Source of the DNA: Nannobrachium achirus
Taxonomy: Eukaryota; Chordata; Actinopteri; Myctophiformes; Myctophidae
Direction of reading: 5' to 3'
Assembly (NCBI GenBank): GCA_963921795.1
Contig: OY997653.1
Span: 1,097,501 to 1,161,500 of the forward strand
DNA: 64,000 nt
Under the pieces are notes generated by a model, which did no database searches, had not been told where the DNA came from, and saw only the letters and a list, made by a program, of their open reading frames with translations. Shown piece after piece: positions 1 through 64,000 of the stretch. Each line of letters starts with the position of its first letter. Within the stretch, counting starts at the first letter, position 1. Position numbers and translations under genes: made by a program.

Positions 1-891
1 CTGAGACAAAAATGTTTGGGAACCCCTGGTCTATGGAAATAGTTAGATCCTGCAAATAACTGCCCCACACCTAAAAGGAAAACAGAAATGTAATTTGTAT
101 TTATTTATATGTTCAATGTTCAATGCCAAAAACACAATCCAATCGCAGTTATTTGTATGATCGTTGAGTAAAATGTCATGATCATTTGATAGTCGGGGGC
201 CCCAGGGATATTTTGGTTCAGATTCTCGCAAATTTGCCAAATTTGGCACAGATGTTGTCCATAACATACTTAATCATTTTAAGATGGGTGCCAAGATGGG
301 CGCCCCATGGTACTGCCATATTGCGCAATCCAATATGGCTGCCACCTGGAAAAAAAAACGAAAAGGTCTAGAATCATAAATGATACCACTTTGTAGGGGT
401 TTTCTGGGTTGTAGAATCTGATTCTGGTGTTATTTCAATGATTTGAGGTCAAGATTACCCCTCAAGGTCAAGTTTACTCATCAAAGTTAGTATATAAAGG
501 TAAAATCCAGTATTTCTAGTGCGCCACGCCAGATTCTACCCCCCCAAAAGTTGTTTTTCTCATTATAAGCTATACTTGTATAATGTAGCAATGTTTCACA
601 ATTCAAAACAATATTGTCAAAACAGTTGATAGTTTATTCTAAACAATAAACTAATACAAACATTTTTCAATTAAAACTGATATGTGCCAACAAAATCAAA
701 AAAGAACAAGAAAAAAAATGTCTAGGGACATACAGCACAAAATGTTCACAAGTCCAACTTCAACTGTAAGTAAACAACTGACAGTAGTGGACAATGTAAT
801 CAGAATAGTGTGTTTTTCCGTAAAACTTGATAAAATCTAAAAGTTAGATCACAATGTCATTCACATTCTTTATTGTGTCTGTCTATCTTCT

Positions 892-1204
892 AGGTGGGAA
901 ACCATCCCACCTACCCAAGCTGCACTGTTCCAGCATGTCAAGCGAGCGCTACTGCAGGCAAGGTTCTACTGGAATCAGGCAACCTCGGTCCAGCAGGAAA
1001 TTCCTGACTTCAGTGAGTGGGGCTGGCACAAAGATGGCACTGGCACATGGCAACCACTGTGGACCACTCTTAGTGATGCATCAGCAGCATGTGACCTTCT
1101 TGTGCGCTGCGGCTGCCTCAAGGGATGCATGGGAAGGTGCAAATGCAACTGTATCGGTGTCCGATGCACAATCCTCTGCAAATGCGAAGGTGGGTGCCTT
1201 AATA
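892..1204 (+). pseudogene. CXC (Tesmin/TSO1-like) domain fragment inside foldback element 1
   Basis: In one frame the sequence reads IPPTQAALFQHVKRALLQ, then a W-rich stretch (FSEWGWHKDG, WQPLWTTLSDASAAC), then a cysteine cluster LLVRCGCLKGCMGRCKCN and CTILCKCEGGC before a stop. From memory, this is the usual C-terminal tail of large multicopy proteins of unknown function in aquatic animal genomes, with a CXC-type zinc-binding cluster. There is no start codon or upstream domain, so it is a captured or leftover 3' end. A related tail is found twice in the foldback element at 42790-46132. The host transposon family is not identified. Confidence 0.6.
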
Positions 1205-1235
1205 ACGGAGATGACAGCCAGTAACTCTACACCTT

Positions 1236-1570
1236 GCAAGGTGTTTCATGTGGATGAAAGATCCTATCCTCAATGAGACCTGCAGCATAGTGAGTGGTCG
1301 CCTCAAAGCCTTACCTACACACTGCCTTTATGGCCTCTCTGGCATCCTCCCCCCTGACCTCCGCAGAACATTCACCACAGAAGTTGAACGCACAAAGCAG
1401 GCCATCTTCACCCAGCATCTACTCCATAGATACTCTTCTGCCCAGAAACGGCTCCATTCTAGGAGCAGTTTCCTGGACACCAGAGTGGCTCTGGAGACCA
1501 CCCCATCCGCCCCAGACAAATGCCTCGCCATCGGTCATGACCAACCTTGGGCTGTCTGGAAGACACTGAG
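1236..1570 (+). pseudogene. LINE reverse transcriptase C-terminal fragment
   Basis: The frame reads PILNETCSIVSGRLKALPT, then GLSGILPPDLRR, then KRLHSRSSFL. This has the layout of the region after the palm domain in jockey/RTE-like LINE polymerases (N-x-x-x-R-I-x-x-G-x-L-x-x-T-P, then GI-x-P-x-x-x-RR). The catalytic palm is absent, so only the C-terminal end is here. It lies directly after the CXC fragment and between the arms of the foldback element. The clade is uncertain. Confidence 0.45.
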
Positions 1571-2375
1571 CGTCGGTGAAGGAAGGTGCAAGGCTTCCAT
1601 GAAGAAATGAAACTTAACCTCCGATGACTTGGCCGAACCAACTGTTGCTGTGCTGGCCTGCACATACCATTGAAAGGACTTGTTATAGAAGATAGACAGA
1701 CACAATAAAGAATGTGAATGACATTATGATCTAACTTTTTGATTTTATCAAGTTTTACGGAAAAACAAACTATTCTGATTACATTGTCCCCTACTGTCAG
1801 TTGTTTACTTACAGTTGAAGTTGGACTTTTTCGATTTTGTTGGCACATATCAGTTTTAATTGAAAATTGTTTGTATTAGTTTATTGTTTATAATAAACAA
1901 TCAACAGTTTTGACAATATTCAATATTGTTTTGAATTGTGAAACATTGCTACATTATACAACTTAAGTATAGCTTATAATGAGAAACTAGAAATACTGGA
2001 TTTTACACCGATAATATCTTTATATACTTACTTTGATGGGTAATCTTGACCTCAAATCATTGAAATAACACCAGAATCAGATTCTACGACCCAGAAAACC
2101 CCTAAAAAGTGGTATAATTTATGATTCTAGGCCTTTTCGGGGGGGTTTTTTTCTCGGATGGCAGCCATATTGGATTGCACAAACAGTACCATGGGGCGCC
2201 CATCTTGGCACCCATCTTAAAATGATTAAGTATCATATGGACAACATCTGTGCCAAATTTGGCAAATTTGCGAGAATCTGAACCAAACGGTCCTTTTATT
2301 GCCCTGGGGCCGACGAGTGTTCAGTGTTGGCATTACTATACTTTGTATACTATACTTTCTGAACACAAACTGATG

Positions 2376-2662
2376 TTGGCCACAGCTCCACAGCATTGTT
2401 TGACCACAGCTCCACAGCATTGTTTGATCACTACAAGCCTACAAGTGACTAATTATGCATTTCTAGACACAATAAGCGCATTTCCAAGATGCACCGCAAT
2501 CTTGGGCAGATGTGACTTATGGGGGCTAGTAGTGTTACTGTAAATAATAATAAAGAAATCAACACAATAAGCCCATTCCCAAGATGCACGCAATCTTTCA
2601 TGGGCAGATGTGACTTATGGGGCTAGTAGTTTTACTGTAAATACTAATAAAATAAATCACCA
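2376..2662. repeat. Local tandem duplications
   Basis: A 23 bp unit (CCACAGCTCCACAGCATTGT plus three bases) is repeated at about 2380-2425. A unit of about 97 bp beginning ACACAATAAGC is present twice, at about 2467-2562 and 2563-2660, with small differences. No coding sense was found. The stretch 2317-2375 shows nothing else. Confidence 0.7.
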
Positions 2663-2817
2663 GCTTTTGTGTCTAAAAATACATTTAGCCACTTGTACGC
2701 ATGCCCCCGCCCACTGAAATCAAAATCACTAAAATGGCTAAAGCAGTAAATGAAAACATTGACTATCTAAAATATGAACCCTTGTTTTAAAAAAACAAAG
2801 TTGTCCATTAAAGTTCT

Positions 2818-2905
2818 CTGTGTTGATGTACTGGTATTATATTACCTTGCTTATTGTAAATCGCTCTGGATTAAGAGCGTCTGCTAAATGCTTAAATTGC
2901 AAATT
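2818..2905 (+). repeat. SINE/LINE 3' tail of the fish GTAAATCGCTCTGGAT type
   Basis: The sequence ATCGCTCTGGATTAAGAGCG followed by TCTGCTAAATG and an A-rich end is the common 3' tail shared by fish tRNA-derived SINEs and their L2-type partner LINE. An inverted, decayed copy lies at 55076-55135. No tRNA-like head is seen upstream, so this copy is truncated. Confidence 0.6.
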
Positions 2906-2929
2906 GTAAAGGTCTCGTCACATCAAATT

Positions 2930-3260
2930 TCTATTCTTCTCTTTTCTTTTCTCTCTTTAAACATTCAGGGGATTTCCTGTGGTCATACCTTATTGTGTAG
3001 TATTGTCCTAGTGTTTCCTGTTTTTTGCCTAGTTACTGTTACCTGTCTTGTCTCATCTCCCTGTGATTGTTAGTTTTCTCCACCTGTGTTCTGTTAGTCT
3101 CCCAGCCAATCCCTGTGTTGATTGTCTTTGAGTTTCACCTGTGCCTGGTTACCCTGTGTCTATATAAACCCTCAGTCTGTTGTGTTCCCTGCAGATCTTA
3201 GATGTTGCTCATTCCAAGTTATGTTCACCTAGTGTTCCTTGTTGTCTCCTGTGTTGCACT
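2930..3260 (+). mobile_element. Possible LTR-type promoter remnant
   Basis: A pyrimidine-rich, gene-free stretch contains a TATATAAACC box preceded by CCTGTGTC and followed by CCTGCAGATC. This resembles the promoter part of fish Gypsy-type long terminal repeats. No matching second repeat, primer site or coding part is visible in the window, so it would be at most a fossil solo remnant. A plain TATA-containing repeat is an alternative. Confidence 0.25.
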
Positions 3261-3394
3261 GTGACACTCAGAATATAATTTCAAATGTACCAGAACTAGA
3301 ACTAGGCTGTTTAAACCCAGTAAGACCTGGAACGTATCTGTGTGGCGTTAGACTATTACATGCATTTGGCAACAGACCCCCATCTCAAATTAAT

Positions 3395-3640
3395 GGTCAA
3401 TCAATCAATCAAATTTTATTTATAAAGCACATTTTACACAACCTTAAGCTGACCAAAGTGCTGTACAGGTGAAAAGAAGTTTAAAAATATACAAAATACA
3501 ATATGCAGAAAAACATTTACATCAAGAAAAAATGTAAAAACAATCAGAAACTTCAAAAGGCAGCAAAGAAAGATAAGACTAATTTTAGGAGTTAAAAGCC
3601 AGAAAAAAAGGTGCGTTTTGAGCGTTTCAATGGATCCACT
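3395..3640 (-). repeat. LINE 3' end fragment
   Basis: The stretch starts with (ATCA)n and ATTTTATTTATAAAGCAC, then ACCAAAGTGCTGTACAG, followed by A-rich sequence. This is the common 3' untranslated end of fish L2/CR1-type LINEs, inverted here. No reverse transcriptase remains. From 3640 to 3996 I see only AT-rich unique-looking DNA. Confidence 0.5.
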
Positions 3641-3996
3641 GTAGTTATTTAGCTATATAAGTTTTTGTTCATATTTTTCAATTGTTCAACATTTAACCAC
3701 AGACACTTAAAAAAAGGAAATTGTCAGTACTTACCGATCTATGGCCATCTAAGGCCATGTTGGGATCATGGCTAATTTTGCATCATTTATGTGACGAACC
3801 ATTTGATTTAAAAAGAAATGTAAAGTTTAAATTATGGAGATACAAGGTTTCTGCTGTTTGATTGTCCACAGATGCTAGGTTTGATCTCTACCTGCTATCC
3901 TAGTTAGCTCTTGTCAGATAAAGGCCTGAATTGTAAATGCTAGTACTACAGTACTCACAATACTGTATTGTAGTAGGTTGTTGTCACATTTGTTCT

Positions 3997-4280
3997 TAAA
4001 GGACCACCTCACCTCCTTTAAGTAACACTACCATACCAGGAAAGGGTCCACTAGGATGCATCAATTTGTAGTTTTCAACACGCATGTCAGTATTATTCGC
4101 ATTTTGCATCATACGAGCAGCATGCTGAAATACTAAAATATCTAAAAACACAGATTGAACACAAAAAATAACTCACTAAAATATCTAAAAACACAGATTG
4201 AACACACAAAATTGTGTTGATTGTGTCCCAAACAACAATAAAATAAGATCTGGTTGTCCCAGAGGTGAGGTGGTCCTTTA
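3997..4280. mobile_element. MITE-like inverted-repeat element
   Basis: The ends are inverted copies of AAAGGACCACCTCACCTC (left 3998-4015, right 4262-4279). The interior includes two tandem copies of a 42 bp unit beginning ACTAAAATATCTAAAAACAC, at about 4131 and 4173. It has no coding capacity. A clear target duplication was not found; TAA and TTA flank or overlap the ends. Confidence 0.6.
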
Positions 4281-4489
4281 CTGATTTGATACATTTTTCT
4301 AATCTCTGGATGTATTCATAGAACAAGGATATTTGCTTTTTGGGTAAAATAAAATCATTCTGCTGGACAAATATGAACTACAACAACAATAACAGTGCGA
4401 CAGAGCTGTGACAAGGAATTTTATTATATAAAAGAATCGCCTCAACACTGGTTGTAAGAACCAGGTTGTAAGAACACTGGTTGTAAGAA

Positions 4490-4720
4490 CATTTGTAACA
4501 TTTGTAACTAAAACTTTGCTTCTGGGGGGTCCCTGGAACTAAATATTTTGAAATGGGGTCCGTGGCCAAATACATATCATTTTGGGGGTCCTTCACATGA
4601 AAAGGTTTGAGCACCACTGACATAGAAACAACATACATTCAAAGACTTGCGTGTGTTCACGATTTTTCAAAAATAGCTGTGAGCTTGTATATCTGCTATT
4701 TTTCAATAGTTAAAGCACAA
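4490..4720 (-). mobile_element. hAT-type MITE (CAGTGGTTCTCAAAC family) with hairpin repeat
   Basis: Read on the minus strand this starts CAGTGGTGCTCAAACC, followed by GGACCCCCAAAATGATATG and GGCCACGGACCCC. It is the widespread fish hAT-like MITE. Other copies here lie at 12060-12260 (split), 26918-27105, 34880-35040 and 41180-41307. The short palindromic repeat AAAAATAGC...GAGCTTGTATATCTGC lies next to it at 4665-4706. From 4720 to 5239 no feature was found apart from a CT-rich run near 4770-4800. Confidence 0.65.
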
Positions 4721-5239
4721 AATGTGAGCGGGTCCTTGTACGCAGGGCCCAGACTTTGGTGCGACACTCCTGCTCTCTCTCTCTCTCCCCCTAGCTCTCT
4801 CTTATTCTCGGTCTCAACAGGGAGTGCCACACTGGCCAGTCAGTGATTCTGTTAGGAGGTGGTTCTGGGTTATTTCTTCCCCCTGTCGTCTCCCTCCTAT
4901 GTCCTCATTTTAACCCTCTGGGGAGGAGGTACTTCTTTAGCTCCCGTGAATGGGCATTGCAAAGGCACATCTCATTGTTTGTTTGTACCCCCGATATACA
5001 AGTATACAGGTATACATACTGTACGTATTATGTTTTCCTTGCATACACGTTAAATCCAAACTACTTTATCACTGAGTTACAAAGGAAAACATGCATAACT
5101 ATGAACTAACATAACTTCCAGTATAAGCGACCGGCAGGGCGCTCGGAAACAACAGACTTTTCAAATGAGGCAGTGTATGATACAACACATACAAAAAAAA
5201 GAACTCCTTGCAGACAAAACAAAATAAAATCAGCTCCAT

Positions 5240-8200
5240 TCATTGCCGTGGACACACCAATGTGCGATTCTTGATGTCAGCAATGACAGAAAGAGGAGTA
5301 GCCCAATCAATTCTGCAGCCGAGATCCTCTGCGAAAGACAGAACCTCCTTGATGGTTCCTGGGAGGATGGAAAAGATTAAGATAATTTTAGATTTTTAGA
5401 CTTTGGAGAAATTCATGTTGCTCCTTGATGTAGGCAGCCCTGCTTCCTAGAGCTGGGCCAATTTCAGCCTCCACTGGATTAAAGATATTTAATTTACAAA
5501 GATAGCTCAACCTCATTGGATCCACTAGAGTGCAACATTGTACACAAATCCTACAAATATGTTGTGAGTTTGTAGATGGGGCTGTCAGTCGGTAGAGCTC
5601 TCGCCTCTGTACCGCAAGGTCATGGGTTCAATTCCGGGCACCGCCAACTCAGCGTATGAGTAGCACGGCTTGTCGTGCGGCAAGTACTGGGAGCTGATGG
5701 TAGGTGTGGCGCTCCACCTCAGCAGTCCATCTCCCAGGGGTCTACAGGCTGTTACCGACAATAAGCCACTCCCGACCTACTTAGCTCATGAATAAAGATC
5801 TGTTTGTGTATTTAATGCGTGTCTGCTTGTTCATTACAAAGTGGAATGCCATTTTCATACATACATAAATATACAACATACCAGAGAGGTGCCTTGCACG
5901 CGACTGACCCTTGAGTCTCAAGGCTCGAGCAATGTCCACGACGTGATCAAACGTGAGATTTCCATTCTTGACTGTAAGCAAAGAACATGCATTCAATGTC
6001 AATCCAACATATTCAGAGAGAGATGGCAGGTACTTGATTAAATTCCAAACATTTAGGTCCCCATTTGCACGTAGAGGCACAGAGTTGTCCATTCGTGTAG
6101 GCACATGTGGATGTTTCTAGAGCTGGGTCTATCTGAGCCTCCACTGGATTATACTCAGTCACTCTGACAGAAAGGCATAGTGGCGGGAGGCTGCCATACA
6201 ATAAAAACCAAACCAAACCAAACCAAACCAATTAAATGACTGATAGAGCAAACATGTCGTCCCATCCTTACAAACAGGAAGCAACTACTGACTCCATCTG
6301 CTGGTGCCTTTAAACTCGATTTACACTCCATAGCACAAGTTTCATTAGCTTAAAAAAACAGTTATTTTGGTCAAACAAAACCATTGTGCAACATAGTATA
6401 AATTAGTCCTACTCTTTAGAAGGGAAAGGCAATAACTAGCACTAATGTCAAGTTTAAAAAATGATGGACTAAAGATCTGTAAGTGCTACAGCATTGAACT
6501 TACTGTCCTTTAAACTCTTGTTGCGAGGGGACTCGTGCAGGGCAAACAACTCAATCTACAACAAAGAAAAATCAGCTCCTTAAGCCACCATCAACCCAAA
6601 TCATCCCACATAATCAGTTTGATTTAATCTGAACCAGCATATACCTGTATGAGTAAGATAAAGATCAGGAGAAGACATGTGGAAGTGTTTCTACGTACCT
6701 TTGCCTTCTCGCGATTGGTGATGGACACCGTCAGTGTCACCTCAAAGCCTTTCCAGTTCACGCCAGTGACCTCTGTGATTTCATGGCAAAGTTTCTTTTG
6801 ATCCTGAAAACAGAACATAAGTTAGAGCCTCGTTTTCAAACTATTCATATACAGCCCCAAATGTGTGAAGATACGGTACAACTCACCTTGTGATCACCAC
6901 CATTCCCATTGAAGTTGGTGGAGATGCTTCTAAAATTTCCTCCTAGGCAAGTCATTTGCGTCACTGTAAATGACAATTCACAGAAACAAAGTTTGCTTTG
7001 AACGAATCTCAAACAGTAAAGCCTACACACTACACTATTACCACAGTAATAGAGCCATGTATGAGGACACGCACATCGACACATGAACATGCAGTCACCA
7101 CTGGAAACGGGACCGTACCTATGTTCCCCAGGTTCTGTTCCCCACTTTCTTACTACCTAAACCTACCCCTAACCCTAACCATAACCTCGCTGCTGTGAGG
7201 TGGGGAACATAAGCCCCTTTTCCACAGGCCCAACACCACACCACTCCACTCCACACCACAGCACACCACCCACTTGTGACAGGTTTTCCACTTCAAGGAC
7301 CTGGGTAGAGTGGTGTGAAAGTGGTACTAAACGTGGTACTAAAAAGTATCCACTCCAGAGTAGGTCTGAGCTAGGCCAAACAGGGCCATGCACTTCATAA
7401 TTACTGATCACTCACTGACTTTTCATTTAGACCACCAGGATATAGTTGTAATACATGATAATAGATTCTATTGTGTTATAACCACTATTATAACCTATTA
7501 TAGTGTATTATAATTATCATAGTAATACATTAATACTTTATAGTGTATTGTAATCACAGTTATAATCCATTATAGTGTATTATAATTTAGGATAGTTGTA
7601 ATACAAATTGATATTGTATTATAATCACAGTTAAATGGTAAAAATGTTTCTTACCGATAGGGGTACTTTTGTGTAATGGAAAATGTAGATATTTGTATGT
7701 GGTGTGGTGTAGTGTGGTGTGGTGTGGTGCTAAAGCTGCAGTCGAAAAGGGGCTATAGAGGGGAACATAGAACCTGGGGAACATAGGGTGGACATAGGGT
7801 GGGCTATGTGCTTTGGATTAAAAGCGTCTTTGATTGATTGAAGACTTTATTAGAAGTTTGCATAGGAAAAGGTACAGTTTCATGACGGTACAGTTCACTG
7901 GTACAAGGTCTACTAAAAGGAGATCCATGAAAAGACTAAGCTTATTTCCACAGGAAACCATTTAAGTATCTCATATAACATTGAATGACAGACGAATAGA
8001 ACACAGTACTATGCAGTAGATATGTAAAGAAAAGAAAAATGAGAGAACAAAAAAAGGGAAAACAGTAATTCATAACAAACAGTAAGTATATACAAAGAAG
8101 GGGCAGGGGAGGGTAGGGTTGGCTAGGTTAGTTTTTTTTCCGGCTGCTGCCTGTAAGTGGTTTTTCAGGGCAATTTTAAAGGATCCTAGTGATCCACACT

Positions 8201-9303
8201 CCTTTATGGCCTTCGGTAAGACTTTCCACATTTTGGTGGTATAGCAGAAAAAAGAGTTTGACCCTTTGTTGGTTTTGACTCTGGGTTGACTTGAAAGTGA
8301 TCTATGGCGCTGCCTCTGGTGTTGTAATTATGGACATCCTTAATGTTTATAAAGTATTTTGACAGGTATACTTGGTACTTGGTACTCTGAGTTGGGTCTA
8401 AAATGGCAGTTCGGTGACCGTGGAGAGCAAAGGTCCGTTTCTCAATGGATTTGTCATCTAGGAGGGTTATTAAACACATTTGGCCGGGGTGTCTTTTTTA
8501 AAATGGCTGGGAAAATGTTTGACAGCTAGGGTAATTTCCAGTCTCATTCACTTGCTATACACAGGCAAAAATGACTCCCAAAAAATCTGCTTTAAGTGGG
8601 ATGTAAGGGGTCAAACTAGGGGTTTTTAATTATTCTGAATCCATTGCAAGCATTTGTTTTGCATGAAAAACATTCCTTGGGCTAAAAACCCCAAAAATTG
8701 ATAACTCATCACTAAACCATCGTATTGTGGGCCCATTTCTTGCCCAAGGGATGTTTTTCATGCCAAACAAATGCTTGCAATGGTTTCAGAATAATTAAAA
8801 ACCCCTAGTTTGACCCCTCACATCCCACTTAAAACAGATTTTTTGGGAGTCATTTCTTCCTTTATAGTGTAGACACCCCGGCCAAATGTGTTTAATAACC
8901 CTCCTAGATGACAAATCCATTGAAAAACGGACCTTTGCTCTCCACGGTCACGGAACTGCCATTTTAGACCCAACTATAAACTGTGTCCTGCTTTATAGTA
9001 CAGTGGATGAGGACGCACACATTCTAGCTAACACTATAGAAAACTGTTATGCAAAGTAGTAGCCACTGATTAAAGTAGCCTACAATTAGCTTGAAGTTGT
9101 CGCAGGGGTGGTGTAAAGTAAAGTAACTAATGATTTCTGTATAAAACGTGACACCTGAAAACCATCCATTTAGCATCCTCCTGGCAGCGGTGCGGCGAGC
9201 ACCCGCCATCTTAGCTGCTTTGGAGATCAAAGAAACACCCAAATTTGGGGAGAAAAAAAGACGAAAATCGATTAATCTTACCAACGGGTAGGGGTATGTT
9301 CAT
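5240..9303 (-). CDS. Diverged ribosomal protein L12 (uL11) paralogue, six exons
   Basis: Exons, in transcript order, are 9282-9303, 6887-6963, 6699-6803, 6504-6555, 5882-5971 and 5240-5358. All introns are GT-AG, phases agree, and the joined frame gives 154 residues and a stop. It starts MNIPLPVVTQMTCLGGN, continues KKLCHEITEVTGVNWKGFEV, then GNLTFDHVVDIARALR, HLSGTIKEVLSFAEDLGC and ends LVCPRQ. This tracks human RPL12 (165 residues; ATGDWKGLRITV, GNITFDEIVNIAR, ELSGTIKEILGTAQSVGC, VECPAS) along its whole length. uL11 normally sits at the base of the ribosomal stalk in the GTPase centre. Here the proline-rich N-terminal loop (APKIGPLGLSP in human) is replaced by a G/N-rich stretch, and about ten residues around PSASALIIK are missing. 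The C-terminal rRNA-binding half is better kept. The start was chosen because it is the only ATG whose exon ends in phase 1 at GTAAGA and completes the V codon of exon 2. It may be a specialised or non-ribosomal paralogue, or a decaying copy, but no stop or frameshift is seen. Confidence 0.8.
5577..5815 (+). repeat. tRNA-derived SINE in the last intron of the L12-like gene
   Basis: An A-box-like segment (TGTCAGTCGGTAGAGC) and a B box (GGGTTCAATTCC) are spaced as in a tRNA promoter, followed by a tRNA-unrelated body ending near AATAAAGATCTG. It is in the opposite orientation to the host gene. It does not fold as a full tRNA because no matching acceptor stem is seen, so it is a SINE rather than a tRNA gene. 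Confidence 0.75.
7118..7790. mobile_element. Nested inverted-repeat elements in intron 1 of the L12-like gene
   Basis: The outer pair is TATGTTCCCCAGGTTCT (about 7119) and its inverse AGAACCTGGGGAACATA (about 7769). Within it lies a cleaner element at 7212-7754 with ends AGCCCCTTTTCCAC and, inverted, AGCCCCTTTTCGAC. That element is flanked on both sides by ATA (7209-7211 and 7755-7757), a 3 bp target duplication. The interior has GGTGTGGTGTGG-type runs and TATAGTGTATTATAAT repeats at 7440-7600. No protein is encoded. A Harbinger-like origin is possible from the 3 bp duplication. Confidence 0.65.
7830..8388 (-). pseudogene. 3' end of LINE family B
   Basis: Starts with an ATTGATTG tail on the plus strand, so the element points left. 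The minus frame reads VYLSKYFINIKDVHNYNTRG, then KGQTLFSAIPPK. This matches the C-terminal part of the LINE at 14845-16090 (YLTNYFLKVKDVHDHNTRG, QGANSFSCYTINMWN). It is 5'-truncated, and the boundary with the foldback element at 8389 cuts the frame. Confidence 0.7.
8389..8970. mobile_element. Foldback element with the shared core
   Basis: The arms are inverted copies (AGTTGGGTCTAAAATGGCAG at 8389 and its inverse near 8970). The right end reads CCCAACTA, so the terminal sequence is TAGTTGGG with the first base altered on the left. The inner part contains AATCCATTGCAAGCATTTGT and AAACTAGGGGTTT in both orientations. That core is also in the elements at 12390-13045 and 17645-18655. No protein is encoded. 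Confidence 0.65.
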
Positions 9304-9800
9304 TTTGCTTCAGTAGCTGTTGTGTTGTTAACGTTTTGTCGAAGTTGTCGGTCTGTCGGATGCGCGTCGTCACTGTCACTCGATGTTGCACGTTAAGACA
9401 GGAATGCTGCTAGCAGACGCAGAAGCCTTCTGCATCAGTTCTGTAGCGCCCCCTATGGCGGTTTCAAATGCCCACTTGAATCATTTGAGTTAAATAAATG
9501 AAACAAGTTCAATGCACTTGAGGTTTATTTAATTTATAGTGTACAATAAATACATAAATTACTCTACTTAAATACAATATTTTTAGTTCAGGCAGACAAC
9601 TCTTGGATTAATTTAGAATATATTTTATTGAGCAGTCACTGAGCAATTAGGGAGTGTACGTTTATTATCCACTAGGGGGGGCTGGTTGACAGATTGTAAC
9701 TTTAAAAAAAAATTCCTTGCCCCCCCCCCCAACCTTCAGATTTTTTTTGGTGATCCCCCCTGCGTGACTTGAAGAAAATGCATGGCCCCCCCGCCCCAAT
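9304..9800. other. Upstream flank of the L12-like gene
   Basis: Contains the presumed 5' UTR and promoter of the minus-strand gene ending at 9303. It is GC-richer than its surroundings up to about 9470, with a GCGCCCCCTATGGCGG motif at about 9449. No TATA box was recognised. From 9480 to 9660 the DNA is AT-rich and featureless, then C-rich and A-rich runs precede the microsatellite. Confidence 0.35.
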
Positions 9801-9801
9801 A

Positions 9802-9805
<4 letters not shown>

Positions 9806-9874
<69 letters not shown>

Positions 9875-9888
9875 CACACACACGCACG

Positions 9889-9959
<71 letters not shown>
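9806..9959. repeat. (TA)n then (CA)n compound microsatellite
   Basis: About 65 bp of TA repeat pass through CATACACACACACGCACGCACGCG into about 60 bp of CA repeat. Open frames across it (IYIYIY or VCVCVC) are artefacts of the repeat. Confidence 0.95.
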
Positions 9960-9962
<3 letters not shown>

Positions 9963-9973
9963 GCACCCTATTT

Positions 9974-10160
9974 GACAATTGATTGATTGATTGATTGATT
10001 GATTGAGGGTACAGAACAGTACAGTTCATTGATACAAGATTAGCCTCGGAAACCCAGGCATTTTATTTTGGCAATAGGATACAAGATCAACTAAAAGGAC
10101 CACAAGAAAGCTTTTGGGATTAAATGTGGGTCTCTTTGTACTCAACTAATACAGAAAGGG
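9974..10160 (-). repeat. LINE family B 3' UTR fragment
   Basis: An (ATTG)n tail is followed by GGTACAGAACAGTACAGTTCA, a spaced match to GGTACAGTTTCATGACGGTA in the 3' UTR at 7870, and by AAGGACCACAAGAAAGC, which matches AAAGGAGATCC... in the same UTR. Only the 3' end is present. Confidence 0.45.
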
Positions 10161-10709
10161 TCCATTTGGTTCCACAACACTCAAAACAAAAGAAAGATTG
10201 AGCAACTGTGAACTATTTTCCATGATATAAAATCTAAAATCATAGTTTAAAACCAAGCTGTTTCTCCTACCTCCTTCCCTGCCGAAAGCCTTGTTATTGC
10301 CTTGAACTAACAATATTTGACAGATATGACTGCTTATACATTTCAGTCTCAGGCCACATTCTCATACATAATTCGGTAGTCAGTGCGAATTATGGGAGGG
10401 AAGAAGTTGCAACATTCTTGCATATAGGATACGTTTGCTCCACTTTGTCAACCGCAACAAGCCTTGCTTAGTCCACGTCTGTCCACGGGACATGTATGTA
10501 TCCAAGCTGACTAATAATGCATCCTCCATCTCCCTGTGAATATTAATTCTTCAAGTTCAACCACAATGTAACCAGGCGGTGACCAAGCAGGGTAGCCTAG
10601 CCCTATTTACCTGCGGTCGGAAACGGGCGATCAAAAAATAAAACGAGCGGCGGCCAGCAGACTCGCAAAATCTTGCAATAAACCAAACGGCAACTACTTT
10701 AGCAAGAAC

Positions 10710-10767
<58 letters not shown>

Positions 10768-11709
10768 CTCTGCGCTCCGCGCATGAAGCGTCTCCATTTG
10801 GACATGATTTGGAACAGAGCGAGAGAGAGATGGATTACGTTTTGTTCTTCTGGTTTAAGTTCATCATGGCTCGGTCAATTATGAAGCGATTAAAACAAAT
10901 AAAACGTCACCTCTTCCTTGGAAAGCCTCACTTCCATGGACTGTATTGTGTCCCTATTACATCTAAAGATGTATAACGTTGGCTGATCTACCAGTGCGCC
11001 ATGCAGTGCGCTCCCAAAATGGACATTTCCCGACATTGATTTGCTATATAAAACCATATTTGATAGATATAACTATCATCTACAATTACTTATTGTAGAG
11101 AACGTTATAGGCTATATAGGGTATTTTAGCCCAGTGCGCAATGACACCCTGGCAATGCCGATACGAAATTAATATGGCATTCATATTATTCAAGTTATTA
11201 TACAGCCTACCAAAAGCTGTATGGTTTAAAGTAGGCCTAATTAATATACGTATAGGATATACTGCAGCACTCGTGTGTAAAGCCCTGTGTTGGTTCTTCC
11301 GTTCGCTTCACAATCACTTTTGTAGAATGCAACACAAACTCGAAGCACTGCGCTGTCAGCGCAGAGTCGCCGACTGCGCCCAATGAATGCGTTTCTTGTG
11401 GGAAGATTTACAGAAGCGGAATATACCAAGTTAATCAGGGGGAACTTGATAAATATAGGGGAGTAAACACGTATGAAAAATAACAAAAGAAAACATTTTT
11501 TTAATACAAAATTCAACAAATTAAAATTGCATGGACCCCCCTCCAGCCAAAATAAAAAAGTCATGGTCCCCCCTGACAATCAAATTATTATTTGAGAACC
11601 CCCCCTCGCTATGGACTATACCCACCTTAAGTATTAGACGAACACTCCCTTACTGAGCATGATATATGAAGCACAGCATGAGCTTTATTAATTATTTCAG
11701 ATATAATCG
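10160..11709. other. Gene-poor stretch with a (CT)n microsatellite
   Basis: A CT repeat lies at about 10711-10760. Short open frames flank it on both strands but show no domain, codon pattern or splice context I can support. Two C-rich patches with CATGGCCCCCC (9780) and GCATGGACCCCCC (11530) may be ends of one decayed repeat. Nothing else was found. Confidence 0.4.
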
Positions 11710-11803
11710 GCAAGGGAGATAGGAATAATAACTATGTAATTAATGACTAAATATCAGCTAAGCAGGTATTGAATGACATAGTTATTATTCCTATCTCCCT
11801 TGC
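11710..11803. repeat. Perfect 28 bp inverted repeat with 38 bp loop
   Basis: The left arm 11710-11737 begins GCAAGGGAGATAGG and ends ACTATGT. The right arm 11776-11803 is its exact reverse complement. The loop is AT-rich. It could be a small MITE or a structured RNA, but there is no direct evidence for transcription. The stretch 11804-12059 shows nothing further. Confidence 0.7.
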
Positions 11804-12054
11804 TGAATTCTGCTTATTGCACGATATTGAAGAGTACAGATGTATAGGGCCCTGTAGACTCCTATTCAATGTTTTGTTGATATATATATAGACTATAGAT
11901 GTCTACAGTAGTCTATTATACATGGGGCCTAACCCTAACCTCAGTAGGAATGGCACTTTTAGGAATGGAGAACTGACCCCATTATGGGTCTACACGGTAG
12001 ACTGTAGACTCTACCATATACATCTGCACATGCGTACAGATGTCTATAGACCAG

Positions 12055-12262
12055 TGGTTCTCAAACCTTTTCATTGATTGATTGAATACTTTGCAAAAAG
12101 TAGAGGTACAGTTATACAAAAATGCTAAAAGGATAACACAAAATGTCCTGAGGGCTTATTTCTATTGTGTTCAATTCATCAAGGCAGATAAAGACATACA
12201 ATACTATAATGATTCGTATTCGGCCATGGAGTTGGACCCCCATCTTTAGTTGGGGACCCCCT
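12055..12262 (+). mobile_element. hAT-type MITE split by a LINE B 3' end
   Basis: CAGTGGTTCTCAAACC at 12053-12068 is the MITE end. The sequence is then interrupted at about 12074 by ATTGATTGATTGAATACTTTG, which continues as a LINE B 3' UTR to about 12215. MITE-like sequence resumes with GGACCCCCATCTTTAG. The LINE fragment inserted after the MITE. Beyond, at 12277-12386, TAGGGTGACCATATTTTC looks like another hAT-type end. Confidence 0.5.
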
Positions 12263-12389
12263 GGAAGCCCCCTAAGGTAGGGTGACCATATTTTCAGCCG
12301 CTCAAACTGGGACGCAAACCACTGCTGCCTGAAACCGGGACCCTCAAAGCAATGCGCACGTTACCGCGCAACTGATGGAGCTGTGCTAA

Positions 12390-13045
12390 TAGTCCAGTAA
12401 AAATAAAGCTGAGGTTGGAAAAAATTGTGTTATTTAGTTTTTCAACTGATTCTGACAGGAAATTAGGTCTACTAGCCAGGATAAAAAATCTACCATAATC
12501 TGCTCACTCCAAATACCCACAGTGGCCAAATCAAGTTGGGCTCCCATCGACTTTCTATACAGGAGGAAAATACTCAGAAAAAAAATCAGCTTTAAGTAGG
12601 ATGTGAGGGGTCTAACTAGGGGTTTGTCATGATGCTGAATCCATTGCAAGCATTTGTTTTGCGCAAAAAACATTCATTGGCCCCAGAAAACGCCCACAAA
12701 ACTGATGAAAAGTGATGACTCATCACTTTTCATCACTAAACCATCATTTTCTGGGGCCATTTGTAGCCCAAGGAATGTTTTTTGTGCAAAACAAATGCTT
12801 GCAATGGATTCAGCATCATGACAAACCCCTAGTTAGACCCCTCACATCCTACTTAAAGCAGATTTTTTAGAAAGTCGATGGAAGCCCACCTTGATTTGGC
12901 CACTGTGGGTATTTGCAGTGAGCAGATTATGGTAGATTTTTTATCCTGGCTAGTAGACATAATTTCCTGTCAGAATCAGTTGAGAAACTAAATAACACAT
13001 TTTTTTGCAACCTGAGTGGATTTTTTTCCTAGAATTACTAGACTA
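12390..13045. mobile_element. Foldback element 2, TAGTC type, TSD TAA
   Basis: The ends are TAGTCCAGTAA on the left and TAGTCTAGTAA on the inverted right end. TAA flanks both sides (12387-12389 and 13046-13048). The arms are long inverted repeats with AGGTTGGAAAAA, CAGGAAATTAGGTCTAC and AATCTGCTCACT in the left arm and their inverses in the right arm. The core with AATCCATTGCAAGCATTTGT is shared with the elements at 8389 and 17645. No protein is encoded. Confidence 0.8.
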
Positions 13046-13086
13046 TAAAGGGAATGTCAATGTCAATGAATGATCCATATATATGG

Positions 13087-14425
13087 CGCACTGTCGTTTT
13101 TTGAGAAAATTAAAGGCTTTTAAGCGCTCTACAAGATCAGCCATGTAGGAGGGGCCAGACCATTTTTTATTTAAAAGCAAACAGAAGGATTTTAAAATCT
13201 ATTCTATATTTGACGGGGAGCCAGTGGAGTGAGGCCAGAACTGGTGTGATATGATTGAATTTGTTGGTACTAGTAAGAAGGCGGGCAGCAGCATTTTGTA
13301 CTAATTGTAGGCGCCTGAGAGAGGACAGGTCAATACCATAATAATCCAGTCGAGATGTAATAAAGGCATGGATTACTGTTTCAAATTGTTTGAGGGGTAG
13401 ATAGGGTTTTATTTGGGCAAGCAGTCGTAAATGGAAAAAGCTGGTTTTGACAGTGGAACTGATCTGTTTATCGAATTTGAAATTGCTGTCAAAGATAACG
13501 CCAAGGTTTTTTGCACTGTTATGAATATTGGATGAGAGGGGACCTAGGCTATTGACAGAAGAGGTGGGATGGTTTCCAAAGAGGATGATTTCGGTTTTGT
13601 TATTGTTAAGATGTAGGAAATTTGCGTCCATCCAGATTTTAATATCGTCTAAGCAGTTGATCAGTGGCTGGAGGGGATTATTGCAATTGGATGTGAGTGG
13701 CATGTAAATTTGAACGTCGTCAGCGTAACAATGAAAGGCAATATTATGTTTGGCTAGGATGGATCCAATAGGCAACATGTATAGTAAAAACAATAGAGGG
13801 TCCAAAATTGAGCCCTGTGGGACCCCACAAGTGAGGGGAGCTGCTGGTGAGGAAAATTCCCCTAGCTGGACGGAGAAGGTCCTATCCGTTAGATAGGACC
13901 TAAACCAGGCTAGGGCGACTCCAGAGATGCCAACCTGATTTTCGAGCCGTGAGAGCAGGATTCTATGGTCCACTGTATCAAAGGCAGCCGAGAGGTCAAG
14001 CAAAACTAAAATGGCTGGGCTACCTGAGTCAACTGATAAAATTAGATCATTAAAAACTTTTAAAAGGGCTGTTTCCGTACTATGGCCCGGTTTAAAACCT
14101 GATTGAAACTTTTCGTGGAGATCATGGTTGATTAAAAATGATTATAGCTGGGCATATACTATTTTTTCCAGAACTTTGGATAGGAAGGGTAGCTGGGAGA
14201 TGGGTCTGAAGTTTGAGAGGGTAGATGGATCTAAGTTTTTCTTTTTTAATAACGGGTGCACAACAGCATGTTTGAATGGGGCTGGGACATGTCCAGAGAG
14301 GAGACTTGTGTTTAAGAGGGACAGAAGGGTTGGGCCCACAGAGCAGAAAACTTCTTTTAGGAGACGAGGGGGGATGTTGTTCCAGGGACCCCAGAAGCAG
14401 AGATTTGACTTGCAAAAGTTTGATT
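13087..14425 (-). pseudogene. L2/CR1-type LINE, reverse transcriptase domain, 5'-truncated
   Basis: The minus frame covers RT fingers (HAVVHPLLKKK, LSNFRPISQLPFLSKVLEKI), then FQSGFKPGHSTETALLKVFN, LDLSAAFDTVDHRILLSRL, CGVPQGSILDPLLFLLYM, the catalytic CYADDVQIY and the thumb-like NLGVIFDSNFKFDKQ and LVQNAAARLL. One in-frame stop lies at 14142-14144, and a further stop at 13167 ends the frame near ILLFAFK, after which coding-like sequence (NGLAPPTW) continues briefly with stops. The endonuclease domain is missing. The YADD box and FDS-x-x-x-F pattern fit the fish L2 group; the exact clade is not settled. Confidence 0.8.
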
Positions 14426-14844
14426 TGAATATATGAATATATATATTTAAACTGATGGAAACTGATGATCCACTGTCATGCATTATACTTGATCAAAGAA
14501 TGTCCAGTTAATGACTCCAACTGACTACTAGTACTTATAGGATGACTTGGACCATCTTATAGTATAAAACTTATAGTATACAAAAGCCCCTTTGCTTGAC
14601 TCACTATAGGCTGGTGCATACCGACAACTATAGTCAATCTTTCCAGGTTCTGATTAGCAAATCTGAAATAGATTGTATAATTTTAGATAATAAAACAAAA
14701 GCGAGACGAAATAATCTTTGCTGTAACCCTTTATTTGCAATTCATTGTGTGAATGCTGTTCATTGTGTGAATGCTGTCATGTTGCCTCCTATTCTGGGGG
14801 TACACAATTCTTGTGTTCATACATACATGAACCCTGTCCCCCCC

Positions 14845-16090
14845 CTCCCAGTAAACTGTGGAGTACCTCAAGGGAGTATACTAGGACCACTGTTGTTCTT
14901 AATATACGTAAACGACATGTCATCTGCTTGTGACTGCAATCTGTTTCTGTTCGCGGATGACTCGGCTCTCCTAGTCTCAGACAGAGACATTTTGCAGGTT
15001 GAAAAGGCCCTTAACTGTGAACTTAACAAGATCTGCACCTGGCTCAATGACAACAGACTCTCAATTCACCTAGGCAAAACTGAATGTATCCTCTTTGGAT
15101 CTAGTCAGAAACTTAGCCTAGTTGAGAACTTCACAATTAAAGTAGGTGACACTGTGATAGAAAGAAAAAACCACATCTGCTACCTGGGTTGCATCCTGGA
15201 GGCTAACCTATCCAGTGAAAAAATGACCACCAAGGTAATCAATAAAGTCAATCAACGAATTCGCTTCTTGCAAAGAGTTGCCCCACTGATCAATATTAAA
15301 TCCCGAAAGACACTAGGAGGTGCTCTTATTGGGCCCCTCATTGATTACGGAGTCCTTGTCTGGTATCGCGACGCCCCAGCTGCCTTAAAGCTAAAGCTCC
15401 AAACAGCCCAAAACAAACTAATTAGGGTTGTGCTTGGTCTCCCTCCTCTGACCCACCTTACCGAGCATAACCACGAAAGCGTGGGGTGGCTCAAAGTAGC
15501 TGACAGAGTACAGCATCTTGCAATGGGCCTGGTGTACAAGATACACTACACCTCCAAGATTCCCATGTACCTGACAAACTACTTCTTAAAGGTCAAGGAT
15601 GTTCACGATCATAACACCAGAGGCAGCTCCACTAATCATCATCAGCGTAGATTTAACACTAAACAAGGTGCTAACTCGTTCTCCTGCTATACCATCAACA
15701 TGTGGAACGCCCTTCCACAAGCCCTAAAGGAGAGCAAATCCCTAGCCTCCTTCAAAATTGGTATGAAAAGTCACCTTCAGACAGCAGCTACCCGTGACTT
15801 GTAAATAGACTAAGCCCCCATGCTCCCCCCCCCCCCCCCCCTTTTTCTTTGTATTCTGCCTTTTGTATTTGATGTTATGCTTTTGAAACTGATATTATCC
15901 TGGATAAAGTACTATGTTCTATCCGTCTGTCTTTCAATGTTATATGAGATACTTAAAGTGTGGTTCCTGTGGAAATAAGCCTCGGCTTTCTAGGATCTCC
16001 TTTTAGTTGACCTTGTACCAGTGATTTGTACTGTCATGAAACTGTACTTTTTTCTATTGCAAACTTCTAATAAATTCTTCAATCAAAAAA
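14845..16090 (+). pseudogene. LINE family B, reverse transcriptase C-terminal part and 3' UTR
   Basis: From about 14845 the open frame runs without a break to 15804: VNCGVPQGSILGPLLFLIYV, NLFLFADDSALLVS (catalytic ADD), DNRLSIHLGKTECILFG, YLGCILEANLS, then the C-terminal YFLKVKDVHDHNTRGSST and MWNALPQALKESKSLASFK. The 3' UTR has a C run at 15826 and ends with AAATTCTTCAATC and A's. The polymerase N-terminus and endonuclease are missing, so it is 5'-truncated. Further copies are at 7830, 9974, 12076 and 63056. It belongs to the CR1/jockey side of LINEs, clade unresolved. The open frame upstream of 14845 is unrelated and includes a short GTGTGAATGCTGTTCATT tandem. Confidence 0.8.
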
Positions 16091-16332
16091 AACATTTCAT
16101 GTAATTTAAATCAGAACAATCAGACATGAAAAAGTCAAGACTAGTTTATAAATTTATTTTAATGCAAGTACATTGTTGGAGAACAAAAAACAAAAAATAT
16201 CAGTCAATGGTCAGGTAAATAGAGTGCCAAGTACAGAGTCAGAGGTCATTCCACAGCTTGTGAGCCAGGAGGGAGAAGAGTCTTGGCCAGGGTGTCATAG
16301 GGAATGGAAGGGTGTTGTCTCCGTGAAGCAGC
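16091..16332. other. Unassigned stretch
   Basis: AT-rich then mixed sequence with a short open frame (GQVNRVPSTESEVIPQ). It shows no domain, splice signal or repeat match that I can support. Confidence 0.3.
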
Positions 16333-17520
16333 AATGGCAGAGTTTCCCAAAGCGATTATAGCCCATCGTAGCTCACGCATGGTCGTAGAGACCAAGCCCT
16401 GACCGTCATGTTCCTGTGTTTAGCTGGGTTCGGGCAGAGCGACTTATTTAGCCCCCTACAACTACACCAACATTCAGATTTCACAAAGTGCATAATAAAA
16501 TCTCACTACTGTCTAAATGGTACGGCATTCTATAATTACCCGTATCCTCCGTGGAAGCCTTTTTACCCGATAGCGTTCTGTTTTCCCATGTATTTCCTGG
16601 TGTTCCCCATGCGCACCAACCCCATTGAGATAAACAGACAGTGACAGTAAAAAGGCTTCTTATTAACTTTTTCAGCGCAGATCAACTGCCAGATCAACAT
16701 TGTTATTAGGGAGCTCTCTGCCGATCGACTCTCAGATCGACTTTTATATAAAAGCAATGTTTTAGCATTTTTTTCGATATATTAGCGGCGCAAACGGTTT
16801 CCCCTACCTTGTACTGGCTGTAACGATAGACCGTGGGAAAAAAAGGATGCGCTGATGACGTCACTGGAATTCAGGCCTTGTCTGTGTAAGAAGGCCGCTC
16901 CCAGCCGTTAGCCTGCTAACATACTAACAACATCCATAACGCCGCTTCAGTAGGTCGGATTTTCATTCCGATTTTTTTGTGTGGCGTCTGCATCCGACCA
17001 TTTGCCCGGACGATAGGTCAATGTGAACGATCTGCCACGAATCGTTTAGATCCGACCGTTGTGTACTCCGGTGCGCCGCCATTTTAAAACCCATAGAGGA
17101 GGGGCTTTTCACACAGCTTCATACAGAGACCTGTTATGTTTACAGTGTTACGATGGTGCGCTCTAGTGGTGTTTTAGGGGGTAGTTTATCATCTCTCTGG
17201 TCAAACTCATACAATTGATCACATTAAAATATGAATATTTCCTGGCATTATTAGCGCACATCCATATTTTAAGTTCGCAGGAAGAAAACGGAGGATACGG
17301 GTAATTATAGAAAGCTGTGCCGTATTTAGACAGGTGTGAGACTTTATTAAGCACTTTGTTTGTGAAATCTTAATGATGGTATAGTTGTAGGGGGCTATAA
17401 ATAAGTCGCTCTGCCCGAAACCATATGAACACGGGAACATGACGATCGGGGCTTGGTCTCTATGACCATGTGTGAGCTACGTTGGGCTTACGATGGGCTA
17501 AAATCGCTTTGGGAAACCCA
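16333..17520. mobile_element. DNA transposon relic with GTTTCCCAAAGCGAT ends
   Basis: The left arm 16333-16560 begins CAGAGTTTCCCAAAGCGATT, and the right arm 17285-17520 gives the inverse with GGGTTTCCCAAAGCGATT. The arms match through CTCTGCCCGAA, GTAGGGGGCTA, TTTAGACAG and GGATACGGGTAATTATAG. The middle 720 bp is non-coding as far as I can see. No clear target duplication. Sequences starting GGGTTTCCC are common non-autonomous elements in fish; the superfamily is not determined. Confidence 0.65.
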
Positions 17521-17526
17521 GCCAAT

Positions 17527-19190
17527 AAGGTTTAGTTAGCAACCACTTCCTGGAAGGGCCTAGGCTGTCTGTTGACTGCACTCTGGAATAAATACCCCAA
17601 ACCGGGCTGTGAAGAGCACTTCGGTGCTGTGCTGCTCCTCCAGATAGTCCATGGGCCAGACGGGTTGTCAGTATCAAAAAGGTGGCAAAGGTTACCATGC
17701 ATTTTTGAAAAGCTCTATATCTGTAGATTATATTTTGGTATGATAACCCTTTCTTAGACACAGCTAAATTGGTGTTATCAGCCGCTGGAGTTGGTGTCCC
17801 ATTAACTTTACATTACAGGGAAAAAAAGCAAAATAATAATCTGCTTTTAGTAGCATAAGAGGGGTCAAACTAGGGGTTTGTCATGATGCCGAATCCATTG
17901 CAAGCATTTGTTTTGCACAAAAAAAACATTCCTTGGGCTATAAATGGCCTCAGAAAACGATGCATGTATGGGTGTGCATTCATGTTAATCAGAGGCCTTA
18001 GGGTTTTATTTCTCGTGCTAATCAGTCTAAAAGTGACACATTTTGCACAGATGTAGCCCAGGGCATGCTCTAATGATTTAGCTAGGGCGCCCGAGTCGGT
18101 GACCTGCGGTGACAGCTCCAGAAAAACAATGGTTTAGTGATGAAAAGTGATGAGTCATCACTTTTCAGAGTTTTGTGGATGTTTTCTGGAGCCCGAAGGT
18201 CACCGACTTGGGCGCCCTAGCTAAATCATTAGAGCATGCCCTGGGCTACATCTGTGCAAAATTTGGCGTTTTTAGACTGATTAGCATGAGAAATAAAACC
18301 CTAAGGCCTCCGACTAACATGAATGCACACCCATACATGCATCGTCTTCTGAGGCCATTTATAGCCCAAGGAATGTTTTTTGTACAAAACAGATGATTGC
18401 AATGGATTCGGCATCATGAAAACCCCCTAGTTCGACCCCTCTTATGCTACTAAAAGCAGATACATTTTTTTACATTTTTTCCTGTAATGTAATGTTAATG
18501 GGACACCAACTCTAGAGGCTGATAACACCAATTTAGCTGTGTCTAAGAAAGGGTTATCATACCAAAATATAATCTACAGATATAGAGCTTTTCAAAAATG
18601 CATGGTAACCTTTGCCACCTTTTTGATACCGACAACCCGTCTGGCCCATGGACTAAGAGTGCCAAATGGTCAGCCGCCTCTGTTGGTCCTGGCATGAATT
18701 CGGAGGGGTCTTACACCTGATTGCACCCACCCTCGGCCAGTGTATTTGGTATCCCCCTGCCTTAAGCAAATAAAGAGTTGAATTACCTTTTTGTAAAAGG
18801 ATAATATTGGCGCAGTATGGCGAAGTCATGATAGGCCAAGCTTAGGCAACTACATAGTATAATGGGCTAAACTGCCAAACTTGCCAAGTTCAAATTGTTA
18901 CCCCTGGGTGACCCAGGGGTAAACAGTGCAATAAAACGTAAAACATAGTCTTCTGTTTTCATCCACGGCCTCGAGAACAGAGACAGAACCTGTGGTGAAC
19001 ATCACGGAGAAATCATGTCCCATGGGACATCAAGCTGATTTCCAGGCCCTCCAAAGTTGTCCAAGTGGAACAGACTCGGGGTGTATTCGCAGCGACAGCA
19101 ATCCTGTCTGAAGACATCAATCCGGTCGTGGACGATGAAGGGATAATTTTTTAGATTATAAAAAATAATACCACCTTTTTCATGGAAAGA
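17527..19190. repeat. Partial copy of unit Z, split by foldback element 3
   Basis: 17527-17644 plus 18656-19130 match 22175-22715 and 40035-40540, including GGGCTGTGAAGAGCACTTCG and CATGTCCCATGGGACATC. The minus strand of 17527-17644 carries the coding piece described for unit Z. The copy diverges after about 19130. It is the most decayed of the three. Confidence 0.8.
17645..18655. mobile_element. Foldback element 3, TAGTC type, TSD AGA
   Basis: The ends are TAGTCCATGGGCCAGACGGG and its inverse. AGA lies on both sides (17642-17644 and 18656-18658). The sister copies at 22275 and 40133 read CTCCAGAGTGCC without the element, which proves insertion with a 3 bp duplication. The arms pair almost to the centre, through AAATCATTAGAGCATGCC and the core AATCCATTGCAAGCATTTGT. 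No protein is encoded. Confidence 0.9.
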
Positions 19191-19614
19191 TCCATCCCCT
19201 CATTGCTCACGGAATACTTCTGATTGGGCTTGTGGCTCCGTTTTTGGCCTCTCAGACACGTTGTTCCTCCATCTCCAGCTCCTTCAAGTGTGTTTGAAGG
19301 GACTTCTCTTTTGCTGGTACAGAGAAGTCAGAAGCGTTATGAAAAAATAAATAAAAATGATTGGATCTTTTTCAAGTTAGCCCTCCAAATAGGCTTGACA
19401 GGCAGCTCACAGTTTTATGACTTGTGTTTGTCTTTGTTTTAAATTTTTTTATTACAATGACCAGAGAACATGTCATAAACATAATAAACTAAATATATTA
19501 TCACAAAATAACTTAAGATATATAATTTTGGGTAAAGGATGCACAACAAAAAATAAAGGAAATAATACAAATAAAAAAAACACTTAATGTTGTCCTTTAA
19601 CACAGTGTTCAACC
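19190..19614. other. Unassigned stretch
   Basis: A minus-strand coding-like segment (RSHKPNQKYSVSNEGMDLSM, about 19170-19240) lies at the edge of the Z copy, without clear splice sites. From 19430 it is AT-rich with nothing recognisable. Confidence 0.3.
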
Positions 19615-19778
19615 AGTAAATTGTAAATGGTGCATTTATATAGCGCCTTTATCCAAGGCACTTTACAACTAGGGGTTCAGACTCTTGCTCAAGGACACTT
19701 AGACACTAACTCTGGGGGAGCCCGGGATCGAACTGGGAACCCCTCAGGAACCACCTGAGCCACTGCCGCCCCAGTGGT
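19615..19778 (-). repeat. tRNA-derived SINE
   Basis: On the minus strand an A box (TGGCTCAGGTGG) and B box (AGTTCGATCCCGG) are followed by TGTCCTTGAGCAAG and the tail GTAAAGTGCCTTGGATAAAG then GCGCTATATAAATG. This is a common fish SINE layout with an L2-like tail. Confidence 0.8.
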
Positions 19779-20029
19779 CCAGGGACCATCAGTATTGCTT
19801 GAGGGGGTTCCAGGTGGACCCCAGCTAAATGGAGTTGGTAAATGACCCTTGTTAGATCTTCAACTCTTGAGTGAAAACGTGCAGGTCTATTTGGTTTAAT
19901 TTTACACTCTCAAGAGTTTGTTAATCTCTCAAGAAAAGATGAAAAGGAACAAAACAGAGAGGGCGCTTCCCTTTTCTTTGATGGACAGATTGCATTATTG
20001 TTAAACATCTGCATTACTTCATTTACAAA

Positions 20030-20347
20030 TAGTCTACACAATCTAACCCTAACCCTAACTACATACTGCTCCAGCCCTAATGTACCGGTACTGTTAATAT
20101 TACACATTTCTCTCCAAATAAGCGTCCCGATATCCAGTTGATTTCCACGGACTAGCTACAGTAGATTGTCACCTGACTCACCTGTCTAGACGGGTTTGAA
20201 GAATCAAACTAACTCAGTTCCTCTGGACATTGTTTGATCATGCTGCAAAATAAATATGTTGACAATGTTGATCTACTGTACTTGGCACAATATGATGAAA
20301 CCATAAACCTAGGTGTTTGTCTATGAAAACACAGTGACGCACGCACG

Positions 20348-20428
<81 letters not shown>

Positions 20429-20436
20429 CCCTAAGG
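20030..20436. repeat. Unit Y, copy 0, with (CA)n
   Basis: ACATACTGCTCCAGCCCTA, then AAATAAGCGTCCCGATATCC, GACGGGTTTGAAGAATCAAA and a CA microsatellite at 20340-20427. The same order recurs at 36945-37302, 46760-47138 and, inverted, 49387-49740. No coding function was found. Confidence 0.85.
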
Positions 20437-20770
20437 CTAATCATTTATAATTGTCTATCTTTGAACAGGATGTTTTCTCAAGGTTTTCATGTCTCGGTGC
20501 ATTTGATGTCTTGCCTTGTGTTTACCTTGCTTACTACAGTATGTCATACATAGCATGACATACTGTCGTATCTTCCTTTCCTCAGTCGAATATTCGTCTG
20601 AGAAAGACGAATCAGGCGGGGAGCTCTTCTTTGTCCTTTTTCCCTCTTTCCCGGGGGGGGGGGGGGGGGGGGCATTTTTTGGCACCTTCTTGCCTGCAGA
20701 GTCGTCTGAGTCACTGGGGGGGTGGGGACCTCTTCCTGCTCATCTTTGTTGTGGTTTCCTCTTGTTCTAT
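20437..20770 (-). pseudogene. Exon-like K/S/P-rich segment of unit Z
   Basis: The minus frame reads SDSDDSAGKKVPKNAPPPPP, then GKEGKRTKKSSPPDSSFSDE and YSTEERKIRQ. A poly-C/G run encodes the prolines and varies between copies; the copy at 38335-38600 is shorter and shifted. The composition suggests a disordered, basic exon. I do not recognise the protein. It sits 1.1 kb downstream (in minus orientation) of the conserved segment at 21868-22317, so the two may belong to one gene or mobile element. Confidence 0.35.
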
Positions 20771-21867
20771 AATATACATATATTAAAGTAACTGTCATCT
20801 GAAAAAAAAAAACATGTTAGTGGATTATTTATGACATCCTCTACCTATTGTAATTCATAAAATCCAATACAAATGTATCATTTTGTATTGTATGCTGCCC
20901 AAAACGGGATTCCTCAAGACTCAAACCAGACTTTTTCCAAGAATTGTAGCTTTCTAGTTTTCCTATTGTACTGTTTAAACTGCTATTTTTAGTGTAGTGT
21001 CTCAGTAAACTAGAATCACTGGTAAACTGTCTCTCTGCATAAATGGTCTGATAAATGCATACTGTACAATATAAATGTGAAGTGACTTTACCAAAATGTA
21101 TGGTTTTCAACTTGTAAAAAAAAAGGGAAAAAAAGGCACTGGTATGGAACTCCTGGTTTACCGGGACGGGGTTCAATTGCTTTTTCTTTTTAATTTTACT
21201 TTTTTGTAATTGTAATTATATGGCATTTCTGAAAATACTGTAAATGCTTATATTATCCTATGAACACCACAAGCATGAGTCAGGTTTAATAACAACATGT
21301 ATTCCTCATTGAACCTTCAGGACAGCTACAGTGCAGAAATCTGCTTCATTAAAGCATTCATATTACACAACTAAAAATTGTATATTTAAGTGAAAATATA
21401 ATATTTGAGATGCTTTACATCAGTGCAACGAGTGCATAAACAATACAATATAGGAACAAAGAATTCCATTCAAACTTAAAGTGCAGCCACAAATGAATAA
21501 AAATAAAATAATAAGATTATTGTTCAACTGTAATGTAATAAATGGATAAGTTGCATTGGCTGCCAATATCTGCATTTCTTAGAACAAGCAACAGCTGCCT
21601 TAACATTGTTCATTATTGGTCAATGAGGTAATGAAGTCAGCCTTCATGCTAGCCTCCATGAAAAAAATTAGGCCCTACTGACCTTTAGAAGATGAGAAAA
21701 ATAGGCCCTACTGACCTTTAGAAATGTTGGAACTAGCCCCGAGGGCTAGCCTCCATGAAATAATTAGGCCCTACTGACCTTAAGATGTTGGTGTAAAAAT
21801 GTTGGGGATAGCCTCCATGAAAATGACACTTACAAATACATTTGGAACTATAGCCCTGAGGGCTGGC
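20771..21867. other. Non-coding part of unit Z
   Basis: 20771-21270 is specific to this copy and has no recognised feature. 21270-21867 matches 39250-39780 closely and contains a tandem of a roughly 50 bp unit with TAGGCCCTACTGACCTTTAG at 21665-21790. No coding signal. Confidence 0.5.
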
Positions 21868-22317
21868 CTAGTCCTTTAATTTGAGATTTAAATCATACAC
21901 CTTGGAAGACACAGTCTTCTTTGCAACCAGCTCCAGAAATATCTTCTGGAAGACCTCGAACGTGAACTTCAACGGCTTCGGGAAACTGTGTTCCAACGAG
22001 TACATGAGGCCCATCAGGCATGTACATGCCGTTGCTACATCAGGGACGAAGAGGACCTCTGTTCCCTCGATGGCGATACCCGCCCCTTTGTCTCGACCAT
22101 CGGCGCCCCGGCTGACAACAAAGATTTTCAGAACCATCTTAGCGATGGCCTCCTGGACCTCGGCAGCATCGTTGTCAACCACTTCCTGGAAGGGCCTAGG
22201 CTGTCTGTTGACTGCACTCTGGAATAAATACCCCAAACCGGGCTGTGAAGAGCACTTCGGTGCTGTGCTGCTCCTCCAGAGTGCCAAATGGTCAGCCGCC
22301 TCTGTTGGTCCTGGCAT
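21868..22317 (-). pseudogene. C-terminal part of a multicopy fish protein (often labelled SAMD3-like)
   Basis: The open minus frame of 149 codons reads PGLGYLFQSAVNRQPRPFQE, VQEAIAKMVLKIFVVSRGAD, GIAIEGTEVLFVPDVATACT, then MYSLEHSFPKPLKFTFEVFQ and KIFLELVAKKTVSSKVYDL before the stop. The pattern I-x-x-M-x-x-x-I-F-V-V, GI-x-IEG-x-x-VL, F-x-L-x-Y-x-FEVFQK is, from memory, the C-terminal end of abundant fish proteins annotated as SAMD3-like, of unknown function. There is no SAM domain or start here. A second copy at 39751-40173 has lost its C-terminal part, and a third piece is at 17527-17644. It could be a live 3' exon or a relic of a mobile gene. Confidence 0.5.
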
Positions 22318-23005
22318 GAATTCGGAGGGGTCTTACACCTGATGGCACCCACCCTCGGCCAGTGCATTTGGTATCCCCCTGCCTTAAGCAAATAAAGAGT
22401 TGAATTACCTTTTTGTAAAAGATAATATTGGCGCAGTATGGCAACAGTATAGGCATGGCAGGCCAAGCTAAGGCAACTACATAGTATAATGGGCTAAACT
22501 CTTCTGCCAAACTTGCCAAGTTCAAATTAATACCCCTGGGAGACCCCTGCCTCGAGAACAGAGACAGAACCTGTGGTGAACATCACAGAGAAATCATGTC
22601 CCATGGGACATCAAGCTGATTTCCAGGCCCTCCAAAGTTGTCCAAGTGGAACAGACTCGGGGTGTAGTCGCAGTAACAGCAATCCTGTCTGAAGACAGGA
22701 TTGCCACTGTGTTAAACTACAATTCCGGTCGTGGACATACCTCAGTAAGGCACCAGATGGCAAAACACATCCGTTGATCGAAGAGTATAGGGCAGTGATT
22801 CTGAGACTCCCCTAGGGGTCCTTGGGGGGGGGGGTTTCAGGGGGTCCCCAGCAATAAGTTAAGTGGTGAGACAGCGTCAAAGGAGGAGAGGCAGGATTTT
22901 ATAAACGTCCTGGGCTCCACCTTCACTCCCGGCACCACCGCCACAGACTCCACTTCCATCACCACATCCATATTTTCTACCCCCTCCTTGGGGGGTTGGT
23001 CGGCG
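22318..23005. repeat. Remainder of unit Z, copy 0
   Basis: Matches 40174-40835 closely: GCACCCACCCTCGGCCAGTG, CATGTCCCATGGGACATC, then GGGGTCCTTGGGGGG and ACCCCCTCCTTGGGGGG. The minus strand near 22850-23000 has a coding-like frame (EGVENMDVVMEVESVAVVPG). The segment stops at 23005 where the inverted-repeat block begins. Confidence 0.7.
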
Positions 23006-24425
23006 CAAGTTATCATCCCATAGATTGGGATAAAATCAGCAGCACATCATCCCATAGCTATGGCCGGTTTGGGCCCAAACGGCCCAGCTAGTTGGGGCGT
23101 TGGATCGTTTATTAGCCTTTCCTAAGGCTGATAGAATGTGCTGTTTGGGGCAGATCAGCCTTCCTTATGGACAATGCGGTCACGTGACCGAAATTTCATC
23201 ATGTTGGCGGTGGTTCGATTCTACTTGATTTTCTGAAATGATTCCCCCCCCCCTTTTTAATCCCAAAAGCTTTCCTGTGGCATTTTCGTGCCGATGTCTT
23301 TATTAGTATCAATAAGAATCTAACCCAAACGTTTTATAACCACAAATGTGACGTGGTTAAATTCCTCTGGGTGATTCCCGCACCGCCCCACGGGATCAAT
23401 AAAGGAATCTAAATATCAATCAGTCAATTCTGTACAACACGTCTTTTTAATATACTTTTTTTTTTTTATCGTTTTCGTACTTGTCAGCGTGTATTATGAC
23501 ATTCCTGATTTAATTTCCAAGGGACTGATAGTGTAGCGGTTAGTTCTGGTGGCTATAAGGCCATCTACTTCTTACCAAATGCAAATGATGAAGTGGGTTC
23601 GAATCCAGGAGGGGAAAGACTATGTGCGGTCATTTAATGATTTGAGCTCACACGGATTATGTCTTTTCTTCAATTGAAGATTATTATTTTTATAATGTCA
23701 GTCCAAACCATTATTTATTAATTAATAACTTTTATTCTCAATTTACCATATTGTTAAATGGTGCATTGATCTACTATTAGTGAGCTTGTAGATCAGCTAT
23801 TTTTGGGCAAATAGATTTGGTAGAGAGTGAAAAAAGTATCAAGTACGTATATTATTGCGACCGTCAGGTTACTATCAAAACCTCCACCGGCTGTCTGTCT
23901 GTCCGTCCGTCAGTCCGTCCACCAGTCTGTCACGTCACGTCACGTCACGTCACGTCACGTCACGTCACGTCACACTTTTGCCCTACTCATATCTCCGCTA
24001 TCGTTGCCCCTATCCAAGTGAAATTTTACACACACACTCCTTGCCTGCCAAAACACAACCTTCAGGACCCCCGGACCTCCACGGACCCCCAGGGACCCCC
24101 TGCCACCGCCGCCAAATAGTGCAAACATGACCAAATCGATCAACGATACAGAGAATATTAGAGAAGACGATGAGAACCATGTAGAGTCAATTGTTGTGAC
24201 CGTCAGGTCACAGTTACTATCAAAACCTCCACCGCCTGTCTGTCCGTCCGTCCGTCCGTCATTCTGTCTGTCTGTAACGTCACGTCACGTCACACTTTTG
24301 CCCTACTCATATCTCCGCCATCGTTGCCCCTATCCATGTGAAATTTTACACACACTCTCCTTGTCTGCCAATCCACAACCTCCACCCCTCCAGGAACCCC
24401 CGGAGCTCCAGGGACCCCCAGGGAC
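23006..24425 (+). repeat. Left arm of the inverted-repeat block
   Basis: In order: TTATCATCCCATAG repeats, GGCCGGTTTGGGCCCAAACG, a tRNA-like SINE head (23520-23640), a hairpin-repeat half at 23781-23805, and two units of the CCGTCAGGT family (about 23868-24120 and 24198-24425). Each of these units has (CCGT)n, (ACGTC)n, then TCATATCTCCGC and GACCCCC-rich DNA. Confidence 0.8.
23520..23640 (+). repeat. tRNA-like SINE head
   Basis: The A box TAGTGTAGCGGTTA and B box GGGTTCGAATCC are near-perfect. The stretch between them is longer than in a normal tRNA, and the ends do not pair as an acceptor stem (GGGACTG against AGGAGGG). It is therefore a SINE or tRNA pseudogene. The inverted copy in the right arm is at 33915-34055, with the B box altered to AGATTCCAAACC orientation. 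Confidence 0.65.
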
Positions 24426-25789
24426 GTTATAGTTAGGGTTAGGGTTAGGTAATAGGGTCTTTTCTAACAACCGGGCAGTGCCCGTCTGCCCGATTATTGA
24501 TCCGTAAGGCTGATAGGGACGTACCACATATCAAATGAAAGGTAATGAGGAGCTATGAATATAGGACTTGGTTGCAAATGGCTCCGCCCCTTCCTGTGGA
24601 CGCAACGCCCCTAAAAAGGTGCGCTGAATCTGAATATACAGGTTTTATTTCAATCGAGTAACAGGAAGTGACTCAAATAGCCAGTTCCTGGTGTGTTTTA
24701 GGTAGTTCCGGGTCAGTAGGTGTTCCGATATATTTTTTTATCAAAACTACACCTAATTTTAAGCCTCAGGTCGACACTCAGTAAACCAATATTTCTATTG
24801 TGATTTTATAGTAATTAAATGAATGCTAACCCTAGCGTCGCACAGGGAATGTCGCACAGAAACGAAACACATATCAAAGCGTGCGTCTCAATGCGCTCTA
24901 AAACATACTAAAAAATGAGCCCATGAGATGCATCGGTAAGCGACCCAACACTAACCCTAGTTAGCCTAGGGTTAGCCTTTTAGCCTTAATAACTCAAAGA
25001 CGATAAAACCTCAGAACTCGGTTCTGAGATATGTTGTAGTGCTCTCCGAGACGAACATTTTGTTATCTCAAATGTTCCTCTACGGCCCTCTTTTCCCTGG
25101 GATTTACAATTTCACAAGGCTCATAGAGTGTATACCACTTAGAGCTTCACAGGAGTGTTTGTGCGAGGAGAGTTATATAGGCTGATGGAGTCAGTGTGTT
25201 CACACTGATGAACACACTGACTCCGTACGTTCCTGTACGGAGTAAAACGTACCCCTAGTTGGAATTAGGGTTAGCCCCCTAGGGGTCGCTCACCTTGTAA
25301 TCATATTGTCAACCAACTAAGTCTTCATCATCATAATATGTAAGATGATGGTCATCCAGCTAGTAGCTCTCAGAGCTTTTCTGCAGGCTTGTCTCCAAAG
25401 TAACACATACACAAAGGTGCCCTAAACTCCTAAACTCCAGTCTATGCAGGTTATCATGTTAGCACTATGGTGACAAGATATCTTAAACATAATCATAATT
25501 CACTGCTCTGACGTTATTTTATGGCCACCTTTGTAACCAGGTGTGTGACTAACACCAACACAGACAACATGCATTCCACTGCAATTCCAACTTAAAAACA
25601 TCTGTGTTTCTCTTTCAATTGTGGATAAAAAAGGGCCTTCATTTTACATGGTCTAACCCTGTGAAACCTGACCCATGAAGGACAAGTCAGAAAATTCCAA
25701 TTTTTTGAATTTGAACACTTTATTAGGCCCTAAAACAAAATTCAAAAAAGTTTTTTTCAAAAAACCTGCATTTATATGATTTTTTTTAT
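24426..25789. other. Cryptic non-coding repeats
   Basis: Starts with a short TTAGGG-type run at 24431-24452. It then holds GTGCCCGTCTGCCCGATTAT, CCCGTAAGGCTGATAGGGAC-like phrases and a small hairpin GGAGTCAGTGTGTTC...ACACACTGACTCC at 25188-25225. No open frame of weight. It resembles the other cryptic repeat modules of the window. Confidence 0.4.
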
Positions 25790-26866
25790 TGTATCACATT
25801 TGATACAATAGGGTTATACAAGTCGGGATTGAGCTATTTCACAATTTATTTTTCAAACACTTATTACACTAGTACACTATTACACTTATTACCCTTATTA
25901 CACTATTTCACTTATTGCGCTATTACACTATTTCACTTACTGGGCCATTACACTATTACACTTATTACACTATTACACTTATTGTGCTATTACACTTATT
26001 ACACCTAGACACTGTTACACTATTGCACTTATTACAAACCAAAAACTATGCACATGTCCTCCCTGTCATCTACCATGTCCACCCTGTCATGAACCATGTC
26101 CACCCTGTCATGAACCATGTCCACCCTGTCATGATGTCCATTATCCTAAGAAAGAAATGTATTTATTTATTTATTTGGTTGAATGTTACACAAAAATAAA
26201 ATAAAAAATGATGGCTGAAAGCCAAAGAATTTGATTTAGCTTACCTCACAATGATAACAAAAATTGTCTAGAACATAGTGGATATTGCACCAATATCAGC
26301 TGTACAATGATAACATTATATTGCATTAGTATTACAGAAAAATAAGCTATCACTATATATCAAATTTATAACTGTAATATGATTATTCAAATCACCAAAG
26401 TATAGTGGATAATGAACTTTAGTAGGAATGAGCACAATTACAAATGCCACCATGATTATGTTGAGGTTGAGGTAAATGCAGAGTCCTGTTGTATCAAATA
26501 TGATACATACGTTATACATTACGGTAAACAACAAACTAAAATGCTAAATTTTGAAAACTCCTTAGTTCATTCAAGTTATGCAACCCTTATTTCGAAATAT
26601 TAGGACAGATATACAAGGAAACCCTACCAGAACATCCTCCAAAGCAAAATGTTTGGCCTGTGCAGTCAGCTGTTGCTAATTAGTTGGTGGCAGGCTTTCT
26701 GGGTCATACCATCTGAGCCTCTGTAAGTGCTTGCAGTGCAAATGGTATGGTCCAGGTGCATTCTGGGATGTATCAGATATGATACAACAGGGTTTTGTAC
26801 CAATTATTGGTTACACTGACCCTATATTGCATAATTTAAATGGTGTATCATATATGATACGTACGG
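25786..26866. repeat. Four palindromes TGTATCA-N4-TGATACA and tandem repeats
   Basis: TGTATCA, four bases, TGATACA occurs at about 25792, 26489, 26769 and 26845. Between them are a TTACACTATTAC-type simple repeat at 25860-26030 and three copies of a 21 bp unit (CCATGTCCACCCTGTCATGAA) at 26071-26135. No coding capacity was recognised. The dyads could be subterminal binding sites of an unidentified DNA transposon. Confidence 0.6.
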
Positions 26867-26917
26867 CGAAATATTAAAATGGAAACATTAAATTATGAAT
26901 CATTAAATCCCTCTAAA

Positions 26918-27105
26918 ATCAGTGGTTCTCAAACTTTTTCATGTCAAGGACACCCAAAAACCTACATTTGGCCGCAGACCCCCCTCTCAACATATGTTGA
27001 GTTACATGTTTGCTTTGAAAAATATATATTCAAATATTTGCAAAAGAATTCACGATTTTACAAAAATAGCAGATCTACAAGCTCACATATCTGTACAATC
27101 AAATG
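26918..27105 (+). mobile_element. hAT-type MITE with hairpin-repeat half
   Basis: Begins CAGTGGTTCTCAAACTTTTT at 26921, then GGACACCCAAAAACC and GGCCGCAGACCCCC, and ends with AAAAATAGCAGATCTACAAG at 27061. It is the same family as 4490-4720 and 34880-35040. Confidence 0.65.
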
Positions 27106-27189
27106 ATTGCTTCAATAGATAATGTATAGAATAATTCCAGCTCATAATGTTTTAAATGTATAAGAACAGTAAGGTTCAGGATTGGCTAC

Positions 27190-27811
27190 CTTCAGAGGGT
27201 TGAGTGCTCTTGGGTGATGTTCCAACGGAGGCAGAGAGGCCAGCTCCAGACGTACCGGTGTTGTCCATCTCATTGGGAGCGCTCCCCACTGCCTCCCCTC
27301 TTCTGGCTGAGGAAGAGGAGGTGGGCAAAAAAAGGTCTTCGGCTGTTGGAGAATGTACCGTCTCCCCCTTTCTACCCTCGTCTCCTTGGGACATACTGTG
27401 CTGGGAGGCATCATCGGTCAGGGCAGTTGCTTGGGCCAGCGGGTGCTGGGACAGGGACCCAGGTTCAGAGGCCTGCGAAGTGTGACCCTGGGGTAGAAAG
27501 TGAAATCTCTCCATATCTGGAGATGCTCTGGAGGAAAGAAAGAGTAAAGGAAAGAAGAAAGAATAAATATTGTTTTGTAATGTGTATTCTATAATAACAT
27601 ATTAATAACAATCAGTATAATCAATTCCTTGAATTCTGAGACAGATTAGGGTTATTAAGACCATCTGTTTTGTTATATAATGAGAAACAGTAGTTCACCT
27701 TAAAGGAGCAAAGTCCATGTTGCTTTGATGGAACAGAGAATATTCTGTGATGTTCTGTAGCACTCCAGAGGTTGATGGCAACAGAGGAAGAACTGGTGAC
27801 ATGTGGCTGTC
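27190..27811 (-). CDS. alms1: ALMS1 N-terminal region, two exons (isolated fragment)
   Basis: Exon A is 27699-27811 and exon B 27190-27527, on the minus strand. The intron is GT-AG (GTGAAC...CTCCAG), phase 2, and exon B ends at GTAGCC in phase 1. The joined reading is QDSHMSPVLPLLPSTSG, YSLFHQSNMDFAPLRASPDM, then SLSQHPLAQATAL. Human ALMS1, recalled from memory, has QDSFASPDLPLL, SLFHQSELSFAPLRGIPDK and SVSQHPL in the same order. ALMS1 is a large centrosome and basal-body protein. Only about 150 residues are present. No exon 1-type sequence and no large exon 8 (several kb in human) exist on this strand in the window. The exon A acceptor (GCGTTTCAG) has a weak pyrimidine tract, and a repeat begins about 15 bp upstream, so exon A may be cut. 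It is either part of a gene with huge introns or a captured, isolated fragment. I favour the latter. Confidence 0.7.
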
Positions 27812-27825
27812 CTGAAACGCTAATC

Positions 27826-29290
27826 TATCTATAAATGCGACAAATCTCTGTCTGTCTGTCTGTTTGTTTGTTTGTAATCCGCGTATCTCGAGAACCGTTC
27901 GTCCCACCGGCTTCAGATTCGGCACGCGCGTTCCCCGCCGCCGCGCGGAGTGCAGTGCCGGGCCTCGACCCGACCCGACTCGCGGTTTTCCGAAACCGGC
28001 GCGAAACGTTCGGAATCTCCTTATGCGGAGCTGATTGTTGACATCAGGCTGCTCCGGAGGAAATCGGCGCAAGCGCTGAGTCATTGTGACATCACTTCAT
28101 AAAAGGCTCTGACATCACGTACGCCACATGAGTCAACACAAAATCTCTGTGAATGTGTATGTATGTATGTAATCCGCGTATCTCGAGAACCATTCTTCCC
28201 ACCGGCACGCGCGTTCTCCAGATATGGGCATAAAGTCTGACATCAGAGTTTTCTGCAACCGGTACTGTGTGTGCAGAGATCTTCATATATGGGCATAAGT
28301 GGACAAAGACAAACAGATGGTCAAAACGGGTCCTATGACAGGTATATTGGGGTTTGCATTAAAGGGTGGGGCATTCATGGGGTTTGCATTAAAGGGTGGG
28401 GCATTCATTCCCTATTTCAAATTCGGCACGTGCGTTCCCCACCGCAGCAGGTAGTGCAGTGCTCGGCCTCGACCCGACCCGACCCGATACACGATTTTCT
28501 GGAACCAGCACGAAAGGTTCGGATTCTGATGTCTGACATCAGGATTTTCCGGAACTGGCACTGTGTCTGCATAGATCTCCATATATGGGCATAAAGTGGA
28601 CGCAGACAGACAGATACAGATATCTCCATATATGGGCATAAATGGACACAGGCAAACAGATGGTCAAAACGGGTCCTATGACAACAGCTCCATCTGTTTG
28701 TCTGTGTCCCTTTATTCCCATTATGGAGATCTCTGTATCTGTCTGTGCCTCCGACTGTGTTGCAGACACAGTGCCGGTTCCCCCTTTAATGCAAACCCCA
28801 TTATACCTGTTGTCATAGGACCCGTTTTGACCATCTGTTTGAATAAGCGACAGAAATCTCATATATGGGCATAAAATGGACGCAGATAAACAGATATCTC
28901 CATATATGGCATATATGGGCATACAATGGATGCAGAATCACAAAGATCTCCATATACGGGCATAAAAGGGACACAGACAGACAGATACAGAGATCTCCAT
29001 ATATGGGCATAAAATGGACGCAGATAGACAGATATCTCCATATATGGGCATATATGGGCATAAAATGGACCCAGAACTATAACTGCAGTGATCTCCATAT
29101 ATGGACATAAAATGGACACCGACAGACAGACAGATACAGATATCTCCATATATGGGCATAAATGGACACAGGCAGACAAATGGTCAAAACGGGTCCTATG
29201 AAAACAGGTATAATGGGGTTTGCATTAAAGGGCGGGGCATTCATTCCCTATTTACATTGTTCCGAGTTGGCCAGGTCGCCGACTAGACGC
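27826..29290. repeat. Cryptic repeat array: GTAATCCGCGTATCTCGAGAAC and CCATATATGGGCATAAA units
   Basis: 27838-28090 and 28140-28260 begin with TCTGTCTG or TATGTATG runs and then CCGCGTATCTCGAGAACC. From 28270 to 29250 a unit of ATCTCCATATATGGGCATAA, ATGGACGCAG, then ACAGACAGATA recurs about ten times in both orientations, with GGTCAAAACGGGTCCTATGA and GGTTTGCATTAAAGGG interspersed. CCATATATGG is itself palindromic. Overlapping open frames (PYMEISVSVC) are repeat artefacts. A single unit also occurs near 43720. Confidence 0.65.
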
Positions 29291-29990
29291 TGGGCCGCCC
29301 GAAGGGCCCTCTAGAACTCGAGCTATACCTTCTAGAAGTGTTAGAAACGGACCGAAAGATTTTCACACAACGGGACCAGCACCAACGGACTTGGCGTCAA
29401 AAAGTAAGTCGGAATAAGTGTCTTTTATCCGACAACATTTTTAATCATGTTTGTGGCTTGCGAATTTCGTGTCTTTTTCGCAAACGGAAAGGGTTAAAAT
29501 TGTCAGAGAGACACGAAACCAATTCCATTGGATCGGGCATCCTTCAAATATGAAAAGTGTGTCCTGCAGGAAACAGAGATTTTTCTTTATTTTTTTATTG
29601 ATTTTACGGACAAAACTCCCGGTTAGAGTGTCTTTGTCGCAATTTTAAAGGGTTTAAAGTGTCGGAGAGACACGAAACCAATTCCATTGGATCGGCCATC
29701 CTTCAAATATGAAAAGTGTGTCCTGCCTGAAACAGAAGGATTTTTTTTGAATTTTTTATTGATTTTAAGGACAGAAGGCCCGTTTTGAATCCTTAAACAA
29801 CCTTTTTGCTTGACCTTTCGAGTTAGGAGTGTCGTAGAGAGACAAGACCGGGTTCATTGGATTCAACGTCAAAAAGTGAGTCAGAATAAGTGTCTTTCAT
29901 CTGGAAAAAGGTTTAATTCTGCTTACGCAGTTGAAATAGGGGCTTTTTTAGACCCCGAAATCGTGATTTTACCCCTTTGATCATAAAAAA
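29291..29990 (+). repeat. Tandem repeat, about 190-200 bp units
   Basis: Units contain GAGAGACACGAAACCAATTC, CATTGGATCG, ATCCTTCAAATATGAAAAGT and GTGTCCTGC, seen at about 29503 and 29663, with diverged units at 29370 and 29830 (GTAGAGAGACAAGACC). Non-coding as far as visible. Confidence 0.6.
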
Positions 29991-30136
29991 GCAAATGAAA
30001 CTCTAGGTCAGGATTTGCAATGAGACCCTATGTGGAAGCTGGTTCAAATCTGGTGCTGTTGCATTGTTTGAAGGAAGCCAAACCGAAATAGGTTTTACTC
30101 TTATGTACCTGTACATCAGTGGTCATTCGGTAATTT

Positions 30137-30941
30137 ATTTGGTCCCTGGGGGTCCCTGGAGCTCCGGGGGTCCTTGGAGGGGTGGAGGCTGTGGATTGGC
30201 AGGCAAGGAGTGTGTGTGCAAAGTGTGGCATGGATAGGGGCAACGGTGGTGGAGATATGAGTAGGGCAAAAGTGTGACGTGACGTCAAGTGACGTGACGG
30301 ACGGACGGACGGACGGACGGACAGGCGGTGGAGGTTTTGATAGTAACTGTGACCTGACGGTCACAACAATTGACTCTACATGGTTCTCATCGTCTTCTCT
30401 AATATTCTCTGTATCGTTGATCGATTTGGTCATGTTTGCACTATTTGGCGGCGGTGGCAGGGGGTTCCTGGGGGTCCCTGGGGGTCCGTGGAGGTCCGGG
30501 GGTCCTGAAGGTTGTGGTTTGGCAGGCAAGGAGTGTGTGTGTAAAATTTCACATGGATAGGGGCAACGATGGCGGAGATATGAGTAGGGTAAAAGTGTTT
30601 CGTGACGTGATGTGACGTGACGTGACAGACTGGTGGACGGACTGACGGACGGACAGACAGCCGGTGGAGGTTTTGATAGTAACCTGACGGTCGCAATAAT
30701 ATACGTACTTGATACTTTTTTCACTCTCTACCAAATCTATTTGCCAAAAATAGCTGATCTACAAGCTCACAGATAGTAGATCAATGCACCATTTAACAAT
30801 ATGGTAAATTGAGAATAAAAGTTATTAAGCCTTAAGCCTATCCTATAATTATGACCAACCGTTAACTAACACTAAAGTACGATTTGTTGCTTCATAAATA
30901 ATGGTTTGGACTGACATTATAAAAATAATAATCTTCAATTG
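30137..30941 (-). repeat. Right arm of the inverted-repeat block, inner part
   Basis: Reverse complement of 23650-24425. It carries two CCGTCAGGT-family units in the opposite orientation and the hairpin half at 30747-30775. An extra piece of about 65 bp at 30830-30895 is absent from the left arm. The arm continues after the insertion at 33902. Confidence 0.8.
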
Positions 30942-31058
30942 TGTCCCAATCTCACGGAGAGCTAGTCATCTCGGGTATTGTCATTATTCCCTACAACCAA
31001 TATGACGTTTTTTATTTTTGTTCTCTCTAAAAAGATAATGCCACAACAGCATCTCATT

Positions 31059-31755
31059 GCGACCGTCAGGTCGCACTTACTATCAAAACCACCACAAAGT
31101 GTAAGTAACTCCGTCCGTCCGTCCGTCCCTCCGTCTGTCTGTCACACCTCACACGTCACACTCTTGCCCTAGTCATATCTCCGCAACCGTTGCCCCGATC
31201 CATGCCAAATTTTGCACACACGTTCCTTGCCTGCCAAACTACAACCTCCAAGGACCCCCAGAGTTCCAGGGACCCCCAGGTCCCTGGGGGACCCCCAGAT
31301 GTAAAAAATGACCAAATGTGCAAAAATGACCAAATGACCACCCCAACGGGGCTGCTCACGGGGAATTCCCGGGGACCACCGACTCCTGGTGCTCCAGAAC
31401 GGATGCAAAAGTGGTGGCGCCCCCAGTGGAGGACCCCCTCCACTGCAGCTCACATAAAATGCCGTAACTCGGGCTAGGAGCGTCCGGGAGAGCCGGGGCC
31501 GGTACCTATTCGTCCGCCAAGGCAACGCGGAGACCCCACCCCTCATTTCTCACATGCCCCTCTTCTAGCGCCACCATGAGGCCGATTCTTGCAAAACACA
31601 TTTTTGGACACTGCTCCTACAGATTTTGCCCTAAAATCACACAAATCGGTACACACTATGTCTACACGTCCCCTTACACTCAGGAACCAATGCCACTTAC
31701 AGCCCTCTTTGTGTATACATGTCACCTGACGGTCGCTTATCTCCCGATTAGGGAG
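31059..31755 (+). mobile_element. CCGTCAGGT-family element, Helentron-like layout
   Basis: The 5' end GCGACCGTCAGGT (31059-31071) is repeated inverted as ACCTGACGGTCGC at 31724-31736. After it come a few bases and a hairpin CTCCC-GATTA-GGGAG (31741-31755). The body has (CCGT)n, CATATCTCCGCAACCGTTGC, CACACACGTTCCTTGCCTGC, then ACCCCCAG-rich DNA and CGTAACTCGGGCTAGGAGC. Units at 23868, 24198, 30137 and 30400 share the 5' half. The asymmetric inverted repeat plus 3' hairpin fits Helitron2/Helentron non-autonomous elements. Its exact 3' end is not proven. Confidence 0.45.
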
Positions 31756-32367
31756 TCTTACTGGTAATATCTAGGCTACATTTCACTTAAACGCCAGAGC
31801 TTAACTCTGCATGTAAATAAGACTTTTTTTAATTAATGTGAGAGATTGGGACAATTCTGTTGGTCCTCCCAGCCATGTAGCTACAATGCATTGTTTATTT
31901 TTAATAAAGCCTCAGTTTGTCAGCCCTTTGTAGTCAAATGTGGTAAAATCGGACTCCATTACCTAGCGTTGCAACTCACAGTATTTATCCCGTTAATGTA
32001 GTGCCACGTATGTTCCAAATGAACCACGTTAAGTTGTTACAATGATTTAATCTATTATTTATTTATTTATTTATTATTACGCTGTTTCTGGCGCTTTTCC
32101 TCTTCTCGAGTTTGGAAAAAAAGGATCCGTTTCGTTTCCTGCCTGAGCCGGATGCGAGCCGAGTAGTCCTTTGTTGTCACTGCTAGCTTAGCAATGACTC
32201 AGTGTCATGATCGTAAACTATCTAGTTTTAACGTTCTAACGTTTTCTTTTTGGACAATAAAAACATTGACAGCCAAGGGGAAAAAAATCTATGAAGGACA
32301 CGGAATGCAATCGTTCACTCGCCGTTGGAAAATTGACTTATTAGACCATTCTGGATGAGTGGCTAAC

Positions 32368-32470
32368 GGCTAACGCTAACGTTAGCTAGCGCTAGCTGCA
32401 GGCTAACGCAGGCATGGTATACATGCCTGCGTTAGCCTGCAGCTAGCGCTAGCTAACGTTAGCGTTAGCC
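32368..32470. repeat. Perfect 49 bp palindrome with 5 bp loop
   Basis: The left arm 32368-32416 starts GGCTAACGCTAACG and the right arm 32422-32470 is its exact reverse complement; the loop is GTATA. It is built from GCTAAC/GTTAGC and GCTAGC words. Its centre lies within a few bases of the midpoint of the 30942-33901 element. Confidence 0.9.
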
Positions 32471-32647
32471 GTATACACAATTACACATGGAATAAAACGG
32501 CGACCCAACTCTATTGTTGCTCTTCTACAAGCTCACAACGCGAGGAGGTTAAGTCTGTCAGAACCATCAGATTATCCTTCTGACTGAAGTTACACAAACA
32601 CTGATTATGTTACATTTAGCACAGTTAGCAGTGTTGCGCACATAATA

Positions 32648-33096
32648 AATTCACTTCAACCTGGTGTGGAGCAGTTAAACCTATTTGCTACGTACGTCTA
32701 CAAAAACGTTCATATTTCAAAGATAAAGTGCTTACTGTCTCACAGATGTCACAGTATGGTACGCTCAAGCAGAATTACCTGTATCTTTCGTATTGTTTAA
32801 TAAACAGCATTTTAATCCGATCAGATGCCATTTTCTGTTGTTTTTCAGCCATGCGACCCCATCGGTTGCGAGGTGTACTGCACTTAGATACATTAATACC
32901 TTTTTAAGGAAACGACGACCGATCGGATTAAAATGCTCCTCGTTAAATAATACGATCATTACGGGACATTCTGCTGGAGCGTACCCTATGGTGACATCCG
33001 TGAGCCTTCACTAAGCAATTTATCTTTGTAATCTGTTTGTGTAGACGTACGTAGCAAATTGGTTAAACTGCTCAACAGCAGATTGTGTTGAATTCA
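32648..33096. mobile_element. Nested inverted-repeat MITE
   Basis: The left arm has AATTCACTTCAACC, GCTACGTACGTCTAC and GCATTTTAATCCGATC. The right arm has the inverses, ending TTGAATTC. The loop at about 32832-32914 includes CCATGCGACCCCATCGG. It encodes only short mirrored frames. Confidence 0.65.
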
Positions 33097-33114
33097 CGGT
33101 TGGCGCAGCGTAGC

Positions 33115-33617
33115 GTCTTTACATTTAGCCCAATAATGCTATATAGGAAGAATCTTATTTACCTAAGTAAAAGTATATGCCCACTGCAATTTAGATATAC
33201 TCTGTTACAAGTAGAAGTCCGGTATTAAATAAACATATGTTTTTTAATACTACAATAACAACTGAAGTGGTTAATGTATGTTTTGGACTATTAAAATCAA
33301 AATCTACAAAGCAATAACTAAAGTTTAAAACATAAACCACTTTAGCCCTATGTTATACCAAGGCTATTTGAAAATAGCCGATCTACAAGCTCACAACGCA
33401 TTGCGGTGCGACGCGTTGTGAGCTTGTAGATCTGCTATTTTCAAACATTTTGTACTTTTACTTTTGGTACTTTAAGTACATTTGGATACCAATACTTTTG
33501 TACTTTTACTCAAGTACATTTTTTATTCTGGACTTTTACTTGTAACAGAGTGATTCTACATTGCAGAATTGATACTTTTACTTAATTATAAAACTGTAGG
33601 TACTTTTTCCACCACTG
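33115..33617 (-). mobile_element. hAT-type MITE (CAGTGGTGGAAAAAGTAC family) carrying a full hairpin repeat
   Basis: The right end GTACTTTTTCCACCACTG and the runs of ACTTTTACTCAAGTAC are typical of this fish MITE. The complete short hairpin (33368-33444) sits inside it. Related ends lie at 52435-52490, 53925-54050 and 54238-54285. Confidence 0.6.
33368..33444. repeat. Short hairpin repeat, best copy
   Basis: Arms of 32 bp (left 33368-33399, starting TTGAAAATAGCCGATCTACA; right 33413-33444) pair with one mismatch around a 13 bp GC-rich loop. Full or half copies occur at 4665, 23781, 27060, 30747, 32524, 34791-34847, 35140, 41061-41119, 41411, 52171, 54131-54170, 55408-55476 and 60172-60246. 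Confidence 0.85.
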
Positions 33618-34560
33618 TGTAAACGTTTGTGTTCTCATGCCAATAAAGCTTCTTTGAATTGAAGATTGCTCCCCATGTGGCGGAGTCAGGTCATTGCAGG
33701 TTAGAAATTTATTTAAAACTTGAATATCTCAAAAGTACTATTTCAGCATGGCATCATTCTATAAGCCATATCTTCAAAACTGTTGGGTCAATCTCCACAA
33801 CCAATATATCATTTTGTAGCTATGATCCCCAGCTTTCAAATGAAATGAAAACATGAAAATGAAAAAAATTGCAATGACTGGCTCTCAGTGAGATTGGGAC
33901 ACAATTGAAGAAAAGATCCATGTGAGCTCAAATCATTAAATGACCGCACGCAGTCTTTCCCCTCCCAGATTCCAAACCACTTCACCATTTGCATTTGGTA
34001 AGAAGTAGATGGCCTTATAGCCAACAGCACTAACCGCTACACTATCAGTCCCTTGGAAATGTAATCAGGAATGTCATAATACAGGCTGACAAGTACGAAA
34101 ACGATTTAAAAAAAAGAAAGTATATTAAAAAGACGTGTTGTACAGAATTGACTGATTGATATAATTCCTTTATTGATCCCGTGGGGCGGTGCGGGAATCA
34201 CCCAGAGGAATTTAACCACGTCACATTTGTGGTTATAAAACATTTGGGTTAGATTTTGATACTAATAAAGACATCGGCACGAAAATGCCACAGGAAAGCT
34301 TTTGGGATTAAAAAGGGGGGGGAATCATTTCAGAAAATCAAGTAGATTCGAACCACCGCCAATATGATGACATTTTGGTCACGTGACCGCATTGTCCATA
34401 AGGAAGGCTGATCTGCCCCAAACAGCACATTCTATCAGCCTTAGGAAAGGCTAATAAACGATCCAACGCCCCAACTAGCTGGGCCGTTTGGGCCCAAACC
34501 GGCCATAGCTATGGGATGATGTGCTGCTGATTTTATCCCAATCTATGGGATGATAACTTG

Positions 34561-36944
34561 GGGATCGGGGGCGAGACCTCCACCTCCGCCTCCGGCAGCA
34601 GGCTCGTCCCTATTTTCTACCCCCTCCTCTATGGCACGTTGGTCGGCGAGATGGCAGCAGGCTACGGGTGGTCTCAAAATAAGAGACTCTGAACTTTTCT
34701 TTGAAGATAAGCCAGATTGTGTTAAGGATGATTGTGATGCAATTTTAAAACCCATTTAGGCCTAGAATTATTGAATGATTTAACCAGTGAAAAATAGCAG
34801 ATATACAAGCTCAGTGACGCGCTGCGAGCTTGTAGATCTGCTATTTTTGAAAAAGTCGTGAAAATCTTTGCAAATCTTTGAACATATGTATTTTCAAAGC
34901 GAACGTTTGTAACTCAAATTTTGCTTCTGGGTGGTCCCTGGAAGCTGGAACTAAATATTTTCAGATGGGGGTCCGTGGCCAAATACATATCATTTTGGGG
35001 GTCCTTCACATGAAAAAGTTTGAGAACCACTGACATAGTAGTCTCTAAAGAACAGACTAACTGAGCTCCAGTTAAGTGAAAAGGACCTTTTCTTTGACGA
35101 TGGCTGGCCAGATTGCTGACATAGAAACACAGGTTTTTCAAAAATAGCAGATCTACAAGCTCGCAGCGCGGCACTCGGTTTCAATAGCTAAAGCATAAAA
35201 TAATTATACACAATAATGTGTACCCGTTCTAAATGTGATTTCATTCTGTGACAGAAGAGAATAGACATGCATAATATGACATAGATTACATTGCGTTTAC
35301 TGTATAACATTGGCCATGTTACAGGCATGATGGTTCAATAATTATTCAATTCATCAAGTAAATACTGTACATATTTAACAGACTATCTTACCACTGAATG
35401 TCCTGACATGGTCTCATCATATTGTCATCATATACAGTATATCAACATGTCAACGTGAGAAGGGTGGTATCTGTTCCTTGACCTATTGGGAATGTGCTTG
35501 CCAGATTTCACGCACATTGCAGGCTGTGTTCATGATTTGAGGTGTTTTTGGCTTTGGCCACTTTATCACTGCTTGCAGCTATATTTATTATTATTATTAT
35601 TTTTTTTTTTTGTGTGTGTGCACTTCATAGGCATATTAGATAAAGGTCCTTAGATTGTGTGTAGAATGTTTCATGCAAATTGCTAAAAAAAATCCTAACG
35701 GGTTTAAGTGTTTCACAAACTGCTCAAAATGATATAGCGCCCCCCTTTGGCCAATTGGAGTAAGATTGGTTTTAGTGATATTTGGACTAACACTCTACAT
35801 CTTTGCCAAATGCCATGAACATTTGCATTTACACACTTTGCATGTATGATTTAGAGGCAGAAGAATAATTAGCATAAAACTGCAATATGCATTGAATTTT
35901 TAAAATAGCATTTTTCAATTGAAAAAAAAATCCGATCTGACAGATCTTTAGATATTGGTCCAAAGTTCATGTAAAAAAAGTTTTGTGCACGTAACGTGAC
36001 AATTCCAGAATAAAAGCAGGTTTAAGCGTTTTACAAACTGCTCAAAATGGCGGAAAATCTAAGGGTGGAGCTTACTTAACAAAGACACAGATGTCTTCTG
36101 CTTGAGTCAAAGCACGTGTGTAAGCAAGTTGCATGTCTTCAAACGAAACGAGTCATGACTTATGCCCGTTTGAAGTTTGAATTTTCAAACGCTTCGTATA
36201 GCGCCCCCCTTTGGCCAATTGGAATAAGATTGGTTTCAGTGATATTTTGACTAACCCTCTACATCTTTGCCAAATGCCATGAACGTGTAACTTTGCATGT
36301 ATGATTTAGAGGCAAAAGAATAATTTGCATAAAAGTGCAATATTCAATGAATTATTAAAAAAATCATTATTTAACGTTCAAACTTCTCACCACATAGCCT
36401 GTGTAGATATAGGTTCAAATTTCATGTTAAAAAAGTTTCGTGCGCGTATCGCAAAAATCCCAGGAGGAGATAGATTTTTACTGTTTTTCATATAATTCCA
36501 AATTCTGGGGGATCTAAAGGTCAGAGGTCAAAAGTCAGAGGGTAAAAGTTGTTCGGCATGAGGAGACGCATACGTATATACAGGTTTCATGGCTGTACCT
36601 CAAACACAGCATGAGCTATCTGTTCAAAGTTTGCACTTTCGAAGGCTTCCTACAGCGCCACCATTTGGCCGATTGCTGTATAAAGTAATAGCACACGTCG
36701 CCACTGTAAGCTGAACACATTGATGTTTTTATTTTCATTTTCTCACTAAGTATGTAGGAGTAGAAAGGTGCCAAAGTATTGAGGAGAACTGTCTGACGTG
36801 ACTGACCTATAAATATTGACAATATCTAAAGTGTGCTCGCCTTACAGGCGAGCCCACAATTATGATTTCATTCAAAACAATGTTTTGGGGGAGATACTGC
36901 CATATTGCCATTCCGTCTGTAAGTAAAGAAATATTTTTTACGGC
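34561..36944 (+). repeat. Unit X, copy 1
   Basis: Matches 40836-42789 plus 46133-46760. It starts with GAGACCTCCACCTCCGCC, has a hairpin repeat (34791), the hAT MITE (34880-35040), then from 35450 a series of cryptic modules: TGATATAGCGCCCCCCTTTG, GGCCAATTGGAGTAAGATTG, CATCTTTGCCAAATGCCATG, CTACAGCGCCACCATTTGGC, and a 7 bp stem hairpin GCTCGCC-TTACA-GGCGAGC (36834-36852). A minus coding-like frame (LADQRAIEEGVENRDEPAAG) occurs near 34580-34680. No gene could be assigned. Confidence 0.75.
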
Positions 36945-37229
36945 GATAACTACATACTGCTCCAGCCCTAGTGTACTGTTAATATTACACATTTCTCTCC
37001 AAATAAGCGTCCCGATATCCAGTTGATTTCCACGGAGTAGCTACAGTAGATTGTCACCTGACTCACCTGTCTAGACGGGTTTGAAGAATCAAACAAACTC
37101 AGTTCCTCTGGACATTGTTTGATCATGCTGTAAAATAAATATGTTGACAATGTTGATCTACTGTACTTGGCACAATATGATGAAACCATAAAGTACACAT
37201 ACCTAGGTGTTTGTCTACGAAAACGTAGT

Positions 37230-37278
<49 letters not shown>

Positions 37279-37302
37279 CCCTAAGGCTAATCATTTATAA
37301 TT
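36945..37302 (+). repeat. Unit Y, copy 1, with (CA)n
   Basis: Same content as 20030-20436. The CA run is at 37232-37277, shorter than in the other copies. It ends AATCATTTATAATT where the Helentron-like element begins. Confidence 0.85.
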
Positions 37303-38332
37303 AAGTGTGCCTATGCATAGCATGGGGACACTTATTGTTCTCGCTCATATTTAAGCCGGACGGACGGACGGACATGGGTTTCCCCAAAGTTTGGCGCGCT
37401 ACTCCTCCCACAGTTTTTGCACCACACACTCGCGCCATATGTCAAATCGACCGGCTTACTCGGGAATCGTGTGCTATTACTTTTCTAAGAGAAAAGTTGT
37501 ATCGTTTAATTGATATTAATTTATTAGTGAATTCATTTTCCCCATTGACTTATAATGGGAATCGCAAAAACTCACATTCAATTATTTTTCTCTCGCAAAC
37601 CATAGGGGCTACAGTTTCAAGACTTGGAGAGGAGGTTCATAATGATGTCAAGGATTAAATAAAAAATAATATTGTCATTTGGCCTCATGGTGGCGCTATA
37701 ACAGCCCACTTTACGTTTTGCCCCGTAACTCTTGAACCGTAGGTCGGAAAATTAAAATTATTTTTTCCCTGGATTCCTTGGGTCGAGACGCATCTCCCCA
37801 TATAGGCCACGCCCATTTGCGCCAGGCTAGATTTTCCGCCATCTTGAATTTTCTCCAAAACACACTTTTTGCTCCTTTTCCTACATATTTTCTTCAAATG
37901 TCTTAAAAACCGGTACACATGATCTATGCAGCCATGCGATAAACATAGTCAAAGGATATTTTGATAGTCCATACCGTTCGTTCGTAACGCGCTTCCAAAG
38001 TTAGCGGGAGGGCCACGTTTCGCAAACAACAGCCATAAATCACAAACAATAGGTCGAGTCAACATTGAATTTCAACCACAGGTCGGGGGTGGCATACTCA
38101 ACGAATCCCCAAAAGCATTTCCACTTCGACCCCTAGGGGGCGTCACAAACGCGCAAAACGTAACCGTTTCGTGCCAAACCGCGTTTTTCAGGGGGACCGA
38201 CCCGGGGACCGACCCTCGCACAACGCAACGCAGACGACTCGGCGGACGGTCTCACGGTCCAAACCGCTACACAAGGTCGCGCGTTTAGCGAGCTGCAGGC
38301 ACACTTGTCAAAATTGACTCTGTCAATTCTAG
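37303..38332 (+). mobile_element. Helentron-like non-autonomous element with 3' hairpin and CTAG
   Basis: Both sister copies (20448-20475 and 47141-47170) read ATTTATAATTGTCTATCTTTG without the element. Here AAGTGTGCCTATGCATAGC begins after AATT, and CTAG is followed by TTGTCTAT. The 5' end AAGTGTGCC recurs inverted at 38298-38306, 26 bp from the 3' end. A perfect hairpin AATTGAC-TCT-GTCAATT (38312-38328) lies directly before CTAG. Asymmetric inverted repeats, a terminal hairpin and insertion at AT or TT without a clear duplication fit Helitron/Helentron. No Rep/helicase is encoded. The body has (GGAC)n, ACTCGCGCCATATGTCAAAT, GTGGCGCTATAACAG and GGGGGCGTCAC modules. Confidence 0.75.
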
Positions 38333-38334
38333 TT

Positions 38335-38603
38335 GTCTATTTATCTTTGAACAGGATGTTTTCTCATGGTTTTCATGTCTCAGTGCATTTGATGTCTTAC
38401 CTTGTGTTTATCTTGCTCATAGCATGACATACTGTGGTATCTTCCTTTCCTCAGTCGAATATTCGTCTGAGGAATCAGGCGGGGAGGTCTTCTTTGTCCT
38501 TTTTCCCTCTTACCCGGGGGGTGGGGGGCATTTTTTTGGCACCTTCTTGCCTGTAGAGTCGTCTTAGGGGGGCGGGGACCTTTTCCTGCTCTTCTTTGTT
38601 GTG
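38335..38603 (-). pseudogene. Second copy of the K/S/P-rich segment
   Basis: Matches 20440-20755 with small deletions. The frame is disturbed by a shorter proline run. As in the first copy I do not recognise the parent gene. Confidence 0.35.
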
Positions 38604-39244
38604 GTCAGTGTTGGGGAACATAAAGTGACATGTAACTGAGTTACATATTGCTGTAACTTGCTGGTAACTGAGTTACATTCATATTTCTGTAACTCGTCAA
38701 GTAACGGAGATACTTTTTGGGTCATTTTTGGCTCAAGTTACAAGTTACAAGAAGTTACAAGCAAAGTTATAATTTTACATTTAAGTTTTGTTAAGATTGA
38801 TGATCAAATGTCATGTAACAGTTTCATTAATATGTATATCAAAGGTGTAGCTATCGCTATAAAAGGCACCAGTCTTTTAAAAAAAATGTACAGTTAAGTT
38901 ACACAATTGAGAGATGTGATCAAATTGAAGATCAAATGTCATACATTATCTTCAACAGATCCTCTTTTTTGTGGAATTTTATTTTAGGAACACAGATGTT
39001 TACTAAAGAAAGTGACAACCTTTTTAAAATAAAATATAAAACTCAGTTGAGAGGCATATTTCTGCTGACATATGACTTTTTTGTAGGATATTATATTTTG
39101 TTTCATGTACACCAAATGTACATTCTCAATTTAACAATTAAAAAAAATCAAGTTACCTCAAGTTACTTTTTCTATGTAATTTGAAACTTTATAAGTTATA
39201 TTTCTCCAGGGGTATAACTTTAACTTGATCAAGTTACTGCCATG
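38604..39244. mobile_element. hAT-like MITE with GTTAC repeats
   Basis: Starts TCAGTGTTGGGGAAC and is full of GTAACTGAGTTAC-type motifs at both ends (AAGTTACAAGAAGTTACAAG; CAAGTTACTGCCATGG). Elements starting CAGTGTTGGG and built from GTTACTTT words are common fish hAT MITEs. It replaces the 515 bp found at this point in unit Z copy 0, so the event was not a simple insertion. Confidence 0.5.
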
Positions 39245-40835
39245 GTGAGTCAGCATGAGTCAGGTTTAATAACATGTATTCCTCATTGAACCTTCAGGAC
39301 AGCTACAGTGCAGAAATCTGCTTCATTAAAGCATTCATATTACACAACTAAAAATTGTATATTTAAGTGAAATTATAATATTTGAGATGCTTTACATCAG
39401 TGCAACGAGTGCATAAACAATACAATATAGGAACAAAATATTCCATTCAAACTTAAAGTGCAGCCACAAATGAATAAAAATAAAATAATAAGATTATTGT
39501 TCAACTGTAATGTAATAAATGGATAAGTTGCATTGGCTGCCATTATCTGCATTTCTTAGAACAAGCAACAGCTGCCTTAAAATTGTTCATTATTGGTCAA
39601 TGAGGTAATGAAGTCAGCCTTCATGCTAGCCTCCATGAAAAAATAGGCCCTACTGACCTTTAGAAGATGAGAAAATAGGCCCTACTGACCTTTAGATGTT
39701 GAAATGTTGGAACTAGCCCCGAGGGCTAGCCTCCATGAAAAAATTAGGCCCTACTGACCTTTAGAACAATTAGAAATACATTTGGAACTATAGCCCTGAA
39801 ACTGTGTTCCAACGAGTACATTTGGAACTATACCACTGAAACTGTGTTCCAACGAGTACATGAGGCCCATCAGGCATGTGCACGCCGTTGCTACATCAGG
39901 GACGAAGAGGACCTCTGTTCCCTCGATGGCGATACCCGCCCCTTTGTCTCGACCATCGGCGCCCCGGCTGACAACAAAGATTTTCAGAACCATCTTAGCG
40001 ATGGCCTCCTGGACCTCGGCAGCATCGTTGTCAACCACTTCCTGGAAGGGCCTAGGCTGTCTGTTGACTGCACTCTGGAATAAATACCCCAAACCGGGCT
40101 GTGAAGAGCACTTCGGTGCTGTGCTGCTCCTCCAGAGTGCCAAATGGTCAGCCGCCTCTGTTGGTCCTGGCATGAATTCGGAGGGGTCTTACACCTGATG
40201 GCACCCACCCTCGGCCAGTGCATTTGGTATCCCCCTGCCTTAAGCAAATAAAGAGTTGAATTACCTTTTTGTAAAAGATAATATTGGCGCAGTATGGCAA
40301 CAGTATAGGCATGGCAGGCCAAGCTAAGGCAACTACATAGTATAATGGGCTAAACTCTTCTGCCAAACTTGCCAAGTTCAAATTAATACCCCTGGGAGAC
40401 CCCTGCCTCGAGAACAGAGACAGAACCTGTGGTGAACATCACAGAGAAATCATGTCCCATGGGACATCAAGCTGATTTCCAGGCCCTCCAAAGTTGTCCA
40501 AGTGGAACAGACTCGGGGTGTAGTCGCAGTAACTGTGTTAAACGACAATTCCGGTCGTGGACATACCTCAGTAAGGCACCAGATGGCAAAACACATCCGT
40601 TGATCGAAGAGTATAGGGCAGTGATTCTCAGAGTGAGACTACCCTAGGGGTCCTTGGGGGGGGGTTTCAGGGGGTCCCCAGCAATAAGTTAAGTGGTGAG
40701 ACAGCGTCAAAGGAGGAGAGGCAGGATTTTATAAACGTCCTGGGCTCCACCTTCACTCCCGGCACCACCGCCACAGACTCCACTTCCATCACCACATCCA
40801 TATTTTCTACCCCCTCCTTGGGGGGTTGGTCGGCG
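39245..40835. repeat. Unit Z, copy 1
   Basis: Close match to 21270-23005, ending ACCCCCTCCTTGGGGGG then TTGGTCGGCG and passing straight into unit X. This Z-X junction is the empty site for the 23006-34560 block. A local duplication of ACTGTGTTCCAACGAGTACA is present at 39797 and 39839. Confidence 0.8.
39751..40173 (-). pseudogene. Second copy of the SAMD3-like C-terminal segment, truncated
   Basis: Identical in reading to the copy at 21868-22317 through GIAIEGTEVLFVPDVATACT and MYSLEHSF. Then the conserved FTFEVFQKIFLEL end is replaced by a duplicated GIVPNVLVGTQFQG-type stretch. The loss of the conserved end marks this copy as broken. Confidence 0.55.
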
Positions 40836-43800
40836 AGACCTCCACCTCCGCCTCCGGCAGCAGGCTTGTCCCTATTTTCTACCCCCTCCTGTATGGCACG
40901 TTGGTCGGCGAGATGGCAGCAGGCTACGGGTGGTCTCAAAATAAGAGACTCTGAACTTTTCTTTGAAGATAAGCCAGATTGTGTTAAGGGTGATTAAAAT
41001 GATTGTGATGCAATTTTAAAACCCATTTAGGCCTAGAATTATTGAATGATTTAACCAGTGAAAAATAGCAGATATACAAGCTCAGTGCCGCGCTGCGAGC
41101 TTGTAGATCTGCTATTTTTGAAAAAGTCGTGAAAATCTTTGCAAATCTTTGAACATATGTATTTTCAAAGCGAACCTTTTGTAACACAAATTGTGCTTCT
41201 GGGTGGTCCCTGGAAGCTGGAACTAAATATTTTCAGATGGGGGTCCGTGGCCAAATACATATCATTTTGGGGGTCCTTCACATGAAAAAGTTTGAGAACC
41301 ACTGACATAGTAGTCTCTAAAGAACAGACTAACTGAGCTCCAGTTAAGTGAAAAGGACCTTTTCTTTGACGATGGCTGGCCAGATTGCTGACATAGAAAC
41401 ACAGGTTTTTCAAAAATAGCAGATCTACAAGCTTGCAGCGCGGCACTCGGTTTCAATAGCTAAAGCATAAAATAATTATACACAATAATGTGTACCCGTT
41501 CTAAATGGGATTTCATTCTGTGACAGAAGAGAATAGACATGCATAATATGACATAGATTACATTGCGTTTACTGTATAACATTGGCCATGTTACAGGCAT
41601 GATGGTTCAATAATTATTCAATTCATCAAGTTAATACTGTACATATTTAACAGACTATCTTACCACTGAATGTCCTGACATGGTCTCATCATATTGTCAT
41701 CATATACAGTAGATCAACATGTCAACGTATTTATTTAGCGGCATATACAAATAACATAATACCGCCATACCGCAGTCGTGTAATGCATACTGTGGTGTCA
41801 AGTTTGTAACCGCAACTAGAAAATATTGTTCCTTCGAAACAAGTGTGGGCTCGCTTCAAGCCAGAAAACAATGGCTATAAAAGTACAAAATGTCAAGATT
41901 GCAGGCAGTGCTCTCTTTGACGTTACTGACGTCAAAGATTGGTCCATTTTGTTCCAAAAATGTGTTGTGCAAAAGTTGACCCGCTGGTGGCGCTATAACA
42001 GGCCAATGTGAGAAGGGTGGTATCTGTTCCTTGACCTATTGGGAATGTGCTTGCAAGATTTCACGCACATTGCAGGCTGTGTTCATGATTTGAGGTGTTT
42101 TTGGCTTTGGCCACTTTATCGCTGCTTGCAGCTATATTTATTATTATTATTATTATTATTATTTGTGTGTGTGCACTTCATAGGCATATTAGATAAAGGT
42201 CCTTAGATTGTGTGTAGAATGTTTCATGCAAATTGCTAAAAAAATCCTAACGGGTTTAAAGTGTTTCACAAACTGCTCAAAATGATATAGCGCCCCCCTT
42301 TGGCCAATTGGAGTAAGATTGGTTTTAGTGATATTTGGACTAACACTCTACATCTTTGCCAAATGCCATGAACATGTGACTTTGCATGTATGATTTAGAG
42401 GCAGAAGAATAATTAGCATAAAACTGCAATATGCATTGAATTATTAAAATAGCATTTTTCAATTGAAATCCGATCTGACAGATCTTTAGATATTGGTCCA
42501 AAGTTCATGTAAAAAAAGTTTTGTGCACGTAACGTGAAAATTCCAGAATAAAAGCGTTTTACAAACTGCTCAAAATGGCGGAAAATCTAAGGGTGGAGCT
42601 TTGATTTCTTCTGCAAAGCACGCGTGTAAGCAAGTTGCATGTCTTCAAACGAAACGAGTCATGACTTATGCCCGTTTGAAGTTTGAATTTTCAAACGCTT
42701 TGTATAGCGCCCCCCTTTGGCCAATTGGAATAAGATTGGTTTCAGTGATATTTTGACTAACCCTCTACATCTTTGCCAAATGCCATGAATAGTCAGGTCT
42801 GCTATGTTAATAAAGGTTTATTCGTTGGATTTTTTTGGAGATTTGTAAAACTATACATTTTTGGAATCTTCAGAGCATGGGGAATCCAAAAATTTTTGTT
42901 TGCATTTGCACAGACACCTGCAAAGCCTCCATTTTGGACGTTCAAAATGGCCGACATAAAATACACAATTTGTGCTATCTTGGCTTCTAGACAACCTAGA
43001 AACGTAATTAAACATGCTAATCCTATGTGTTCTGGGTCAAGGAATCGAATGAATGAATGATGGATGTAAAATGTTCTGGACCCCACCCCCTTTTTGGGGG
43101 TTATCTATTTTGGGACCTCCCAGAACAGTACGCTAGCCAGTTAATGTCCGATTTTCATAATATTAGAGTTGTTTTGTAGGTTTTAAAACATCCCGAGTTC
43201 ATTTATTAGACTTTTAAAGCAGACAGAATAACCTTTCTGACTTTTGGTTGGGGTCTTTCCTCACCTGGGACCCCCTAGACAGACCCCTGTCTAGGGGTCT
43301 GTCTCAGTAATCGCTCTGCTACTGCTCCAGAACAATGTTAAATTAGATCATAATTGAAGCATAAAAGTTGTTGTAGCTGGGCTCTGAAAACAAAAATGAG
43401 TAGTAGCAAATACCAGGGGTCTTCCACAGGGGGTCCGGGACCCCTGCTGGGTCCTCAGAGTTACTACAGGGGGCCCACCAATCTTGATGGGATCTTTTTT
43501 TTCACATTTGAAACTGAAACTTTGAATGTTTTTATGTATCTTGGGTTTATTGCGGCCATAGGTCGCAGTTTGCGACCATAGGTCACAGTTTACTATCAGA
43601 ACCGTCACATCTTGACCGTATATATCTGTCTGTCTGGACGGGTAACGCTTTTTTGTTGATTGACTCTCACACTCTGGCATCCCGCTCTGACATCACTGTG
43701 ATGTCAGGGAACCAAATCCCCTTTATGCCCATATATGGAGATCCCTGTGATGCCAGGGGAACCATAAAAGGACAACTAGGTAGTCATCCGGCAACAGCTC

Positions 43801-44154
43801 ACAGCTGTGAAGCCGGGAGGAGTTCAGATTGACAATCAGGATCACAGGAGGGGAGGGTGCGAGCAAAGTGTGGTAGAACAGGGGAAGGGCAAGGGCCAGA
43901 CCCAGAATTTGACATAATGAAAGTATTGCAACTTCTCACTTGTGCAGACTAACGTGTCCATTTATTGCACTGCACTCACACTGACAACACAACACACACA
44001 CATACACACCTCTTTGTTATTGTCACCCCAAAACCCTCACCCTATCCTCTTAAAGAGCCCATGGTCAATTATGCCCAAAAAGATTCACTACAATGCAGTC
44101 ATTTCAGACATGCAGGATCTATTGTCTTCATCATTGTCATCTTCAATGTCCAAC

Positions 44155-44511
44155 CTAATAGTGTTGACACAGTCTCCACCATGGAGTGAAAGGCAGGTTA
44201 CTTGAGCAGCTGCACCGTCCCTTGCAGCCATATTTGATGAGCTCAAGTACTGCCTTTGGAGCAGGGAGGGCAAGACACCTGACTGGAAAATACCCTCCAC
44301 TCTCTGAATTCCATCTATTTTCTTCGATTGGTGGAAGCTCAGGGCAATTTGTCAGGTATGATTTATCCTGCATTGTGACATAGTTGGCACGGATGTGGTA
44401 GCAGTGCAGCACGAGTTGGAGGTAGCATCTCACCCTCAGTTCTTTGACAGAAATAGTTCCCATCTGAGTAATCGCAGGGTTGTTGGACCTTTTGAACTGT
44501 AAACATGGCAT
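44155..44511 (-). pseudogene. CXC-tail fragment, minus copy
   Basis: The frame reads YLTNCPELPPIEENRWNSES, GGYFPVRCLALPAPKAVLEL, then IKYGCKGRCSCSSNLPFTPW. The order W-x...LPAPKAVLELI-x-x-GCK-x-x-C is that of CXC-type protein tails from multicopy genes in aquatic animals (from memory). The cysteine cluster is only partly kept. It mirrors the plus copy at 44815-45031. Confidence 0.5.
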
Positions 44512-44814
44512 GCAAAATGCTCCAATGACTGCAATGTTGATGGAAGCTCACCAATAATAAGCTCAGGAGGAATGGAACCCTTTAAGGTCCTTGAAGTGGT
44601 TAATGACTTGGTCATCATCACCAGGCTTCAAGTAGGCATTGACCCATGTCTTTTTGGAGATTCTAACAAAATTATCTTCCCCAGCCAGCACCAGAAAAAT
44701 CATGTAGGCCAAGGAACCCTTGACATTTGTGACATCCAATAACTTGAACTTGCTTGAATATGTGTGTGCACTTCCACAAAATCATGTCCCTTGATGAAGG
44801 TATCGTATTATGAT

Positions 44815-45031
44815 GCCTACTTTGTCATACCTGACAAATTGCCCCAAGCTTCGATCAATCGAAGAAAATAGATGGCATTTAGAGAGTGGAGGGAATGTTC
44901 CAGTCAGGTGTCTTGCCCTCCCTGCTCCAAAGGCAGTACTTGAGCCCATCAAATTTGGCTGCAAAGCAGGTTGCACTCCTCCCTGCAAATGCTATGGTGG
45001 AGACTGTCAACACATATGTCTTGCAAATTAG
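44815..45031 (+). pseudogene. CXC-tail fragment, plus copy
   Basis: The frame reads LTNCPKLRSIEENRWHLESG, VPVRCLALPAPKAVLEPIKF, then GCKAGCTPPCKCYGGDC. This copy keeps the terminal CKCYGGDC part that the minus copy lacks. The two copies differ at many sites, so the inverted structure is not recent. Confidence 0.5.
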
Positions 45032-45124
45032 GGAGGACATGTACAGTATTTTAGTGAATCTCTTTGGGCATAATGAGCTCTTTAAGAGGATAGGGTGAGG
45101 CTTTTGGGGTGACGATTAACAAAG

Positions 45125-45228
<104 letters not shown>

Positions 45229-46759
45229 ATGTGTGTGTTTTGTCAGTGTGAGTGCAGTGCAATAAATGGACACGTTAGTCTGCACACCCAAAGTGAGAAG
45301 TTGCAATGCCTTAATCCCTGCAGTAACACCTGTCAACCATAACTGTCTAACACAAAAATTGTATAAATAATACTGAGCATACTAATAAATCATCGAAGTA
45401 CAATACATAAACCCAGGATACATAAAAACATACATAAAAAAGAAAATCCTTTCCCATTAAGATTTGGTGGGCCCCCTGTAGTAACTATGAGGACCCCCCA
45501 AGGGTCCCGGACCCCCTGAGGAAGACCTCTGGTATTTTGCTTACTCGTTTTTGTTTTCAGAGCCCAGCTACAACAACTTTTATGCTTCAATTATGATCTA
45601 ATTTAACATTGTTCTGGAGCAGGAGCAGAGCGATTACTGTGATAGGCTCATGGGTCTGTCTAGGGGGTCCCAGGTGAGGAAAGACCCCAACTAAAAGTCA
45701 GAACGGTTATTCTGGCTGCTTTAAAAGGCTAATGAATCAACTCAGGATGTTTTAAAACCTAAAGCTCTAATATTATGAAAAATACATTAACTGGCTAGCG
45801 TACTGTTCTGGGAGGTCCCAAAATAGATAACCGCAAGAAAGGGGGTGGGGGTCCGGAACATTTTACACCCATCATTTACTCAGTCGATTCCTTGACCCAG
45901 AAAACATAGGATTGGCATGTTTAATTAAGTTTCTAGGTTGTCTAGAAGCCAAGATAGCACAAATTATGTATTTTATGTCGGCCATTTTGAACGTCCAAAA
46001 TGGCGGCTTTGCAGGTGTCTGTGCAAATGCAAACAAAGATTTTTGGATTCCCCATGGTCTGCAGATTCCAGAAATGTATAGTTTTACTAATCTCCAAAAA
46101 AAGCCAACAAAAATACATAGTAGACCTGACTAGAACGTGTAACTTTGCATGTATGATTTAGAGAATAATTTGCATAAAAGTGCAATATTCAATGAATTAT
46201 TAAAAAAAATCATTATTTAACGTTCAAACTTGTCACCACATAGCCTGTGTAGATATAGGTTCAAATTTCATGTTAAAAAAGTTTCGTGCGCGTATCAGTG
46301 TTTTTCATATAATTCCAAATTCTGGGGGATCTAAAGGTCAGAGGTCAAAAGTCAGAGGGTAAAAGTTGTTCGGCATGAGGAGACACATACGTATATACAG
46401 GTTTCATGGCTGTACCTCAAACACAGCATGAGCTATCTGTTCAAAGTTTGCACTTTCGAAGGCTTCCTACAGCGCCACCATTTGGCCGATTGCTGTATAA
46501 AGTAATAGCACACGTCGCCACTGTAAGCTGAACACATTGATGTTTTTATTTTCATTTTCTCACTAAGTATGTAGGAGTGGAAAGGTGCCAAAGTATTGAG
46601 GAGAACTGTCTGACGTGACTGACCTATAAATATTGACAATATCTAAAGTGTGCTCGCCTTACAGGCGAGCCCACAATTATGATTTCATTCAAAACAATGT
46701 TTTGGGGGAGATACTGCCATATTGCCATTCCGTCTGTAAGTAAAGAAATATCTTTTACG

Positions 46760-47047
46760 GCGATAACTACATACTGCTCCAGCCCTAGTGTACTGTTAAT
46801 ATTACACATTTCTCTCCAAATAAGCGTCCCGATATCCAGTTGATTTCCACGGAGTAGCTACAGTAGATTGTCACCTGACTCACCTGTCTAGACGGGTTTG
46901 AAGAATCAAACAAACTCAGTTCCTCTGGACATTGTTTGATCATGCTGTAAAATAAACATGTTGAACAATGTTGATCTACTGTACTTGGCACAATATGATG
47001 AAACCATAAAGTACACATACCTAGGTGTTTGTCTACGAAAACGTAGT

Positions 47048-47132
<85 letters not shown>

Positions 47133-47200
47133 CCTTAACGCTAATCATTTATAATTGTCTATCTTTGAACAGGATGTTTTCTCAAGGTTTGGAATTGAAG
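46760..47200 (+). repeat. Unit Y, copy 2, and start of a third unit
   Basis: Same order as copies 0 and 1, with a CA run at 47050-47131. It continues AATCATTTATAATTGTCTAT then CTTTGAACAGGATG, as in the Z start at 20440, and then leaves the unit after about 47187. Confidence 0.85.
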
Positions 47201-47354
47201 CAAAACACAAACATTTGACGTGATCGAATAATTACGACTTAGTCTTTTGTAATTTTGGGGGTTTTGAAGACAATCTGTAAAAAAATAATTAAACTCATAT
47301 CCACGCGTTCGTCTTGGCGAGCTATGAGGACATGTGCATAGTTTTCCATATGTT

Positions 47355-48980
47355 TTTTTTTTAAATACTTTATTAGGTCAGTCAACATGTAACATTTCAT
47401 AAATACCTGTATATATATTTTTTTTTTTTCAACACGTGTAAAAAAAAACATCACCTACATAACAAGACAAAACACTACACAAAGACCAAATACATAAACA
47501 AAACTGGGCACAAAGCTAAAAAAAATACATAAAATAAAATAAATAAAATAAAATAAAGAGGCTTATTTGTATCACTCTTGACCAGAAAGTTTGTATTTTG
47601 GGACATGTGAGAAAGATATGGGTGTGATCCGCATCTCCCCTCATTCCCTCCGGCAACCAGAGTTTGAGTGGTACTTAGATATTGACAGAGGTGTTTGGAA
47701 GTACCTTATATTGATTTTCCAGGCATATTCCTGCCAAAAAGGTGATCTTAAGAAGTTAAAAATGTCTTTGAAACTCTGATTCCACTCATTCCCATTTATA
47801 GTAATTCTCAGTTCTTTATCCCACTTATCCTTAATATAGACTAAATCTTCAGTTTTAATTTCCTGAAATATTTGATAAAGTTGTCCAAAAAGTATTTCTA
47901 TAATCATTTATTTGATGTGATTGTATTATATATCTCAGGAGAGGGTGAAGGTTTCTAAGAGTTCTAATTTTAAGACAATCTTTTAGGTAGCTCCTCACTT
48001 GCAAATATCGATGAAAGTGATTTCTAGGAATTCCATATTGATCTACCAAATATTCAAAAGAGACCACCTCTTCTTCCTTGTGCATTTGATAGAATCTTGT
48101 GAGACCTTTCCCTTCCCATATCTTAAAGACTTGATCCATAGTATTTGGAGTGAAATCTGAGTCATGTGACATTTCTCTCACACAAGTCATTTCTTGTTCT
48201 TTGACTTTACTTATTTTACATATTGTTTTCCAAATTTTAAATGTATTGCGTATAGAGTGGTTGAATGTTTTAATCTGTGCTTTATTAAAAGCTGAAAATA
48301 TCAAGGTACTAAGTGACCAAACTGATTTAGACTCCATGAGCTTCCATTTGGGGTTCATTTTATTGTTCGTCCAGATCAGTATAGATTTAATCTGTGCTGC
48401 ATAATAGTAATAGGTTAGGTTAGGTAATGCCAGACCACCTCTGTCTTTGTTTTGTTGCAGTGTTTTAAGTTTAACCCTTGGCTTCTTTGCGTCCCATACA
48501 AACGTTCTCATCAGTCCCTCCCAAACATGAAAACATGTAGGTGATATACAATGGCAGGTTTTGAAATAAAAATAGGAAGCGTGGTAGAACGTTCATTTTA
48601 ATAATCTTAATTCTTTCCAAAATGGATGAGGGTATTATTTTCCATCTACTGAAGTCTTGTTTTACGGCATTTTCCAGTGGCCCATAATTACAGTGATATA
48701 ATTCATCTAAATGATTAGGTATGGTTACTCCCAGATATCTAACTTTTTTCTGGTCCCATTTAATATTAAACTGTTTTTTAAAATCATTTTCCAGGTGACC
48801 ACCCACTAACATAGCTTCTGTTTTATTTAGATTTAGCTTATAGCCTGACATAGCGCCATATTTTGTTATTTCATCTAGTAGGCCCGGTAGGGACTTGTGA
48901 ATATCTGTGAGGTACACTATGATATCATCTGCATACATTGCCAATTTATGTTCTTCTCCCTTAAAAAAACTCCCTTTATT
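47355..48980 (-). pseudogene. L1-type LINE, 5'-truncated, with target-site duplication
   Basis: TAGTTTTCCATATGTT flanks both sides (47339-47354 and 48981-48996), and a poly-T lies at the left end, so the element points left. Minus frames read the catalytic MYADDIIVYLTD, MSGYKLNLNKTEAML, VRYLGVTIPNHLDELY, RGGLALPNLTYYYYAAQIKS and, near the end, DADHTHIFLTCPKIQTFW. These are L1 reverse transcriptase and its C-terminal zinc knuckle. At least two frameshifts separate the blocks (near 48480-48520 and 47650). The endonuclease and ORF1 are missing. Confidence 0.9.
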
Positions 48981-49386
48981 TAGTTTTCCATATGTTGATA
49001 ATATTGTATAATATTAAAACAACTATTACACACATTTTATAACAGTACATGAGTAAACCCCCCTCAACTTGAAAAAAAAAAACAGCTCAACTTATAAAAG
49101 ATTCAATGTTCCCCAATCATCCAAAAATGCAGGAAACATTCATTTCTAATTATTAATAACAACTCAAAACACACAATAATGGGGAGAAATTACAAGTACT
49201 AGTGGGACAGGGGGCACTAGGGACATCTGGGCACCATACCTTTGTTATGACTGGGCATCTGGACAAGTGGGCACCTGGACATTTGGACGAGTGGGCACCT
49301 AGACAACCCTAAATTACATTAAGATTGCCCACATGTTCTTAATGCCCAGATGTCCCACGATTTCCTGCATTTGAGTTGGGAACATA

Positions 49387-49397
49387 GACTTTTGTTT

Positions 49398-49485
<88 letters not shown>

Positions 49486-49740
49486 TGCGTTTTCATAGAC
49501 AACCACCTAGGTGTGTACTTTATGGTCTCATCATATTGTGCCAAGTAGGCCTACAGATCAACATTGTCAACATATTTATTTTGCAGCAAGATCAAACAAT
49601 GTCCAGAGGAACTGAGTTTGTTTGATTCTTCAAACCCGTCTAACAGGTGAGTCAGGTGACAATCTACTGTAGCTACTCCGTGGAAATCAACTGGATATAG
49701 GGATGCTTATTTGGAGAGAAATGTGTAATATTAACAGCAT
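49387..49740 (-). repeat. Unit Y, inverted copy, with (GT)n
   Basis: Reverse complement of unit Y: a GT run (49399-49484), GACAACCACCTAGGTGTG, TTGTTTGATTCTTCAAACCC and GAAATCAACTGGATAT. Before it, 49000-49386 has repeated GGGCACCTGGACA-type phrases (49205-49305). After it, 49740-50028 contains GGGTGCTGGGGGGGC-type DNA with no gene. Confidence 0.75.
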
Positions 49741-50028
49741 CCCCGAGGGAAGTAGGGGTGCTGGGGGGGCGGCCGCACCCTCTCCCCCAGGTCCCCCCAC
49801 CACACCCCCTAAAGGGGGTTGGGGAAAAATATTGCCCCTCGGCAAGTAGAGGCTCTGACATCAGTGGCGTGAAGTAGGGGCTATTGGCTACTTCTATTTC
49901 CAGTACAATTTCAAAATAAACATGTGTTGAATGATCGATTGTATAGACAAAAAAAAAAGAAAGACTATTTTGAAATGTGCTTCTGGGCACTGTTTAGAGA
50001 GGAAATGGCTTTCAAAGGACGTCCCTTT

Positions 50029-50100
50029 TAACCCTTAAGTTCTGTTCAGATTCACTACACCTTCGTTCTGTTCGGGTCATTTTGACCCGGGGGATATTTG
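50029..50100 (+). mobile_element. piggyBac-like left end
   Basis: TTAA is followed by CCCTTAAGTTCTGTTC, then GTTCGGGTCATTTTGACCCG. The partner is at 59800-59833 in opposite orientation (CGGGTCAAAATGACCCGAAC, CAGAACTTAAGGG), where TTTG stands in place of TTAA. A shorter internal match lies at 59625-59655. No piggyBac transposase was found between them. Confidence 0.5.
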
Positions 50101-52506
50101 GTTTAAAAAAAAAAACAACACTAATATAAATTTTAACTTAACAAATCATCATGATACATTGTCTTTGACTCAATACCAAACAATTCATATGATATATATG
50201 GTAAATGTTTGCATTTCTGCTTTGCTATATCACATTAAACACTGAAAGAGCTAGGCGTTTTTACTGATTTAGCTGAAATTCATGTAAAAAACGACTTTAT
50301 TTAATACTGGGCAATATTGCTCATGCTTATAGGAAATATTTTAAATCAGACAATGTTTTTATTAACCTTTTTTCTTTTTCCAACATGCCCATTACTTGAA
50401 TACTTGTGGTTCAAGAACAGGACATCATTCTCATCTCACATAGAGCTGAACACACATGTGACCACACATGAACGTCACATAATGAATATACACTTGAACG
50501 TATACACTAGGACAGAGGTTTTCAAACACTTTGGTCTCAGGGAACCCCTGTAAACAACATTTTCATCCACAGCACCCCTGAATTACAGTGTTACTTTACA
50601 GCACCTTATGTTTATGTAAAATAATGTAAAATTTCCCCTAAGATACAGTACAGTCACAAGGAAAAGTTCAGATAAGTGAGGGGTGAGGGTGAGGGGTGAG
50701 GAGGGGAGGGGAGGGATGAGGAGGAGAGGGGGTGAAGGGTGTGGGGGGGTGAGGGTGATAGGAGGGGGGAGGATGGGCATCAAATGATCAGATTTCGGAA
50801 TGACCCCCCGGGAAAATCGTTCGGTCGGCCCCGGACTCGGTCTTGGGTTTGTACGGTACCCCGACACGATCGGATTATGTTAATGGTATTTTTATGGCCT
50901 CGGGACTCGTCGGGAGCTCTTCCGAGAATATTAAACTTGCTTGATGTTCTCGGGTCATCGGCTACAAATCCTTTACAATTATTGTCGTCTGAATGAGCAC
51001 ACGGGATTGCTTCAGATTATATCAAGCCAGCTCCTCCTCCCTTTTTTTTTTGGCTGCGCAGAGTGTAGGTTATTCTATCACCTCACAAAAAGCCTTTCCC
51101 CACGACAACACGTGGGGATAATATCTGTATTATATTTATATCTAAGATAGGCTAATAATATATTTGGATATATATATAAATATAATAAGATAATAATACA
51201 TCTCGGAGTTGGCTGTTGCATGCCTCTCTTCTAACATCTAATCAAATCACAATATGCGAGGCACCCGTGTATTAAGGGCTCTAAATTGACCTAGTGCAAC
51301 TTGACAGTGTATGGAACCAAGTGAACCCTACAGGTAAATGTTCCTTTTTGGACAGTTGGTTGAAGGCTTGGATGAGGCAATGGATTTTATTAAATCAATG
51401 ATATTGGAGATGCGACACTCTCAGCCGTGTCTTGCTGGATGCGCATCACATTGCACACTGCGAAAGTTTGCGTACAAACCGCAACATTCCAGAAGAGTGG
51501 CAGTGATGGAGACTGTAATCTTTTAAAATATGTATAGTGAATGAAATCATACTGGACGACTGCATTATTATGCCCTTCTTAACTATGCGTAAAAGGTATA
51601 CAATTTACACCTACCAGAGGAGCGAGACGCGCGCTGGGATCCTTTCCACTTTATCACAGATGCAATATCTGTTCTTATTTTTATAGTTAACTTAATATCT
51701 AGTAGTCATGCAGAGCCAGATGTCTCGCTTGCCAAAAAATAACTGAATATATAATTATAATATCTATAAAGTGAGCAGCGGCCAGTGTGCGCACAGTACC
51801 TAGAAGACAAAGGGCATATAGGCTAGGTTTTGGGTTTTCTGTGTTGAGTGAGTGACAAGCCTGATTTGTGCTTCGCCGTATCGCCGTAGGCTATTGCGAT
51901 GTTGTTGCGTGTCGAAAATGGAAGACATATACAACACAAGATCAAATGTCGTGAGCGCTAATATTTCAACACGCATGATTATGAAACCAAATGGAGCCAT
52001 ACGGCGGTTTCATTTTACGCCCTCAAGAAGATTAATAGGGTCCATTTGGTTACCATCTCCATCATTAAGCTGGGGATCACCTGGAACACCCTCATTGTCA
52101 AAACATTACAGGCTATAGGTCTATCTGACTGGCATCACACTGACTCATCCTTCAACAAGTCTCAGCGTCTGAAAAATAGCCGATCTGCAAGCTCACAACA
52201 AGTCATCTGGAGAAATCACAATAATAGGCTATATCCCGGGTTAATTTGCGTGTTTCTTCCCTTTTTAATTAATCGTATTATGTAATCACGATGTAGCGCA
52301 CATCGTTCAAGTTCAAACTCTCTCACGCAACATGTCGCTTTGATGTCATGCAGAATGTAATGGGCAATTTCCTATTGATCAGATAGGCCTACACACCTGA
52401 AAGTATTCACGCTGATTGATGAACAGTTAATGCAGTGATGGTAAAAGTACTCCCATTCTTTACTTGAGTAAAAGTATCAATACTGCATTATTAGCTACAA
52501 ATATGT

Positions 52507-52544
<38 letters not shown>

Positions 52545-53048
52545 CTTATAGCGAATATATTTGTTTAATTTTGCCGTTTTAATATTTAATTGGTAGCACT
52601 GATGAAAGCACCATAGGTGCCTTGTAAAGAGGCTGCGCAAAAGAAGAAAAGGAAAAAAAAAGCAGCTGATGACCATCGCGCGACGGCGCTGTCATTTGAT
52701 GCACATTGCATTAGTATTTTGTAGGCCTACACTGTAAAGAGAAGGGGGAGACCTTGAAATGTTCGAGAAACACAGAATCCACAGCGCCAATATTTATTAT
52801 AATGTCAATACACATATTGGAGTTGCCCACAATCTGCACCATTCCAGAAGAGTGCGGGGAAGGAGAAACTAGAGAATCTCCTGAAAGACGGACGGAATGT
52901 AAAGTAACTGAAATCATACTGGAAAGTAGGCAATTTCAAACGCAGTTTATTTTTTCTTGTGTTGTTTGGTGTTGCACTGCGGGACTCATTGAATATGTGA
53001 ACAGACGATAATAATATGTATTTGGGAGCATAGCCTAATTACAATTAG
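50101..53048. other. Gene-poor stretch
   Basis: Contains a hAT-like phrase GAGGTTTTCAAACACTTTGG (50515), a G-rich GAGGGGTGAGG run (50680-50770), a hairpin half (52171) and a (GA)n at 52511-52542. Two related segments with CATTCCAGAAGAGTG and TGAAATCATACTGGA lie at 51485-51560 and 52840-52930. None of the open frames has recognisable domains. Confidence 0.4.
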
Positions 53049-56000
53049 ACCCTCCAGAAAAACGCGGGCAAAAATCCTTGATTATGCGGGCAAAAATCCT
53101 TGATTTAGCGATTGAATATGCAGGGTTTTTATGTGCTTTTATGCGGTGAAATTGCGGAATATGCGAAAATTATGCGAAATGTGCGAAATATGCGAAAAGT
53201 TGCGAAATATGCGGGACCTGGAAAAAAAGGGGATTCTTCTCTGACACCCTCTTACTAGGCTACTACTGAATGAAAGGGAGACATTTTAAGACTTCCTATG
53301 ATAAACAAGCATATTAGAAGCAAGCTACATCACAGAAAATGCTGGTAATGTTTGTTATTTTTTTTATTTTTTCAACTTAAACATTCCTGACAATAATCAA
53401 AAATGAATTAAATGCTCCTGCTTTGTAAAAGTGAGGTAGAACAGACAATCTGTTATGCTACAATAATATTTTCAAAGATACAGTTGAAACTTCACTGTTG
53501 AACATCTCTACCAAAATCACAGGATTGAAAAAATAACAGATCTCTCAAAGAGGCAAAGTGCAATCTCTGACCATTAAATGGTTCTGGTGTGCGGCCTCTT
53601 CTTTATCTTTTTAGAGTAGACATCTCCTGACATTAAATGGCTCTTAACAACTTAGGTAACACAATATAACAAAACATAAAGTGCAATCTCGTTTTTCTTT
53701 TTTTAAACAAGAAAGATATTGCATCTTACAACTTTAAAGTTGTAGTAACTAGGCAGCTGCTGTTGCATCAACAGAGTTCACAGTGTATAAAAAATAAGAG
53801 GTAACAAACAAATAAAAGTCACTGTTCAATCATTCATTAACCTTCATCCCGTCCCTCAACATCCTTCCCCTCCATCTCCTTTCCTTTCTCCCTCTCAAAT
53901 AAATGAATGCCACAACACATCTGAGGTACTTTTACTTACAGTAACTTGAGTATTTCTACTCCACTACTTCCCAGAGGCAAATATTGTACTTTACTCCAAT
54001 ACCATTATTGGAAACTTTAGTTGGGCTACTAGTTACTTTGTAGATTTTGATTATTACAACAAAGCATTAACCACTTCACCCCTATTTACATCACCGAGGC
54101 AGCAAGCTCCAAAACCATTGTGGACCAAATCAATCTACAAGCTCACATATGTTGTGATCTTGTAGATCTGTTATTTGTATACATTTGTATACAATGTATA
54201 CATTTGAAAACTTGTGAAATCTGTAATAACTTCTAATTTTGGTACTTTTACTCAAATCATTTTGAATATTTATTTCACCACTGGTTTGGTGTTCGAAAGA
54301 TTAACAAAAAAAAAGTCTCCATCCCCTCTCCCTCAACATCTATGTCCTCCCACTCCTAGTCTGTATCCTCATCCTCCATCCCCTCTCCTTCAACATCCAT
54401 GTTCTCCCACTCCTAGTCTGTATTCTCCTCCTCATCCTCCATCCCCTCTCCTTCAACATCCATGTTCTCCCACTCCTCCATACCCTCCATATCCTCCATG
54501 TCCTCCCCCTCTATCTCATTTTCCTTCTCCTTCTCCTCCCTCTCAAACGCTCCACTGAGGATACGTTGGTTGTGGCATAAGAAGACTAGGGCTTTGAGGT
54601 TTTGATTGGTAGTGGATCTCCTTCGGCTGGACAACACCAGCTTGTAGATGCTGTTGCTTCGTTCAGCATCAGCTGAGTTGGAGACAGCATCTTTGTATCT
54701 GCGGGCTAAGGAAGACAATACAGGAAGTTTCTCCTGAAGGCAATCCCAGAACACATCCAAATTCACAACGCCAGAGTCTGAAGCTCTGAGTGCTGCTGGA
54801 CCCAGGGATGTGAAATAAGAATCAAATTCATCTACTGGCACGTCAGTGAAACCTGGGATGGCCTTGTAGCTTTCTACAGAGTCATCCAGGAATGCAATGT
54901 GACGAGGATCAAACACCCTGACCTCCTGGAGAAACCCAATGGCTGGCTGCCCATCTGACATGTACTTGTAGAGCTTATCTTCAGCATCGACGTATGCCTC
55001 CCCAACTATGCGGAGGATCTCGGTCTTCGTGGGGCGTGGTAGGTCAAACTCCCTGAAGTATTCGTCACATGCCTGCAATTTACAATTTAGGAATTTAGTA
55101 GATGCTTAATCCAGAGTGACATACAATAAGCAAGGACAGCACAAGGTAATACACCAAATGCATAAAATAAATCAATCTGTACAGTGTACGTTGAAGCTAA
55201 ACACGTACAGCAGGGTTCCCCAATTAGTTTTCCCCAAGGGCCAAATTATGTCTAGGGTACCAAGCCGAGGGCCACAACATTGCAGGGGGCAACGGTGGCG
55301 TTCCCACTACTCCAGTGACAGTTCAGATATCATCGTTGTCGGGTGAAAATCTTGTATGTCCAAAACCATTCGTTTTGCATTTATCATTTTAAAAATGATT
55401 TAAACTAGTGAAAACAGCCGATCTACAAGCACACAACGCCTCGCACCGCTTTGTGTGCTTGCAGATGTTTTCACTACTTTTGTGCGACGGCTTTGTTTGC
55501 TGAAGCAGAGCTTTACTTTGCGAAAGAACGTACACATTTTGAGATACAGGTTTTCCACCAGACAATGACGATACACTAGTGTTGTTGCTGCTCTTATACC
55601 ACCATTATTACTGGGGTTGGTGTGGGCCAGACAGTAGACCCCCGCGGGCCGCCTATTGGGGAACCCTGACGTACAGTATATAGGATGAAGATGAATGACC
55701 TGGTATCAGTGTACATATCATGCTATCTAAATGACATTTTCACTTTTGCATAAGCTTGCAAGGTTGTCAAGGCTAGGGTAAGTGCTATGGTAAATGCAAT
55801 GGGCTAAGGTACCTCATACTGCAGCTCTTTGTTTGCAGCGATGACCACCTGCAGATCCTCCAGATAATTGAAGATCTTTGTGGTCACTGGGCGTCTGCTC
55901 TCAAAGATGTCGAGTAGATTGAGGATGGGCTTGCACTTGTCAGCCATGATATTGATCTGCACATTCAGAGACTGGGCCAGGTCTGGATCTTGAAGCATGT

Positions 56001-56814
56001 CACTGAGTTTCTCCACAGACGATGGTACACTTCTGCCACACACCTATGAATGAAAAACACAAAGAGAAAGAAAATAGAAAAAAGACATACAATAAGTGTT
56101 AAATGTTATTACATTTTTACTTTGATATAATTAGATTTCCACACATACCGAGGGACAGGGCAGGTGCGTTGGTGCAATGAACTTGACAAGTGGAAGAGTC
56201 CCTCACACAAAACACCTTGTGTGTGGGACTCTTCCATTCTCCTACTTTGATATAATTAATTGTCCGTGCGTGTGTGGGCCTAATTGGTGGAGAAAGGGGT
56301 AATTATTGTCATGTGAAGTTGCACATATATTTACCTGTTTTTCCATCTCGATGAACTTTGTACAGTCTAAAGTACTCTCTTTGGTACTGTACAGCAAAGA
56401 ACCAGGAATTCCACCTTGTAGCACAAGGATTTGGTGGCATGGTCCCCTTTTGTTTTGGTGGCAGCTTGTTTTTCAGGAACAAGAGATATCTTCTCTTGCG
56501 CGATCCGGCGTTGTAGAACATCTGAGAGAAAGCCATCATGAAATTGTTCAACTGAACAAATGGTTTGCGGAATGCATCGCCTATCAGATTGATAATGTGT
56601 GCCATGCACGTGATGTGCACGGACTTGGGGTACAGTGCCTTTAGAGCCGATGTGAACGCTTTCTTCATATAGGCAGCATTGTCAGTGTCAAACACAATCA
56701 CGTCGTCATTGTTGATGTTGTATTCTTGAATGCACTTCACCACAGACACGGACACAGTTGAATGGTTGCATTTATCGAGAAACACAGTGTCTGCAAGGTA
56801 CGCTAAGATGCGAC

Positions 56815-57054
56815 CAGGGCCGTTTTTAGCTATAGGCGGTATAGGCGGTCGCCTAGAGCGCCATCCTAGAGGGGGCGCCGAGGGGTTGCCGAAATGGAGG
56901 GAGTGGACCCAAACCAGCCCAAAACCGGCCCAAAACCGACTAAATTCACGGCAAAACCCACAAAAATCGCGCGCGCGCTTAGCGCCGCGCGGGAGTGGGG
57001 GGGCGCATTCGAGAGAGCTCGCCTAGAGCACCGATTAGACGCGCTACGGCCCTG
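56815..57054. mobile_element. hAT MITE inside the transposase gene, TSD GATGCGAC
   Basis: The ends are CAGGGCCGTTTTTAG and, inverted, CAGGGCCGTAGCGCG. The 8 bp GATGCGAC lies on both sides (56807-56814 and 57055-57062). Removing 248 bp restores the transposase frame. The interior is GC-rich and non-coding. Confidence 0.95.
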
Positions 57055-57404
57055 GATGCGACCAGAATCGTCCTTCTCCATTGGTGCAAGCAAGATATTC
57101 AGGACAGATCTTCCCTCTACATCTGGAGTCTCGTCAAATATCACAGCAACAGGTTTTCCTGCCAGAAGTGTCTTCAACTCTTCTTTTTCCTTCTCATATA
57201 CTGCTCCCAAGTATTTCTCTTGGAGCTGGTGATATCCTGGAATGGCTCCGCCATTGACAACTCTTTCATTTAGGAATTTCCTCAGTACAGGATGGTCACT
57301 TTTAGAGAGTGGAATGTTGACAGCAGTGCAGGTGGTGACCCAGGTCTCACAAAGCTACAAACAAAAAAAGATTATTTCTATTAGCTTATTTATTCTTACT
57401 CACA

Positions 57405-57420
57405 CACGCGCGCGCGCGCG

Positions 57421-57497
<77 letters not shown>

Positions 57498-57710
57498 TGC
57501 TGTGTCTGAGAGAGAATGAAAATAGCCAATGAATAAACTAAATCACCAATGATTAAACTAAATCATGTAGCATAGGCTACATGTCATAATATTGAATTGT
57601 GTTTAAGTTGGACAAAGTCATTTAACATTTAGGCTAAATGTTAAATGACTTTGTCAAATTAAGTTTGTTTATTCATTGGCTATTTTCATTCTCTCTCTCT
57701 CACACACACA

Positions 57711-57795
<85 letters not shown>

Positions 57796-57938
57796 CTATG
57801 TCCCACAGATATAGCAAATAGAACTAAACTGTTAAACCCTTTACTATCTATTCAAACACATTCAATTCTTATTAATTGTAAAAAAAAAAGCCATTGTAAT
57901 TAACCACAAATTAATGCGCTTTCACGCACGCACACACG

Positions 57939-57999
<61 letters not shown>
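57405..57999. repeat. Three (CA)n microsatellites in intron 1 of the hAT gene
   Basis: Runs at 57405-57495, 57716-57793 and 57938-57999. The flanks of the first two are inverted relative to each other (GAGAGAATGAAAATAGCCAATG and CATTGGCTATTTTCATTCTC), so part of the intron is an inverted duplication centred near 57625. Confidence 0.85.
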
Positions 58000-58002
<3 letters not shown>

Positions 58003-58755
58003 CTCTGTCTTTTTTTTTTTTTACTCGTTCGTTTTCTAAACAGCTTCAGACGTGCATGCTACTCACCTCGTTTCGTTCTGCCCTCGCAATGGTTTTGGAG
58101 CTTGCTGCCTCGGTGAAGGTAAGTTGTTTGGCTTTAGTTGCTTTCGCCTCAGCAGCATCGACCATTTTACCATGTTTGGCGCTGGAGAAGTGGTTCAACA
58201 CCGTTGACTTGCGCTTGTGCTCGAGCACCAAGTTGCACGGGGTGCAGAAAAGCTTTCCCCCGCTCTCGTGTAACACACTCGGGAACTGGCGTGCCCTGTC
58301 TTTTGCCGAAATGTTTGTCGGCAAATGAGAAGGATTAGCCTTCTTCATACTTGTTTCTCTCAATCTCTCTCTCGACTTGTGTGCTTCTTGTCCGGTCTTG
58401 TCTTGTGGTGTCCAGGCTGCTGGCTGCTCACCACGCTGTGTTGTTGTGTGGATGCGCGCCGCAACCATATGACGTCGTTGACGCCGCATCATCATTCCAC
58501 GACAAGTTAACTTGCAAAATGTTATTTTTTTTAATATTTTTTTTCACCAACATGAGACATGATTATGCGAAAAAAATGCGGGGATTGTGAAATCAAGCGA
58601 TACCCGCATTTTTCGCATATTTTTCACGGAAATATGCGATTATTGCGGTGATTATGCAGGGATTGTGAAATCATGCGAGCCCCCGCATAATCAGCGGCAT
58701 TTATTGATTATTGCGGGAATTTCTGCGATCGCATAATCGCGTTTTTCTGGAGGGT

Positions 58756-59619
58756 GTATACAATGCATGTCTCATAAAAAAACAATATATATTTTATAGT
58801 TGAAGGGCAAATACACGTTATACACAGTATAAAGGCTGGGATCGTGTCCGTTGGCTTCACACTGGTCGCAACAACTTAACTTTTAGCGTTTCTTTTATAG
58901 ACATATTCATTATTTATTTTTTATTCTTTTGGTCGGCAATGTGCAAGCCCATGGCACCTTCCGCGACCCCACGTTGGGTCGGGACACATAGTTTGAGAAC
59001 CGTCTTTTCGTGGAGGCTGGAGCCTTGTTTCTTATTCAATCAACTGCCAGAAAAAATAAAATAAAACCTTTTCCCCACTCAACCCTGGCCCGAGATCGCT
59101 AGGGGTCGTCAATCCAGGTTATCTGGCTCGATTGAAAAGGTATCAGATATTTCACTGGCACAGCGGGATATACCGGGCCCGAATTCAAGACAGAGGATCG
59201 CTGTCGTTTGAAATGAACACCGATCAACCCCCGGCTCCGAGTTCTGATCTCATGCAATATCGCATCTCGTCTGGGGGGCCTCTTAGTATACATGCTTTCT
59301 TTTATTTCTGTGCATCTGGGGTGGTGGGGAGGGGGGGGGGTGGTGGGAGGGAGGTGGGGTTGGGTTAGGGGGTTTGGAGGGGAGGGGGTAAGGGTGAGGT
59401 GAGGGGGGTTGGAGGGGGGAGGGGTGGAAGGGGTTAGGGGGTGATTGTGTATCTGTGTTTGTACATGATTCCTTGTATTTCTGTGCATCAGGGGAGGGGG
59501 GGGTAGGTGTGGGGGGGGGGGGGGGGTTCGGAATGGGGCTTCGGAAGGGGGGTGTTAGAAGTGGGGGTGACTGTGTGTCTGTGTTTTGGCATAATACTGT
59601 GTATTTCTGTGCATCTGTG
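58756..59619. other. Gene-poor stretch with G-rich runs
   Basis: 58900-59020 has GACCCCACGTTGGGTCGGGAC and GTTTGAGAACCG, a hAT-type MITE end. 59320-59440 and 59480-59560 are G-rich simple sequence, with TATTTCTGTGCATC repeated at 59310, 59475 and 59602. No gene. Confidence 0.45.
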
Positions 59620-59833
59620 CTTCCAGGTCAAAATTACCCGAACAGCACTTAAGGTTCAAAAAATATGAGGGGGGTGTAGCATGGGTGTAGTGCAAAAAAA
59701 TTTTTTTTACATGTTCATCTCAGAAGAATCTTTAAGGCCAGTGAGTTTCAGGTGGAACATTTTTTAACTTCTACCTTTTTTTCCCAAATGAAAAAGTAAA
59801 ACGGGTCAAAATGACCCGAACAGAACTTAAGGG
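59620..59833 (-). mobile_element. piggyBac-like right end
   Basis: Contains CGGGTCAAAATGACCCGAAC and CAGAACTTAAGGG (59800-59833), and a similar GTCAAAATTACCCGAACAGC at 59628. It pairs with 50029-50100. The internal match suggests a small element with both ends here, or nested copies. Confidence 0.45.
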
Positions 59834-60639
59834 TTTGTCTGTGCGTCTGTCTCTCCGTGTGTACTATGTGCGTCTTGGACTCGGTGAAATATAACAACAC
59901 AGGCATAAAGGAATATAAACAGAACACCAACACAACCTATAGGCTATAAAGGCATTAAACATCGCCCTCTGCTAGTCCTCGCGTCTTCACTGGTGAGTCG
60001 TGGCTATATAGACTTGTAATGATGAATGCTATGCTATGCTGCAGTGCTGGCTAATGTACTGTTTGGGCTAGTGGCTAATGGCTATGGTGAACCAGTCCAG
60101 AACCAGCTGTTCCCTAACACTGGGGTCGGGACCGATGCGTCGGTCGTGTAGCGGACACATTGTATGGGTCTTTAAAATAGCCAATCTAGAAGTTCACAAA
60201 GCAGTGCGAAGCGACTCGCTGTGAGCTTGTAGATCTGCTATTTTCACTACTACTTGTTTGGTACAGGGTACCCTAACGTTTAATGTCTCTTGGTTCACGG
60301 GCTAAAACGTTTGGGAACCATCATGCTTGCTGTTGTAGACAGTGGTGTAAAGTAACTAAGTAGATTAACTGAAAAGCTCTGGGAACTGAATGATTATATG
60401 AAACAGGCACGTGTTGTCTGACTGTTGGTACCAAGAAATCCAGACTATATCTTGCTGGATGGTGCATGTGGAGATGCAAAGAGAAAGCCGTTCCCGATTG
60501 TGTTACATTTAGCTAAAAAATAGACTGCGGAAACCCGAATAAAACACGATCAAAATTTATAAACCGCAAATTTTCGGTGCGCGCTGCGAGGAGCGCGTGA
60601 CAGCACCTCCTACTGTAAATTAGTTCCCGCGGCTATGAT
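59834..60639. other. Gene-poor stretch with a hairpin repeat
   Basis: A full but decayed hairpin repeat lies at 60172-60246. TGGTTCACGGGCTAAAACG and TTTGGGAACCATC at 60290-60325 look like a MITE end. No supported gene. Confidence 0.45.
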
Positions 60640-60905
60640 TAACAGTACACTAGGGCTGGAGCAGTATGTAGTTATCGCCGTAATAAATATTTCTTTACTG
60701 ACAGACGGAATGGCAATATGGCAGTATATCTCCCCCAAAACATTGTTTTGAAAGAAATCATAATTGCGGTTACAAACTTGACATCACAGTATGCATTACA
60801 CGACTGCGGTATGGCAGTATTATGTTATTTGTATATGCCGCTAAATAAATACGTTGACATGTTGATCTACTGTATATGATGACAATATGATGAGACCATG
60901 TCAGG
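60640..60905 (-). repeat. Inverted piece of units X/Y
   Basis: Reverse complement of sequences at 36870-36975 (TACTGCTCCAGCCCTAG, ACATTGTTTTG) joined to those at 41690-41815 (ATATGCCGCTAAATAAATAC). This shows that both belonged to one older repeat, with 41727-41815 being its original continuation. Confidence 0.6.
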
Positions 60906-60914
60906 ACATTTTGC

Positions 60915-61304
60915 CTTTTTGGCGGCGAACCACAGGCAAAAATAGCTAGACAAATGGAGCGACGGCATAAAGAAGAACTGGAGGTGGCTAATGCACTCAT
61001 GTATGCAAAGAAGTCGAAGGAGAGGAAGGCTCAGCTGGCCCTGCTTAGAAAAAAAGGAAATCAGGCAAATAACATTGAAACTATCAAGGAAGGCAAAGGG
61101 ATAATGGTTCCAACTTCCTTGTAAACAAGAGAGCGATGCGAAGACTAATTTTCGTGATTATGCACATTGTATAGGGTGCGTGGTTGTTATAAAAGGAAGT
61201 TCATGTGGAAGCATGCTAAACGCTGCAGACTAGCCCGGGAGGTTCGCAGTACAATGTCTGTAAAGACAAGAATCCAGGTTCTCTGTGCTGGTGCTCAACC
61301 AGTA
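60915..61304 (+). pseudogene. Coiled-coil and zinc-finger fragment of a mobile-type gene
   Basis: One frame reads ARQMERRHKEELEVANALMY, AKKSKERKAQLALLRKKG to a stop near 61125. Then in other frames come DAKTNFRDYAHCIGC and RGCYKRKFMWKHAKRCRLAR, followed by KTRIQVLCAGAQPV. C-x2-C...H-x4-C with KRKFMWKHAKRC and a following R-x-Q-x-LC is, from memory, common in fish Crypton-like or other mobile proteins. The frame changes show decay. It ends where the Penelope-like frame starts. Confidence 0.4.
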
Positions 61305-62130
61305 GAAGGCCTGGACGCTCTGGCTTATTTCCTAAGCCAGAGAGAGGCTCAAACTCCTCCAACTGATTTTTTAATAGAACTGACTGAACTGGTGTTAAAA
61401 AAAAAATACTTTAAATTTGAGAATTCTTATTACTTACAATGTCAAGAAGTGAGTATGGGGAGCCCTTGTTCTCCTAACTATGCTAACCTGTTCATGGGTA
61501 AATTTGAGAGTGATTTTGTATACAACAACAACAACCCGTTTTCTCCTTGGTTGAAGTGTTGGTTTAGATATATTGACGATGTATTTTTCATCTTTTCTGG
61601 ATCAGTTCAGCAGTTGGAGGAGTTTAAGGTTTACATTAACCCCAGAATGGAGTCCATCTCCTTTACTTTAGAACACAGTAGAGAGTCGGTGTCTTTCTTA
61701 GATGTACTGGTACAAAAAGAGGTCCATGAGTTGACTACCTGTGTTTATAGAAAACAAACAGACTAATAATTATTTACATTTTTCATGTTATCATCCTTCG
61801 GGATTAAAGATAAGTTTACCTTACAGTCAATTACTGAGAACTAAAAGAATCTGTAGCACTGATGCTGCCTTTGAGAGGCAAGCTAAGGATCTTTGTGAGC
61901 GATTTAAATCCAAAGGTTACAACAATAAAGTGTTGGACTTAAATATAGAAAAAGCGAGAGGTAAAGAGAGAAAAATCCTGTTGACTCCCAAGCCTGTCAG
62001 GCGAGGGGGTTCTGGCTACAACGTTCTCCCCTTTATGCACTGAGATGAAGAATGCAGTGAAAAAACACTGGCATGTCCTCTCCAGTGACCCTAATGTTGG
62101 TCATGTTTTTAAGGAGACCCCCATTAGGCC
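61305..62130 (+). pseudogene. Penelope-like element (Neptune-like) reverse transcriptase
   Basis: Reads GLDALAYFLSQREAQTPPTD, VSMGSPCSPNYANLFMGKFE, catalytic FRYIDDVFFIFSG, SISFTLEHSRESVSFLDVLV, then after one frame change at about 61765 NNYLHFSCYHPSGLKISLPY and LLRTKRICSTDAAFERQAKD, and MKNAVKKHWHVLSSDPNVGH. This is the RT and linker of Penelope-like elements. The GIY-YIG endonuclease is missing because the sequence switches to a tandem repeat at about 62130. The 5' part is also absent. Confidence 0.85.
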
Positions 62131-62139
62131 GTGAGCTAG

Positions 62140-63052
62140 CACCGTACATATGGGGTTATCGGTATCATCTGGGGGGATTAATCCTCATAGTGATTTTTGG
62201 GAAGGTATACACCCCTAGTACTAGGAAAAATGTGATAGCCTTGCAGTGGTGGTAGCTTTTTGTGTGTTATCACTCCTTTTATAACCACATGCCAAAACAC
62301 AGTTTTCAAAATCCGAATGGAACATTCTACTTCAAACTGATGGTTCTCTCTTAATATTGACCATATCTCTTTGAAAAATGGTTGGGATAAAGCTCAGACT
62401 ATATATTCTTCACTAATGTTGTTAACATTTGCATATCTATAATTGTTTTTTATTACAGGCAGTGACAACATAGTGACTATAATTATGATATAATCCTCTG
62501 TGAACCATAGCTCCACATTGTTCCGTCATCGGTACCATCTGGGGGGAACGATTCTCATAGTGATTTTTGGGAAGGTATACATCCCTAGTACTAGGAAAAA
62601 TGTGATAGCCTTGCATCTGCGGTAGCTTTCTGTGTGTTATCACTCCATTTATAACAACATGCAAAAAAACCTTTTCAAAATCCGAATGGAACATTCTACT
62701 TCAAACTGATGGTTCTCTCTTATTATTCATCCTATCTCTTTAAAAAATGGTTGGGATAAAGTTCAGACTATATATTGTCCAGTATGGTGGTTAAAATTAG
62801 CATATCTAGAATTGTTCTTTATTATAGGCAGGGACATATAGTGACTATATAATTATGACATAATACGCCAGGGCCCCAAATGTGGGGTCATCATTACCAT
62901 CTTGACTTGGGGCAATGATTCTCATAGTAACTTTTGGGAAGGTATACATCCTTAGGATTAGGAAATATGTGAGAGCATTGCATCTGGGGTAGCTTTCTGC
63001 ATGTGTTATTACTTCATTTATAATCACATGCCAAAACACAGTTTTCAAAATC
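62140..63052 (+). repeat. Tandem repeat with unit of about 365-372 bp
   Basis: ATCATCTGGGGGGATTAAT, TCATAGTGATTTTTGGGAAG and AAATGTGATAGCCTTGC start at about 62162. The unit returns at about 62530 and 62890, the last being cut by the LINE at 63053. The units also share TCAAAATCCGAATGGAACAT and TCTCTTTGAAAAATGGTTGG. Short minus frames repeat with the unit and have no coding support. Confidence 0.85.
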
Positions 63053-63055
63053 CGA

Positions 63056-64000
63056 TTGATTGATTGAAGAATTTATTAGAAGTTTGCAATAGAAAAAAGT
63101 ACAGTTTCATGACAGTACAAATCACTGGTACAAGGTCTACTAAAAGGAGATCCTAGAAAGCCAAGGCTTATTTCCACAGGAACCACACTTTAAGTATCTC
63201 ATATAACATTGAAAGACAGACGGATAGAACATAGTATCTAGGATAACATCAATTTCAAAAGCAGAAAAAGCACAACATCAAATAAGGGCAGAGAAAAGGG
63301 GGGGTGGGAGCATGGGGGCTTAGTCTATTTACAAGTCGTGGGTAGCAGCCGCCTGGTGACTTTTCATACCAATTTTGAAGGAGGCAAAGGATTTGCTCTC
63401 CTTTAAGGCTTGTGGAAGGGCGTTCCACATGTTCATGGTATAGCAGGAGAACGAATTAGAGCCTTGTTTCGTATTAAATCTACGTTGATGGTGATTAGTG
63501 GAGCTGCCTCTGGTGTTGTGATCATGAACTTCCTTGACCTTTAGGAAGTAGTTTGTCAAGTACATGGATATCTTGGAGGCCACCCCACGCTTTCGTGGTG
63601 ATGATCGGTAAGGTTGGCCCCGAGGGGGAAAACCAAGCACGACCCTAATTATTTTGTTCTGTGCTGTTTGGAGCTTTAACTTTAAAAGGCAGCTGGGGCG
63701 TCGCGATACCAGACAAGGACTCCGTAATCAATGAGGGGCCCAATAAGTGCAACTCCTAGTGTCTTTCAAGATTTAAAATTGATCAGCGGGGCAACCCTTT
63801 GCGAGAATCGAATTCGTTGGTTGACTTTATTTATTACCTTGGTAGTAATCTTTTCACTGGATAGGTTAGCCTCCAGGATGCAACCCAGGTAGCAGATGTG
63901 TTTTTCTTGCTATCACAGTGTCACCTACTTTAATTGTGAAGTTCTCAACTTTGCTAAGTTTCTGACTAGATCCAAAGAGGATATATTCAGTTTTACCTAG
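63056..64000 (-). pseudogene. LINE family B, 3' part, running off the window
   Basis: An (ATTG) tail on the plus strand is followed by the 3' UTR, then the minus frame MYLTNYFLKVKEVHDHNTRG, SNSFSCYTMNMWNALPQALK. Further up are LVWYRDAPAA and YLGCILEANLS in shifted frames. It is close to 15070-16090, with several small indels that break the frame (for example near 63610 and 63690). The window ends at the equivalent of the LGKTECILFG motif. Confidence 0.85.

Follow-up and report, generated by a model that had tools for sequence, protein, structure and literature searches.

Probable non-autonomous Academ derivatives: foldback elements with TAGTC...GACTA ends in the genome of Nannobrachium achirus

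Introduction

Academ is a known but little-studied transposon group, and the nuclease of its AcademX lineage is of the XPG type. Among other transposons, CACTA (EnSpm) elements have CACTA/G ends, Harbinger elements duplicate TWA, and target duplications measure 7-8 bp for P-type and about 9 bp for Mutator elements; the Angel elements of zebrafish are a palindromic fish repeat. The AcademX lineage is reportedly described in Kapitonov and Jurka 2010 and Kojima 2020.

According to an excerpt of PMC10045372, AcademX elements make 3 or 4 bp duplications and encode a nuclease, while Zator elements make 3-bp duplications and have a transposase resembling ISAzo13. Insect Academ MITEs in iMITEdb, as presented in part of PMC5199201, are classed by ends and duplications (3 bp) and average about 470 bp. 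The elements described here would resemble them as non-autonomous Academ derivatives with 3 bp duplications, but reach 3.3 kb, include two with coding remnants and are all four foldbacks. Long inverted arms are also a feature of Galileo (P superfamily; PMC3573991, in excerpt), and a foldback structure is a feature of Tm1 (Mutator/Foldback; PMC3169594, in excerpt), although both differ from the present elements in transposase superfamily, ends and duplication length. In the open-access literature searched, a scope that leaves subscription papers and Repbase entries outside, no paper contains both whole words 'Academ' and 'foldback'; the whole word 'Academ' is absent from PMC11071193.

Here we analyse a window of 64,000 nucleotides from Nannobrachium achirus (GCA_963921795.1, contig OY997653.1, positions 1,097,501 to 1,161,500, forward strand). 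A sequence-only reading had described in it four inverted-repeat elements, here E1-E4, as a single family that it could not name. We conclude that E1-E4, and probably a fifth element E5, are in all likelihood non-autonomous foldback derivatives of the Academ superfamily, AcademX lineage, a name given from published traits and not from homology to a named entry. No new superfamily is needed: the superfamily is known and the foldback members are new. E1-E4 are best read as its stripped-down passengers.

Results

Ends, target duplications and empty sites in the window

Direct reading gives matching triplets on both sides of E2 (TAA-TAGTC...GACTA-TAA), E3 (AGA-TAGTC...GACTA-AGA) and E4 (GAA-TAGTC...GACTA-GAA). 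E1 reads TGA-TAGTC...GACGA-GTG, with a single terminal base altered and unmatched flanking triplets, so that both the three triplets and the one base change reported earlier hold. The two elements said to have an empty site in the window do have one, and exactly: E3 is precisely absent, with a single AGA left, from two duplicated copies, and E4, with a single GAA left, from one (Table 1). The ends of E5, set by eye (left GAGTTGGG, right CCCAACTA), are one change away from a TAG...CTA pair, and no matching duplication was found at flanks placed in this way.

Table 1. Coordinates of the foldback elements and associated features in the window
Feature	Position	Strand	Remarks
E1 foldback element	190..2316	+	left end TAGTC, right end GACGA; no target duplication seen
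C-terminal tail remnant of Academ-like protein in E1	880..1225	+	tblastn
E5 foldback, probably older	8389..8976	+	inner core common to E2, E3, E5
E2 foldback element TAGTC...GACTA	12390..13045	+	ends and flanks read directly; self-complementary 83%
E2 target duplications TAA	left 12387..12389, right 13046..13048	+	direct reading
E3 foldback element TAGTC...GACTA	17645..18655	+	self-complementary 91%, full length
E3 target duplications AGA	left 17642..17644, right 18656..18658	+	direct reading, empty sites
E3 empty site, duplicated copy 1	22236..22325	+	E3 absent
E3 empty site, duplicated copy 2	40092..40181	+	E3 absent
E4 empty site, duplicated segment	36233..36335	+	E4 absent
E4 foldback element TAGTC...GACTA	42790..46132	+	arms paired, centre unpaired
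E4 target duplications GAA	left 42787..42789, right 46133..46135	+	direct reading, empty site
C-terminal tail remnant of Academ-like protein in E4, toward left end	44200..44454	-	best E 3.5e-7
Second, inverted copy of tail in E4, toward right end	44801..45028	+	best E 2e-4

Inverted arms make up much of each of E1-E4. The near-complete self-pairing claimed earlier for all four applies to E3 (91% across all 1011 bp) and E2 (83% across 627 of 656 bp), but less so to E4, with outer arms of about 760 bp at 87% and inner arms at 77-88%, and E1, with arms of about 680 bp at 79%; both of these have unpaired centres.

In a scan of the window, TAG...CTA pairs were sought whose 20-bp ends match and which lie within a 3-bp duplication; the expectation was the mean of 10 Markov-resampled windows. 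The scan gave 31 pairs versus 23.2 expected at 12/20 end matches, 10 versus 6.5 at 13/20 and 4 versus 1.4 at 14/20. The 4 pairs at 14 matches include E3 and E4 (among the matches listed); the ends of E2 diverge past the first bases, which places it under the 13-match cut. Judged from the window by itself, pairs of short TAG...CTA ends plus a matching triplet are little above chance and detect such elements poorly; the genome copies and empty sites therefore carry the case. An Rfam search of the window returned no match at gathering thresholds.

Copies of E2, E3 and E4 elsewhere in the genome

Thirty E4 loci were fetched, and 23 were counted as full length after 7 with incomplete alignments (L032-L038) had been dropped. 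A 3-bp duplication is present at 22/23, with GAA, AAC, GTG and GGT among the triplets, and 0/23 match at 4, 5 or 6 bp; flanks compared between different copies match in 10/506 pairings. For E3, 10 of the 39 other places listed were fetched, all from full-length rows, and every one (10/10) has a 3-bp duplication. The E2 sample comprised the best 8 of 40 scored candidates, including the window copy (L001) and a duplicate of the window locus (L002); 3-bp duplications are found at 6/8 loci and the remaining 2 have damaged ends. The genome copies and the exact empty sites support the earlier description of inverted repeats that are mobile, have TAGTC...GACTA ends and make 3-bp duplications.

The region around these elements is itself rich in segmental duplications: the E2 copy at C16:1214300 is a duplicate of the window's own locus, and the E3 copy at C16:731714 is the window's insertion carried along in a segmental duplication. 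Such duplicates are what might be expected if the elements were inverted segmental duplications or assembly artefacts instead of transposons, but E4 places are spread over 21 of contigs C1-C24, with their own 3-bp duplication at 22/23 copies, and the empty sites are exact. We regard this explanation as having next to no probability.

E1-E4 belong to four different sequence families whose ends are alike, and not to the one family proposed before; E2, E3 and E4 each have many dispersed, nearly identical copies. An inner core is shared among E2, E3 and E5, and E3 has a 47-bp stretch at 81% in common with the subterminal region of the longer E1-family copies L039/L040. No coding remnant was detected by tblastn with an Academ-like protein in E2, E3 or E5, and for E2, E3 and E4 no partner that bears a gene came to light. 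A search that used the E4 coding remnant to look for an intact-gene partner gave 1,773 candidates; the 40 of them that were scored, 97-100% alike, look like E4 copies and not like partners.

E1 and E4 as inverted duplications of a 3' end

The ends of E1 lead to L039 and L040, longer copies with broken coding remains of a large gene. Window E1 and 4 places from the genome search were read, and both ends plus the duplication are present in 2/5: L040, which reads TTA-TAGTC...GACTA-TTA and spans 94-4871 of its locus with its gene broken, and L041, a foldback relative of E1 (CTA-TAGTC...GACTA-CTA). In window E1, L039 and L042 the complete pair of ends with duplication is missing. By long similarity E1 and L041 belong to the same family as L039/L040. 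The longer, transposase-bearing member between the same ends that the sequence-only reading had suggested looking for is thus L040, with a broken gene; uninterrupted relatives exist elsewhere.

The tail remnant in E1 matches the L039-encoded tail at 86-88% and the protein of the uninterrupted relative L043 at 45% (E 7e-24). The 3' side of L039/L040 matches E1 1-512, while their 5' side matches only E1 23-345 or 23-346. Because the gene-bearing copies align with E1 in this manner, and because E4 has two outward-pointing tails (Table 1), both arms derive from the 3' end of an autonomous element; the E1 and E4 foldbacks are therefore inverted duplications of that end.

The left arm of E1 stops near 703 and inverted coding sequence starts at 708. 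Two elements of the same superfamily inserted tail to tail, with the middle then deleted, would also leave two outward 3' ends and an unpaired centre. That route requires two very close insertions in opposite orientation with both 3' ends kept, and the E1 junction (703 / 708) is simple and single, an observation that is not decisive. We hold tail-to-tail insertion to be rather unlikely and favour template switching as the origin.

Uninterrupted relatives and their protein

A genome protein search gave 137 matches among 1,518 first-look candidates, and at least 24 of these have uninterrupted frames of at least 1,000 codons. Full frames were read in L043 (1499 codons), L044 (1495), L045 (1707) and L046 (1532). 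Two copies from each of three families, read by eye, have TAG...CTA ends, flanked by TTG/TTG and TTG/TTG (L043), TAG/GAG, a mismatch, and TAA/TAA (L044), and TAA/TAA and TTG/TTG (L046), which makes 3-bp duplications in 5/6 copies. The first five bases in these families are TAGTG, TAGCG or TAGAC, not TAGTC. The ends of L045 were looked for and not found.

At its N terminus the protein has CxxC...HxxC modules; it also has a conserved core, and its C-terminal domain carries the acidic set of FEN1. In this domain, D66, D109, E198, D200, D224, D226 and D286 are invariant in 17/17 aligned sequences and parallel, in order, D34, D86, E158, E160, D179, D181 and D233 of the genome's own FEN1. Profile comparisons are weak: the best matches among solved structures were YacP (0.021) and Exonuclease 1 (0.42), next to an apolipoprotein (0.58), and hhalign of the domain to FEN1 gave E 0.0028 over 39 columns with a probability of 11%. 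In Pfam, single members reached chance level only (among other hits NYN_YacP 0.13 and PIN_4 0.18, one of 17 each). Searching the genome with Pfam XPG_I gave 7 places, and the listed Academ-like protein loci are not among them; NCBIfam gave no match for two proteins. Neither FEN1 relatives, sought in genome contigs for a better profile, nor nuclease-domain relatives, sought in viral contigs, were confirmed. The C-terminal domain fits a putative nuclease, given the acidic order as in FEN1, though profile scores are weak. In the core, DUF6589 matches below the cut-off (L045 E 2.5e-5, L043 0.17, L040 piece 0.022), and D866 and E870 (L043 numbering) are invariant in 5/5 sequences.

Superfamily assignment

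We assign the elements to Academ, AcademX lineage, because the 3-bp duplications match the described traits and a putative nuclease would fit them. Target duplications in the 3 or 4 bp range of AcademX were found in E2-E4, L040, L041 and the L043, L044 and L046 families. E2 and E3 are placed provisionally, by ends and duplications. Under the Repbase rule quoted in an excerpt of PMC4455052, two non-autonomous elements should have the same duplication length and at most one mismatch at positions 1-11; by eye, E2, E3 and E4 have TAGTC and 3 bp in common with L040, but not 10 of 11 positions. The sequence-only reading had allowed that a match to an already described superfamily would undo its claim of novelty, and the traits come near to such a match.

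Alternatively, the TAGTC foldbacks could belong to a distinct superfamily, not described so far, that has its own transposase, and in which E1 and E4 merely captured Academ-like gene pieces. The lack of detected Academ coding sequence in E2, E3 and E5 and the TAGTG, TAGCG or TAGAC ends of the uninterrupted families point that way. Against it, L040, which lies within a 3-bp duplication, holds a broken gene bounded by TAGTC and GACTA, the unrelated E1 and E4 families share a C-terminal tail placed as expected for a 3' end, and duplication length is identical; we judge it very unlikely.

CACTA (EnSpm) and Harbinger had been considered earlier since both can make 3-bp duplications, and were rightly set aside. 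The ends here are TAGTC...GACTA (TAG...CTA), not CACTA, and the duplications (AGA, GAA, AAC, GTG and others, with GAA, AAC, GTG and GGT among the 22 E4 copies) are not TWA. Four full-length proteins gave no Pfam match to either transposase at E up to 1, and that these are CACTA or Harbinger elements with altered ends is extremely improbable. Zator agrees in duplication length, but the same search found no ISAzo13-like transposase domain.

Discussion

Under the Academ assignment, the terminal sequences would be bound by an intact AcademX-like transposase that is encoded at another genomic site and would cut the element out at TAG/CTA; insertion at staggered 3-bp cuts followed by gap filling would yield the duplication. 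Each foldback may have had a single origin, in which DNA synthesis of the 3' end switched template to the opposite strand, for instance during repair of an excision gap, so that the element came to have a 3' end on each side. The completed palindrome would then have multiplied as one unit, because E4 copies (median 98% alike, about 1% from the majority sequence, 0.7-0.8% for the least diverged) differ far less than the outer arms within E4, which are only 87% alike.

It is conceivable, though we doubt it, that AcademX elements form foldbacks as an inherent property and not by accident. The putative FEN1/XPG-like nuclease domain might act on hairpin or flap intermediates in excision or gap repair, so that 3'-end inverted duplications arise repeatedly and are tolerated as substrates. 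If so, the independent E1 and E4 families, each with two 3' ends, would have arisen by that route.

With the Academ assignment, four unexplained palindromes become products of a known transposon group which can be counted and dated, and in two families the build of the foldbacks, as aligned here, is one end in two copies. At least 24 AcademX-like stop-free frames, together with little-diverged foldback copies, make a good system for the role of a FEN1/XPG-like domain inside a transposase.

Compared by published traits, the elements resemble the AcademX lineage in their 3-bp duplications and in a large protein that combines CxxC...HxxC modules, a conserved core and, in its C-terminal domain, the FEN1 acidic set. 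They differ in being non-autonomous palindromes, of which two have a 3' end on each side. The autonomous copies here measure 6.4-6.7 kb, comparable with a mean of 5,565 bp given for bivalve Academ elements in an excerpt of PMC10294476.

Termini and target footprints of the foldback elements

Direct reading of ends and flanks bore out what the sequence-only reading had described for foldback elements E1-E4: TAGTC...GACTA termini in all four, one base being changed in E1, and matching flanking triplets at three (Table). Empty sites of two elements inside window duplicates were likewise recovered, two for E3 and one for E4, each in a duplicated segment in which the element is precisely absent and a single copy of the 3-mer is left. 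Within the window by itself, short ends carry little signal: four duplication-flanked pairs reach 14/20 matches, against 1.4 expected.

Table. Coordinates and properties of the foldback elements and other features in the window
Feature	Position	Ends	Flanks (left, right)	Description
E1	190-2316	TAGTC...GACGA	TGA, GTG	Long arms self-pair, 79%; unpaired centre
E1 coding remnant	880-1225			C-terminal tail of Academ-like protein
E5	8389-8976	One change short of TAG...CTA (by eye)		Fifth foldback; inner core shared with E2 and E3
E2	12390-13045	TAGTC...GACTA	TAA, TAA	Nearly full-length self-pairing, 83%
E3	17645-18655	TAGTC...GACTA	AGA, AGA	Full-length self-pairing, 91%
E4	42790-46132	TAGTC...GACTA	GAA, GAA	Long arms self-pair, 87%; unpaired centre
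E4 coding remnants	44454-44200 (-), 44801-45028 (+)			Same C-terminal tail, both directed outward
Segmental duplications	21272-23005, 34570-37277, 39252-42789, 46133-47190, others			~91-98% identity, direct and inverted
Palindrome	32366-32472			107 bp, 98% self-complementary, GCTAACG/CGTTAGC-rich
Short hairpins	33367-33445, 41061-41119, 60171-60246, 55409-55466			~60-80 bp
Inverted repeats	46793-49737			340 bp, long CA/GT tracts; flank LINE-like frames at 47855-49013 (by eye)
Open frame	61158-61766			Penelope-type reverse transcriptase look, YIDDVFF (by eye)
Frames	54413-55105, 56309-57354			Resemble hAT-like or other transposon-derived proteins (by eye)

Dispersed copies in the genome

The window (C16:1097501-1161500) lies within a 1.66-Gb assembly, and copy numbers are lower bounds, with only the best ~40 candidates scored per genome search. 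Thirty E4 loci were fetched, of which the 23 full-length copies were counted and the remaining 7 excluded. Identical 3-bp flanks were found in 22 of the 23 and matches at 4, 5 or 6 bp in none; flanks of different copies agree in 10/506 pairings. All ten fetched E3 copies start TAGTC, finish GACTA and carry a 3-bp duplication; among them is one segmental duplicate of the insertion in the window. For E2, ends and 3-bp duplication are present at six of eight fetched loci (including the window copy and a segmental duplicate of it), the other two having damaged ends.

E4 copies differ from their majority sequence by 0.72-1.44% and have a median pairwise identity of 98%, whereas the outer arms are 87% alike. 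This contrast indicates that formation of the palindrome came first, that the two arms then diverged, and that the whole unit multiplied afterwards.

Gene-bearing relatives and the origin of the arms

A genome search with E1 turned up loci in which more sequence separates its two ends; four were read. One element (L040, 94-4871 of its locus, TTA|TAGTC...GACTA|TTA) contains the broken remains of a long gene; it also carries a 748-bp tandem duplication (480-1804, 99.7%). L039 resembles it, with a damaged right end, GACATGGG, which we read as loss of CTA ahead of the duplication CAT; a reverse-transcriptase-like frame was seen inside by eye. L041 is a foldback (CTA|TAGTC...GACTA|CTA, 92% self-complementary), as is L042, whose left end is lost.

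Querying the genome with the latter half of the L039 protein gave 137 matches; by hand count, 24 fall in stop-free frames of ≥1,000 codons. Full frames were read at L043 (1499 codons), L044 (1495), L045 (1707) and L046 (1532). Comparing two copies of each family by eye fixed the ends of the L043, L044 and L046 families (~6.6, ~6.4 and ~6.7 kb), which are TAG...CTA in all three, with 3-bp duplications in five of six copies; the exception is L044 itself (TAG vs GAG). No element ends were found at the L045 locus. The inverted ends of L043 (2617-3033, 8682-9202) are internally repetitive, with matches shifted by ~160 bp, and recall those of Foldback and Galileo.

The coding remnant of E1 is 86-88% identical to L039 and matches L043 at E 7e-24. 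On the 3' side of the gene, L039 and L040 align to E1 1-512; on the 5' side they align only to 23-345 or 23-346. These alignments establish for E1, and the two outward tails for E4, that left and right arms are copies of a 3' end. The palindromes probably arose via template switching during repair; the main rival explanation derives them from tail-to-tail insertion plus deletion.

A genome search with the E4 coding remnant found no gene-bearing parent of E4 among the 40 of 1,773 candidates that were scored, and tblastn found no coding remnant in E2, E3 or E5. E3 has a 47-bp stretch in common with the L039/L040 subterminal region (81%); otherwise, E2, E3 and E5 are tied to Academ-like elements by ends and duplication length.

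Encoded protein and candidate nuclease domain

In the alignment of full proteins, a pair of N-terminal CxxC...HxxC modules can be made out by eye. There is also a conserved core, whose invariant residues include D866 and E870 (L043 numbering); the C-terminal domain finishes in a cysteine-rich tail. Seven acidic residues of this domain (D66, D109, E198, D200, D224, D226, D286) are invariant in 17/17 sequences and follow the order of those in the FEN1 of the same genome (D34, D86, E158, E160, D179, D181, D233). A profile search gave seven weak rows: YacP (two, 0.021), Exonuclease 1 (four, 0.42-0.78) and apolipoprotein (0.58); YacP and Exonuclease 1 are PIN/FEN superfamily members. Alignment to FEN1 by hhalign (E 0.0028, probability 11%) covers only 39 columns around GCD. 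In Pfam, DUF6589 matches the core below its cut-off, and other names are scattered and at chance level. Pfam XPG_I found 7 places in the genome, host FEN1 and XPG-like genes among them, none of which is a locus matched by the L039 protein query. Given the weak profile scores, chance-level Pfam names and this XPG_I result, we regard the C-terminal domain as a probable, not proven, nuclease. It might conceivably help to make or tolerate palindromes.

Superfamily assignment

PMC10045372 assigns 3 or 4 bp duplications and an encoded nuclease to AcademX, and 9 or 10 bp duplications and a helicase to AcademH. Academ duplications of 3 bp and catalogued Academ MITEs appear in PMC5199201, and PMC10294476 gives a mean of 5,565 bp for autonomous bivalve Academ elements. 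CACTA, Harbinger and Zator were ruled out on ends, duplication sequence or protein. E1-E4 are very probably foldback derivatives of the Academ superfamily, AcademX lineage, our confidence being slightly reduced because the XPG_I search missed the gene-bearing loci. Alongside the observed ends, duplications, empty sites, dispersed copies and gene-bearing relatives, we propose that the foldbacks would have been moved in trans by an AcademX-like transposase.

Other features in and around the window

The C16 copies at 1214300 (E2) and 731714 (E3) are duplicates of window loci; with the segmental duplications in the window, they make the first ~megabase of the contig look duplication-rich. The 107-bp palindrome is unlike the TAGTC elements. 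Among the short hairpins, the first two listed contain AGCTTGTAGATCTGCTATTTT, and the other two resemble the first (BLAST).
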